A DNA stretch of 64,000 nt from Zanthoxylum bungeanum (Eukaryota > Streptophyta > Magnoliopsida > Sapindales > Rutaceae). The DNA is taken from contig SKCR01035553.1 of NCBI GenBank assembly GCA_019454045.1, positions 123,195 to 187,194 of the forward strand, written 5' to 3'. The translations under genes and the position numbers were made by a program. Numbering within the stretch: the stretch's first letter is position 1; the number at the start of each line of letters is the position of its first letter. Shown in pieces: positions 1 to 64,000 of the stretch. A model generated the notes under the pieces. The model searched no databases. It saw only the letters and a list, made by a program, of their open reading frames with translations, and had not been told where the DNA came from.

Positions 1-2030
1 GACATAGAGATACCAGTTGATAATTGGGACCTTAAGCAAATGACCTTAGCACTCGAAAGATTTCCATGAGAAACAGTAGCAAGGGCTCAAGTCGAAGCAC
101 TACATGATCCACCATTAATGGAGGCTAAAAAGGATACATTGGAGTTAAAAGCATAGCTGTAGCATCTCCACTATGCATTCTTGGGTGAGAACTCGACATT
201 TCCGGTAATCATCTATTCAAAACTTTCCACTGTGAAAGAAGATAAATTACTGAGAATCTTAAGGAAATATAAGTATGTTTTGAGAGGTCAATAACAGACA
301 TAAAAAGGATTAGCCCTTCAGTCTGCATGCATAAAATTTTGATGAAGGACACCTATAAACCCTCTATCGAACATCAGAGGAGGTTGAATCCAGCCATGAA
401 AGAAGTAGTAAGGGCTCAAGTGCTGAAATGGCTAAAAGTAGGAATCATCTATGCCATTTCGGATAGTTCATGGGTGTGACCACTCCAAGTGGTACCTAAA
501 AAGGGAGGAATGATAGTGGATAAAAAATGACAATAACGAGCTCATCTCCACGAGAACAGTACTGGGTGGCATGTCTGCATATATTACAAGAAACTCAACA
601 AGGCCACCAGAAAGAACCATTTCCCTATTTCATTCATAGATCAAATGCTAGACCGATTGGTCGATTTTCAGTATTATTGTTTCCTAGATGGCTATTCCGG
701 AATAATCAAATCGCCTTAGTATCAGAAGATCAAGAAAAGACAACCTTTACTTGTCCTTATGGTACATACACTTTTCGGAGGATGCCCTTCGAACTATGTA
801 ATGCTCCAGCCATATTTCAGCGGTGTATGATGGCCATTTTCTCAGATATGGTAGAGGATATTCTGGAGATCTTCATGAATGATTTTTTCATATTTGGCTC
901 AACATTGATCATTATTTGCACAACTTATTCTTGGTTCTACAGAGTTGCGAGGAGAAGAGTTTGGTGTTGAATTGGGAGAGGTGCCCTTTCATGGTTCATG
1001 AAGGTATCGTGTTAGGTCATAAGATATCCTCGAAGGGTGTGGAAGTAGATAGAGCCAAAATAGCAGTGATTGAAAAGCTTCCACTACCAATAAATGTTAA
1101 AGGAGTAAGAAGTTTCCTTGGTCATGCTAGGTTCTATCGACGATTTATATTAAATTTTTCTAAGATTGCGAAGCCACTTTGTAATCTTTTGGAAAAATAG
1201 TCTCTTTTTATGATGGATGAGGACTACTTACATGCCTTTAATAAAATATCCTCGAAGGGTGTGGAAGTAGATAGAGCCAAAATAGTAGTGATTGAAAAGC
1301 TTCCACTACCAATAAATGTTAAAGGAGTAAGAAGTTTCCTTGGTTATGCTAGGTTCTATCAACGATTTATATTAAATTTTTCTAAGATTGCGAAGCCACT
1401 TTGTAATATTTTGGAAAAATAGTCTCTTTTAGTGATGGATGAGGACTACTTACATGCCTTTAATAAAATTATACAAGCATTGATCTCAGCTCCGATCATG
1501 ATAACCCTGAATTGGAGTGAACCATTTGAAGTGATGTATGACGCCAGTGACTTTGCCGTTGGTACAGTGCTTGGCCAAAAGTGTGATAAGATTTTTAAAG
1601 CACTCTATTATGCAAGAGAACGCTGGATAGTGCCCAATAAAATTACACCACCACCGAGAAGGAAATGATTGTGGTCGTATTTGCCTTTGACAAATTTTGA
1701 CTATTTAATTGGGACGAAGGTGATTGTCTATACAGACCATGCAACTATTCGTTACTTGTTTGCAAAGAAGGATGCCAAACCTCGTTTGATACGATGGGTC
1801 CCTCTGTTGCAAGAATTCGATCTTGAAATATGGGACAAGAATAGGAGTAAGAATATGGTTGCTAATCACTTATCCAGAATCGAGCCCAAATACACCAATG
1901 ATGCCATTATTCAAGAGGGTTTTCCAGATGAGCAACTCTTCGAGATATTTACAAAAATTCCCAAGTTTACTGATTATGCCAATTATTTAGCCTGTGGAGA
2001 ATTGCCACTAGATAATATTTACTAGCAAAG
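1..2030 (+). pseudogene. Athila-1 pol: decayed reverse transcriptase and RNase H
   Basis: The region begins in the PR-RT linker (a reading related to LRYAFLG near 165) and runs through the RT fingers/palm and RNase H. Visible blocks are TCPYGTYTFRRMPFELCNAP near 750-810, the catalytic-site segment FMNDFFIFG near 872, the connection segment near 1070-1200 and RNase H blocks DASDFAVG (about 1540) and [11 protein letters not shown] (about 1728). The YxDD-type site reads F-M-N-D, so the first catalytic aspartate is lost. Stops and frame changes break it at many places, and a 222-bp tandem duplication is superimposed. RT and RNase H would copy element RNA into cDNA in virus-like particles; this copy cannot. 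Confidence 0.85.
1024..1467 (+). repeat. 222-bp tandem duplication inside RT
   Basis: The segment 1024-1245 is repeated as 1246-1467 with few differences. The unit is 222 bp, exactly 74 codons, so both copies read in the same frame and both end with the same TAG. It covers the RT connection region (thumb/connection to RNase H). Athila-2 has a single copy of this segment, so the duplication is specific to this copy or its close relatives. Confidence 0.9.
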
Positions 2031-2034
2031 GAAG

Positions 2035-3260
2035 AAATTCCTCCATGATGTAAAGTTTACCTATGGGATGAACCCCTACTCTTCAAAAGATGCCCAGATC
2101 AAATAATCTAGAGATGTTTCCCAGCTAAAGAAGTTAAAGAAATCCTCAGTCAATGTCAATCTACCTCTTATGGAGGACATTTTGGAGCTACAAGAACTGT
2201 TGCTAGGGTACTTCATTCTGGATTTTATTGGCCAACAGTTTTTAGAGATAATTATCATTTTGTCAAAACTTGTGATCATTGCCAATGACTCGGAAACATC
2301 TCCAGGCGCCAGGAATTACCTTTAACTAATATCTTAGAGGTTGAAATATTTGATGTATGGGGAATTGATTTTATTGGGCCATTCCCTCATTCATTTGCCC
2401 AAACATACATTTTATTAACTGTTGACTATGTATCTAAGTTGGGTGGAAGCTGTTACAACATCTACCATTGATGCAAGGGTTGTCATCAAGTTCGTACAAA
2501 AGAACATCGTTACCAGATTTGATACCCCAAGAGCCATCTTGAGTGATGAAGGTACACACGTTTGCAATAAGCTTTTCAATGCTCTTTTTGCAAAATATGG
2601 TGTGAAGCATAAAGTCACATTGGGTTATCATCCCCAAACTAATGGCCAAGCTGAAGTATCTAATCGGGAGATCAAACAAATTCTTGAGAAAATAATGAAT
2701 ATCAACCGAAAAGATTGGGCCATGAAGCTTGATGATGCTTTATAGGATCAGACTGCTTTTAAAACGCCTATCGGGATGTCACCATACCGATTGGTATTTG
2801 GAAATGCGTGTCACTTGCCTGTTGAATTGGAGCATCGTGCTTTCTGGGCAGTAAAAAAATTGAACTTCGATCTAAAGGCAGTAGGTGACCAGCGCCTCCT
2901 TCAACTAAATTAAATGACGGAATTCTGTAATGATGCTTATGAAAATGCCAAGATCTATAAAAAATGAACAAAATAGTGGCATGACAAACAAATCCTCCAA
3001 CGAGAATTTCATCATGGCTAGCAAGTGTTGTTATTCAATTCGAGACTCAAACTATTTTTGGGTAAAGTAAAATCGTGATGGTCTGGCCCTTTTACACTCA
3101 ATGAGGTCTTTCTATATGGGGCGATTGAAGTTCAGTGCCAGGATGGGAGATTTTTCAAAGTTAATGGTCAATGCCTGAAACATTACTATAGTACTAAAGA
3201 GAGATCGATCAACAACATCCTTATTGATGACGAAGTAAGAATGACATGATGTCAGGCTGA
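2035..3260 (+). pseudogene. Athila-1 integrase remnant
   Basis: The remnant follows RNase H in normal gypsy order. A zinc-binding HHCC-type region lies around 2150-2290, the core begins near 2350 (a VWGIDFIGPFP block), and 2422-2745 keeps a readable 107-codon piece with a DEGTHVCNKLF block and the catalytic glutamate region [12 protein letters not shown]. The C-terminal segment continues to about 3250, ending in the conserved Athila linker that reads toward 'gggaggtaaccc' at 3284. At least one TAG (about 2743) and several other breaks interrupt the frame. Integrase would insert the cDNA into the genome. Confidence 0.85.
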
Positions 3261-3261
3261 A

Positions 3262-3904
3262 GATAATAAACCAAGTTCTTATTGGGAGGTAACCCAATGA
3301 AATAGGTAGTTAGTCGGTTTATTTTAAAAAAAATGACGCGTCGCAATGCTGATTTTGGTGTCGAGACGCGACGTGGGATACAAGCCATACAAAGTTCTAG
3401 AGAGCGGGACGTCGCGATGCAACGCTCCCGTTTAAAAAGTAAATAATACCCAACAGTGCGACATTTTGCACAGAAGAAACCTGCTTTGGCCACATCCGGC
3501 CCTTCGGTGTTAAGTAATAATATGTATTTGATCCTCCATATTCTCCATTGTAATTCTAATAGATGTGTTCATTTGATTATCCTCATAGCTAGGTTGGTAC
3601 CGTAATAAGTTGGTATTGTATTTGTCTTTTATCCTAGCACAAGCTATGTGTTTTTGCCCAAGTCGACCAATTAATTCTTTTGTTGGGTTGTTCTAAGAGT
3701 GTGTGGAGGTGTACTTTGGACAATAGAACCTTATTCTTAAGACATATATGAGTAGAATGACAGTAAGTGAAGGCCATAAGTTTTTGATATCAACCTTGCC
3801 CACCTAGTGTTTGATGAATTGCCCCTAAGATAATTCTTACATCAGTTGAGAAGTTTGGGTGTGTGGTGTAGTGTGTAGACAATATTGTAGGCAAGAGTGG
3901 TATT
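3262..3904 (+). other. spacer between integrase and third ORF of Athila-1
   Basis: No coding potential is seen. It starts with a block shared by the three Athila copies here (compare 31990-32055 and 60920-60980 on the opposite strand), continues with GC-rich CGTCGC/GCGACG-type motifs near 3335-3425, and then AT-rich leader-like sequence up to the third ORF. Confidence 0.5.
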
Positions 3905-5045
3905 ATGGCCCCGAAAAAAAGAACAAAAGGCCTTCTCACTTACTTACGAACCCGAGTGTTTTTGGAATGAGGAGGCGTTTGACAATTTCAATGCGTTACT
4001 TTCAAAGAACCTAATTCGGGATCAGGGAATTAATGTCTCCATTGGACATGATCCTGATATAGCACAGATGATTATAATTATGGGATTGGAAGAGTTGATT
4101 AGACCCCCGGCTGATGCGGTTATGCCTGTGGTCCGGGAATTCTATGCAAATTTGAATGTGCGCCACGAGGGCATTAAAGTGCTTATCAGAGGCAAAATAG
4201 TACCGTTTGACCAACACACTATCAACATATTTTATCAGTTGCCAGACATTGAAGAAGACGAGTATACTGCTTATTTGGTGGAATACCTTGATTACGAGGA
4301 GATCATAACTACCTTATGTGGATAATGTACTAATTGGAAAACAAATCAAGGATTATCAGTGCACTTTAACAAGACTGCCTTGGAGAAGTATGCTAAGGCT
4401 TGGTTTTTTCATTTCCGCTAAACTTATGCCAGCCAGTCATACATCCAATATGACCAAGGATCGTGCCGCTCTCACTTATGCATTTATCACTGGAAAATCT
4501 ATTAATGTTGGGTGCATAATTCAAGACTCAATCCTTGATACTGTAAAGGGTATGACTACACTTGGCCTTCCTCACCCGTCTTTAATCATTGATTTATTCT
4601 ATAATGTGGGGGTTACATGGTACAAGATTGAAGAACTGCTGACCGCCCGGGTTCCGATTGATGCAGGTATTCTTGCCCATTATAAGAACAAAGACGATGA
4701 TGAAACACAAGATTTCGGTCCTTCCAGAGTGGCTAGTTCTTCCCGAGGTGCGAGTTCAGCCCATCCTCATCCAACGCTGACTCCTACAACTCGTCTCAAT
4801 TTGGGCGAATGACTATCCTTAATTGAGAAAGACATGACGTCACAGACAAGTAGAGCGTATATTTCAGGAGCAGATTGACAACTATATGGCTTATTCTGTG
4901 GACTTTAATTCTGTATTAGTGGAATGTTTGAAAGCAGCGGACTTAACTCAAGACCAAATGCAGTGGGCTTTCCTTCACCGCCCATCTTTCCACCATATCC
5001 AGCTGATGCATCTGACGAGGATTATGATTGATGATGGCCATCTCA
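3905..5045 (+). pseudogene. Athila-1 third ORF ('putative plant transposon protein', env-position), frameshifted
   Basis: An ATG at 3905 opens a frame beginning MAPKKRTK, quickly frameshifted into the frame that carries most of the protein to about 4323; a second shift moves it to the frame of 4318-4812, and coding-like sequence continues in yet another frame to about 5045. Family-like blocks are VVREFYANLNV with V.IRGK.VPFD.HTIN after it (about 4125-4230) and a TKDRAALTYAFITGKSINVG block (about 4453-4512). These match the plant retroelement protein usually annotated 'putative plant transposon protein', which lies after pol in many Athila-type elements. Its function is unknown; I do not see a clear signal peptide or membrane segment, so calling it an envelope protein is not justified. 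Confidence 0.65.
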
Positions 5046-5100
5046 TGTAAGTGCCCTCAACCTAGATTTACTTTATTTTAAGCAGTGGGACACTGCTCGG

Positions 5101-5118
5101 TTTAAGTTTGGGGGTGTT
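5101..5118 (+). other. internal polypurine tract of Athila-1
   Basis: TTTAAGTTTGGGGGTGTT closely resembles a PPT but lies about 1.1 kb before the real 3' LTR and just after the third ORF. The same motif occurs after the ORF cassette in Athila-2 (30382-30400, other strand) and after integrase in Athila-3 (about 60671-60690, other strand). It may act as a second plus-strand primer. Confidence 0.55.
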
Positions 5119-6193
5119 GCGTGGTGTTTATTATGTAGTGTTTGTGTGTGTTGTGTTGCATATTTATGTTATTTTTCTGATTTCGTTCCTTTATTTCTGG
5201 TATGCAATTGTGTGAATTCAGTTTTTTTTTTAATATATTATGGGAATGATGGATGTTGTCTTAATGATGAGTTTGTGTGCTTAGTATGAGAACTTAGAAA
5301 AAAATAAGTGTTTGAATGTCTTTTATCTGATGCCTTGAGTAGGAAATCTAGGTAGATTCGTAAGCACTTGAAATATAGGTTTCTAGCAGTAAGAACCGAG
5401 GTAGATAACAAAGTGATTAGTTGAGGAAATTAACTGAAGATGAATGACTGTTTGCTTCGATATCAATCTTCGTTTGTAATTATTCATGTTATATGATATA
5501 ACTAATAAAAAAACAAAAAATCACCACCTATAACCGATAAGCATGAAGCTACCCATGGGCGAGTATTAGGACCACCATCAGAAGAAATGCCACATTAAAG
5601 GGCATGTGAGTGAATAAAAAAAACCAAAGTAGTCATATCATATAGAGCTCAATAGGCAAATATGGAGAAATTTTGAGATATCTAGGTTGGTTTGACCATC
5701 AGATGCACATTTTGAGATGAAATCACCAAGTTAGCTCCCTTAGGATTCCAGCTGTGACCAAACCTTAACACACACGCACATTGTGAGTCTGAATTAGATA
5801 ATTTATTTAAGACTTTCGATTTAAGTCGAATCATACGCTTTGAAGGTTTCTTTGTTTTCAGTATTAGGCATTCTCTGCGGACACTCCTTGCACCAGACTT
5901 TCCAGGACTCTTGTCTTATTATTATTATTATCGTAGTTCTTATATTTTTGCATGACTGCATGTGCATGTTTATATGACGTTTGTGGGTATCATCTCTGTA
6001 AGCCCTCACGAGACTATAACTCGTCCATTAGGGTCACCTAAGGGTTTAAAGGCTTGTTGCATACGCTAAATACAATCGTAATTCCTACAGAAGTGGCTTA
6101 GTTAACTTTATTGCTTTAGTTGTCTATTTTTTTTACTTTGCTTTTATCTAGTCTTTTGCTTGGGACTAGCAAAATCTTAAGTTTGAGGTTGTT
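5119..6193 (+). other. Athila-1 3' untranslated region with conserved block and PPT
   Basis: No ORF is supported here. A block at about 5995-6130 is conserved in Athila-2 (29215-29340) and Athila-3 (59727-59860) and contains the segment GCATACGCTAAATACAAT. It is followed by GGGACTAGCAAAATC and a PPT-like AAGTTTGAGGTTGTT directly before the LTR at 6194. The GGGACTAGCAA box just upstream of the PPT is also shared by all three copies. Confidence 0.7.
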
Positions 6194-7468
6194 TGATAAG
6201 TGTAGTTTATACACACTTATTCATGCATCATCGACTTATTATTTTTTTAGATTCCATTTGATTTAATGCATTATGGAGTTATTTAGTGTTTTATTGATAG
6301 GGAGCATTAGAGCATGGATTTGTACGAGTTTTAGGAGCTTATGAAGGCATCATAAGCATGCAGGAAAAGCGGACACAAGATGAAAATATTGATCATGAAA
6401 AAAGAAGTTGCGTCCCGACGCCACTTCTGGCGTCGCGACACCCATCATACTTCACATAAATATCCCGAGGGTTTGGCGTCGTGATGCTGCGGTGAATTTT
6501 CAGTGGCTTCAGAATAAACAGCAGAACATTTGTAACAGGACTCCATGGTTTCCTATAAATATAACAGTACGTCCAAAACCCTATGGAGGCTCATTAGACA
6601 CCACAAATAGAGTTCAAAGCACAAAAATTGAGAGACCCTAAGGAAGAGATTGAAGAACAAGGGAAGAAGACAAATGTGGTGAAGTCTGGAACCCTAAGGA
6701 ATTTGATTCGGGTTTTACTCTTTACTTTTCTTCTTCAAACTCTTTTAATTATCATTATGTTATTGACTCGGATGTTTTTGTTCTTTAAATTAGCCATGAA
6801 CTAATTCTATTGTTATAGAGTATGACATAGCCTAATGCTTGAAACTATGTATTGATTGCCAAATAATTTTTTATGAAGTTTCCATTCAGTTTATTTATTT
6901 TTTCTTGTGCTTAATGCTTCTTATTTGTTGGCCACAAATTAGATGATTTCGTATTGAAATCTATCGCTCGGGAGAGGTGATTTGGATAGGACCAAGAAAA
7001 TATAATCTTGGAAGTTTATAGAGTTCGAGAGAATCTATAATTCCTTGAAAGCTGTTAATAAAGAATCACAAGACATAATGATTTGTTAATTATTAGATTT
7101 TTATATGGATATTGAAGTCGGTAATTATTAATCTTTTCACTATTTCTTGGGTGATGGAGTGGAATACTTTAGGATTCTTGGCTTATAAGCTTAGAAATTG
7201 AATAATAGTTAATTTGGCATCACAAATACATAGTGGATTACTAGGTGAAATCAGACTGTAGAATTCATCTCGTAACTGATATTGCAATAAAAATCGTTTA
7301 CTTTCTTATTTGTTTTTATTTTTAAGTTCATTTACTTTTAGATTGTGTTTAGATATAAATATAGGGTTAGTAATTATAGTACTTAGTGCAAATTAGATTC
7401 CAATCCCTATGGGTTCAACACTCATACTTATCATCTTCTAAAACTCGACATCGTACACTTACGGTGCA
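6194..7468 (+). repeat. 3' LTR of Athila-1
   Basis: The left end TGATAAGTGTAG directly follows the PPT, as expected for an Athila 3' LTR. The right end is placed at ACGGTGCA (7468) because Tekay-like LTR sequence begins soon after; this end is approximate, since the partner LTR and its TSD lie outside the window. The LTR contains GC-rich GGCGTCGCGAC-type motifs near 6410-6480, as in the Athila-2 LTRs. Confidence 0.65.
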
Positions 7469-8181
7469 ATATAAAATATTGCAATAGGTACTACATGTGC
7501 CTATGTTTATGATTTGTCAATTCCGAAATCCGTCAATTCTAAAATAAATATAACTCATAGTTATCAAAATTAAATCACATCATTCAAATCACATCTGATA
7601 AAAAAACTCAATCAAAACTAATTGTACTCGAAGTCTCAAATCTCATAAAAAAACTCATACCTTATCTCAAATCACTTAAATCCAAATTTAAATAAAATTT
7701 CAAATGTAATTCATAATAGTCAATAAAACTATCAACAATAACTTAAATAAATAAATTCTAAAATCAAGTACTCCATTTAGAGTGCTAGAATAATCCCATT
7801 ATGCTTCACGAACTCGGCTAGTGCTATAAATCATGGCGACGATCTAAAGCCAATGCAACTCTTTAGATTTCATCACACAAATATCTTTCATATAGCATAA
7901 TAAATTATGCAATGTATGGACACTCAATCTCATTATAGATTGGGGATATCTAGGTCCTCTATAAATTTTACAGACCTCGATTTGGAATTATGCAAGTGTG
8001 GATGCAGAAATTTAGATTCTTCTTAGTCGCTGAAAAAAATTCACTGTAGAATGGCACAATTTAAGAGGTCACTGCAATTAATAGGAAATGAATCAGGGGC
8101 GGAAATTTTATTAGGATGAACCTTAATGTGTCTAATTTATGTAGGTTTTTAGGGATTTCGATATTGACTTTTGAAACTCAG
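7469..8181 (-). mobile_element. Tekay-1 LTR, left piece
   Basis: This stretch has no ORF. It is homologous to the LTR of Tekay-2 around 44650-45050 (for example the 'cgatctaaagcc' and 'tgcaatgtatgga' stretches), so it is a piece of a Tekay-like LTR. It is cut on the left by Athila-1 and on the right by an Ogre-like solo LTR, after which the same LTR resumes at 14087. The minus orientation is inferred from alignment with Tekay-2. Confidence 0.6.
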
Positions 8182-8461
8182 TGTAGGCATTGCATTTTTG
8201 CATTTGAGTCCCTATGATGAGTCTCATTTGGAGGCACTACCTTTTTAGTCGAGGAAGTTGCGGGAAATGGTCGTCGGAAGGGAATCGATATTTCGTTAAA
8301 TTTTATCCGCTTGTTTAGCTCCAAGCTCACTCGTTGGACCTCCGTTTTAAAGCACCTTTGGCCTAAAAAACCTAGAACCATTTAACCTTGGCCCAAGCCC
8401 ACTCACCAAACGAACACAACACCTAGCCCACCAAGAGAGGCCCACACGCCCATAGCCCCTA

Positions 8462-9580
8462 AAATACACACAAATTAAATCAAATATTAATTAAATTAAA
8501 TATTAACTAAATAAAATATTAATTAATTGATATACCAAATTAAATGAGACATAAAATATAGTCATACCTAATTAAGATAAATCACATATTGTAACTTCCT
8601 AATCCAAAATATTATATACTAAATTAAAGAAATATTATGCCTAATTAAAATCAATCCTAACCAATTAAAATATTATATTCCTAAACCAAGCAAATCAAAT
8701 ATTCAACCTTCCTAATTCACCAAAATTCCCCCCTTCAATCCATTGATTTCCTTATCCAACACCAAAATAAATCCTCTCTTTAATGCCAAAATCCATTCCT
8801 TGTGAGACAAGGAGAAGCCCTAACCCTTCTCTATATAAACAACCCCTAACAAAGACATGCATTCCCTTCACAGATTATTATTCACGCCCATACACAAAGC
8901 AAGAAGCTCCCATCTCACACGAAAACAACAAGAAGAACAACTCCTCTAGCCCCCATTCACGCCTAAGTCAAGAAAACAACATAAAAATTTCTCTTCATCT
9001 CCTCCCTCCATAGCCGAAAACATCACCCTCCTCAACCCCTCCATTGCCGAAAATATTACAGCCCCTACAACCATCAAAACATCCCCTAATCACCACTGAA
9101 AACCAGCCCCATACACCCCCAAACATCACCGAAAATTCCGCCAAAAACAGCAGCTACATCACCGAAATTTACACCAAAAAATGTACTGTTTCACACGCCC
9201 AAACTGCACTTTTTTACACGCCCAAACAGCAGCAAAAACACCTTAAAACAGCCCCCTAAATCACCTAAACCAGTAACAAAAAAAACTGCACTTTTAATCC
9301 TTAAGATAATCACAAAAAACTGCACCTAAAACCCCTAAAAAAACACAAAAAACTGTAGCTTTGAAGACCTAAAACAGTAAGCAGAAAATATAGAGGAAAC
9401 AACAGCAAAACGGAGGTCAAACAACAAGCAAAACAGCAAAACAATGAGCTAAGACGCTAAACCAGTGAACCGAAGAAGTTGAGGAGCTTTAACCCTTCCG
9501 ATCTCCGTGAAACGCAAGTCCGAAAGTCGGCAAAAAAAGGTTAGACCTGAGGGTATTTTTCACACTTATTTTCAGTTTTA
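8462..9580 (+). other. LTR promoter and C/A-rich leader, no gene
   Basis: AT-rich sequence (8462-8700) leads to a TATA box and then a C- and A-rich transcribed-leader-like segment (about 8850-9500). Open frames in this segment are low-complexity, rich in Pro/Lys/Asn/Thr, and match no domain, so I do not call genes. Confidence 0.5.
8831..8840 (+). promoter_or_regulatory. TATA box of the Ogre-like LTR
   Basis: CTATATAAAC is followed by a C/A-rich region typical of a plant transcript start, in an LTR oriented on the + strand. Transcription would start roughly 30 bp downstream. Confidence 0.5.
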
Positions 9581-9704
9581 TCTTTATTATTTATCGAGTT
9601 TTGTTCGCATGATTACTATGTTAAAATGCATGTTGTGGCCCTTGCGTAGATAAATATGCATATATTGTAGAATGATGTATGTTGTGGCCCTTGAATAAAA
9701 TGAA

Positions 9705-9835
9705 AAATATGTCGCCTCTCGTGGTATATAGGATGGAAACCCGGACATAAATTTCATAGCCAATTCTGAATGGACGGTAGTATGATCTGTACTCGGGATA
9801 CAACTCCACGTACCACCTGAGTAAACGGCGCATAT
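9705..9835 (+). repeat. flanking repeat, left copy
   Basis: About 110 bp ('tctcgtggtatata...ccacgtaccacc') recurs at 11310-11425 with only a few differences. The two copies bracket the 175-bp tandem array in direct orientation. Confidence 0.85.
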
Positions 9836-9884
9836 TTTGTTTTATGTTGTTTTGATTTGTTTGTCATTTGTTACTTGATTTTCG

Positions 9885-11150
9885 CATGGTTATTTGTTTA
9901 TATGTATGACGTGATCGAGCGCATGGGCTTAGTAAGTTGGATTAAAGGTCCCCTATTTTGAGGGGTTAAAATCCTTTATCACGATGCTTTGCCGCGCCGA
10001 TTGATGTATATTCGGTTGAATCTAAGATGTGTTCAATCGGGTATATGAAGTCCGATATTATTGTTTATATGTATGACGTGATCAAGCGCATGGGCTTAGT
10101 AAGATGGATTAAAGGTCCCCTATTCTGAGAGGTTAAAATCCTTTACCACGATGCTTTGCCGCGCCGATTGATGTATACTCGGTTGAATGTAAGATGTGTT
10201 CAATCGGGTATACGAAGTCCGAAATGATTGTCTTTATTTTTATATGCATGATGCGATCGAGCGCATGGGCTTAGTAAGTTGGATCAAAGGTCCCCTATTT
10301 TGAGGGGTAAAATCCTTTACCACGATGCTTTGCCGCGCCGGTTGATGTATATTCGGTTGAATGTAAGAGGTGTTCAATCGGGTATATAAAGTCTGATATG
10401 ATTGTCTTTATTTTTATATGCATGATGTGATCGAGCGCATGGGCTTATTAAGTTGGATCAAAGGTCCCCTATTTTGAGGGGTTAAAATCCTTTACCACGA
10501 TGCTTTGCCGCGCCGATTGATGTATACTCGGTTGAATGTAAGATGTGTTCAATCGGGTATACGAAGTCCGAAATGATTGTCTTTATTTTTATATGCATGA
10601 TGCGATCGAGCGCATGGGCTTAGTAAGTTGGATCAAAGGTCCCATATTTTGAGGGGTTAAAATCCTTTACCACGATGCTTTGCCGCTCCGGTTGATGTAT
10701 ATTCGGTTGAATGTAAGATGTGTTCAATCGGGTATACGAAGTCCGATATTATTGTTTTTTTATTATTTATATGTATGACGTGATCGAGCGCATGGGCTTA
10801 GTAAGATGGATTAAAGGTCCCCTATTTTGAGGGGTTAAAATCCTTTACCACGATGCTTTGCCGCGCCGATTGATGTATATTCGGTTGAATGTAAGATGTG
10901 TTCAATCGGGTATACGAAGTCCGAAATGATTGTCTTTATTTTTATATGCATGATGCGATCAAGCGCATGGGCTTAGTAAGTTGGATCAAAGGTCCCCTAT
11001 TTTGATGGGTTAAAATCCTTTACCACGATGCTTTGCCGCGCCGGTTGATGTATATTCGGTTGAATGTAAGATGTGTTCAATCGGGTATACGAAGTTCCAT
11101 ATAGTTATCTTTATCTTTGTACGCATTGTAATGAAAAGCGCATGGGCTTA
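9885..11150 (+). repeat. ~175-bp tandem array in the Ogre-like LTR
   Basis: The marker CATGGGCTTA recurs at 9922, 10089, 10264, 10438, 10613, 10791, 10966 and 11141, giving periods of 167, 175, 174, 175, 178, 175 and 175 bp. Seven units are well preserved and the last is degenerate. Each unit holds two short inverted repeats: CCCC-N6-GGGG around 'cccctattttgagggg', and CGGTTGAAT...GTTCAATCG. Open frames crossing the array are chance products of the repeat. Confidence 0.92.
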
Positions 11151-11309
11151 TTGTGTTGGACTAAAAGGTTCTACATTTGGGGGAAGGAAAGCCTAAAAGG
11201 CTACATTTACCACGATATTTGCCGCGTATTTCATCTATTGATTGCATCATCTATCCTTGTCTTGGTTCGATCTATTATCATTTGTGTACCTATGTTATGA
11301 TAGCATTTG

Positions 11310-11425
11310 GGCATTATTTCTCGTGGTATATAAGATGGAAACCCGGACATAAATTTCATAGCCGATTCCGAATGGATGGTAGTATGATCTGTACTCGGGA
11401 TACAATTCCACGTACCACTTGGAAA
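11310..11425 (+). repeat. flanking repeat, right copy
   Basis: Second copy of the element at 9705-9835; it closes the tandem array on its right side. Confidence 0.85.
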
Positions 11426-11848
11426 AAGGCCCACGCGCGTGTTCGTGTCAATTCTAGAGATCTTTTCTGCATCGCATTACGACATGTCTATTTTAGCGTA
11501 TAGTTGTCTCTTCTTACCTTATGCATTTGTATTACCTCTTTAGTTATCTATTTCCATTATGCGCTTAATTGTCTTTCCTAAATATGCATGCTTGTAAGAA
11601 TGTTATTTGTTTGCACTTCCGTGTCTACCAATGTGAAATTGTATGCTTTCCGTATGTCAATTTATCTTTATGCATGAATTCGGACATAGATTATATGCAA
11701 ATATGTTGTATGTAAATATGAAAATGTGTTATATGTAAACTTAGATATGGGCTTTGTACCTATGCATGCAAACTTAAGAATAAATTATTCTTGGAAATAT
11801 GTTGCTTATGCTTGGTAAGATTATTGCACAAATCATTTTATTACAAGT

Positions 11849-13874
11849 TGTTAGTGTTCCTAGAACATGCCAAAGATCTAATAAGCAAGAAAAGGTGTTC
11901 ATAAATTCATTATAAGTTGCGGAATTACTTACATTGAATGGATTTGAGCTTTTAAAATTTTGAGAAGAATAAGATCTCCAAGATCTTTCCTTTGTTGATT
12001 CCGAGCTTTGAGTTGGTTTCCAAGATCCTTCCTTTGATGATTCCAAGCTTTGAGTTGTTTGAATGAAGATCTCCAAGATCATTCCTTTGATGATTCCAAG
12101 CTTTGAGTTGGTTTCCCTATCACCTTAGTTGATTCCATGAAGTGCTAGTCAAAGAGAGGGAGAAGGAAGCTCACGCCCCTAGCAAGGATAAAATTAGGGT
12201 TTCATGTTGTTTCAAGTGTTGTATTACACAAGTGAAGAGAGAGAGAGGGCTAGGGTTTTGTTAAAGGGTATTTACCCTTTTCACCAAAACCATGTAGTTG
12301 GAGTCTTGGTTTCACATAAACCAATTAGTTGGAAAGTAAGTGGTTTTGGCATAAATGCCAACCACTTTCCAACCACCACTTCACATGTGTGACATTTGTG
12401 AAGTGGGCCCCACCATTTTGAATTCAAAATTCAAAATATCTCTATGAACATTTACCGCGGCTCGGATCCGTTTAATCCGATTAAACGAACTTTCGTTGTT
12501 AAATAATTAAATCTAATTTAATTAAATAACGATGCCTCGCAAATATATTACGAACGTCGTTTACGAATTAATTCGTTCGTTCGTATTAAAGTCCGACTTT
12601 AATTTCGTAATGAAATCCAATTCATATTAATATATCCGATATATTAATTTTAGCCCATACGAATAAATAAAATAGAAAAATCAAATTTAATTATTAAATT
12701 TATTTTACGGATTAATTCAAAATTAATCGCGTTCTCTCTCTTCCGAACACATTTAATCCCAGATTAAATAATACCTCAATTAATCCCAGATTAATTTTCT
12801 CTCTCTTAATCAATCCCAAATTGATTCTCTCTCTTAATTAATCCCAGATTAATTCTAATTAAATCAACTGTCATCGGTGAATCTTTGGGAAACGACCCAA
12901 GAGATCCCTGGATATGTTGGCAGTAAATACAGTCATCGGTTACCACGTGCTTACCGATTTACAAGACATGGTTGGCTTCTAGCAAAGCACCGTGCCTACC
13001 AAATTCTCCAGAAATATTCTTACTGGAATATATAATCTATGTCAGGCGTAGTATACGTAGTATTGCGTATTGCGATCCAGTATCGAATGTCACGTGCTAG
13101 GCCTGAGGCTGGAACTGTGTCTGCCCCGTACGAAGCACATGTCGGATGTCTGGTAACTAGTCTCTATTATCGGATATACATGACCTAGTCATAATATCCC
13201 GATGACTGCAGTACTTAAGAGCACTAGTACCGTATCCTATGTGACATCATCTCCCTTATGACTGGAGTGATACTTCCGTCTTGACATCACACCCAATACA
13301 CTACGATTCTCAATATACCCAGTAGAGGCGTACACAGAACCGGTTAAAGCCCTGGACGACCAAAACTAAAGCATACCGATTGTCGCAAGTATTAGCGATG
13401 CAAGTCTCAGATTAAGACCAAATATACCTACCCTGATATCGGACTTCCATAGACACATAGTCATACTACCAATGGAATTTCGAGGGGTCTATCCAGAGCG
13501 AAGCTGTTTCCGCACCATCGGTAAACACAACCTCCTATCACACTTGCATAAGTATCCAATACTTAAATATATGAGAACTATGCCGTTGTGCTCCCACAAC
13601 GAGCACAAGTCCAATACTAGTCTATTCCGCATTATCGATGTCCAGTCTCGATAATACTATGACTATGGATATTTAATGATTAATCATTCGAGGACTGATA
13701 CTGTCTCATATCATCTCAATCCAGGAACTAATCATAGAGACCTCCTATCATTTATACATCTAGGTGATCTAATTACAAATGATAAGAGTGCAATCTCCTT
13801 GTCACATAGTTAATTTGTACAACAACACCATGATCTGTACAAATAGAGATGCTATGGGTCATAATTGTCCAACA
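11849..13874 (-). mobile_element. copia-A family solo LTR
   Basis: Read on the + strand it starts TGTTAGTGTTCCTAG and ends CATAATTGTCCAACA, matching both ends of the copia-A family LTRs at 45325-47225 and 53377-55240. A perfect 5-bp TSD, CAAGT, flanks it (11844-11848 and 13875-13879). No internal domain is present, so it is a solo LTR. It contains an array of short palindromes of the type TTAATCCCAGATTAA (about 12750-12860). Small open frames inside it recur in the other LTRs and match no known protein. Confidence 0.88.
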
Positions 13875-14086
13875 CAAGTGGCTTAAGTAAGGGACCATTC
13901 CGAACCCAACGGTTTGAGGTCTTCCCTTGATAGGGGTGAGTGCGGCCTTAAATATTTGTCCCGGTTCACACCGGGTGGCGACTCCATTATTCTCCGGTTT
14001 AGTCCCCCTGCGGGCTACTCCGTACTCCCAACCGGACCGTGAGCCCGGAACAGCATGCATCGCCCATTTTGTGTTCCCACACTCAG

Positions 14087-15303
14087 GTTACAAACTAATT
14101 ATTAGGGACTACTGAGATAAAAATATAATGGCATTAGCTGCAGGGCATCCAAATTCATAAATTTGGCCTAAATTCAATTTAAGCCCAAAAACCCTGATTT
14201 TTACATATATTGGTCTCAAATGTGTTTCATTTACTTATAATTTTATGGTTCGCCAAGTAGAATTCTAAAACTCAACTCATAAGCAAAATATTATGACCTG
14301 TCCAGAAAGTGTCGCGAACCGAACTCGCTGCCCAACTTACTTAATATAGTCAATCCAACAATTCTAACCAGATTTTTCACTATTTTAAATACATAATATC
14401 ATGCTCAAAATATGATTAATTTCTTAATCTAATTTAGGGTTGGTATTTCGTCAAACATTTAGTGTGCGCATTACACAAACATTACCGTTTCTATAATTTG
14501 TACTTATTCTACCTCTATTTACATTATCATTACTCTTTAACATGTTTCAAGCTTCCATTACACAATTAAAACAACCCCCTCTATATACTTTTATCATTGG
14601 CCGGAAATTCCCCAATATACCTATCCAATATCAATTTCTTACAATACCACTCATTTTTTCCACTACAGTACATCAACCCAAGCTTACTCATTCTTTATTC
14701 ATGCATTAACATAAATCAAAATCAGACCAAGATAACTTCCCCTTGCTGCCGAAAATTATTATCATAAACAAAGCACCATTTCATTCATTTCACCACTCGA
14801 TATCATCACCATTATCATCACAAGCATTATACATCAACATTAACAATAAAATTTCAAAATTAAAAGTTATTAGATAAGATTTTTCTTACCTCTCCAATCT
14901 TGATTCTAGCTCCATAAGGTCTATAGAGCTTGAATTCTTTCGCCTAAGTTTGCATTATGCTTGATCCTCCCCACCTTTTTCAAGAGTTTGGTTAGATTGT
15001 TTGCAAAATTATCCGAGTAGCCCCCCAAAGGTTTGAAGGAAAATTGGGTTGGTTTATAGTTAATTTGAGCTTGGTGTAATTAGTAGATTGGTGGGGGTGT
15101 CCTTAGTATGTTCATTTACTAAATACACACAAATTATTTTCTTTATACATCTTACATATTTTCCAGTTCATAGGAAGTCCATAAGCCCACAAAAGTCTAA
15201 TTCATCGTTCAATCTACCTCTGACGTCATTATACTTCAAAAAATTCACACCCGATTCATCGTTATTCTCATTGGGTTATTATATAATTTTTTTAGCCGTT
15301 ACA
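14087..15303 (-). mobile_element. Tekay-1 LTR, right piece
   Basis: The LTR interrupted at 8181 resumes here: 'gacctgtccagaa' near 14296 and the '...cgtcaaacatttagtg' stretch near 14450 correspond to 45250 and 55345 in Tekay-2. The end is put at GTTACA (15303) by alignment with the Tekay-2 end at 56244. No gene is seen. Confidence 0.55.
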
Positions 15304-16610
15304 ATTATTCTCATTTAAAATGATTCGTTCTCAAATAAAATCGAGTTTAGGACTAGACACATCTTAATAAGGCACTAACTCTTTTAATAGCCTCGTTTAG
15401 TCCTCAAATGGTTCCATATTCTTTGTAATACTTTCATACCACTAGAATCCGAAGAATCTATAAGACTATATCCTTTATTCCTCAGCCAAAGGTTACTTCG
15501 ATCAATTCCATATGGAAAACGCAATCCATATAACTTTCTTTCCATCTTTTACAAATTCTTGGAATGACTTAATAAATATAGGATTAGGCTTGTCCTTTAC
15601 TAAAAACTTACTATTCCTCGGTTTGAGACTTCTGATAATATCAATCATTTAGATCTTTCTTGGCATGATCTATATGTAATTCTTGCTATGTCGATATTGT
15701 TCCTATCCTTTCATTATCCCATTATGCTTCTTCCAATGCCTTCAATACCAAATCATGTCCTAACTATTTCTATTTTTTTGACTTTCGAGCATGCCACGAG
15801 GGAACCTTACCTCTAGCTGTAATGTAGCCTATTCAAAGTTCTACCGTATGTGTTTGGTTAATGCAAGTCTCTCTCTACTACTTTATGAATTTATCGAACA
15901 AACCCTTATTATTTCCTCTATGGTATAGTCGTTTCTAATTTCTAAACAACCACTCAAACTTCGATATAAGTCGCGAACCTCAATTGGAGACTACTGCTAT
16001 AAGAATTCTATACGACATCACCATTTTACTCTGGTACTGTCTGACATATTAAGCTACCGAAGATATTTGGACTGAGCCAACTTATCTACCGTTTCCTTAA
16101 TAGATTCGTACTCTTTAGAAGTTATAGAGGTCTATCTTGTTCTATCTCTTCTTACAGTTATGACGACCTAAGCTTTTTCCTTCACTAACCTCTTTCTTTT
16201 TGTTTTCTCTTGTTTAACGAATATGGCACTCTTTCCAGGCATACTGAAGTATCTATTTTCCCTTGTATTCTATTCAACGGAAACCATTGAGTCTGTTGTA
16301 TAAAAAAAATATTCCTAAATTAACAATATAACCATCATACTTCATTTTCTCCAAGGCCTTTCTCTGTCTACAACTACTAGATAAATATGTATATCACATT
16401 AACTTTTTAGAGGAACCATTGATTTGCTCATTTCTGTCAAGCGACTTCATTATTCGAGTAGCATTTCTTATTTGTTCTATGCTCTACACGGACCATAACC
16501 TATCTCATATTAACCCCGCTTCCTGTATCATATTATTTCTATTAATAAAAGTTAACTTCATTCCTTATATGTCATTGATAATGTCTTCTCATATCTGCAA
16601 CACTACTAGC
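15304..16610 (-). mobile_element. Tekay-1 internal remnant, no readable gene
   Basis: Immediately after the LTR end, 'attattctcatttaaaatga' aligns with the Tekay-2 PPT region at 56245. The rest is T/C-rich on the + strand with no recognisable domain in any frame. I infer a heavily decayed 3' internal domain of a minus-strand gypsy element, truncated where copia-B coding sequence begins near 16610. Confidence 0.35.
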
Positions 16611-16955
16611 CTAAATGTTTCTTCGGGTTTGATTCCATGGTCAAGAGAAAAGGGTTTGCAAACTGTAAAGGTCCATCTATGGACTGAAGCAAACATCTCG
16701 ATCTTGAAACATAAGATTTGATAACACGATCAGGTCATATGATTTTGAGCAAAACGTCGATGAGCCTTATGTAGATAAGCGAGTCATTGATGGTAAAGTA
16801 GTTTTTCTCGTACTATAAGTCAATGATATTTACTCATTGAGAATGAAGTAAAATTATTATCGAGCGTAAAATCCTATCTAGCTAATTAATTCCAAATGAA
16901 AGATTTGGGAAAGATGAGTCATGTAATTGTGATCCAGATTATTCAGGATCACAAG
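16610..16955 (+). pseudogene. copia-B reverse transcriptase, first fragment
   Basis: Despite stops and frameshifts, translated pieces match the copia RT block order: a VCKL..SIYGLKQ-type segment (16651-16695), VIDGKVVFLVL (16786-16818), the catalytic YxDD position reading 'VNDI' (about 16822-16833), and K.LGKMSHVIGIQII (about 16900-16945). The frame continues at 42572 beyond the Tekay-like solo LTR. The first of the two catalytic aspartates appears changed to Asn, and the Tyr codon is now TAA. Confidence 0.7.
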
Positions 16956-18396
16956 TGTAACACCCCGCCAGAGGCAGGATACTACCGGAAGGAGAAAGGA
17001 TTGACTCATCTTCTTAAGCCTCTAAATTTATAAAAATTCAGCATGATGTATCCTAAAACTGGACAACCTGGATCTCAGTCCAACATCAAAACGAACCTGA
17101 AATAAACATCATATATTATAATGGACATCAGGTCCACACCACCATATCAAAATCATCACCTAAGGGCTTCATGCCCATATCATCTATCAACACTCAAGGG
17201 CTCTATGCCCACAAAATCATAAGCAGTCAAAAAGTTTACTTAATACAAACGACGTGCTCAGCACAACAAATAAAAAAATAAATCAAATATCCTAAACTTC
17301 TAAAACTTCTCCCAAGACATTTGCTAGGGTGACTGACGTTTAGATGATCCGCGTCTCGAACATGACTTCCAAAGCTGTCGTGGTTGACTAATCTGGAAGC
17401 GAACCTGTAAAAATACAAATTGGTTTGGTGTGAGTTATAAAACTCATTAAGTAACCATGCTCATGCACCAACAAAACATAAAGTCAAGCATACTATAAGC
17501 TTTTCAACTTTATCAACTTTTAACTAACCTTTTATCTATTACATATGCAAATCCTCATTTCTATTTACATATATATGTGCCAATCTAAAAGCCAAAACAC
17601 TCAAAGCACGCAAGACAAGAATTCAAATATCACAAAACGAATCATTTAACATCAAATCCATTTAAATCACGTGAAACATACAGTCATATATCTATATTTT
17701 TTCTACGAATAAACATCATTGAAACATCAAACAAAATTTATTCTATTCGATTACAAACTATCTTTTAATCCTGATAGCTTTACAACAACTTAACATTTAT
17801 GACTTATACGCATTCACCTATAACATTACGAAAATCATAAATTACTTCTCTTAAATTCATGCAAATCTCATTTTCAGAGTTCTTACACATATACGTACAT
17901 ATCAATACAACTTAGCAAATACACTTTACAACATCTGAGATTCACATCGGCTTTTAAATTATTCGTTCATTCCACGTAAGCATAGACTATCCATACATAT
18001 GACACATCATACACTTATAAACACACAGATATACATACAGTCATCGTACAACCGATAACGAAACACATATAATAATCAGTACATCACAGAACACATCGTC
18101 AAACAATACAAACATATGGGTGGTTTACACATACAATGCTCGTTCGGGACTCATTACCTATTTTAGAATAGGTATGAGATGAATTTCGTCCGAACGGATC
18201 CATAACCAGCTCGACTACTATACTACGAGAACATCGACTAAATAAACATATACACATATCACTGAACACATTCATACATAAGCATAACTTTTCATACATA
18301 AGCACATTCATGACAACACTCTAAGTTATCATTCAAACACTCATATATATATATATATTGAAACATACAAATATACATATTATTACGAATACGAAT

Positions 18397-20398
18397 TGTT
18401 GGACAATTATGACCCATAGCGTCACCATTTGTACAGATCATGGTGTTGTTGTACAAATTAACTATGTCACAAAGGAGATTGCACTCTTATCATTTGTGAT
18501 TAGATCACCTAGATATATAAATGATAGAAGGTCCCTGTGATTTGTTCATGCATTGAGAATGATATGAGACAGTATCAATCCACGAAGGATAAATAATTAA
18601 ATATCCCTAGTCAGAGCATTATCGAGATTGGAGATCGATGAATGCGTAAAAGACTAGTATTACACTTGTGCACGTTGTGAGGGCACAACATCATAGTTCT
18701 AATATATTTGGGTATATGATACTCATGCAAGTGTAATAGGAGGTTGTGTTTCACCGATGGTACGGGAAACAGCTTCGCTCTGGATAAGACCCCCTCGGAA
18801 TTCCATTAGTAGTATGACTATGTGTCTATAGAAATCCGAAATCAGGGTAGGTGTATTTGGTCTTAACCTGAGACTTGCACCGCTAATACTTGCGACAATC
18901 AATATACTTTGGTTGCGGTCGTCCAGGGCTTTAACAGGCTCTGTGTACACCAATGCTGGGTATATTGAGAATCGTAGTGTGTTGGGTGTGATGTAAAGAC
19001 GGAAGTGTCACTCCAGTCATATGGAGTTGATGATCGCGCAAGGATACATAACTGGTTCTCTATATAAGATTACAACCGTTGGGATAATATGACTTGGTCA
19101 TGATTATCCGATATTAAAGAGACTAGTTGTTTGTTATCCGATATATGCTTCGTACAGGGCAGACACTGTACCAGCCCCAGGCCTTGCATGTGATCATCCG
19201 ATACTGGACAGAAATATGCAATACTACGTATACTACGCCTGATACAGATCCTTTATTCCTGTAAGGATATTTCCGGACAATTGGGTAGGCATGACGCTTT
19301 GCTAGAGGCCAACATTGTCTTGTAAATCGGTAAAACGTAGTACGAGGTACTTACGTGTTCAGATAGTCCGACGATCGAATTTACTGCCGACATATCCGGG
19401 GATCTCATGGGTCGCTTCCCAAAGATTCACCGATGACGTATGACTCGCACTTTTAATTAATCTGGGATTAATTAGATGAGAGAGAAAATTAATCTGAGAT
19501 TAATTACGGAGATATTTTATCTGGGATAAAATATCATTTAAAGAGAGATAACGATTAATTTGGAATTAATCGGTTAAATTAATATATTCGATATATTAAA
19601 CGAAATTAGATTTCGACGCGGAATTGAAATTAGATTTTAATTCGGGCGAACGAATTAATTTAGAATTAATTCGTACGCGACGTAAATAGTGACTTCGCTA
19701 GGCGTAATCATTTAATTACGTCGCAACGGAAAATTCGTTAATTTAGAATTACCGAACCCGAGCCCGGGATTATTTGCAAGCGCATTCGCATTTCGAATTC
19801 GAGTGCGACATGCAAGTCAAATCAAGCGTCAAATCATTAGTCGCATCAAGCGTCAAATCACTTGTCACTTTGAGTGATGTGACTTGACAACTTAATTGAA
19901 GTGAGTTGATGTGTGTGGTTGGATAAGCTTGTACTTGTTTGACTTTTGAAATCAAATAAAGGTATATGTTAATTGATTTTAGAAATCAATTCAACCATTA
20001 CACAAAACCTATTCTCTCTCTTTCTTCTTTACTCCCTTTCTCACGCCATTTTCTGTTTTTGCTGGGCTGAAACCGAAATGAAAGGAAGCAAAATATGGAT
20101 TTTTGTGGCAAAAATAAAGAGAGCTAGCACTCCAAGAGACATGCAAAGGTGATAGGGAAGTCCACCCATGAGCCGGGAACCATTCGACGAAGCTTGGAGC
20201 TTGACGAAGGACCACCATTCACGCCAAACCAGTGAGCTTGGACTGTAGTTTGCCGTGACTGTGAGGAGAAGAATTTGAAGTTTTGTTCGTCAAAGCGTCG
20301 CTCAACCGATCGATGTAAGTATTCCGCGACTTCCTCGATTGTATTCACACATGTTCATGCTTGATTTATGATCCTTGGGGCCCTTAGAATATCCAACA
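18397..20398 (+). repeat. copia-A 5' LTR
   Basis: It is bounded by TGTTGG...CCAACA and followed by the PBS. It carries an array of AT-rich palindromes at about 19455-19690 (TTAATCTGGGATTAA, TTTATCTGGGATAAA, TTAATTTGGAATTAA) and a CT-rich, leader-like segment (about 20010-20040). Open frames on the reverse strand (18723-18953, 20124-20348) reappear in the 3' LTR only because the LTRs are duplicates. Confidence 0.9.
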
Positions 20399-20399
20399 A

Positions 20400-20413
20400 T
20401 GATATCAAGAGCA
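20400..20413 (+). other. copia-A primer-binding site (initiator tRNA-Met type)
   Basis: TGATATCAAGAGCA directly follows the LTR and is a slightly mutated form of the usual copia PBS TGGTATCAGAGC, complementary to the 3' end of plant initiator tRNA-Met. Confidence 0.7.
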
Positions 20414-22740
20414 TGGTTAAAAGCATGAAAAAGATTAGGGCTTAAAATTGGGAAAACTTGATTTTGAGCATGATTAATGTAATTGGATTAATTAGTATGC
20501 TTAAATATGTTTTAATTGAGGATTGATTGGATCAATTTGTTGAAATTATGTTTAGAACATTTTTCCCCAATTTTGTTGAATTGGCCGAATAGGTTGAGCC
20601 CTATATTGTCTTGGAATTTTTGATTTTTGATCATTGGATGTGTTGGAAATCATTCGGGAATATGATTTAATGTCGATTGTGGAATTTAATTGGATTGAAA
20701 CCGAATCGGACAAAATTCCCTAAATTGCCGAGAGCATAAGAGCATGTAATTGGGTTTGATTTTTATTAAAATGTGTTGGACATGTTTTAATGTTAATGGC
20801 ATGATTAATTAATGCTAATTGATGTTTTAGAAATGTTAATTGGATAATTAATTGTGTAATGCACTTTGATTAATTAAATTGTAAAATTGGATTTTAGTAA
20901 TTTAGTTAATTGGGCCTTAAATTGGATTTGGGCTTGTTATGTTGTAAATGGGCTAAATGGGCTTAGTTGTACTAAGTTGGGTTTAGGCCAAATGGATTGG
21001 ATCCAATTGGGCCTAAAACCGCTTCCATAAAGCCCAAATGCGACTTAATGGACCTTTAAATTTTAATTGGGCCTAATGGGCCAAGATTGATTTCTAGGCT
21101 TATGGGGTAACTCCCGGATTGGATTTTGGTTATTCGGTTTGACCCGAGTTGACCAAAAGTCCACGCCTTAAGAATTTAATTAAAAGCCCATTGGACTTTA
21201 ATTAAATTAACGTTGGACGTTAAACGGGCTTTGAGACCCATAACGATTAAATTTGGAATTTAAGTCGTAAAAGGTTTATTAATAAAGTGTGATATTTAAT
21301 TTGGAATTAAATAGCGAATTAGAATTGAATGCATATTAAATTGGATTTAATTATGTAGTTTAATTTAATTCGAGAATTCCTACTTTGAGTACTTATTCGC
21401 AAAACGATTTTGACTCGCGCAAAATCAAATCGTTGTTTGAACATTGGATGATCACTAATTATCAGATTAATTAATTTGATTAGATTGATTGATAACATGC
21501 TTGTGTGAATACATGTTTGCGATGCATGAATAATGCATATCAGATGGATATTAGATGAGTGGGACAATTTTAGAAATTGTTGTAATAAATTTGATTTATT
21601 AATTGGACCTGCGTGTCCAGCCTTATTACCTCCTTATTCTTTGTATTCTCTTCTCACGTATTCCCCTAAATGTAAATGAGGTTTCTTTAGAAGTGTAGTG
21701 TAACAGGTAGAAGAAATATTTATACTAGTGGGAGAGAGAAAGAGAGAGATTTGATCTAGGATCAATGTGTAAAGTATCCATCCGCATATCATTATTATTT
21801 TATTCATATGAGCTTTATTATGTGTTTAGAATGCATGTTTAAGAGTGTATGATGATGAGACCTTAACAAAGATAATAAATTGGTTGCCAATTTGCACTCG
21901 AAAAACCCTCGCAAAATATTAAGCGTCTTTCGTTCCATTGAGTGATTCTCACTCAAGATCCGAGACTGGCATTGGCTTGTTGGCCAAAGTCAAGGCCTTT
22001 GTCCGTCGAGGATGTGTTTGAATCACGAAGGCTTTGTTACATGTCAGTGTCTTGTCCAAGTTGTGGTTTGTTGGCCAAAATCAAGACCACTTCTTGTCCA
22101 TCGACATTGATTACGAAGCTTTCCATGGTCAATGGGTCGCGCTTAACTGGGATCACTAAGTTTGTTGTGCCAAAGCCAAGGTTTAGTTGATTCAGAGGAA
22201 AAAGTTAGGTAATACATTGGATGTATTGGCATATATAAGATATATGTTTCGGACTTGGATGTCCCCCTACCGGATCTAGGAATTGGATTGGATCCAATTG
22301 ATCTTAGAGATCTACCTAGTTAATTATCATACAATTTGTTGGCCAAAGTCAAGATTGTGTGATATTTAACGGGATCCTAGCCCACTAGGAAATGCAATTC
22401 CCGAGTACTCGACAGAGGGTTAGAGGCTCGCCGAAAAATAGTGGGAGGCAAGAATTGAATTTGCAATATTTGTTTAATTACTTGCCATACGCGCTCAAAC
22501 AAATATCAATTCGTCAAATAAATTAAATGTTAGTTGAACTAATATTTAAATGTTGTTTTAATAAACAGTTGGACTATATTCAAACTATTCATTTATAGTT
22601 GATTTTATAATTGGATTTTAAATTATAGTTGATTAAATAGTTGGACTATTGTAATCATTATAATAAATAGTACCTAAATCATTGATTAAATAGTTGGACT
22701 ATTAGAATCAAGATATAATTCAAAGATTGACGTTTAATAC
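20414..22740 (+). other. long untranslated leader of copia-A with a recurring 18-bp motif
   Basis: No coding sequence is recognised over 2.3 kb. The motif TTGTTGGCCAAAGTCAAG or a close variant occurs four times at about 21977, 22066, 22161 and 22337. The same motif recurs in the leader of the related element at 45325-55240 (about 51483, 51625, 51733 and 51818, other strand), so the arrangement belongs to the family. The rest is AT-rich. Confidence 0.6.
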
Positions 22741-23900
22741 ATAATCCTAGGGAAAATGTGTTTAAATGATTTAATTTTCAAATTGGGAATAATTTCAGGA
22801 TGGTCCTGGAAAAATAATAAGTTATTTTATTTGATAAAATAATATATTAGGCCTAAGCCCTGAGTTAAGCAAACAGTATAGCATAATCTTTGGAAGATTA
22901 TGTGATGATAACTTTAGTGCTTAATCCATTATACTTACCGCAGTAGACTCCTTAATTTCTGAATCAGAACTAAGGATTAGATCCTTAAAGTATGATAAAG
23001 AAATTGAAGGATCTTCAAAGATCTATTTTAGATTTTAGAAGTACTAAATTGCAATAAATAATTCTTGGAGAATTAATGACTATTCTCAAGGAGATAAATT
23101 CAAAGTTTGCAATTAGGCAAGTAGCGTAAGGCGCACCTTACTTCGATATTCTAGAAGGCCGAGGCTAGGCCAAAGGCTTCTGGAGTGTTGAAATAGGCAA
23201 AGGCAAAATCATTATAATCTTCTGGGAAGATAAATGACATATCCCAAAATGTCTGCTTGAATGTGGCAAACGGGATCGCGGAAGCGTGACTGCCGTTTGG
23301 ACAAAGCAGACATGAAAGAATAGAAGACTGGCAAAGCTCTGACTTCAAATATGTTTGTCATAAATATATTCACTACTAGTATTAAAATTAGATTTTAAAT
23401 ACTTAGTGTGGTATATATATATATATATATATATATTGATGTTCAGAATCTGCTTTGAGCAGGATACTGACTTCAGTTGAGGTTTATCTGCGAATTGGAA
23501 ACTGGACGAAAGTCGCTGTTTCAACCGTAGATACCTAAATTTAGGAACTACCTTCGGGTGTGTACCTAAATTTAGAAACTGTTATAATGTAACTAGTTTG
23601 ACTAGTTACATTATCTTTATATCAGTGTTTAACCCTTTGCGGGTGAACCTTTATTTTCTAGAACACTAAAGTGTTTTATTATATAAAGATGATATTGAGA
23701 TAAACACATTAGATGTTAAAAACATCATTTATATTTTGAATATAAATAAAATCTCGAACGGACACATGAAAAACAATAACTCAAAACTGATTTGATCAGA
23801 AAAAACATATTATGGCATTGTTGTCTGGGACACAATCAAACAAGACTCGTATATCCGCACTTTTGAAGTGTGGGTACTAGGACAAATTTGATTCTAATCA
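22741..23900 (+). pseudogene. copia-A gag and protease remnant
   Basis: By alignment with the better-preserved copy at 50000-51143, decayed gag begins near 22750. The CCHC zinc-knuckle region is at about 23240-23300 (fragments reading 'CLNVANGI' by frame-jumping), followed by the gag C-terminus near 23340 and the protease region after it. No frame stays open. A (TA)n run at 23412-23436 interrupts the region. Confidence 0.6.
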
Positions 23901-23939
23901 AATAAAGTCTACGAATCTAGTTTATTGGGCAAAGTGCCT

Positions 23940-26215
23940 AAAACACTATTTACTTGGTAAAACTGTAAATGCCACCAATCCGTTAGCCCTAGTTCATAGT
24001 GAAGCAAGTGGGCCCATGTCTAGCTAGGCTAGATGTGAATATTTCGTGACCTATACGGATGTGGCATCGCGTTATGGTTATGTGTTTCTTTTGAAACACA
24101 AATCGGAAACTTTCAGTTTCGACACGAAATAGACAAATAGATCGGCTAAAGTATTAAACCATCACAGTAAGACCGTAATGGAAAATACTTAAGCAATAAG
24201 TTTCTCATATACTTGAAAGAGTAAAGTATTCTTTCAATGAGGACTCCTCCCGGAACAAGTCAAGTTGACGGTGTGTCCGAAATGAGTAACCGAATTTTGT
24301 TGGACATGATAAGGTTAATCATGAGTCGCTCTGAGCTACCATTTCCTTCAACGAATAAGCATTAACAGTGCAGAACTTATTTAGAATAAGGTTCCATTAA
24401 AATCTGTTTGACAGATTTCATATTAGATATGAATGGGAAAGAAACCGGGTTTCTCAATCTTGATGATTTGGGATGCTAGGCATATGTTTGGATGATACCA
24501 AACTAAAACCCAAATTGGATAAGTGCCAATTGTAGGTTATCCTAGGAATAACAAAGTATTGTACTTATACATCTCACCTGAGAACAATTAGATTGTTGCT
24601 CGCCATGCGGTTTTCCTTAGAGGAATACCGATATGCAGTGGTAAGTGGGAGGATAGTAAAACTCGATGAAAATCGGAGTAATACTATTCCAGGCATCGAA
24701 TCCTAATGGAACACATATAGTTCATCAAGGATGAAAGTATAACATTAATCTTCGAATACACAAGAATCACGTATGTCGGAGAGAGTCAGAAAAAAACCTG
24801 GGGTATGGGTTTCTGATCTCACCTCATTAAGATGTCTATCTTATTGAGGTATACCAACTGACTACGTATGAGGAAGTGATACAAGGTATCGAATCCCTAT
24901 TATGACAAAGTGTCATGAATCCGAAATGGATTCCATGTATATCAACTATGTTTGGATACTAGTTGATGTACCGTAAGGCATTGTGCCTATAGGTACTATA
25001 TAAGTCTTCGAGGAAGACATACATGGAAGGCAACATACCAACGTATAAAACTAGGCTTTTAGCGGAAATGTATGGTTATCAACATTGTGTTGATTACGAT
25101 TCAACCTTTTACCTGTTGCCACAGTAAATCCATTTGGATAATGCTTGCTAACGCTGCATGTTTCATTTATGAAATATGTCAGCTGAACGAGAAAATCACT
25201 TTCCTGAAAAGGAAACCTTTTGGAGGATGTTTAAAACATCCTGTCGGTTTTGTCGTACCAAAACAAGCAAACAAGGTTTGCAAGTTATTCGATCCATGTT
25301 TGGATTGAAGCAAACATTAGGTTCTAGGAATTATCGTTTTGATGTAATCATAATAGTTTATGATTTAATTCAAAACAAAATGATTCTTCTGTATTTAAGA
25401 GGGTTAGTGGGAGCACACTGACAGTGGCTGTCCTATAAAATAATGATAATATGTCATTTCTTGGAAATGATATTCCCATAATAACAATCGGCGAAAGCTT
25501 GGCTTTCGAGAAAAATCTTCGTAGAATTATTGGGAGAAAACAACCTTTATTCAAGGAATAAAGATCTATTGGGATAGATTAAGTTGTTAAAACTCTCCGA
25601 GAAATCGTACATTGAAAAATGTACGTGACCTGGTGTCTCATACGCTTTGAGCATATGGATACACAAACAGGCCAATCCGAGTGATAGTCACTGGATTGAA
25701 GTTAAGAACATCCGTTAGTATCTTAGAGATCTAAGGATGCTGTCTTAATCTGTGGAGAAGGAGAACTTGAAGTGACTGGGATCACTACTGCAAGTTTCCT
25801 AAACCGATAAAACGACTATAAGTCGCAAACGGTACTATACAGTTTGAATAACGGAACGGTAAGCTGGAAATCTTCCAAGCAAGATACTGTTACCGAATAA
25901 ACAACAAATGCGGGTTATTGCTGCAGCTGAAGTGGCAATAGAAGCTTTCTGGGTCGATAATAAATCTAATTAGATTAGATATAATTCTGTTAGCAGCTGA
26001 GCCAGGCTTGAGCACAGGCTAAAGAATTAATGGTCTCATCAACGATCCAGATATATACTTCGATATTCATCTGATTCGTTCGGATCATACATCGTAGCGA
26101 TGTGATGATTGAATAAATCGCATCAGACGATAATCATGTAAATCCGCTGATGAAAGTTTTTCTCAGCAGTTTGAGCCAACCGTACATAGTTCGGGTGTAA
26201 GACACTCGAGTGACT
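23940..26215 (+). pseudogene. copia-A pol remnant: integrase, RT, RNase H
   Basis: Collinear with the copy at 47300-49900. The integrase core is near 23990-24350. RT blocks are near 25140-25330 (a short open frame reads ANAACFIYEICQLNEK where an intact copia has the YEIWQMDVKT block). RNase H-type sequence is near 25840-25960. Every domain has stops and frameshifts, so the element must have relied on proteins from relatives to move. Confidence 0.7.
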
Positions 26216-26227
26216 GGCAATAGGCCA

Positions 26228-26237
26228 AGTGGGAGAT
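26228..26237 (+). other. copia-A polypurine tract
   Basis: AGTGGGAGAT directly precedes the TGTTGG start of the 3' LTR, the classic copia PPT position and sequence. Confidence 0.8.
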
Positions 26238-28099
26238 TGTTGGACAATTATGACCCATAGTGTCACTATTTGTACAGATCATGGTGTTATTGTACAAATT
26301 AACTATGTGATAAAGGAGATTGCACTCTTATCATTTGTGATTAGATCACCTAGATATATAAATGATAGGAGATCCCTGTGATTTGTTCCTGGATTGAGAA
26401 TGATATGAGACAGTATCAATCCACGAAGGATAAATCATTAAATGTCCATAGTCAGAGCATTATCGAGATTAGACATGGATGAATGCGTAAAAGACTAGTA
26501 TTACACTTGTGCGCGTTGTGAGGGCACAACAACATAGTTCTCATATATTTGGGTATAGGATACTCATACAAGTATAATAGGAGGTTGTGTTTCACCGATG
26601 GTACGGGAAATAACTTCGCTCTGGATAAGACCCCCTCGGAATTCCATTGGTAGTATGACTATGTGTCTATGGAAATCTGAAATCAGGGTAGGTGTATTTG
26701 GTCTTAACCTGAGACTTGCACCGCTAATACTTGCGACAATCAATATACTTTGGTTGCGGTCGTCCAGGGCTTTAACAGGCTTTGTGTACACCAATACTGG
26801 GTATATTGAGAATCATAGTGTGTTGGGAGTGATGTCAAGACGAAAGTGTCACTCCAGTCATATGGAGTTGATGATCGCGTAGGGATACAGAACTGGTTCT
26901 CTATATAAGGTTACAACCGTCAGGATAATATGACTTGGTCATGATTATCCGATATTAAAGAGACTAGTTGCTTGTTATCCGATATATGCTTCGTACGGGG
27001 CAGACACTGTACCAGCCCCAGGCCTTGCATGTGATCATCCGATACTGGACAGAAATACGCAATACTACGTATACTATGCCAGATACAGATCCTTTATTCC
27101 TGTAAGGATATTTCCGGAGAATTGGGTAGGCATGGCGCTTTGCTAGAGGCCAACCTTGTCTTGTAAATCGGTAAAACGTAGTACTGACCGGCTTAAACAC
27201 ACACGTATAACGCAAGCGTACGTATCGTTCAAGTAGTATAAAAAGTATCGATCCCACGAGGACTTAAAACCTTATCTATTAATTTTTATGAGGTCAAATG
27301 ATTACTAGTATCTAACAGGTTGTTTAATTGATTTGAAATGACGATGATTCTAAATTTAAAACAAGTAAATAAAATTGCTTAAAAGTAGATTTTAAGAAAA
27401 TTCAATTTTAAAAACTATCTAGGGTTGTGATTTATTCCAATATTAATTAAAGATGAAGTGATTATCTTATAGTTGGGTAAAATATTGATTTATTAACCTG
27501 AAACACTAAATTTTATAAAAGCCTCTTCCGATGGTCAATTACAAATACCTAGTATAATCCAATTGAACCATATGTCTATGTCAACCAAATTACCTAGATT
27601 CATTAAGATTAAGTTCCAATTATGGCTACCCCCGCCCGACAGGTATATTCCTATCCTGTAAGGAAATCTATTAAAGGGTTATCTATCCTCAAGGAAGATC
27701 GTGGGCTATTGAGTCTAAGGTCTTAAACTTAAAATCCCTATGTCTAGTTCATTTTAAGTTTACCTAATCAATTTAATTAAAGACCAGTTAATTAAAGAGC
27801 ATTAAGATTAAGACTCAATAAACAAATCTTTATTTTACTCAAACTATAATCTAACCCCTTATAAACCCGTGATATTGGATTTCATCACAACCCTAGATAA
27901 CTAACTTAGTTATGACACATAACTAGGGCTAGTAAAAACTTAAAAGTAAAAGCCATAAAGTAACAGTGCTGAAAAGTAATTGCAGTAAAGTAAAAGCTTT
28001 AAAAGTAAAATAAAATAAAATGTTAAGGTAAAAGGAATTATTTCTACTACTACTTATTTAGATATCTCCCCGTAAAATAATATATAAACTTGTGATTAT

Positions 28100-28240
28100 T
28101 ACCAACCAGCCATATAGGCGGTAACCTGATTAAGTCAATTTAAGTCCAACCAGCCATAAAGGCGGAACCAAAGTAAACCAGCCATAAAGGCGAACCAAAT
28201 AAACCAGCCATAAAGGCGGAAAATGAATTTTATTACCAAC
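28100..28240 (-). repeat. minisatellite in the Athila-2 3' LTR
   Basis: Tandem units of about 25-28 bp built on CCAGCCATAAAGGCGGAAC, with diverged outer units (CCAGCCATATAGGCGGTAAC and CCGACCAATCTGGCGGTATC). It lies downstream of the TATA box in transcript orientation, so it would be in R/U5. Confidence 0.85.
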
Positions 28241-28540
28241 CGACCAATCTGGCGGTATCCTGATTAAGTCAAATTTTAAATGGTATATATATATTTTAAG
28301 GGAGATTAATCTAAATAGTAATAGTAAAAAGATTACCTTTCACCCTAGCATAAGGAAGTTACCTCCTCATGATTGAATAGTAAAAACTGTAATAAAATAA
28401 AGAAAGTAAATTACTATTATTACAAAACGTAATTAAAAATTACAAAACTAAATTAAAAGAAACTTAGAGAGAGAAGAACTCCCTAATTACATCAAAGAAG
28501 TGAGAGAGAATGGTACAATGAAATCTGAAATTTCGAGCTC

Positions 28541-28548
28541 TATTTATA
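28541..28548 (-). promoter_or_regulatory. TATA box, Athila-2 3' LTR
   Basis: Reads TATAAATA on the minus strand, within CCTATAAATAGAGCTC; a plausible start lies about 30 bp downstream (lower coordinates). The equivalent in the 5' LTR is 38844-38851. Confidence 0.65.
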
Positions 28549-28630
28549 GGCGCGGATAAGGGTCCAGAGTCGCGACGTGGAACAGTTCAGCGTCGCGACT
28601 CAGCTACAGTAAATCATGGCACAATGATGA

Positions 28631-28885
28631 CTTGACACGTGGCGAGGCGGCTAAGAGCTCAGATCCTTATCCGATGACGTGGCACTGTTCATGACGTCAT
28701 TGGTGACATCACGCTGACGTGTGGAGGGCGATTGTCGGCACCGTGAGGTCTCGACACGTGGCACCGGCGCACATTAACAAGTCCGTTGTTGATGGCGACA
28801 CGTGGCACGGCGCGCAAGATAGCCTGATCGGCGCATTTTAGCAGGCGTCGCACGTTAGCAAATTTTCTGATTGGTCCACGTGTCC
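28631..28885 (-). promoter_or_regulatory. G-box/ABRE cluster, Athila-2 3' LTR
   Basis: Four perfect CACGTG hexamers (28636, 28755, 28799, 28877), an ACGTGGC (28677) and a TGACGTCA palindrome (28692) fall within about 250 bp, some 90-340 bp upstream of the TATA box. G-boxes and ABREs are bound by plant bZIP and bHLH factors, and TGACGTCA by TGA-type bZIPs. Response to ABA, light or stress is inference. Confidence 0.65.
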
Positions 28886-29139
28886 ACAGCGTACTTTAGC
28901 AAATCCGGCGCATTCTGGGAGTCCACGACCCGAAAGGCTTCAGGTCGCGACGCTGAAATGACGATTTTGCCCTTTTTGTCCAGTTTTTCTTTTTTGCTCC
29001 AATTCACCTCCAGAATGTCCTGAAACTTTATTATCTACAAAATAACATAAAACACATCAAAATATTCATAAAACCCAAGAAACTATACAAAATATTAGGT
29101 TAAATGAGTGGGAAATAGTGATAGATTCACCACTCAGCA

Positions 29140-29160
29140 CACCCCAAACCTAACATTTTG
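29140..29160 (-). other. Athila-2 polypurine tract
   Basis: On the minus strand AGGTTTGGGGTG directly precedes the LTR start TGCTGAGTGG, with the shared GGACTAGCAAAATG box just upstream. Confidence 0.8.
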
Positions 29161-30377
29161 CTAGTCCTCGAGCAAAATAGAAAATAAAATACATGAAAAT
29201 AAAATTAACTAAGCCACTTTCGTAGGGATCACGGTTGCATTTAGCGTATGCAACAAGCCTTTAAACCCCTAGGTGTCCCTATGGACGAGTGTAGTCTCGT
29301 GAGGGTTTACAGCAATGATACCCACAAACATTTTACAAAAGTAAAAAGTTAGTTAAAACTAATGCACACAAAAGCAAAAAGACAAGAGAAAAGAGAATAA
29401 AGAAGTTAGTGACTAATCAGGTGAAACTTCTACTCCAAGTTACTAGTTGTTTTGTTTCAATCTAAATTACTGAATAAGTAAATTCTCCGATTATTTTTAC
29501 CATTCTCCATATACACAGCCAACATAATATTAATCAACTCATTTTTGCCCACAACAGTCATAAGTGCAGTTGATAAGAGAGTAATATTTTTGTCCTAAGT
29601 TCTATCAGATTCACACCTTGTTGTAGCAATGGAATAATTTTTCTGATTTTTCTGATTTTTTTTTCTTGATTTTTCTCTATTTTTTTATTTATATACAATA
29701 CCTTCCGTCTATGTAGCGAGCTTTAGGTCGGTGGCTCCCAAATCAGTTGGCTTTAGGGCACCAGGTGTTAAGACACCCTTACGAACTTAATTACTCAGAC
29801 TTCATATATAAATATATTTTTGCAGCATCTTCGATCCATGTAATGAGCTTTGGGCCAGTGACTCCAAACCAGTTGGTTTTAGGGCACTAGGTGTTAAAAA
29901 CCCTTACAGACTTAATAACCCGGATCTCGGATATTTTATTTTATTTTATTTTATTTTTTTTACTCCATTGCCATTTATAGATGCTTCCTTCAATTAAACT
30001 AGAGCACGGAATATTACAACTTTTCAATTACAGCTCATGTCCGTATGTTTCCATGTATGTTGATAATACCTGCCAACTGAGCATATGAAGATTCATTTTA
30101 GTCCATTTTATTGAGAATTTACGAATTAAATAATTCAAAAGGAAATAAACAAAAATTAACTTGTTCCGAAATAAATGGTTTGAGATACGTATCAGGAGTG
30201 GGAACTCCTTACTCAGCTACTTCTCACCAATTTCACCTTTTTAGTCAAAACAAAAACACAAAAAACACAAAATATTTTTGTAAATTTTTGAAAATTTTTC
30301 AATTTTTTTGTATTTTTCGAAAAATTTTGGACTAAAAATAAAAACAACATACAAACTAAAAACAAGGTACTAATCAA
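29161..30377 (-). other. Athila-2 3' untranslated region
   Basis: No gene. It includes the block conserved in all three Athila copies (29215-29340), with a perfect 7-bp stem and 7-nt loop at 29234-29254 (GTTGCAT/ATGCAAC). T-rich stretches lie near 29640-29700 and 29935-29965. A diverged duplicated segment is seen at about 29700-29790 and 29825-29930 ('gagctttaggtcggtggctcc' versus 'gagctttgggccagtgactcc'). Confidence 0.6.
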
Positions 30378-30381
30378 CTAA

Positions 30382-30400
30382 TTCCCTCCCCCAAACCTAA
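30382..30400 (-). other. internal polypurine tract of Athila-2
   Basis: Reads AGGTTTGGGGGAGGG on the minus strand and follows the LOG ORF by about 80 bp. It corresponds to 5101-5118 in Athila-1 and 60671-60690 in Athila-3, marking the conserved downstream edge of the third-ORF slot. Confidence 0.55.
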
Positions 30401-30482
30401 ATGAGACATTGCCCCCAATGTCTTAAAAAGTAGAAGAAGAGTTTAGAAGGTCGTACCTGGTTAGCTGAAAATCTACAGGAAA

Positions 30483-31136
30483 TTAAAGGTTAAGATCCAG
30501 ATTAATTCTACGTCTCTTACCACGATCGTCCTCAGACCAATTTATCTTTGAAAGAATAGGGTCAGCTCGTGGTTCATAGGCTATGAGTTGGTCTATTAGA
30601 TCCGGAGCAGTCCTGGCAGTGAATATGATTTCTTTCATAGGTTTTGACACGAACCCATTTCTCCGAGCATCATCAAGAAACACATAAAGAAAATCATAAA
30701 ACCCATCAACGTTGTACAACCCAATTGGTTTCTGGTGTATGTTCAGGTTCGCCCAAGATAGTACAATAAAAATTTCCTCCAATGTGCCCAAGCCACCTGG
30801 CAAAGCAATAAAAGCATCAGCACGGTTAATCATTTCTACCAGTCGTTCAGACATACCTGGCACAATTAATTCCTCTCCGTTTGATGGTTCAATAAGATTT
30901 GCCTCTGCCAAGGGTTTTGGGATGATTCCCAAAACGTGACTGACTCCTTCCTGTGCGGCCTTTGAAACAATCCCCATTAGTCCAAGATTGCCTCCTCCAT
31001 ATATTAAGTGCATATTCCTTGCCGCTAAGACTCGACCCAATTCATGTGCTGCTTCTATGTATTGTGGTTTAGTACCAACACTACTACCACAAAATACACA
31101 GATGTTTTCAACTCGTCTTCTTGAGGTGGCTTCCAT
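30483..31136 (-). CDS. LOG-type cytokinin riboside 5'-monophosphate phosphoribohydrolase carried by Athila-2
   Basis: Intact 217-aa ORF without introns. The frame is open further upstream, but the first ATG is at 31136 (MEATSRRR). LOG enzymes release free-base cytokinin from the riboside monophosphate in the cytosol and nucleus. Visible motifs: FCGSS (15-19), the nucleotide-binding loop GGGNLGLMG (47-55), and the catalytic signature PGGLGTLEE (113-121). Arg98 of the MxxRK motif is kept but the next Lys is Leu (MSERL). Length is normal for plant LOG proteins; the PGGLGTLEEIF form resembles a divergent plant LOG-like group. The C-terminus is KRRRINLDLNL: a basic patch followed by an LxLxL motif. 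Known plant LOG genes have several introns, so a captured cDNA is likely. The alternative, a neutral passenger with no activity, cannot be excluded. Confidence 0.93.
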   Translation of the reverse strand: MEATSRRRVENICVFCGSSVGTKPQYIEAAHELGRVLAARNMHLIYGGGNLGLMGIVSKAAQEGVSHVLGIIPKPLAEANLIEPSNGEELIVPGMSERLVEMINRADAFIALPGGLGTLEEIFIVLSWANLNIHQKPIGLYNVDGFYDFLYVFLDDARRNGFVSKPMKEIIFTARTAPDLIDQLIAYEPRADPILSKINWSEDDRGKRRRINLDLNL

Positions 31137-31386
31137 TTTTTTATTCTGGATATCTTCAAAAGTGCAATGATGAGTTGAATTTATAATACCTAAAAAGGGT
31201 GAATAAAAATAGCACAAGTATCTTCCAAAGGACGATTAGTAGCAAAATAGTAAAATAAATCTTGATATGGTCAAAAAGATCTGGATCCTGTCGGAGGAAA
31301 TAAAAAAAAACAACAAAACAAATCACAATTATTAGGAAAAGACAAAGAGATATAATATGTACTAGAATTTACAACTTGATTAACGT
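31137..31386 (-). other. spacer between the two accessory ORFs with acceptor-like sites
   Basis: On the minus strand, CTCCGACAG (ending about 31292) after a long T-run and GATATCCAG (ending 31146) resemble 3' splice sites; the second lies only 9 nt before the LOG start codon. This would allow LOG to be translated from a spliced RNA. No donor was identified with confidence. Confidence 0.3.
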
Positions 31387-31935
31387 CTATGCGTCAGGGA
31401 CAAGCTTCCCATCCAATTTTCTTATAAATTGGCAAACATGGTCTTTTTGAGTCAGATTCCCAAGACTTAACTGTTGTCTTTCTTTTTGAAATTGTGTATG
31501 TAATCTGTGAAAGTCTATGTGAACATATCCACTAGGATGCGTCTCAAGAGTCGAAGATATATCATCTAAAGACTCCTTACTCAAGCCATCCCTAATGAAT
31601 TTAATTTTGTCTTCGCGATTAACAGACACCATTCCTAAAGAACGACAACGAGTATTGCAATTCCAACGTGCACATTTGTAACAAACACCCATTTGCTTAA
31701 CTATTCGTTTCTTTACATAGGTGCTTCTTCCAAAACCAGGCAGATGTGAAATAAAAGAATCAGAAGACTCACCTGCCAATCGGACTCGTGCTTCAATTAC
31801 CCAACAAATGTCATTGGGAACACCATAGATCGTCAGTAATCTCATCCGTTCCAAGCGAGCCTTGTAGACTTTCATAAGAGATTTTTGAGGGAGAGAAGGA
31901 AATTGCTTGTGAAGATTTGCGAGAGCTTCTTCCAT
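31387..31935 (-). CDS. cysteine-rich nucleic-acid-binding protein, carlavirus NABP-like
   Basis: Intact 182-aa ORF from the ATG at 31935; the open frame extends 11 codons further upstream, without an ATG. In order: an N-terminal charged/helical part (1-55), a Gly-rich basic motif GFGRSTYVKKR (67-77), then four cysteines spaced C85-x2-C88-x4-C93-x3-C97, then a downstream KFIRDG (112-117) and a charged tail. A Gly-Arg-Ser-x-Tyr basic motif directly before a four-Cys finger, followed by a Phe-Ile-Arg segment, is how I recognise the nucleic-acid-binding proteins of carlaviruses and relatives, several of which suppress RNA silencing. The ORF lies directly after integrase and before LOG, on the same strand. 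It has no resemblance to the Athila-1 third ORF. Remote homology judged by eye only; a host or retroelement zinc-finger protein is the alternative. Confidence 0.65.
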   Translation of the reverse strand: MEEALANLHKQFPSLPQKSLMKVYKARLERMRLLTIYGVPNDICWVIEARVRLAGESSDSFISHLPGFGRSTYVKKRIVKQMGVCYKCARWNCNTRCRSLGMVSVNREDKIKFIRDGLSKESLDDISSTLETHPSGYVHIDFHRLHTQFQKERQQLSLGNLTQKDHVCQFIRKLDGKLVPDA

Positions 31936-31950
31936 CTTGAAATCACTTAA

Positions 31951-31985
31951 TCTGCAAAAACTAAACACAAAAAATTAAATCACAC
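31951..31985 (-). other. possible 3' splice site before the NABP-like ORF
   Basis: On the minus strand a T-rich run ends GTTTAGTTTTTGCAG (last base at 31952), 16 nt before the ATG. This fits a plant acceptor and could create a subgenomic mRNA, as env is made in retroviruses. Prediction only. Confidence 0.35.
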
Positions 31986-32074
31986 CAAATCACAATATAT
32001 ACAAAAATTGCATGGGTTGCCTCATTGCGAGCGCTAAGTTTAAAGTCGTCAGCTAGACGTGACTGCTCAAACGT

Positions 32075-33382
32075 TTATGCTGGATCTGAAAGTGTGACAC
32101 TTTCTTTTTGTCGCTCAAATGATTCTCCCCAGTAGTTCTTGACACGCTGACTGTTAACTTTGAATGTGTTGTTGGTATTGGGATCCAGTAACTCAACGGC
32201 TCCATATGGTAAAACCTGAGTGATCACAAATGGTCCGGACCACCTAGATTTCAACTTTCCCGGGAAAAGTTTCAATCTCGAGTTGTACAATAACACCTGC
32301 TGCCTTGGTTCCAACTGTCTGTGCACTATTTTTCGGTCATGCCATTTTTTGGTCTTTTCCTTGTATAATTTGGCATTGTCATAAGCCTGTAGGCGAAATT
32401 CCTCCAATTCATTGAGTTGGTGAAGTCTTTTCTCTCATGAAGCTTGTGAGTCAAGATTCAACTTCTTCAGTGCCCAGTACGCCTTGTGTTCAAGCTCAAC
32501 TGGCAGATGACATGCTTTCCCAAACACCAATCGATATGGGGACATACCAATGGGTGTCTTGTAAGCTGTTCAGTAGGCCCATAATGCATTATCCAATTTT
32601 GTAGACCAGTCCCTCATTGTTGATCCAACGGTCATTTCTAGGATTCTCTTGATCTCCCTGTTTGAAACCTCAACCTGTCCATTTGACTATGGATGGTAAG
32701 CAATAGCAACTTTGTGAGTAACTCTATATTTGGATAGGAGTGCATCAAAGTATTTGTTGCAGAAATGAGAGCCACCATCGCTGATGATTGCTCGAGGTGT
32801 TCCAAACTGAGTGAAAATGTTATTTTTCAGGAATTTGATCACCACTTTTGAATCATTGGATGGTAGTGCAATTGCTTCAACTCATTTGGAGACGTAGTCT
32901 ACAGCAACCAGGGTGTACAGGTTTCCAAATGATGGAACAAAGGGTCCCATGAAATCAATACCCCATACATCGAATATCTCCACTTCCAGAATATTTTGCA
33001 ACGGTCCTTCATTTCTCCTCGAAATATTCCCCGTTCTCTGGCACTTGTCACATTGAAAAGCAAAAAGATAAGCATCTTTAAAAAGTGTGGGCTAGAACAA
33101 ACCTGATTGAAGGACTTTGGCTGCAGTTTTGTTTCCGCTGAAGTGTCTGCCGTATGGTGATGAATGACAGTGTTGCAGAACACTGTTGACCTCCTCCTGT
33201 GGAACACACCGTCTCAATAATTGATCAGCACATCGTTTAAATAGGTACGGTTCATCCCAGACATAGTGCTTGACTTCTTTAAAGAACTTCTTCCGTTGCT
33301 GAGTTGTCCATTCCAACGGCCATTTTCCTAACACAATGTAGTTGACATAGTCAGCATACCAAGGGACTTCCTGTTGTTTCAT
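32075..33382 (-). pseudogene. Athila-2 integrase, five stops
   Basis: One frame runs through this whole region with in-frame stops at 33092, 32882, 32687, 32570 and 32435. Domains: HHCC zinc-binding region (from the H-C-H-S-S segment near 33180 to the CDKC segment near 33045), the DD-E core ([10 protein letters not shown] near 32960; [13 protein letters not shown] near 32780; [12 protein letters not shown] near 32650) and a C-terminal domain ending in VNSQRVKNYWGESF, stop at 32075. The catalytic residues are still visible. Stops at 33092 and 32882 look like decayed Trp codons, and those at 32687 and 32570 like decayed Gln and Arg codons, all consistent with cytosine deamination. Confidence 0.9.
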
Positions 33383-33409
33383 GGAAAACAGCTGTTCATC
33401 TGGAAAAGT

Positions 33410-35124
33410 TTATTTGATTGATAATTCTTTGCCAGCTGTTTCTCCATTCTCGAGCCTCGATAAGTGATCTGCCACCTGGTTTTCTGTTCCTTTCCTGTCT
33501 CGAATCTCCACGTCGAATTCTTGCAAAAGAAGTATCCAACGGATCAATCTGGGTTTGGCATCTTTCTTTGTGATCAGATATTTGATTGCTGAATGATCTG
33601 TATAGACCACCACTTTGGGACCCAACAGATAGGAGCAGAATTTGTCAAAAGCGTACACAACTGTTAGCAACTCCTTTTCAGTGGTTGTGTAGTTGAGTTG
33701 AGCTTCATTCAGAGTTCTGCTGGAGTAGTAAATGGTGTGGAAAATCTTTGCTTTGCGTTGTCCCAAAACTGCACCTACAACAAAATCACTAGCATCACAC
33801 ATTACCTCAAATGGAAGGGTCCAGTCTGGTGCTACTATGATGGGAGCAGAGACCAGCTTCTGTTTTAAGATTTCAAAAGCTTCATGGCATTCTTTGGTGA
33901 AGTTGAAAGGCACATCTTTCTCCAGAAGATTGCATAGAGGTTTAGCAATCTTGGAAAAGTCTTTGATAAATCTCCTGTAAAAACCTGCATGTCCAAGAAA
34001 ACTTCGAATACCTTTAACTGATGTTGGTGGAGGTAGTTTTTCAATTGTCTCTATCTTTGCTTTGTCTACCTCAATCCCCTTTTGTGAGATCCGGTGTCCA
34101 AGAACAATGCCTTCCTGCACCATAAAGTGGCATTTCTCCCAGTTGAGTACCAGGTTTGTATCTTCGCACCTTTGTAACACCTGTTCCAAATTTTGCAAAC
34201 AATGGTCAAAAGAATCTCCAAACACAGAAAAATCATCCATAAAAACCTCCATACTCTGCTCTAGCATGTCTGAGAAAATGGCCATCATGCAACGCTGAAA
34301 TGTGGCAGGGGCATTACATAATCCAAATGGCATCCTGCGGAAAGCAAAAGTACCATAGGGACATGTAAAGTAGTTTTCTCCTGGTCTTCTGGTGCGATGG
34401 TAATCTGATTGTACCCTGAATATCCGTCCAGAAAGCAATAGAACTCATGTCCTGCCAGTCTTTCTAACATCTGGTCAATGAATGGTAGCGGAAAATGGTC
34501 CTTCCTCGTGGCTTTGTTAAGTTTTCGATAATCCATGCATAATCTCCATCCAGTCACTGTTCTTGTTGGGATTAGCTCATTTTTTTCATTGGTGACCACA
34601 ATAATTCCTGATTTCTTTAGCACACACTGCATAGCACTCACCCAACTGCTGTCTGAGATGGGGTAAATGATGCCAGCATCTAACCATTTGATGATTTCTT
34701 TCTTCACGACTTCCTTCATGATTGGATTGAGTCTCCGTTGATGCTCCACTATGGGTTTGTATTCATCATTCATCAGAATCTTGTGCATGTAAAATGATGG
34801 ACTAATGCCTCGAATGTCTGCTATAGTCCAGCCAATGGCTCTTTTGTGCTCTTCTAATACTCTCAGTAGTTTTTCTTCCTGATCCAATGTTAGAGAAGAA
34901 GAAATAATAACAGGTAATTCAGAAGAGTTTCCAAGAAATGCATACCTGAGATGGCTCGAAAGTGACTTCAGCTCCAGCTGTGGTGGTTCTTCAATCGAAG
35001 GCTTGATTCGATCTTTCTTTGGCAATTCCAAGCTTTCAACTGGTGGTGTTGGTTTGAATCGAAATGGTTTGTCAAGGTAGTTAATACATTCCAGGATTTC
35101 AGCATCTAGCTCGTTGTCAGTCAT
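33410..35124 (-). pseudogene. Athila-2 reverse transcriptase and RNase H, one frameshift
   Basis: RT starts in the 33410-35124 region after the PR-RT linker (LRYAFLGNSSELPV). Blocks: WRLCMDYRKLNKATRKDHFP, then a one-base loss near 34370 in the 'TCPYG' codons shifts the frame; [19 protein letters not shown], the active site [10 protein letters not shown] (F-M-D-D), then [16 protein letters not shown]. RNase H blocks are [30 protein letters not shown] and [11 protein letters not shown]. The frame ends at a TAA (33410) before integrase; it otherwise continues directly into the integrase frame, as expected for one polyprotein. Confidence 0.92.
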
Positions 35125-35297
35125 ATTGGTGATGCAAGCTTCAAGTGTATCCGTGGGATTTGGCTCAGTATCCTGAATGATACTATCAATAACATCAACT
35201 CTGAAGCATTCTTCTTCTTCCTTTTCATCACTCGGAATTTCATAGCTTTGAAAACATTAAAGGTCACTTCTTGGTCCTGCACTTTCATGGTTAGTTC

Positions 35298-35927
35298 TCA
35301 TTTTTGCACATCAATTACAGTTTTACCTGTAGCCAAAAATGGTCTCCCAAGAATGATAGGTATTTCTTTGTCTTCTTCCATGTCAAGGATGATGAAATCT
35401 GCTGGAAGGATGAGTTTGTCAACTTTGACAAGCACATTTTCAACGACTCCTCTTGGAAATGCTAGCGTTCGATCAGCAAGTTGCAAAGATACCGAGGTAG
35501 GTATTGCTTCTCTAATTTGCAGTTTCCTGTAAATAGAAAAAGGCATTAAATTAACACGGGCACCTAAATCACATAAAGCCTTACCGATGTAATGTTCTCC
35601 AATGGTGCAAGGTACAGTGAAACTGCCAGGATCTTTCAACTTTGGGGGAAGCTTCCTCTGAATGATGGCGCTGCATTCTTCTGTCAAAGCTACTGTCTCG
35701 TAATCTCCCAATCTTCGTTTTCGTGAAAGAATGTCTTTCATGAATTTTACATAGCTGGGCATTTGTTCCAAGGCTTCTGCAAATGGTATGTTAATGTGCA
35801 GCTTTTTGAAAATCTCCAAGAAACGAGCAAACTGTTTTTCTAGTTTGTTTTTCTGAAGACGCTGAGGAAAAGGTGGTGGTGGAGTGATCTGTTCTTTTTC
35901 TTTTTCCTTTGCTTCTTTTTCTTCCAT
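35298..35927 (-). pseudogene. Athila-2 gag C-terminus and aspartic protease
   Basis: The region is in frame with gag upstream. A Pro/Glu-rich linker (TPPPPFPQRLQKNKLEKQF) is followed by the protease with active site CDLGARVNLMP and the ILGRPFLAT flap-distal block; the D-L-G form is usual for Athila proteases. A TGA ends it at 35298, and a one-base frameshift near 35240 separates it from RT. PR would cut the Gag-Pol polyprotein. Confidence 0.88.
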
Positions 35928-36107
35928 CTGCGGAACTGCATCTTTTGGAATATCTTCAATTGTTGCCTTGATTCCAACATCTTTGTTGATCTCAGTACCA
36001 CTCTTTAAGGTAATGGCTTGACATTGCTCATTCCCTCGGTTCCTTGGATTTGGTTCTGTGTTGCTGGGAAGATTACCTGGCGGTCTGTAACTCTGAGCAT
36101 TGGCCAG

Positions 36108-37325
36108 TTATCCGATTTGATTCTCCAGTGCTTTGATGGAAGCTGATTGGCTCTGAATCATAGCTTCATATCTTTTTAATTGAGCTAACATCTCTGCCAT
36201 CACTGGTTCATTTGTCTGCTCCTAGCCTTTATTCTGTTGCTGGAATCCAGGTGGTGTATAGTTATTTTGCCCTGAATTGTTGCTCTATGAAAAATTAGGA
36301 TGATTCCTCCACCCTGGGTTGTAGGTGTTGGAATATGGATTGTTCCCCTGTCTGTTGAAATTGTTGACATAATTCACTGTTTCTTCAAGTTGGTTTGGTT
36401 CTGGTGCTCCTCCATATGGTGAACTTGTGGATCCAGTGATGCTTTGAGTGTTGAGAGTCTCCATAAATTTGCATATCTGATCCAGCTTGGTGTTGACTGC
36501 TGTATTTGCTCCAACTTCATAAATTCCTGCAATTCTTTGAATCAGACTTCTTTCTGTTGGCCACAAGGAATTGTTGTTGGCCATTTCTTCAATTAGGTCC
36601 CAGGCTTGATCTTCTCCTTTTGCCATCAAAGTTCCTCCAGCAGCAGCATCAACTGTGGTTCTCATCAGTCCAGAAAGTCCATTATAGAAAGTTTGGACTT
36701 GAAGCCATTTTGGAATCTCATGGTGAGGACATTTCCGGAGCAAATCTTTGTATCTTTCCCAAGCTTCGTACAGGGATTCTGAATCTTGCTGCACAAAGGA
36801 TGTGATGTCATTTCTCAACTTTGCAGTTCTGGCTGGTGGAAAGTATTTTGCAAGGAATTTGGTGGCTAGAGTGTTCCAAGTTGTGATGGATCCAGCTAGT
36901 AGTGAATGTAGCCAAGCTTTTGCTCTGTCTTTCAAGGAATATGGGAAAACTCTCAGTCTCATAGCTTCTTCAGCTCCTCGGTTGTAATTGAACGTGCCGC
37001 AAACTTCCAGGAAGTTGCTGATGTGGGCATTAGGATCTTCAGTTGCATTTCCTCCAAACTGAACTGTCTGCTGAATCATCTGAATGCAAGTTTTGATGTC
37101 ACCCGCATTTGCTGGTAAGGAAGGAAGTACAATACAGGAAATGAGGCCATCTATCACCGGAATGGTTCTGTCTCGAATGGGAATTGGTGGTGCAACCTCC
37201 AAAGGTTCAGGTTCCATGTTGACTAAAGCTTCTTGGCCTTCTCGCCTTTCCATTCTCAATTGTCTGATGGTTCTTTCAATTTCTGGGTCAAGCGGTCGGA
37301 TTTCAAAGCTTCTGGTTCGTCTCAT
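36108..37325 (-). pseudogene. Athila-2 gag, three stops
   Basis: The first ATG is at 37325 (MRRTRSFEIRPL). The capsid-like domain has the Athila blocks EDPNAHISNFLEVCGTF, RLRVFPYSLKDRAKAWL, FLAKYFPPARTAKLRNDI, FVQQDSESLYEAWERYKD and LQVQTFYNGL. The Asn/Gln-rich C-terminal tail is broken by TAG at 36285, TAG at 36222 and TAA at 36108. Gag would form the virus-like particle. An acceptor-like TGTTTCAG lies just upstream (exon edge 37340). Confidence 0.9.
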
Positions 37326-37434
37326 GAAGTGTCTGAGAACCTGAAACACAATAAAACAAAAACAATAAGTAAAAAGAAAAATTAAATACAAGTAACGAAT
37401 CTAACCCGTAAACTAATAGTAAAAGATAACTAAG

Positions 37435-37452
37435 TCCCCGACAACGGCGCCA
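37435..37452 (-). other. Athila-2 primer-binding site (tRNA-Asp)
   Basis: On the minus strand TGGCGCCGTTGTCGGGGA pairs with the 3' end of plant tRNA-Asp with one mismatch. It lies 6 bp inside the 5' LTR, as is usual for Athila elements. Confidence 0.85.
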
Positions 37453-38374
37453 AAAACTTGACCGGCGTAAACACACACGTATAACGCAAGCGTACATATC
37501 GTTCAAGTAGTATAAAAAGTATCGATCCCACGAGGACTTAAAACCTTATCTATTAATTTTTATGAGGTCAAATGATTACTAGTATCTAACAGGTTGTTTA
37601 ATTGATTTGAAATGACGATGATTCTAAATTTAAAACAAGTAAATAAAATTGCTTAAAAGTAGATTTTAAGAAAATTCAATATTAAAAACTATCTAGGGTT
37701 GTGATTTATTCCAATATTAATTAAAGATGAAGTGATTATCTTATAGTTGGGTAAAATATTGATTTATTAACCTGAAACACTAAATTATGTAAAAGCCTCT
37801 TCCGATGGTCAATTACAAATACCTAGTATAATCCAATTGAACCATATGTCTATGTCAACCAAATTACCTAGATTCATTAAGATTAAGTTCCAATTATGGC
37901 TACCCCCGCCCGACAGGTATATTCCTATCCTGTAAGGAAATCTATTAAAGGGTTATCTATCCTCAAGGAAGATCGTGGGCTATTGAGTCTAAGGTCTTAA
38001 ACTTAAAATCCCTATGTCTAGTTCATTTTAAGTTTACCTAATCAATTTAATTAAAGACCAGTTAATTAAAGAGCATTAAGATTAAGACTCAATAAACAAA
38101 TCTTTATTTTACTCAAACTATAATCTAACCCCTTATAAACCCGTGATATTGGATTTCATCACAACCCTAGATAACTAACTTAGTTATGACACATAACTAG
38201 GGCTAGTAAAAACTTAAAAGTAAAAGCCATAAAGTAACAGTGCTGAAAAGTAATTGCAGTAAAGTAAAAGCTTTAAAAGTAAAATAAAATAAAATGCTAA
38301 GGTAAAAGGAATTATTTCTACTACTACTTATTTATATATCTCCCCATAAAATAATATATAAACTTATGATTATT

Positions 38375-38545
38375 ACCAAGCAGCCATATAGGCGGTAACC
38401 TGATTAAGTCAATTTAAGTCCAACCAGCCATAAAGGCGGAACCAAAGTAAACCAGCCATAAAGGCGGAACCAAAATAAACCAGCCATAAAGGCGGAACAA
38501 AAATAAACCAGCCATAAAGGCGGAAAAGGAATTTTATTACCAACC
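38375..38545 (-). repeat. minisatellite in the Athila-2 5' LTR
   Basis: Same CCAGCCATAAAGGCGGAAC-based units as 28100-28240, with one extra unit, which accounts for most of the 29-bp length difference between the LTRs. Confidence 0.85.
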
Positions 38546-38843
38546 GACCAATCTGGCGGTATCCTGATTAAGTCAAATTTTAAATAGTAAATATATTATT
38601 TTTAAGGGAGATTAATCTAAATAGTAATAGTAAAAGAATTACCTTTCACCCTAGCATAAAGAAGTTACCTCCTCATGATTGAATAGTAAAAACTGTAAAA
38701 TAAAGAAAGTAAATTACTATTATTACAAAACGTAATTAAAAATTACAAAACTAAATTAAAAGAAACTTAGAGAGAGAAGAACTCCCTAATTACATCAAAG
38801 AAGTGAGAGAGAATGGTACAATGAAATCTGAAATTTCGAGCTC

Positions 38844-38851
38844 TATTTATA
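38844..38851 (-). promoter_or_regulatory. TATA box, Athila-2 5' LTR
   Basis: TATAAATA on the minus strand in the LTR that would transcribe gag-pol and the accessory ORFs. Confidence 0.65.
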
Positions 38852-38940
38852 GGCGCGGATAAGGGTCCAGAGTCGCGACGCTGGAACAGTTCAGCGTCGC
38901 GACTCCAGCTACAGTGAATCATGGCACAATCACGGCTTGA

Positions 38941-39183
38941 CACGTGGCGAGGCGGCTAAGAGCTCAGATCCTTATCCGATGACGTGGCACTGTTCATGAC
39001 ATCATTGGTGACATCACGCTGACGTGTGGAGGGCAATTGTCGGCACCGTGAGATCTCGACACGTGGCACCGGCGCACATTAGCAAGTCCTTTGAGATGGT
39101 GACACGTGGCACGGCGCAAGATAGCCTGATCGGCGCATTTTAGCAGCGGCGCACGTTAGCAAATTTTCTGATTGGTCCACGTG
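38941..39183 (-). promoter_or_regulatory. G-box/ABRE cluster, Athila-2 5' LTR
   Basis: Perfect CACGTG at 38941, 39060, 39103 and 39178, plus an ACGTGGC near 38982, all upstream of the TATA box. The TGACGTCA of the other LTR reads TGACATCA here. All four hexamers are kept in both LTRs. Confidence 0.65.
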
Positions 39184-42100
39184 TCCACGGCGTACTTTAG
39201 CAAATCCGGCGCATTCTGGGCGTCGCGACGCGAAAGGCTTCAGCGTCGCAACGCTGAAATGACGATTTTGCCCTTTTTGTCTAGTTTTTCCTGTTTTGCT
39301 CCAATTCACCTCCAGAATGTCCTGAAACTTTATTTATCTACAAAATAACACAAAACACATCAAAATATTTACAAAACCCAAGAAACTATACAAAATATTA
39401 GGTTAAATGAGTGGGAAATAGTGATAGATTCACCACTCATCAAGTACGAGGAACTTACGTGTTCGGATAGTCCGACAACCGAATTTACTGCCAACATATC
39501 CGGGGATCTCATGGGTCGCTTCCCAAAGATTCATTGATGACGTATGACTCGCACTTTTAATTAATCTGGGATTAATTAGATGAGAGGGAAAATTAATCTG
39601 GGATTAACTGCGGAGATATTTTATCTGGGATAAAATATCATTTAAAGAGAGATAACGATTAATTTGGAATTAATCGGTTAAATTAATATATTCGATATAT
39701 TAAACGAAATTAGATTTTGACGCAGAATTGAAATTAGATTTTAATTCTTGCGAACGAATTAATTTAGAATTAATTCGTAAGCGACGTGAATAGTGACTTC
39801 GCTAGGCGTAATCATTTAATTACGACGCAACAGAAAATTCGTTAATTTAGAATTAGCGAACCCGGGACCGTTATTATTTGCGAGCGCATTCGCATTTCGA
39901 ATTCGAGTGTGACACGCAAGTTAAATCAAGCGTCAAATCATTAGTCGCATCAAGCGTCAAATCACTTGTCACTTTGAGTGATGTGACTTGACAACTTGAT
40001 TGAAGTGACTTGATGTGTGTGGTTGGATAAACTTGTACTTGTTTGACTTTTGAAATCAAATAAAGGTATATGTTAATTGATTTTAGAAATCAATTCAACC
40101 ATTACACAAAACCTATTCTCTCTCTTTCTTCTTCACTCCCTCTCTCACGCCATTTTCTGTTTTTACTGGGCTAAACCCGAAATGAAGGGAATCAAAGTGT
40201 GGATTTTTGTGGCAAAAATAAAGAGAGCTAGCACTATGAGAGACATGCGAAGGTGATAGGGAAGTCCACCCATGAGCCGGGAACCATTCGACGAAGCTTG
40301 GAGCTTGACGAAGGACCACCATTCACGCCAAACCAGTGAGCTTGGACTGCAGTTTGCCATGACTGTGAGGAGCAGAATTTGAAGTTTTGTTCATCAAAGC
40401 GTCGCTCAACCGATCGATGTAAGTATTCCGCGACTTCCTCGATTGTATTCACACATGTTCATGCTTGATTTATGATCCTTGGGACCCTTAGAATATCCAA
40501 CACGAATGCCATAAATTTGAAAATCCCTATATCTTTCATTTATCAATCAAACATACTTAGTTTCATATTTTATATCTGGAAACCTTTGATACAAAACTTA
40601 TTAATTACAAATATTCATTTAAAAAGTGTTTAGCTTATACTCATTCCTTATCATGCTTAACCACTTCAATCTCTATACAAATAAATCACATATATAAACA
40701 ATATCAACTTATTCATATACTGTTTTCCCCATTTTCTGATTCCATATAACAAACCTATACATATCTTAACATCAAACACATATACAAATATATGTTCATA
40801 TACTTATACATTTACTTATTTATTTACTTACATGTAATCATATAGTCACATTACGTACATCTAAACATACACATAGACATTATGCTCATCAAACATTTCA
40901 CTTCATATCAAAGCATTAATAAAAATTCATACATGTGACGGTCGATAAACTTAACTATACGTAATCTCGTACCCAGTACTCAAAATCGCCTCTTAACTAT
41001 TCTCTTTTATCCTAACATGTTAATCATCTATATCTGTGTATGTGTATGTGTGTATATATATATATATATTTAAAACATGAATTCACCAATTCAAGTTCTC
41101 GTCGCATGGGTTACTTACCTAGCTTCGTGGGCACTCTAGGTCCTAGTCACATCTGTCAAAATAAATGGTGAACGTCAAAATCACGACTTATGGAGTTCTC
41201 GATTAAACTCCAACAAAAACCTGGATCTTTCCATAACAACCAAATCAATTCCATGTTTAATACTTTCAATTTTATTAATCTTAAAATATCATTATAAACT
41301 AACCAAGTCATCAGTTAACTTAAATTCTTGGTTTACGTGTTTTTGGAAAATCTTCTGAAAAAGTTTCCGTAAACACTATGGAAGGGTCCCGAACCCTCTA
41401 AACCTACCTGGATTTATCTAAACACTATCATAACATTATATATGACTCATATCAATCATTACGATCAAAACACAACATTATACGCAAAAACTCACTTTTA
41501 TCGGAAACTTGCGTATTCTATCGAATCGATCCAACTCGTATCGTTTTCACCCGGATTCTACCAAATGCATATATTCATTATTATAATACTCAAGTAATTC
41601 ATTTTATATCATTACGTTACTCTACGAAACTACTGGATACATTGTATATTTAGCGAAAAACTTGAAATTTGTGGATTTTTACCAGGAAGTCTTACCGAGA
41701 TTTCGAGGCCATATACGGACTCCAAACAATCCCACGAACGTGCTGGAGTCGACGGAATTCCGATCGGAGTCACTATTCACCATGGATCACTATTCATCTG
41801 AATCTTTCTCTCTCGATTCACGAGAAACCAAGCGTCATTCTGTAAAACTGACACCGCAACCTTGTATTGGCGGGTGGCTCGGGCCGTGAAATGAAATGAC
41901 GAGCCATGATCTACAAAACCCACCACGCGCGTCTATGTCCTCTCTTTTGCCATTTTTCGGCGTCTCTGCTTCGTCGCCAGCCACCATCAAATACGCGGTG
42001 TCCAGAATCTTCCATTCACCTGTTCGCCGGCCGGCGGTGGCCGGCTAGGCACAACCAAATTCCCTTTTTGCATTTTTTGGGAATGGGGTCGAATGAGAGA

Positions 42101-42571
42101 GTTTTAGAATTTATGTCATTTTGGCAATTCTGGAAACTATGGATATTTATAGAAAATATCTGAAAATTATATCCTAACCCCCGAAAATTATAATTAGATC
42201 AATTTCATGGCTTTCTTGAAAATTCATATTTTTGATGCCTTTATTGTATAAATTTCAAAACTTATTCAACACGAAAGTTGTTTGTATCGGAAAAACGAGT
42301 CTGATGGTTTAAAAATCATCTCAATCGGAGTTCATTTCTATTTTTATTGCTGAAATAGGAAACTTTTATGCGTATAACGATAAAATCAGAAATCGCGTAA
42401 TCTATTTTCGAAAACATATGTATTCTGACGTGACGAAACTTCACTTAAAAATATTCTTTCCTATTTTCCAACACATAAAGTCTTATTTCCAAATATCTTT
42501 TAGTTCCAAATTCTAAACTTCAATTCAGAAATCTTCCAAAATCGTTCTGAAAAAATATTCGGGATATTACA

Positions 42572-43306
42572 ACAATAGACGAATGTTAGTTATATCTCAA
42601 GCATCATACATCGACAAGATTGTTTTACGATTTTGGATGTTGAATTTCAAGAAAGGTAATTTACTTTTTCGATATGGAATTCATTTTTCAAAGGAGCATT
42701 CTCCTAAGACACCTCAAATAGCTGAGGAAATAAGACATATTTCATATGTCTCAGCAGTTGGTAGTCTAATATATGCTATGATATGTACAAGATCAGATAT
42801 CTGCTTTCAAGACTCAAGTATATTAAGAGAACGAGAAATTATATACTTGTATATTCTGGTGGGATATGATCCTTAAAGGATATACATGTTCTAATTTTTA
42901 GCCGGATTAGTATTCACCCTAGTTGGTGGAGCCATAGTATGGAAGAGTATAATGCAATCTTACATTGCTGACTCCACCATGGAGACTGAGTATGTAGTAT
43001 ATTATGAAGCAACTAAGGAAACGATATGGCTCCATAATTTTTTGGAGATTTGGAAATTGTTCCAAATATGGATAAACCACTCACACTTTATTGCGATAAT
43101 GATAGTACAGTGGTAGATTCCAAAGAACCAAAAGGAAACTAGAAAGAGAAGCATATAGAGAGAAAATATCATCTCATTAGAGAGATATTGTAAATAGCGT
43201 TTGTAGAGAATTTGACTGATCCGTTTACGAAGACCTTGACGGCTAAAGTGTTTGAAGGTCACATAGAGGGTCTAGGATTATGCGATATATCTCATTTACT
43301 CTAGTG
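42572..43306 (+). pseudogene. copia-B RT end and RNase H, second fragment
   Basis: This resumes the RT frame left at 16955. ISQASYIDKIV, FRYGIHFSKEHSPKTPQ and YVSAVGSLIYAMICTRSDICF (42583-42810) are the copia RT C-terminus. The RNase H-type segment near 42965-43030 reads ADSTMETEYV. Stops and frameshifts follow. It ends at the PPT. Confidence 0.8.
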
Positions 43307-43785
43307 CAAGTGGGAGATTATTGGGATATTGACCATAGAGCATAATGTAATACACAAATTGAATTTTATTTTTAATAATAAACAATGCAGTTATTCATTT
43401 ATTAAATTATTGAATTTAAAATTACATATTATAAATTATCATATATACCATTTGATACTAAATGTACTTTCTGGCTTAGTGTATAAGTGTTATACACAAG
43501 AAGATTTAACTCTGAAATTAGTAATCCTAAATAGTCCGTAGAGAGCAAACAAAGACGAGCACTTTGTTAGTGGTTTATTTATAGCTACAGTTCATTCTAT
43601 ATTGTATGATTGCTTTGATCGGGGTTCGTTCATAAAGGATATGATCATATAGGACTGGACCAAGATAGAAATGAATTTCTTTTAATATCTGTTAAATAAA
43701 GAAATTCATATCAGTCTAACAGATGAGCATATATGGGTTGATCTGAATCATGAGTGTACTACGAACTCCTACATGACAGTTATGT
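43307..43785 (+). repeat. copia-B PPT and 5' end of its 3' LTR
   Basis: CAAGTGGGAGAT (43307-43318) is the copia PPT, followed by an LTR start TATTGGGATATT (expected TGTTGGGATATT). Only about 470 bp of LTR is present before Tekay-2 interrupts it at 43786. The LTR start resembles that of copia-C (61019), so the two may be related. Confidence 0.6.
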
Positions 43786-45324
43786 TGTAACATCCCGCTC
43801 CAGGAGATGTTACCGGCAAGGAATAGACTGATCTATCCCCTTGAGCCTCTATTTTTCTGACTATAATCCATCCTACAGCTCTATCCTAAATGTAGACTCA
43901 TATATGGGACCAAAGCCCAATTCAACTATATGCAATGTAATTTAATACGTATAACTGTAACCCAAATTACGACTTTGTACTAGACACTTTTGGTTTATTA
44001 CAACGACTTATACAATAATAATGTATGCATGCAACTCTGCTGTGACTCTGACTGGACTGTAACTCTGTACTCAATCTGTTAGACCCAAACACCCTAATGA
44101 CTGCCATCAGTATTCATCCTCTTGAACTCGTCCTCCGGGTAAAGCTGCAAAATAAAGAATCTGAGAGTGGGGGGTCAGATAGTTTGAACAACTTGGTGAG
44201 TGGATACTGAAAATAACAAAACCATAAGAAAAATCCAAAACATATCCGTAAACCAATTTTCATGCATGCATCGTCAAAAACATATCAAGCACTCAACGCC
44301 CAAGTCATGCGCATAGACTAAGCGAGGAACAAATGATCCCCTGTCAACAAGGTAGCGGGTCATACCATTTCAGATGGATGAGACCCTAATAAGCACCCTG
44401 GCGGAAACGTATGATGAGTTATAAAAATATAAAAACATGTAACAAGTGTCGCGGCGGAAATATATCATCAATCGATCATCTCAGCGGAAACATATAAATA
44501 GTTCATAAATCATAAAAACATTAAACAAGCGCTGAGACGGAAACATATAAACATCATGCATATTCTTCATCAATTTAAAACCTCAAAACTTGAAAAGAAA
44601 TTTAAGCGTAAGTCAAGAAAATATAAAACAATGTATCCACTCACTATGCTATGGCAAATCGAGAGTGGTACACGGTGTGAAAGATCATCGAGTATCCTAA
44701 CGTCGATCTAAAGCCAAAACAACTGTTAGTTTCTATAACCCGGAATATTTTCGTATGGCATAAAAGAATATGTAATGTATGGACTCTTAACCTTTATGAA
44801 TAGATGAGATATTTATGGTGCCTATAAATTTTATGGCTTAGGTTTCGAGTTACGCAAGCGTGATAGCGAAATTCAAAATTCTGCCCAATCTTGAAAATCC
44901 TATGCTCAAAGGTTAACTTCGCAAATTCACTGCAACTAATTAGGATAGACTCTAAAGCTGAAATTTTAATAAAATGGACATTCATGTGTCTAGTTTATAT
45001 CAGATTTTATGGATCTCAATTTCGATTTCGGAAACTTAAGTTCTAAGCCGAATTTCAAGGGTGATCAGAAAAAAAACTGGGTGTATTCGCAGCAGGTCAC
45101 CCAACTTCAAAAATTCAATTTGGCTTCATGCTAAGTCCAAAAATTCTGATTTTTGGTATGTTATTCTTTTATATCTCTATTTTACTCAGCATTTTACGGT
45201 TTATTATTTGGAGATCAAAAAATCAAGTTACGGCCTATTATTCACGACCCGTCCAGAATGAAACTTTGTTAAAGTTTACTGCCCAACATACTAATTTCAC
45301 CACTCTCTTAACTTAATTTAATTA

Positions 45325-47225
45325 TGTTAGTGTCCTATACATGCCCAAGGTCTCTAAACTTGATTTGTGTGTGGATAAATCAAAGGGAGTTACGGAATAC
45401 TCACATTGATCGGCTTTGAAATTTTCTAAAAAACTCCATGGATGTAGAAGCTCTAAGCTTTCTTTGTTGTTCCAAACTCATGGGTGAGTTTCCCTATCAC
45501 CTTCAAGAGACTCCCAATTGCTAGCTTGCTTGAAATTTTTGCAACAAAAATTTCCATAGGTAAGAGAGGCTCACGGTTTTTGGTTGGAGAAGAGAGTTGA
45601 ATAGTTTTTCTCGTTTTCTAAAAACTTGTGTGTTGACTTCGTTGGTTTGTGTGATTAAATGCAACATTTAATTAGCTCAACTACTTCCATCAAGTGTGTG
45701 ACAATTGATGTAAGTAAAGTGGGTCCCACCACTTTCAAATTCCAAATTTGAGTTGGCTTACACAACACACTTTGGGCCCGGTTCGTTTAATCCGACAAAA
45801 TGAATTTTCCGTCGCTACGTAATTAAATCTAATTTAATTAAATAATAATGCCTCGTAAAATTATTACGAAAGTCGCTTACGAATTAATTCCAAATTAATT
45901 TTTTCGCTTGAATTAAAATCCAATTATAATTCTGTATTGAAATCCAATTTCAATTAATATATCCGATATATTATTTTAGCCCAATAAATAAATTAAATAG
46001 TAAAATCCAATTTACCTATTAAATTTACTTTGCCGATTAATTCCAAATTAATCACGTTCTCTCTTCTTGACGAATTTAATCCCATATAAATTCTTGACGC
46101 AATTAATCCCAGATTAATTCTTGCCGTAATTAATCCCAGATTAATTTTTTTTTCTCATAATTAATCCCATATTAATTCTGTTCAAGTCAAATGTCATCGG
46201 TGAATCTTTGGGAAGTGACCCAAGAGATCCTTGGATATGTTGGCAGTAAATACGGTTGTCGGACTATCCGACACATGCGTACCCCGTACCACGTTCTCAC
46301 CGATTTACAAGACATGGTTGACTTCTAGCAAAGCACCGTGCCTACCCAATTCTCCAGAAATATATTCAACATGGAATATATATAATCTGTATCAGGCATA
46401 GTATACAATGTATTGCGTATTACGATCCAGTATCGGATGTCACATGCTAGGCCTAGGGAAGTAATTGTGACGGCCCCGTACGAAGCATATATCGAATCAC
46501 TAGCAACTAGTCTTTGTAATCGGATAATCATGACCTAGTCATACTATCCCGATAGCTGCAGCATTTAAGAGTACTTGTTCTGTATCACTGCGTGATCATC
46601 ATTTCCATATGACTGAAGTGATACTTCTATCTTGACATCACACCCAATACATTATGATTCTAAGTATACCAAGAAGAGGCGTACACAGAACCTGTTAAAG
46701 CTCCGGATGACCAAAACCAAAGTATACTGATTGTCGTAAGTATTAGCGATGCAAGTCTCAGGTTAAGACCACATATATCTACCTTGATTCGGATTCCCAT
46801 AGACACATAATTTTACTACCAATGGGACTCCAAGGGGTCTATCCAGAGCGAAGCTGTTCTCGGTCCAACGGCTAACAAAACCTCATATCACACTTGCATA
46901 AGTATCCAATACTTAAATATATGAGAACTATGCCGTTAAGCTTCCATAACACGCACAAGTGTAATACTAGCCTATTCCACATTATCGATGTCCAGTCTCG
47001 ATAATACTACGATTAGGGATATTTAATGATTAAACCTTTCGTGGATTAATACTGTCTCATATCTTATTAATCCGGTACTAATCATATGGACTTTTATCAT
47101 TTATATATCCAAGTAATCCAATTACAAAATAATAAAAGAGTAATTTCCTTTGTCACATAGTTAATTTGTACAAAAACACCATGTCTTTTACAAATAGTGA
47201 TGCTATGGGTCATAATTGTCCAATA
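45325..47225 (-). repeat. copia-A2 3' LTR
   Basis: TGTTAGTGTCCTATAC at the left, ATAATTGTCCAATA at the right (the terminal CA is mutated to TA). It contains the family's palindrome array at about 46010-46180. Small reverse-strand frames inside it match no protein. Confidence 0.88.
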
Positions 47226-47242
47226 ATCTCCCACTTGGCCTA
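47226..47242 (-). other. copia-A2 polypurine tract
   Basis: On the minus strand GGCCAAGTGGGAGATTA directly precedes the LTR. Confidence 0.75.
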
Positions 47243-47390
47243 TAGCCAATCACTCAAGTGTCAAACACTTGAACTATGTACGAGTCGCTCAAAGTTTTGC
47301 TGAGATATAGCTTTCGTCAGGGAATCTGCAAGGCTATCATCTGAAACGATTTTTCGATCTTCACATCGCCACGATGTGTGATCTCTCGAA

Positions 47391-47750
47391 TCAAATGAAA
47401 CCATCGAAGTACATACTTGGATCATTGATGAGACCGTGGTTGCTTAGCCTGTGTTGTAGCCCACCCCAGTCACTAACATAACTACTCCTAATCCAATTAG
47501 GAATTTTATAGATCCAAAAAGGTTTTTTTGCTGCCTCAACCGCAGCAATGTATTCCATTTTTTTTGTTGAATCGGCAACAATATTTTGCTTGGAAGATTT
47601 CCAGCTCACTGTTCCGTTGTTCAAACAAAATATATACCCTGATTGCGACTTACAGTCGTCTTTATCGGTTTGGAAACTTGCATCGGTGAACCCAGTCACC
47701 TCAAGTTCTCCATCTCCATAAACTAAGAAAGCATCCTTAGTTCGTCTAAG
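47391..47750 (-). pseudogene. copia-A2 RNase H
   Basis: A 102-codon open piece (47391-47699) carries the copia RNase H blocks FTDASFQTDKDDCKSQSGY and WKSSKQNIVADSTKKMEY, keeping the acidic residues of the DAS and EY positions. It is separated from RT by stops and frame changes. Confidence 0.85.
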
Positions 47751-47949
47751 ATACTAAAGGATTTTCTTAACATCAATCCAGTGACCATCACCTGGATCGG
47801 CCTGATAGTGACTACGGATGCTCAAAGCATATGGGACATCAGGTCGCGTACATGTCATGGAATACATGATCAATCCGCTGCTTAAGCGAACAGGATCTGA
47901 TTCATTGCATCTCTTTCATCTTTAGTTTCAGGACACATGTCCTTAGATA

Positions 47950-48850
47950 GAGAGACGTCATGTGACACTGGAAACAGCCCCTCTGGGCTGATCCATGTTG
48001 AATCTCTTCAACACTTTGTCAATGTACGAGTTCTCGGAGAGTGCCAACAACTTTTAGATCTATTCCAGTAGATCCTTATTCCTAAAATAAAGGTTGTCTC
48101 TCCCAATAATTTCATGGAGAATTTTAATGAAAGCCAAGCTTTCACCGATTTTAATATGGGAATGTCATTGTTAAAAAGCAATACATCATCAGCGTATAGG
48201 ACAATCAATGTCAGTGCGCTCCCACTAACCTTCTTATATAAACAAGAATCATCTTCGTTTTGAATGAAACCATATTGTAATATGATCTCATCAAAACGTT
48301 GGTTCCAAGAACGCAATGCTTGCTTCAATCCATAAATGGATCGATTTAACTTGCAAATTTTGTTTGCATGTTTTGGCATGATAAAACCGACAAGCTGTTT
48401 TATATAAACATCCTCCAAAAGGTTTCCGTTAAGGAAAGTTGTTTTAACGTCCATCTGCCATATTTCATAATCGAAATATGCAGCTATAGCAAGCATTATC
48501 TGAATGGATTTAATCATGGCAATGGGTAAAAGGTTTTGTCATAATCAACACCATGTTGATGATGATACCATTTCGCTACAAGCCTAGCTTTGTACGTTTG
48601 TTTGTTGCCATCCATGTATGTCTTCACCATGAAGACTCATTTGCTACCAATAGGCACAGTGCCTTCTGATATATCAACCAGTGTCCAAACTTGGTTGCAT
48701 ACATGGAATCCATTTTGGACTTCATGGCACCTTGCCATATAGCAGAGTCAATACCTTGTATCGCTACCTCATACATAGCCAGCTCATTATCCTCAATAAG
48801 ATTAATATCTACATGAGGTGAGATCAGAAACCCATACCTCTAAGGTTATT
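47950..48850 (-). pseudogene. copia-A2 reverse transcriptase
   Basis: The best piece (48008-48517) has YEIWQMDVKTTFLNGNL, KLNRSIYGLKQALRSWNQRF and the active site LYADDVLLFNND (Y-A-D-D intact). The upstream part near 48560-48650 reads WVFMVKTYMDGNKQTYKARL with one stop-type change, then a frame shift. Internal breaks show this is not a functional gene. Confidence 0.88.
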
Positions 48851-49329
48851 TTCTGACTCTCTCCGACCTACACGTTTCGTGTGTATTAGAAGATTGTGGA
48901 ACAGTCTCATCCCTGATGAAATGTTCGTGTTCCGTGAGGGGATCGGTGCCATGAACAATCTCACTATGATTTTCATCGAGTTATACTTTTCCCCCCACTT
49001 ACCACTGCATTTAGGAATTCCTCTAAGGAAAATCGCATGGAAATCAATAAATATTTTGTTCTCTTATAGGTTGTGGAAACAATATCCTTTGGTTTCATTA
49101 GGATAACCAATTACAAATAGGCACTTATCCGATTTGGTTCTAGTTTGGTATCATCCAAACGTTTAATTATATGCCAAGCATCCTCAAATCTTCAGGAATG
49201 AGAAACCCGATTTCTTTCCTGTCCATATTTCATATAGGGTATGTCCAACAGACTTTTTCGGAACCTTATTCAAAATAAGTATAGCATTGTTCAATGTGTA
49301 TCCCCTGAAGGAAATTAGTAGCTCACTGA

Positions 49330-49900
49330 GACTCATTATTTACCTTACCATGTCCAACAAAGTTCGGTTTCTCCGTTCGGACACACCACTCAATTGAGGT
49401 GTTCCGGGAGGAGTCCACTGTGAAAGAATACCATACTCTTTCAAGTAATCGAGAAACTCATTGCTCAAGTATTTTCCACCACGGTCCAACCGTGATGTTT
49501 TAATACTTTTGCTGGTCTGGTTTTCTACTTCGTATCGAAACTCTTTTAATTTATCAAAAGTTTTCGATTTGTGTTTCATAAGATACACATAACCATAACT
49601 CGATGCAACATCCATAAATGTTACAAAGTATTTTTATCCACCTCTAGCCTAGCTAGATATGGGCCCACTATGTCACCATGAACGAGGGCTAACAGTTCGG
49701 TGGCACTTACACCCTTACGACTAAAAGGTATTTTAGGCACTTTGCCTAATAAATAAGATTCGCATACCTTATTTGAATTAGCATCAAATCCGTCCTAGTA
49801 TCCACTCTTCAAAAGTGTGGATATACGAGTCTTGTTAATGTGTCCCAGACAACAATGTCACTAATAAGTCTCATCTGATTTACTCATTTTGAGCATTTTA
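49330..49900 (-). pseudogene. copia-A2 integrase
   Basis: The piece 49340-49615 shows DRGGKYLSNEFLDYLKEYGI (second catalytic Asp) and GVSERRNRTLLDMVR (catalytic Glu). The zinc-binding HHCC region should lie to the right, near 49680-49890, where several breaks occur. Confidence 0.82.
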
Positions 49901-49999
49901 TTTGTCATGTTATATGTTTGAGATTCATTTATATTCGAAATATAAATACTGTTATTCACATCTAATGTGTATATCTCAATATTATCTTTATAAACAAAA

Positions 50000-51143
50000 C
50001 ACCAGTGTTCTGGAATATAAAGGTTTACCTGCAACGGGTTAAACTAGATATAGAGATAATGTTTCTAGTAAAACTAGGTACATTATAATAGTTTCCTAAA
50101 TTAAGTACATGCCCAAATGGAAGTTCCAAAACTAAGTTTCCTAGAACCAAAACAGTGACTCTCGTCCTGTTTCTGACTCGCAAGTCGATATCATCTGAAG
50201 CCAGTCTCTTGCTAATCAGCAGATCCCGCATATCAGTACATATGTATGTACCACATCCAATATCAAAAATCTAATTTTTGAAACCAGTAGTGGACACGTT
50301 TATTACAATAACAAACATACCTGAAGTCGGAGCATTGCCCGCCTTCACTTTCTTCATGTCTTCCTTGTCCATATGGCAGTAACGCTTCAAGTGACCCCGT
50401 TTGCCACAGTTTAGGCAGACATCTTGTGATATGTCATTTGTCTTCCCAGAAGACTTTGATGATTTTACCTTTGCCCTTTTTCTTCACATCCCCAGAAGCC
50501 TTCGGCCAAGCCTTGGCCTTGTGGGATGTCGAAGTAAGATGTGCCTTGCGTTTCTTTCCTTTTTGGAAGCTCTGGCTCTGCCTCCTTGAGCATAGTCATT
50601 AACTCTCCAAGAGTTTTCTCTTGGTTCATGATGAACCTGTCCCGACATTTGGCTAGAGACTGTAAGATCAAATCTATGGAAGTCTCAGCCTCGTAGGTAA
50701 TGCCCAGCTAACCTAGCTATTCGATGTCAGCAATCATCTACGACACCTAGTGTTCGACAGATGTACCCTCTGACATACGCGAGCGAAAGAGCTTCTTTTG
50801 TAATTCATACTTCTAATATCCAAGGTTAGATATATGAAGATCCTTTGATTTCAACATCATGATATAATGATCTAATCCTTAGTTCTGACAACAAAATTAA
50901 GGAGTCATTGCAGCAAAAATAACAGATTGAGCACTAAAGTTATCATCACGATGAGTCTTCCTAAGCTCATGCTTTACTATTTTCTCAACTCCGGGCTCAG
51001 GGCCCGAGAGGTTTCTCTATCCAAAAGAGTAACTTCTCAGCTCCCAGGACTATCTTGAGATTCATCTCCCAATCTGGAAAATTGGAGCCGTTAAAGACAT
51101 TATCGCCCATGACGATGTCCATAACGCTAATCTTTCCAGCCAT
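50000..51143 (-). pseudogene. copia-A2 gag and protease
   Basis: Gag starts at the ATG at 51143 (MAGKISVMDIVMGDNVF) and is stopped near 51010 and shifted later. The CCHC knuckle CLNCGKRGHLKRYC lies near 50388-50430, the protease site (a D-V-G-C-G-T segment) near 50240-50275. Gag binds and packages element RNA; PR matures the polyprotein. Not functional as it stands. Confidence 0.8.
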
Positions 51144-53361
51144 CTTGATTGCAATAGTCCAACTATTCAATCAACGATTTTGGGTACACTCAAAATGTAA
51201 TGGTTACTATAGTCTAACTATATGACCAACAACAAGTGGAGTAGTGTGAAAACAGTCCAACTGTTCAATGAAAGTAATAAAAGATATTAGTCCAACTAAT
51301 ATATATTTATAACGACGATAAATAAAATTAAAAGAGCGCGTGTAAGCAAGTATTAAACAAAATTGAAAATTTAAAACTGGCCTCCCACTATTTTTCGGCA
51401 AGCCTCTAACCCTCTGTGGAGTACTCGGGAAACCTAGTTTCCTAGTGGGCTAGGATCTCGTTAAATAACACACAATCTTGACTTTGGCCAACAAGCTGTA
51501 TGAAACTTAACTATGTAGATCTATAAGATCAATTGGATCTCATCCAATTCCTAGATCTGGTAGGTGGACCTATAAGTCCGAGACATATATCCAATATATA
51601 TTTCCTAACCTTTTCCTCTGAATCAACTACGCCTTGGCTTTGGCTCAACAAGCTTAATGATTCCAGTTAAGCGCGACCCATTGACAATCAGAAAGCTTCA
51701 TAATCCACGTCGATGAACTAGAAGTGACCTTGACTTTGGCCAACAAGTCACAACCGCCCAAGACATGTGATATAGAACAAAGCTTTTATGGTTCAAACAC
51801 ATCCGCGATGGACAATGGTCTTGACTTTGGCCAACAAACCAATACCAATCTTGGATCTTGAGAGAGAACCACTCAATGGAAGGAAAAACACTTAATATTT
51901 GAGTGAGGGTTTTTTCGCGTAAATTGGCAACCAATTTATTATCTTTGATTAGGTCTCATCATACACTCTTAAACATGCATTCTGAAAGCATAATAAGGCG
52001 CGAATAAAATTAGTAATGATATGCGGATGGATATATAACACAATTTGTTCCTAGAAAAAATTTCTCCATTTCCTCTCTCCCTCTAGCACTATACATTCTT
52101 CTACCCAATTACATAACACTAAAAGAAACCTCATTTACATTGAGGGGAATTGGTGAGAAGAGAAATACAAAGAGAATAGAAATAATAGGCTGGACACGCA
52201 GGTCCAATTTAAATAACTTCCAAATTTACAACAATTTCCAAAATTGCCCCCACCCTACTAATACCAATCCGATATACATTATTCAAATAAATACATCCAA
52301 GTATTCACACAAAACATGTTGTCAATTAATCTAATCCAATTAATTAATCTTTGATTAATGACCATCCAATGTTCAAACAATGATTTGATTTGCGCGAGTC
52401 CAACTCGTTTAAGAATAAATACTCAAAGTAAGTATTCTTTAATTATATCGAACTATAATTTTAAATTCAATTTAAATTGTATCCAATACTAATTCATATT
52501 TAATTCCAAATTAAATAATTACACTTTTAATAGTGCCTTTTAAACTTGGATTCTAAATCCAATCTTTATGGGTCTCAAAGGCCCAATTAATATCCAATAC
52601 TATTCAATTAATGTCCAATGGGCTTTCAATTAATTCTTTAGGCGTGGGCTTTGGCTATTATGGATCCAACCCAAAAGCCGAGGCCCAATTTGGATCACCA
52701 TTTGTCAAAAAATCAATTTTGGCCCATTAGGCCCAATTAAATTTTAAAATGCCCAAAAGTCATATTTGGACTTTATGGAAATGGTTTTAAGCCCAATTGG
52801 ATCCAACCCAATTGTCCAAAACCAAACTTGGCCCAACCAAGCCCATTAAGCCCAAATACAACAAATTAAATTAACATGTTATTCAAAATTATATATTAAT
52901 CTAATTAAAGTGCAATTACCACAATTAATTAATTAATCCAATATTTCCAAAACATCAATTAAACTAATTAATCATGCTTTAATCATCCAATTCATGTCCA
53001 ACACAAATTGAAGCAAAATCAATCCATTCCAACATGCTCAAGCTCACGGAAATACATGAAATTAACATCCAATTTTGATTTCAATCCTATTAAATCAACA
53101 ATTAACATTCAATTTCATGCCAATTAATATATCCAATTGTCAAATTCAAAAAATCACCATGAACCTTTCTAGGGTACCATTCGGCCATGCATGTGAATTT
53201 GGGGAAAATTAATCTAATCAAATTTTAAAAAATCCAGTGATGCACAAATCCAATTCATCATCATCCAAACACAACCAAACAACCAATTTTGGTAAATCAA
53301 GCTCCAAGCAAAAAATCCCAAATTAAAGTTTAGAATCCTAAAATTCAAATCAAGTTTAGAT
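51144..53361 (-). other. copia-A2 untranslated leader
   Basis: 2.2 kb without genes, with four copies of the family motif CTTGACTTTGGCCAACAA or close variants (about 51478, 51617, 51730, 51818). AT-rich sequence follows up to the PBS. Confidence 0.6.
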
Positions 53362-53375
53362 TGGCTCTGATACCA
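53361..53375 (-). other. copia-A2 primer-binding site (initiator tRNA-Met)
   Basis: On the minus strand TGGTATCAGAGCCAA lies next to the 5' LTR, an excellent match to the initiator tRNA-Met 3' end. Confidence 0.85.
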
Positions 53376-53376
53376 T

Positions 53377-55240
53377 TGTTAGTGTCCTAGACATGCCCAA
53401 GGTCTCTAAATATGATTTATGTGTGAATAAATCAAAGGGAGTTGTGGAATACTCACATTGATCGGCTTTGAAATTTTCTAAAAACTCCATGGATGTAGAA
53501 GCTCCAAGCTTTCTTTGTTGTTCCAAACTCATGGGTGAGTTTCCCTATCACCTTCAAGAGACTCCCAAGTGCTAGCTTGCTTGAAATTCTTGCAACAAAA
53601 ATTTCCATTGGTAAGAGAGGCTCACGGTTTTTGGTTGGATAAGAAAGAGGAACAGTTTTTCTCATTTTCTAAAAACTTGTGTGTTGACTTCATTGGTTTG
53701 TCTCAACTACTTCCATCAAGTGTGTGACAATTGATGTAAGTAAAGTGGGTCCCACCACTTTCAAATTCCAAATTTGTGTTGGCTTACACAACACACTTTG
53801 GGCCCGGTTCGTTTAATCTGACTAAACGAAGCTACGTAATTAAATCCAATTTAATTAAATAATAATGCCTCACAAAATTATTACGAAAGTTGCTTACGAA
53901 TTAATTCCAAATTAATTCGTTCGCTTGAATTAAAATCCAATTTTAATTCCGTATTGAAATCCAATTTCAATTAATATATCCGATATATTATTTTAGCCCA
54001 ATAAATAAATTAAATAGTAAAATCCAATTTAACTATTAAATTTACTTTGCCGATTAATTCCAAATTAATCGCGTTCTCTCTTCTAGACGAATTTAATCCC
54101 AGATAAATTCTTGATGCAATTAATCCCAGATTAATTCTTGCCGTTATTAATCCCAGATTAATTTTTTTTCTCATAATTAATCCCAGATTAATTCTATGAG
54201 AGTCAAATGTCATCGGTGAATCTTTGGGAAGCGACCCAAGAGATCCCTGGATATGTTGGCACTAAAAATGATTTTCGGACTATCCGACACGTGCGTACCC
54301 CCTACCACGTTCTCACCAATTTACAAGACATTGTTGGCTTCTAGCAAAGCATCGTGCGTACCCAATTCTCCAGAAATATATTCAACATGGAATATATATA
54401 ATCTCTATCAGGCGTAGTATACAATGTATTGCGTATTACGATCCAGTATCGGATGTCACATGCTAGGCCTAGGGCTGGAATTGTGTCTGCCCGTACGAAA
54501 CATATATCGGATCACTAGCAACTACTCTCTGTAATCAGATAATCATGACCTAGTCATACTATCCCGATAGCTGCAGCATTTAAGTTTTCTAGTTCTATAT
54601 CCTTGCGTGATCATCATCTCCATATGACTGAAGTGATACTTCCATCTTGACATCACACCCAATACACTACGATTCTCAGTATACCCAGAAGAGACGTACA
54701 CAGAACCTCTTAAAGCTCCGGATGACCAAAACCAAAGTATACTGATTGTCGCAAGTATTTGCGATGCAAGTCTCAGGTTAAGACCACATACACCTACCCT
54801 GATTCAGATTCCCATGGACACATACTCATACTACCAATGAGACTCCGAGGGGTCTATCCAGAGCGAAGCTGTTCCCGGTCCAACAGCTAACAGAACCTCC
54901 TATCACACTTGCATAAGTATCCAATACTTAAATATATGAGAACTATGTCGTTAAGCTTCCATAACGCGCACAAGTGTAATACTAGCCTATTCCGCATTAT
55001 CGATGTACAGTCTCGATAATACTACGACTATGGATTTTTAATGTTTAAACCTTTCGTGGATTAATATTGTCTCATATCTTATTAATCCAGTACTAATCAT
55101 ATGGACTTTTATCATTTATATATCCAAGTTATCCAATTACAAAATGATAAAAGAGCAATTTTCTTTGTCACATAGTTAATTTGTACAAAAATACCATGTC
55201 TTTTACAAATAGTGATGCTATGGGTCATAATTGTCTAAAA
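53377..55240 (-). repeat. copia-A2 5' LTR
   Basis: TGTTAGTGTCCTAGAC at the left; the right end is mutated (TTGTCTAAAA instead of TTGTCCAACA) but is fixed by the TSD AATTA. The palindrome array is at about 54045-54195. Confidence 0.88.
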
Positions 55241-56244
55241 AATTAGGCCACTGCTACCATATTTTTCAACATATAAAATACATATTATCTTGCATAAAAC
55301 TTACTGAATTGCTAAGTTTCCATTTAGTCTGGCATTTCATCGAACACTTAGCGTCAAATGCCCAAATCTAACCATTTCGTTATCTTAGACAACTATTTCC
55401 TCATTTTACACCATTTTTGCACAACTACATGACTCAAGTCACCCAACATCATCTATAAATAGCCCACATCATGCTAGAAATTCGACCATATAGCTATTCT
55501 TACACCTTGACATAATTCAATCCAAAATTCAAATATAGACTCCTCAAAACAACCTTACAAACATATATTGATGCTCAATTCTCACTCAAATTTCTCAAAC
55601 AACAAAGCCCAAAATCAAAGGGTCCCTAAGTGCAAAAATGGACATGCAAAATGGATGATTATTTGTTAACATTAGAAGAAGAGAGAAGAAGAATAAGCTT
55701 AATGGACTCTAAAGGACTTGAAACTCATCATCAATCCATCAAAACTTGCTTGAGAAAAAGAAGAAAAGTGAAGAGATTTCTTGAAGGCTACCCACGTTAT
55801 TTGGCTTGAGAAGGATGAGTAATTAGTGTCTTATTTATAGACAAAGGGGTTGATTTTTATTTGCAATTGAGTTGTTCAAAATTTACCACCTCACCCAATT
55901 TCTAGGGTATTCCCGAAATTACTGTAGTAGCCGTTGAAATGTCAATTTTTAACCTACTGCAGATTTGAATTTGGAAAAATATTCAACGTGAAAGTTGTAG
56001 GATTGCTCCTAGCCTTTCGTCGATAGAAAGTTCATAAGAATCAGAGATCTTATGAAAAAGTTACAGCCCAAATACTAAGGGTAATTCGGAGTGGTACCGG
56101 AAATGATTTCCATATCGGATCTGCAAGGGATTTACCAAATGTCTGAAATGTAATTCCTCAAACACGTACATGCTTGAACATGATTTATATCATGTATCAT
56201 GTCACCCCTAACTTTGTAGTTGTCGGGATTTCCGGGGTATTACA

Positions 56245-59200
56245 AATTATCCCCCCTTAAATAGGATTCGTCCTAGAATCCTCTTTAAAATCGGAATCTG
56301 GGATCTGCTTAGACTTGAAATTCATGATATTAAGTATCTTACCACACTTCATGGTGTTCATGACTATTTTTAAACCATCAACTTCCAACTGACTATCTAC
56401 TCATAACATTTGTCTCATCTACTATATCATACCACTTCCTGACGATCTTCTCTATGCTGTCATTACACCACAGAACAATTGTGATTATCATGATGAACCT
56501 TGAATGCCATGAATTGCATGTCATAATTAGGGCTGTACACTAATTTTTTGATGTGAACCCTTACTCTGCTATTAACTATTGTGCATCATTTGGAATTCTA
56601 TTTAACTTAAAACCGAAGATCTCTGCCCAGATGATCATGTATCATATAGCTAGTAGACATAACTCTTTATTTTTCTTATTATCTACTTCATGAATTGTAC
56701 CTCTTGTCATGCTTGGATAAATTGTTCCAGAGTTCATGGCTACTTACCAATAATTACGAAGGTTTATGACACTCCTTCTAACTTCGAGCACAACTACGAT
56801 GCTATACCGAATTCTTAGTCTCAAATGTCTCAAACACATACCTTAGGTTCGCTAATAACCCTAATGCCTTACAAGGGCCTAATACTACTACTATATGACT
56901 TCTCTCAATTCTCTAGTCTCAAAGGCTCATAAGGTTTCAACTCAAGATAACTTCTTCTAATACAAAAATAACTACTCTATACATATCAAAATAAGGCCTC
57001 CATACGTATCAAAGAAATCTCATTTATAAACCTCTAGCTACACTCAAGATTCCTTGTCCCAAAGAAACCTTTTCCTCTAGACCTCTAGTTATGCTCAATA
57101 TCTTAATTGACTTAATCGAGTTCTTTTTAGTCGATATATTTGACTCTCTCCAGAAATACTAGTGTCTCTATAGTTGGGCTCCCTATGTTCTCATTCTGGT
57201 ATAAATAAATTTACAGAAATGATCCTTATGATTATTAATGATGCTTATACTCGATACTTCTTTAGCTCCACTTGCTCGACCTGATATTAATATTTTTCTG
57301 ACTAATGTTCATACTATTCTCCTACTTGAAAATTCATTGCTATTCTAAATCTGGTTAACCGTCTTTCACATGACTTGTTCTCTATTCCTATTTACATCCT
57401 AGGATATCCCTATTTTGTTGTTCCCATAGTCTTGTGATGTCAATGGTCGTTAATCAATATATGTAAATATACACAACTCATAAATCTTATGTTCATCCGA
57501 TGATCGTTTACGCATAATATACCTTGATAACTCACCCACTGCACTGAATGCAGCTTTTTAGTAAACTTATCTTATAGATTCCATATTATACTACATATCT
57601 ACCAAACCACCCATACCCGTGGCTACGGCCATCCCAAACCCGTGGTGGTTTGGTCAACTTAAACTATGGCTGGGTACTTCATATAGATTACATGAGCTAA
57701 AACGTAATGGATCTTTGGTTTCATTCCAATACTGAGAAACCTAGTTGTTACGTACTTCTGTCATTGCTTATTTAATATTCTCTCTCATGTCATCGCACCT
57801 CAACAGTTCCACTTCCAAATTTTTTTTACTTAGTGCTTTTTTCGTCTCCTTCCCTGCTCTATTCTATACCTGAAACTTCGGTGGTTTATGTCTCTGTCTC
57901 TTTATCAGAAGGATATCTTCTTTTACATATCTACAATTATGTCTAACACTGGTTCTTTTGTATTCCCGCCATTGCTTGAATACTACTTTATCTCTTTATT
58001 GATTCATCTAGACAACTTATTTCCTAAATATTTTACTTAGAGCTATCACCATCTTCTATTCTGCTCTTATACTAAGTGTGAAAGTTTCATGTTTCGGTAT
58101 TCTTCCACTATGCATTCACTTGTTTCATAGAGTATCTTGAGGCAATCTTCGAGGTCCATCTTTGCTGCTATTGTATAATGAGGGTTGGGAGGGTGGGGAT
58201 TGGTCCTGAAGTTTTTCTAGTTTTGGTGATCTCACTAGCTACCTGTGATGTAGTTGCACATACTGCTTATTTATAAGTCTATGACTCATTGCTTACATAT
58301 TTGGTGTTGACTCCCACCCTAAGGTACTTCTGCTAGGATCTATCTGAATTACCTTCTTCAACTTTACTTGTAAATCATTTTGGGCCATTGGTCATACTAC
58401 CTTTCACTGAGAACTTCCTTAAAGTTTATGCTTTCTGAAACTCCTATTGTACTTTCTCTGTTATTCTTCCCTACTAAGTTTTACTCTATTACTTAACTTT
58501 CCTCCTTATCTCAGTTTCTTGAATCTCTTAAGTCATCACTTCTCTGGGAGTTCCATATTTTATCATAAATTACAGCATCACTATTGAACCTTTTACTTGA
58601 ATGTTGTTTTTTCACTAATTTTCCTTCTTTTTAACACGGTGGGAAGTTTTGTATGAGTGATAGGTTTTACTTCTGAGGGTCGTTATATGTGTCAGATACT
58701 CTGATCCTTTATTCATTTGAGCATTTACTTGCTTGAATGTCTTCAATCCTATGATGGGGCAGGTCGCTTCTTCTAGATTTCGACTAAACATTCCTCGAAT
58801 CCCAATCACCCTATCTCATACAAGATATTACTGTCTTCTGATCCTTATCTAGGTCATGTCGAGTTTTTGGGTTTGACTGTGATCTATCTACCTTGTCCAA
58901 TGCTCTCTTTTACTTATCCAAAACCTTTTTGGGCTCTAGGATGAGGGGTGACTAAATGCATTTCATAGAGACATGAGAACATATATTACCGTTACTTGCC
59001 TATTATTCGTACTGGTAATCCTGTTAACTTCCAAATATCTCCATTATTCTAGGTCTGTCCTTTTTGAACTTACATGGAATTCTATTGGCATTGGTCTAAT
59101 ATATGGATTTCTCCTAATACCTCAAGTCTCATGTTGGCTTGCCTAGATTCTTGGACTATACTAGGTTCTCTTCTTTCTAACTTCAGAAATTTCCTAGGAC

Positions 59201-59280
59201 CTTTTCTGAGTGATCTTATCTTTCAGCGTTATTTGTTTCTTGATTAGTATATACCATTGTCAGACTTCTTTACGGTTATC
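56245..59280 (-). mobile_element. Tekay-2 internal region, no readable gene
   Basis: Starts with the PPT (56245-56262). The remaining 3 kb is T/C-rich on the + strand with no open frame above 65 codons and no domain I can recognise. I infer a very decayed internal domain of a gypsy element; its right boundary is not defined and part may belong to something else. Confidence 0.35.
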
Positions 59281-61018
59281 TTTATATATGCCAGTAAAAG
59301 ATGAAGTAGGAGTTTCACGTCTCATCATAAATTGATATCATTGTCCTGGAACTCTGTGTCCTGGTAGAGCCTATCACTCATGTAAGGTAGATATGAGATG
59401 GACACCAGGAAGTGGGTGCCACAGCGCCACTGCCTTTCTCTGGTTCTGTGTTTTCTGTGTTTTCGCTCTTCACACGTGCTTCCTATGCATCCGTAAGGTC
59501 CCGAAACATGTGTAATTGCTCCAATATCATGTACCATTGCTCCCTAATAATAAGACAAAAAATAAACTATAATTAAGATAAAAACAAATGATAATCAAGC
59601 CAAATTAGTGATGTTCAAAGTATATTTTCATGCACTTATCACAACCCCTAACTAGCTTATTGCTAGTCCCTAGCAATTCAAGCGCAAAAGAAAATAAGAA
59701 CTATACTAAATTAAAAATAAAATGTATCTAAGCCACTTTTGTAGGGATCACGATTGTATTTAGTGTATGTAATAAGCCTTTAAATTCCTAGGTGGACCTA
59801 GTGGATGAGTTATAGTCTCTTGAGGGTTTACAGCGACCACACCCATAAACGTCATTCAAAACACATGAAATCATGCAAAAACAAAATGAGACAGTCCCAA
59901 TAATTTCACATATTGTTGTCCTCAAAGAATGTCTAGCAATGAAATTAGAGAATTTTCAAAGTACTCACGCAACTCAAATCCAAGTCCTTGAATAAATCAT
60001 CCAACCCAGACTTACAGTGTATATGTGTAAAGGTTCATTCACAGCTCGCCTCCTAGGTAAGCCAAATCAATGATTTCGTTTAAAAATTGGGATCCGATGG
60101 GTCAAACCAACTTAGATATCTCAAATGTGCTATGTAATTGCCTTTTCTTTGCTCAGTATGGTATGATTTTTCTTTTTCTTCTATCAAAAGCTCTTTTTTT
60201 AAAATTTTTCTTTTCTTTTTTTCCCAACACATCTACCCTTTAAGGTAGCATTTCTCCTCATGGTGGTCCTAACACTCGCTCATGGGTAGCTTCACGCTTA
60301 TCGGTTATAGGTGGTTTAATTTCTTTCTTTCAAGACTTCCTTTTTTTAATTTTAACTATACCATACATCATAACACTAGCAAATCAGAATAGACATATAA
60401 GAAAACGGTCATTCATCGACATGTAATTTCGTTAACTAGTCACTTTGCCAACTACCTAGGTTCTTACTTCTAAAAACCTATAGTTAAGTGCTTACAAGTC
60501 TAACCTGGATCAACTACTTGATGCATCAGATAAAAGTACATTAAAGATCTTATTGTTTCTAAGATTTCATCCTGAAGCAAACAATATTCATCATTGGACT
60601 TATGCTTTACTATTAAAGACTAAAAACTAAATAAAAATGTTTACAATTTTTTTAACAGGTACATGCATACATCCCCACACTTAAAACTTGCATTGTCCTC
60701 AATGTAAGATAAATATAAAGAAAAATGAGTGAGGAACAATACTACCGCATATGGAGTTGATCACGCTCCTTCTGGTGAGACTTTGGTTGCATAGGTTGTG
60801 TGGGTTGCGCTAACACCTGCATAAATACTCATGAAAATAATAAACATGCAATTAGCACACAATAAATTAAAACTAAAGTAAAGAAAACAAAATAAATAAA
60901 ATAAAATGATTGCAGATGCAAGGGTTGCCTCTCCGCTGGCGCTAAGTTTAACGTCTTCAGCCAGACGTAACCACCCAAGTTGTCATAGTGGCTTCCATGT
61001 AGCGGACCATGCATTCTC
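59281..61018 (-). mobile_element. Athila-3: 3' fragment of a third Athila copy
   Basis: On the minus strand: end of integrase/linker block (60920-60980, like 31990-32055), an internal PPT (60671-60690), the conserved 3' block (59727-59860), GGGACTAGCAA and PPT (59642-59670), then the LTR start TGATAAGTGCATG at 59641. The LTR continues left for an uncertain distance. Between the integrase end and the internal PPT there are only about 240 bp, so this copy has neither the third ORF of Athila-1 nor the cassette of Athila-2. Copia-C interrupts it at 61019. Confidence 0.7.
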
Positions 61019-62961
61019 TGTTAGGGATATGCCTTATACCCAACTTTTGGATGGACTATATGTACATGTATTAGTAATATTTTCATTAATTAATAAATTG
61101 GCAATCTTTATTATATGTGTCTTACATAACTTATATGAATCATCAACACTGTAATAAATCTCTTGGAGTAATAAGACGATGGCTTCCACGCCTTATGAGA
61201 ATCATTACTCTTAAATGTTCCTAGTCATAGTTTTGTGAATAATCTGGGCATTCACAAAACGGAGAGACTAGCATGATGATATGATCTGCCCTTAAGGGAG
61301 GTAGCCGATCTCATAGGCTACTAGCGGAGATCCGTCAGCTTGGTGTATCACATGGATGCATGAGTTGCTCGTGTCCATCGAACTGACCGCCGAAATTTTT
61401 CATATAGAGTGTTTATCCCATGTGTCTGTGAGAAATTTCATGTATCGATTATATGACTAGTCATTAGACTTAAGGTCTTTACAATCGTATGTGTGGATCA
61501 AATAACTTTGACATTCTCCTTCCCCAGTTCAAAAGATCCGGTCATAAGGGTATGATTGGGTCATTTGTTGAAACATATGAAGTTTGTAAAGATACAACAG
61601 AGAATCGCCACTCTCTCGGATAATATTTTCTGATAAGAGTAGTATTCCAGTTCGCGGGTTGATATTTGTGAGCAGTGCTTGAGACTATGGCCACAACGGA
61701 AGAATCATGTGAGATTCTTGGGTTAGCACGATTCATGACACTATCAACATCATACCTTTGACCATATGGGTAGACAATTTTTGTACCCTAGGTCAATAGG
61801 TGGGGATACAGTGAGGTGAGAGACCGTATCATATGTAAATTGCATACAAAATATGTATATATATCTTTCCTTCTCATTTGGGGGCCTTGGCATGTTGCTA
61901 GATGTCAACTTTGGTCATTGTAATCGAACGACCATTTGATCGGAGGATAATTTATGTTAGATTAAATTATCACGATTCATTTCATGTCCAACTTGAGGGG
62001 AACCCAAAAGATCACACACAACAAAGTCGAAATCAATGGTTAACAGTGCATAATACAAATATAACAACATATATGATTACTGTAGGAATTGTTCATAAAT
62101 GGTTCAATGTGTTTAATTATTGAACAGATCATTTATGAGGTTCCATAGTGGCTTAGGGATTGGGGAATGAAAATAGGGGCACTCTGGGAATTGGAATAAA
62201 AACAATTACTATTCACATGAATAGTAACATGAATAGTAAATTTTTTTTGTTATTTGTTTTGAATTCCAATTCGGCCCAAACTCTTATAAGGGTTTTATAA
62301 TCTCATTAAACCACTAAATTAAGATCCAATGGCTAAGATTAAATTAGCTTTTATCCCACATCGGATTCTTAATTAATTTTGTTGTCTTTGGAGCACTATA
62401 TAAACCCAAAGAATTATTCACAAATTTTTACACCAAATCTTTCATATCTTGGGTTTATATAAGTGGGCAACTATAAAGTTTAAGAGTAACCCACTGATTT
62501 TGAGGATCCTTAAGTCTAATTGACTAGAGGAACCTCGAGTTAAAAGTTTTGAGGTATTTGCCTAGGCTAGCACCAAGGGCAAAATACCCGTGCACTTAAG
62601 GCGTAGTTTTGCCGTTGAGTTTTGGCTTTGATGTGTGCATCTTTGGAGGCCACACACTGGGGTGGCTCTTTGGGACATGGAAGAGCTTGCTGAGTTCGAG
62701 AAAAGCTTGTAGATTGGAGGGAGGACTGGAGGAGTCTACGGTTCAAGTAAGTCTTTTTCTTTCTTTATTTTATTTAGAGTTCTTATGATAGTTAGCATGT
62801 TTAGGTTTATTTTCCTTTGCATGTTTTATGAGTTTTATGCTTAGAATATATAGTAACATGCCTAGGCTTGTAGAATAATCAAAACAAATGGGTCTTGGGC
62901 AAAAGGAAAGCTGCATAATATTTTTTATTTTCCGCTGCACACTCACGGCCGCTTCCCAACA
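61019..62961 (+). repeat. copia-C 5' LTR
   Basis: Begins TGTTAGGGATATGCC and ends CGCTTCCCAACA, directly followed by a PBS; 1943 bp. It interrupts Athila-3 after TTCTC, the expected left half of the TSD; the right half is beyond the window. Small frames inside it are not supported as genes. Confidence 0.85.
62396..62405 (+). promoter_or_regulatory. TATA box of the copia-C LTR
   Basis: CTATATAAAC preceded by the plant-promoter-like TCCCACATCGG (62355-62365); transcription would start about 30 bp downstream. Confidence 0.6.
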
Positions 62962-62962
62962 G

Positions 62963-62977
62963 TGGTATCAGTGCGCC
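62963..62977 (+). other. copia-C primer-binding site (initiator tRNA-Met)
   Basis: TGGTATCAGTGCGCC, one base from the LTR, is a near match to the initiator tRNA-Met PBS. Confidence 0.75.
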
Positions 62978-64000
62978 GTTTTTGTTTTGATTAGTTCTCT
63001 CTCATTTGAAATCTAATTGGGTGTTTAAAAGCTCGTTGGAAAGCTAACGCCCTAAACATAATTTTAGGCACAAGTTTTGCATGATTTGGTTAAGATTTGA
63101 ATTGTGAAATTGCATTTAAAGTTCACGTATCTGCAGAAAAAACGTGAATAATAAATTTATTTGAATAAAATAAAATGCAATATCATAATTAAATATTAAT
63201 CAAAGTTATTTAATGCCTAAAATAATTCCAACGTATTAAAACTCATATGCTTGATGATTCTATATGTGATTAGAATTGGCATGATTATTTTAGGGTGCAA
63301 GCATCTAGAGACTTTCTAAGAAATAGAGAGTGTATTGCTTATCCATTAGCTAAGTAATTATTATGTGATGAACTTAGAGATTTATTACCTTTAAGGCTAA
63401 TAAATATAAATCACTTGTTTATAATAAAAGACATTATAAAATATACAAGTGGGTTGGGACCAAGGGGTTAATAAAACTTTCCAAACTAAAGTTAATTTAA
63501 CCAAAGGTATTACTAGAGTTAGATAATGATTTGGTGTCTTCCTTCACTCACTACCTTTTTATAGCCAAAAGGAAAAGCTGTGAAGACATCTAGATAATCA
63601 TTTACTCAAAGCTTACCTTAAAGCATATTTAAAGTGTTGGACTAATTTGGAGGATCTATTGTTTATTACTGTCACCAAGGCGATAAAAGCCTAAGAGGTC
63701 TGGGTATTTAAGAGAGTTCGCTCCTCCCTCCCTCTAGGGAATTTCAATGGAGGAATCCATTTGACAGTTATTCACTTAAACTTGTTAAAATCCTCAATAA
63801 TAATTTAAGTCTAAAATTTGCCTCCCATTGTAAAGTATAGACCCAAATGGCTTAAACCGTATTGGCAGGACTAGGCTTTACCAGACAGACCAATACCAAT
63901 TTGTCCATAAATCGTACTATTGATAATGGTTTGATTTTTCTGAGTCATAAGACGCAGCGACCCTTAGGCGTGGTCTTATAACTTAGTGGCAAAGATTGGG
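62978..64000 (+). other. copia-C leader, no gene seen
   Basis: AT-rich, without an open frame of note or a recognisable gag start. Gag probably begins beyond the window end. Confidence 0.5.

What the first reader, a model, noticed from the sequence alone, without database searches (positions are those of the whole stretch)
31387..31935. Intact plant-virus-like nucleic-acid-binding (silencing-suppressor type) ORF inside an Athila retrotransposon
Seen: a 182-aa ORF with GFGRSTYVKKR directly before a four-Cys finger (C85, C88, C93, C97) and a following KFIRDG, sitting between integrase and the 3' end of a gypsy element. Established: carlaviruses and relatives encode cysteine-rich nucleic-acid-binding proteins with a basic Gly-Arg-Ser-x-Tyr motif before a zinc finger, and several act as RNA-silencing suppressors. 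Inference: the element acquired this ORF from a plant RNA virus (or both share an ancestor) and could use it against host small-RNA silencing, its main enemy.
Basis: partly seen in the sequence, partly recalled or inferred. Interest (0 to 1): 0.93.

Follow-up and report, generated by a model that had tools for sequence, protein, structure and literature searches.

The report
Retrotransposon carrying virus-type and hormone genes
A jumping gene in a plant genome carries an intact relative of a gene that some plant RNA viruses use against host defence, next to a gene for an enzyme that activates a plant growth hormone, which suggests that some plant retrotransposons may manipulate their host cell much as viruses do.

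Summary
The ORF is real: minus strand 31387-31935, 182 aa, inside a complete 12.3-kb Ty3/gypsy LTR retrotransposon (27185-39442; target duplication AGTAC), in the slot after integrase. It belongs to a large plant family (345 database relatives at E <= 10; 120 listed, 64 of them exactly 182 aa; named sources Populus, Xanthoceras, Acer, Rhamnella, Orobanche). The family matches the viral profiles Carla_C4 (48 of 48 members scanned, best E 1.9e-7) and Viral_NABP (46 of 48, best 1.1e-8); the window copy alone is below both cut-offs. One independent plant contig (L001) has the same ORF after an integrase; for that pair dN/dS is 0.28, so selection keeps the protein. Silent sites differ far less in this ORF than in the adjacent integrase: cassette exchange or extra constraint. 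LOG in Citrus and Populus gypsy elements is published; I found no report of the NABP in the searches made. Direction of transfer, silencing suppression and TOPLESS binding are untested.

The parts
27185..39442 (-). Complete Ty3/gypsy LTR retrotransposon (Athila-like), nested in the LTR of an older element
   Evidence: LTR pair, TG...CA ends, target duplication, nested insertion
31387..31935 (-). NABP-like accessory ORF, 182 aa
   Evidence: ORF; 345 relatives; family matches Carla_C4 and Viral_NABP
31705..31737 (-). Basic motif GFGRSTYVKKR (residues 67-77)
   Evidence: Sequence; G67, G69, S71, K75 each in 45 or more of 48 aligned members
31645..31683 (-). Four-Cys finger C85-C97, C-x2-C-x4-C-x3-C
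   Evidence: Cys in 48, 47, 48 and 45 of 48; strict spacing in 100 of 121
30483..31136 (-). LOG-type (cytokinin riboside 5'-monophosphate phosphoribohydrolase) accessory ORF, 217 aa, no intron
   Evidence: Pfam Lysine_decarbox E 2.3e-35, TIGR00730 above cut-off, PDB At2g37210 E 2.7e-58
30486..30524 (-). LOG C-terminal tail RGKRRRINLDLNL: basic cluster plus LxLxL (EAR-like)
   Evidence: LxLxL end in 92 of 121 relatives, 0 of 120 LOG1/3-like host LOGs
32075..33475 (-). Integrase region, broken by six in-frame stops
   Evidence: tblastn with L001 integrase
33410..35124 (-). Reverse transcriptase / RNase H region, split over two frames
   Evidence: ORFs and Pfam RVT_1, RT_RNaseH
35298..35927 (-). 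Protease-like ORF
   Evidence: Weak Asp_protease match E 0.024, below cut-off
36285..37391 (-). gag ORF
   Evidence: Pfam Retrotrans_gag E 5.3e-23
37435..37452 (-). Primer binding site TGGCGCCGTTGTCGGGGA next to the 5' LTR
   Evidence: Sequence; tRNA-Asp type from recall
37459..39442 (-). 5' LTR
27185..29139 (-). 3' LTR; 42 substitutions in 1947 aligned sites against the 5' LTR
27180..27184 (.). Target site duplication AGTAC, left copy
39443..39447 (.). Target site duplication AGTAC, right copy

Best explanation
A lineage of Athila-like Ty3/gypsy retrotransposons carries, in the 3' slot after integrase, a selected accessory gene homologous to the cysteine-rich nucleic-acid-binding proteins (NABP/CRP) of flexivirid plant RNA viruses. 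In this element it is joined by a LOG-type cytokinin-activating enzyme with a basic, EAR-like tail. Shown here: homology at family level, purifying selection on NABP (one pair), the position after integrase in two elements, and the enzyme's conserved motifs. Inferred: NABP is made from a separate, probably spliced RNA, enters the nucleus by its basic motif and binds RNA or DNA; there it blunts small-RNA silencing of the element and/or reprograms host transcription. LOG releases active cytokinin and may recruit TOPLESS. Together they would keep the host cell dividing and permissive. My odds: homology to viral NABP 0.93; selected accessory function 0.93; silencing suppression as a main role 0.45; transcriptional reprogramming as a main role 0.35.
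For: 48 of 48 members match Carla_C4 and 46 of 48 Viral_NABP, best 1.1e-8; of ten scanned singly, 10 pass the Viral_NABP cut-off and 9 the Carla_C4 cut-off, over up to residues 31-125. 0 of 5 reversed sequences hit these families. Viral fold library: 14 of the first 15 hits and 28 of 41 are flexivirid proteins, mostly named RNA silencing suppressor or nucleic acid binding protein. dN/dS 0.28. L001: integrase, then NABP. LOG: active-site Arg in 91 of 98 and PGGxGTxE Glu in 95 of 98 relatives; LxLxL tail 92 of 121 versus 0 of 120. A viral relative, CVB p12, is a nuclear transcriptional activator and a cytoplasmic silencing suppressor (PMC7588395, section 0 part 1).
Against: The window copy alone is below both Pfam cut-offs. 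Fold models are modest (pLDDT 62 and 70) and no viral fold hit reaches E 0.001; TM-scores are low. Finger spacing differs from the published carlavirus one. LOG is absent from L001, so the two-gene pairing is shown only in the window. The Lys of the LOG motif MxxRK is lost in 93 of 98 relatives. No expression, binding or enzyme data. Selection rests on one pair of DNA sequences plus protein conservation.
Confidence: 0.6

Rival explanations
1. NABP is a nucleic-acid chaperone or RNA-packaging factor (a spare nucleocapsid-like protein) working on the element's own RNA. The likeness to viral NABP is a shared RNA-binding ancestry with no counter-defence role.
For: Basic motif plus Cys finger and net basic charge (30 K/R, 19 D/E); conserved residues on both sides of the finger; position in the element's 3' slot.
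Against: The viral relatives are regulatory and suppressor proteins, not capsid partners, in the papers seen. No direct test.
Confidence: 0.25
2. The element is a dying copy that carries two passengers: NABP and LOG were picked up by chance and are intact only because the insertion is young.
For: LTR divergence is low (42 of 1947 sites), and the chance that neither ORF has a stop since insertion is 0.62.
Against: NABP has 345 relatives with long-range conservation, dN/dS 0.28 with L001, and the same position in L001. Window-type LOGs keep the active site and the tail.
Confidence: 0.05
3. The LOG partner is no longer a cytokinin enzyme: it has shifted to another nucleotide, or acts as a nuclear scaffold that recruits TOPLESS through its tail.
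For: MxxRK is changed to MxxR[LIM] in 93 of 98 relatives; the LOG equivalog cut-off is not met (115.8 versus 300, a model for bacterial and archaeal naming); LxLxL tail.
Against: Arg kept in 91 of 98 and PGGxGTxE Glu in 95 of 98; close to Arabidopsis At2g37210 (E 2.7e-58).
Confidence: 0.3
4. Flexiviruses took NABP from plant retrotransposons rather than the reverse.
For: The plant family is widespread in at least five named genera and NABP moves as a module (one reading of it).
Against: No viral sequences in a tree; NABP occurs in many flexivirid genera (fold hits), which equally fits the virus as source.
Confidence: 0.3

Closest known systems
Flexivirid cysteine-rich / nucleic-acid-binding proteins (Pfam Carla_C4 PF01623, Viral_NABP PF05515; e.g. 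chrysanthemum virus B p12)
   Same: Basic motif followed by a four-Cys finger and a conserved stretch after it; Pfam profiles match the family; 3'-terminal accessory gene.
   Different: Encoded in an LTR retrotransposon; 182 aa; finger C-x2-C-x4-C-x3-C against C-X2-C-X9-C-X4-C in potato virus H (PMC3689765, passage); conserved N- and C-terminal parts that the profiles do not cover.
LOG (YgdH-domain) gypsy elements of Citrus and Populus (PMC9289625 section 12, citing Steinbauerova et al. 2011)
   Same: A LOG gene in a Ty3/gypsy element; likely the same kind of element.
   Different: NABP is not mentioned in the text of PMC9289625; the LxLxL tail is not mentioned in the sections I read (12 and 17).
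Orchid gypsy elements with an AlkB RNA demethylase (PMC9289625)
   Same: A gypsy element with an accessory domain that flexiviruses also carry.
   Different: Another enzyme; there tested biochemically, here not.
Athila-type elements with other 3' extra ORFs
   Same: Same slot after integrase; one such element, with Transposase_32 ORFs, lies in this window at 1855-4812.
   Different: Content of the slot.

Membership tests
Viral NABP / Carla_C4 protein family | Profile match above Pfam's gathering score | tested here: inconclusive
   Window copy not met (18.1 versus 20.9 and 17.1 versus 23). Relatives: 10 of 10 pass Viral_NABP and 9 of 10 Carla_C4.
Viral NABP / Carla_C4 protein family | Basic motif directly before a four-Cys finger | tested here: met
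Viral NABP / Carla_C4 protein family | Finger spacing as in carlaviruses (C-X2-C-X9-C-X4-C in potato virus H) | tested here: not met
   Window and 100 of 121 relatives have C-x2-C-x4-C-x3-C; published spacing from PMC3689765 passage.
Viral NABP / Carla_C4 protein family | Encoded at the 3' end of a flexivirid RNA virus | tested here: not met
   Lies in an LTR retrotransposon.
Viral NABP / Carla_C4 protein family | Nucleic acid binding and silencing suppression | not testable with these tools
   Needs experiments.
Athila lineage of Ty3/gypsy | RT/RH/INT phylogeny within the Athila clade | not tested
   No reference set was at hand; the label rests on the finding, the 3' extra ORF and the primer site type (recalled).
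LTR retrotransposon, Ty3/gypsy order | LTR pair, target duplication, primer site, gag, RT-RNase H before integrase | tested here: met
LOG cytokinin-activating enzymes | Family profile and PGGxGTxxE active-site motif | tested here: met
   TIGR00730 169.9 versus 96.35; Glu in 95 of 98.
LOG cytokinin-activating enzymes | Arg-Lys of MxxRK | tested here: not met
   Arg kept in 91 of 98, Lys in 5 of 98; window has MSERLVEM.
EAR-motif TOPLESS ligands | LxLxL motif | tested here: met
   Window tail INLDLNL; 92 of 121 relatives.
EAR-motif TOPLESS ligands | Binding to TOPLESS | not testable with these tools
   Needs a binding assay.

The most novel reading that the evidence does not exclude
Plant LTR retrotransposons of this lineage are complex retroelements with a two-protein host-manipulation cassette: a virus-type silencing suppressor/transcription factor that moves between elements as a module, and a cytokinin-activating enzyme tethered to TOPLESS that pushes the host cell to divide. 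This would be a plant counterpart of retroviruses that carry accessory and growth genes, and the reservoir from which flexiviruses drew their NABP.
Probability: 0.2. Interest if true: 0.93.

Novelty: new variant of a known kind. Interest (0 to 1): 0.78.

Why it matters
Plant retrotransposons are held down by small-RNA silencing, and few are known to carry counter-defence genes (recalled). A selected, widespread family of virus-type nucleic-acid-binding proteins in the extra-ORF slot gives a concrete case that is cheap to test, and links a flexivirus accessory gene with gypsy elements, as AlkB in orchids does. The LOG partner with an EAR-like tail would add hormone control to what a retrotransposon may do to its host.

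Tried and rejected
Considered and rejected: chance ORF (relatives and dN/dS); host zinc-finger family (none scored better; the only other repeat match was SHQ1 in 5 of 48, best 0.0024); a single recent viral insertion into one element (345 relatives; L001 with the same arrangement); an overlapping gene as the cause of low silent divergence (the five other frames have 4-19 stops in both copies); LOG as a normal host gene beside the element (it lies within the LTRs).

Led nowhere: viral-contig scans with NABP, its alignment and LOG (none); PDB by sequence (three hits at E 0.8-1.1, taken as chance) and by fold (none); tRNA scan (none); splice-acceptor scan (two candidates before LOG, one before the L001 NABP, none passing my filter before the window NABP; 12 in the 8.3-kb interior, so weak). 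P0022 (NABP) and P0212 (LOG) are both listed on a JGI contig of length 4511 and both group with Populus copies; this hints at one contig with both genes, but equal length is no proof and I could not fetch it. The window's own genome could not be searched (tool busy).

Controls and limits against my reading: five reversed NABPs (of ten printed) gave no NABP hit, but four of the five hit an unrelated Cys-rich family (Stress-antifung), down to E 9.6e-4, so single E-values near 1e-3 mean nothing. The 120 'host' LOGs are those nearest to one Arabidopsis protein (named ones mostly LOG1/LOG3-like; 4853 passed the threshold, 120 listed); LOG5, 7 and 8 types were not sampled on purpose. The 121 'window-type' LOGs (120 of 149 listed plus the window) were not checked for lying inside elements. 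Subsets that I chose for length and spread: A1 48 and A2 106 of 121 NABPs; NABP tree 35 of 121; LOG tree 56 of 121 plus 10 of 120; active-site count 98 of 121 (length 205-230); single Pfam scans 10 of 121.

Full report
Observation. The ORF at 31387-31935 is on the minus strand and codes for 182 aa with the motifs described. It sits inside a complete LTR retrotransposon, 27185-39442: LTRs 27185-29139 and 37459-39442, ends TG...CA, target duplication AGTAC on both sides, 42 substitutions in 1947 aligned LTR sites, and a primer binding site next to the 5' LTR. The element is nested in an LTR of an older element (18395-20398 versus 26236-27184 plus 39443-40502). In element order: gag, protease-like ORF, RT/RNase H (split over two frames), integrase (six in-frame stops against an intact relative), NABP, LOG, 3' LTR.

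A second accessory gene. The ORF at 30483-31136, also intact and without introns, is a LOG-type enzyme: Lysine_decarbox E 2.3e-35 (scanned with an upstream extension), TIGR00730 above cut-off, best solved relative Arabidopsis At2g37210 at E 2.7e-58. Neither gene has another copy in the window.

The NABP family. A protein search found 345 relatives at E <= 10, of which 120 are listed, at 55-87% identity; named sources are Xanthoceras, Populus, Rhamnella, Acer and Orobanche, and several entries stand for tens to hundreds of sequences. Of the 120, 64 are exactly 182 aa and 84 are 180-186 aa. In 48 aligned members the four Cys are kept in 48, 47, 48 and 45, and a His and many residues on both sides are conserved. 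Over all 121 (window included) the strict finger is in 100. In a tree of 35, Xanthoceras groups with Acer (99/91) and the Populus copies with four others (100/99), while the two Orobanche copies fall apart, with weak support.

Relation to viruses. Alone, the window protein is below both Pfam cut-offs. As a family: Carla_C4 in 48 of 48, best 1.9e-7; Viral_NABP in 46 of 48, best 1.1e-8. Ten members scanned singly pass Viral_NABP 10 of 10 and Carla_C4 9 of 10, and the Viral_NABP match covers up to residues 31-125. Reversed sequences do not hit these families (0 of 5), though an unrelated Cys-rich family is hit by four of the five, down to 9.6e-4. Two AlphaFold models are modest (pLDDT 62 and 70). 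Foldseek against viral models gave no E <= 0.001 and low TM-scores, yet 14 of the first 15 hits (12 of them named RNA silencing suppressor or nucleic acid binding protein, one more hit unnamed) and 28 of 41 (7 unnamed, 6 other) are flexivirid proteins (virus families from recall). Nothing was found in the PDB by fold. I take homology as established by the profiles, with the fold search as consistent support. The finger spacing differs from the published one of a carlavirus (PMC3689765, passage).

Selection and mosaicism. L001, a plant contig mis-binned in a bacterial MAG, has an intact integrase followed by an intact NABP, 64% identical; no LOG is found in it, including the 983 bases after the NABP. 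Between window and L001 the NABP has dN 0.23, dS 0.84, ratio 0.28 (bootstrap 0.19-0.41). The integrase next to it is saturated at silent sites: pS 0.83 versus 0.50; fourfold sites 60 of 86 versus 10 of 43 differ (Fisher p 6.7e-7). Identity broadly rises along the NABP (37 to 52 of 60 per block, not steadily), with exact runs of 33 and 35 nt in its last third, and no other frame is open. So the NABP has been exchanged between element lineages more recently than their integrases split, or its RNA is itself constrained; one pair cannot tell. A second integrase of this kind in the window (1855-3189) is followed by Transposase_32 ORFs in the same slot, as expected of an exchangeable slot.

Intactness. 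Since insertion about 0.47 stops were expected in NABP plus LOG (P of none 0.62), so their being intact here is no argument. In integrase 0.61 were expected and six are seen (P 4e-5), which suggests that this copy last moved with a pol already broken, helped in trans. This rests on LTR divergence as clock and on the relative's integrase as proxy, and ignores faster decay of methylated DNA.

LOG details. Of 121 window-type LOGs, 92 end in LxLxL (91 with a basic cluster before it); 500 rounds of shuffled tails give 2.9 on average and 8 at most; 0 of 120 LOG1/3-like host proteins have it. In 98 aligned relatives the active-site Arg is kept in 91 and the PGGxGTxE Glu in 95, but the Lys of MxxRK is lost in 93 (that Arg and Glu are catalytic is recalled). 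The tree puts the two groups on the two sides of one fully supported branch (56 and 10 rows). Entries with many copies (Reevesia, Populus, Xanthoceras) fit mobile elements, but their context was not checked.

Mechanism. CVB p12, a viral relative, is a nuclear transcriptional activator and a cytoplasmic silencing suppressor (PMC7588395, section 0 part 1); it induces hyperplasia in its host, and basic motif and finger of mandarivirus CRPs matter for symptoms and viral accumulation (PMC12172455, passages). By analogy, NABP most likely acts on small-RNA silencing or on host transcription; LOG would raise active cytokinin, and its tail fits TOPLESS binding (LxLxL as EAR motif: PMC9956375, start of abstract in the listing). 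These steps are inference.

Prior work. LOG (YgdH) in Citrus and Populus gypsy elements is reported (PMC9289625 section 12, citing Steinbauerova et al. 2011, which is not held; its abstract is recalled as naming LOGL4-like ORFs in two Athila-like elements). Searches that could have shown NABP in plant retrotransposons listed no such report; I judged by titles, abstracts and term counts. PMC9289625 holds no 'NABP' or 'carla' in its text, but it reports 15 domains and section 12 names only nine as I read it; the figure was not visible. AlkB is another module shared by flexiviruses and gypsy elements (PMC9289625 section 17).

Verdict. Observation confirmed; interpretation partly supported and widened. 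New variant of a known kind: extra-ORF gypsy elements, here with a virus-type NABP and a LOG.

Noticed in passing
window 36715-36821, + strand: Rfam snoR71 (RF00097) match, 58.3 bits against a gathering score of 40, antisense to the gag ORF of the element; a true snoRNA or a family that has absorbed retrotransposon sequence.
   Followed up: partly
window 1855-4812, + strand: Second integrase of the same kind (39-59% to the L001 integrase by segment) followed by two Transposase_32 ORFs in the 3' slot.
   Followed up: partly
window 31387-31935 versus L001 1799-2347: Exact DNA runs of 33 and 35 nt in the last third of the NABP although the adjacent integrases are saturated at silent sites; recombination or RNA-level constraint not resolved.
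   Followed up: partly
window 18395-20398, 26236-27184, 39443-40502: An older LTR element whose right LTR is split by the insertion of the element studied here.
   Followed up: partly
window 9897-11102 and 38422-38525: Tandem repeats: period about 175, 6.9 copies; and period 28, 3.7 copies inside the 5' LTR.
   Followed up: no
L001 (DAIEQH010000041.1): A contig filed under a Candidatus Nomurabacteria MAG codes for a plant-type gypsy integrase and NABP, so it looks like plant contamination of a public genome.
   Followed up: no
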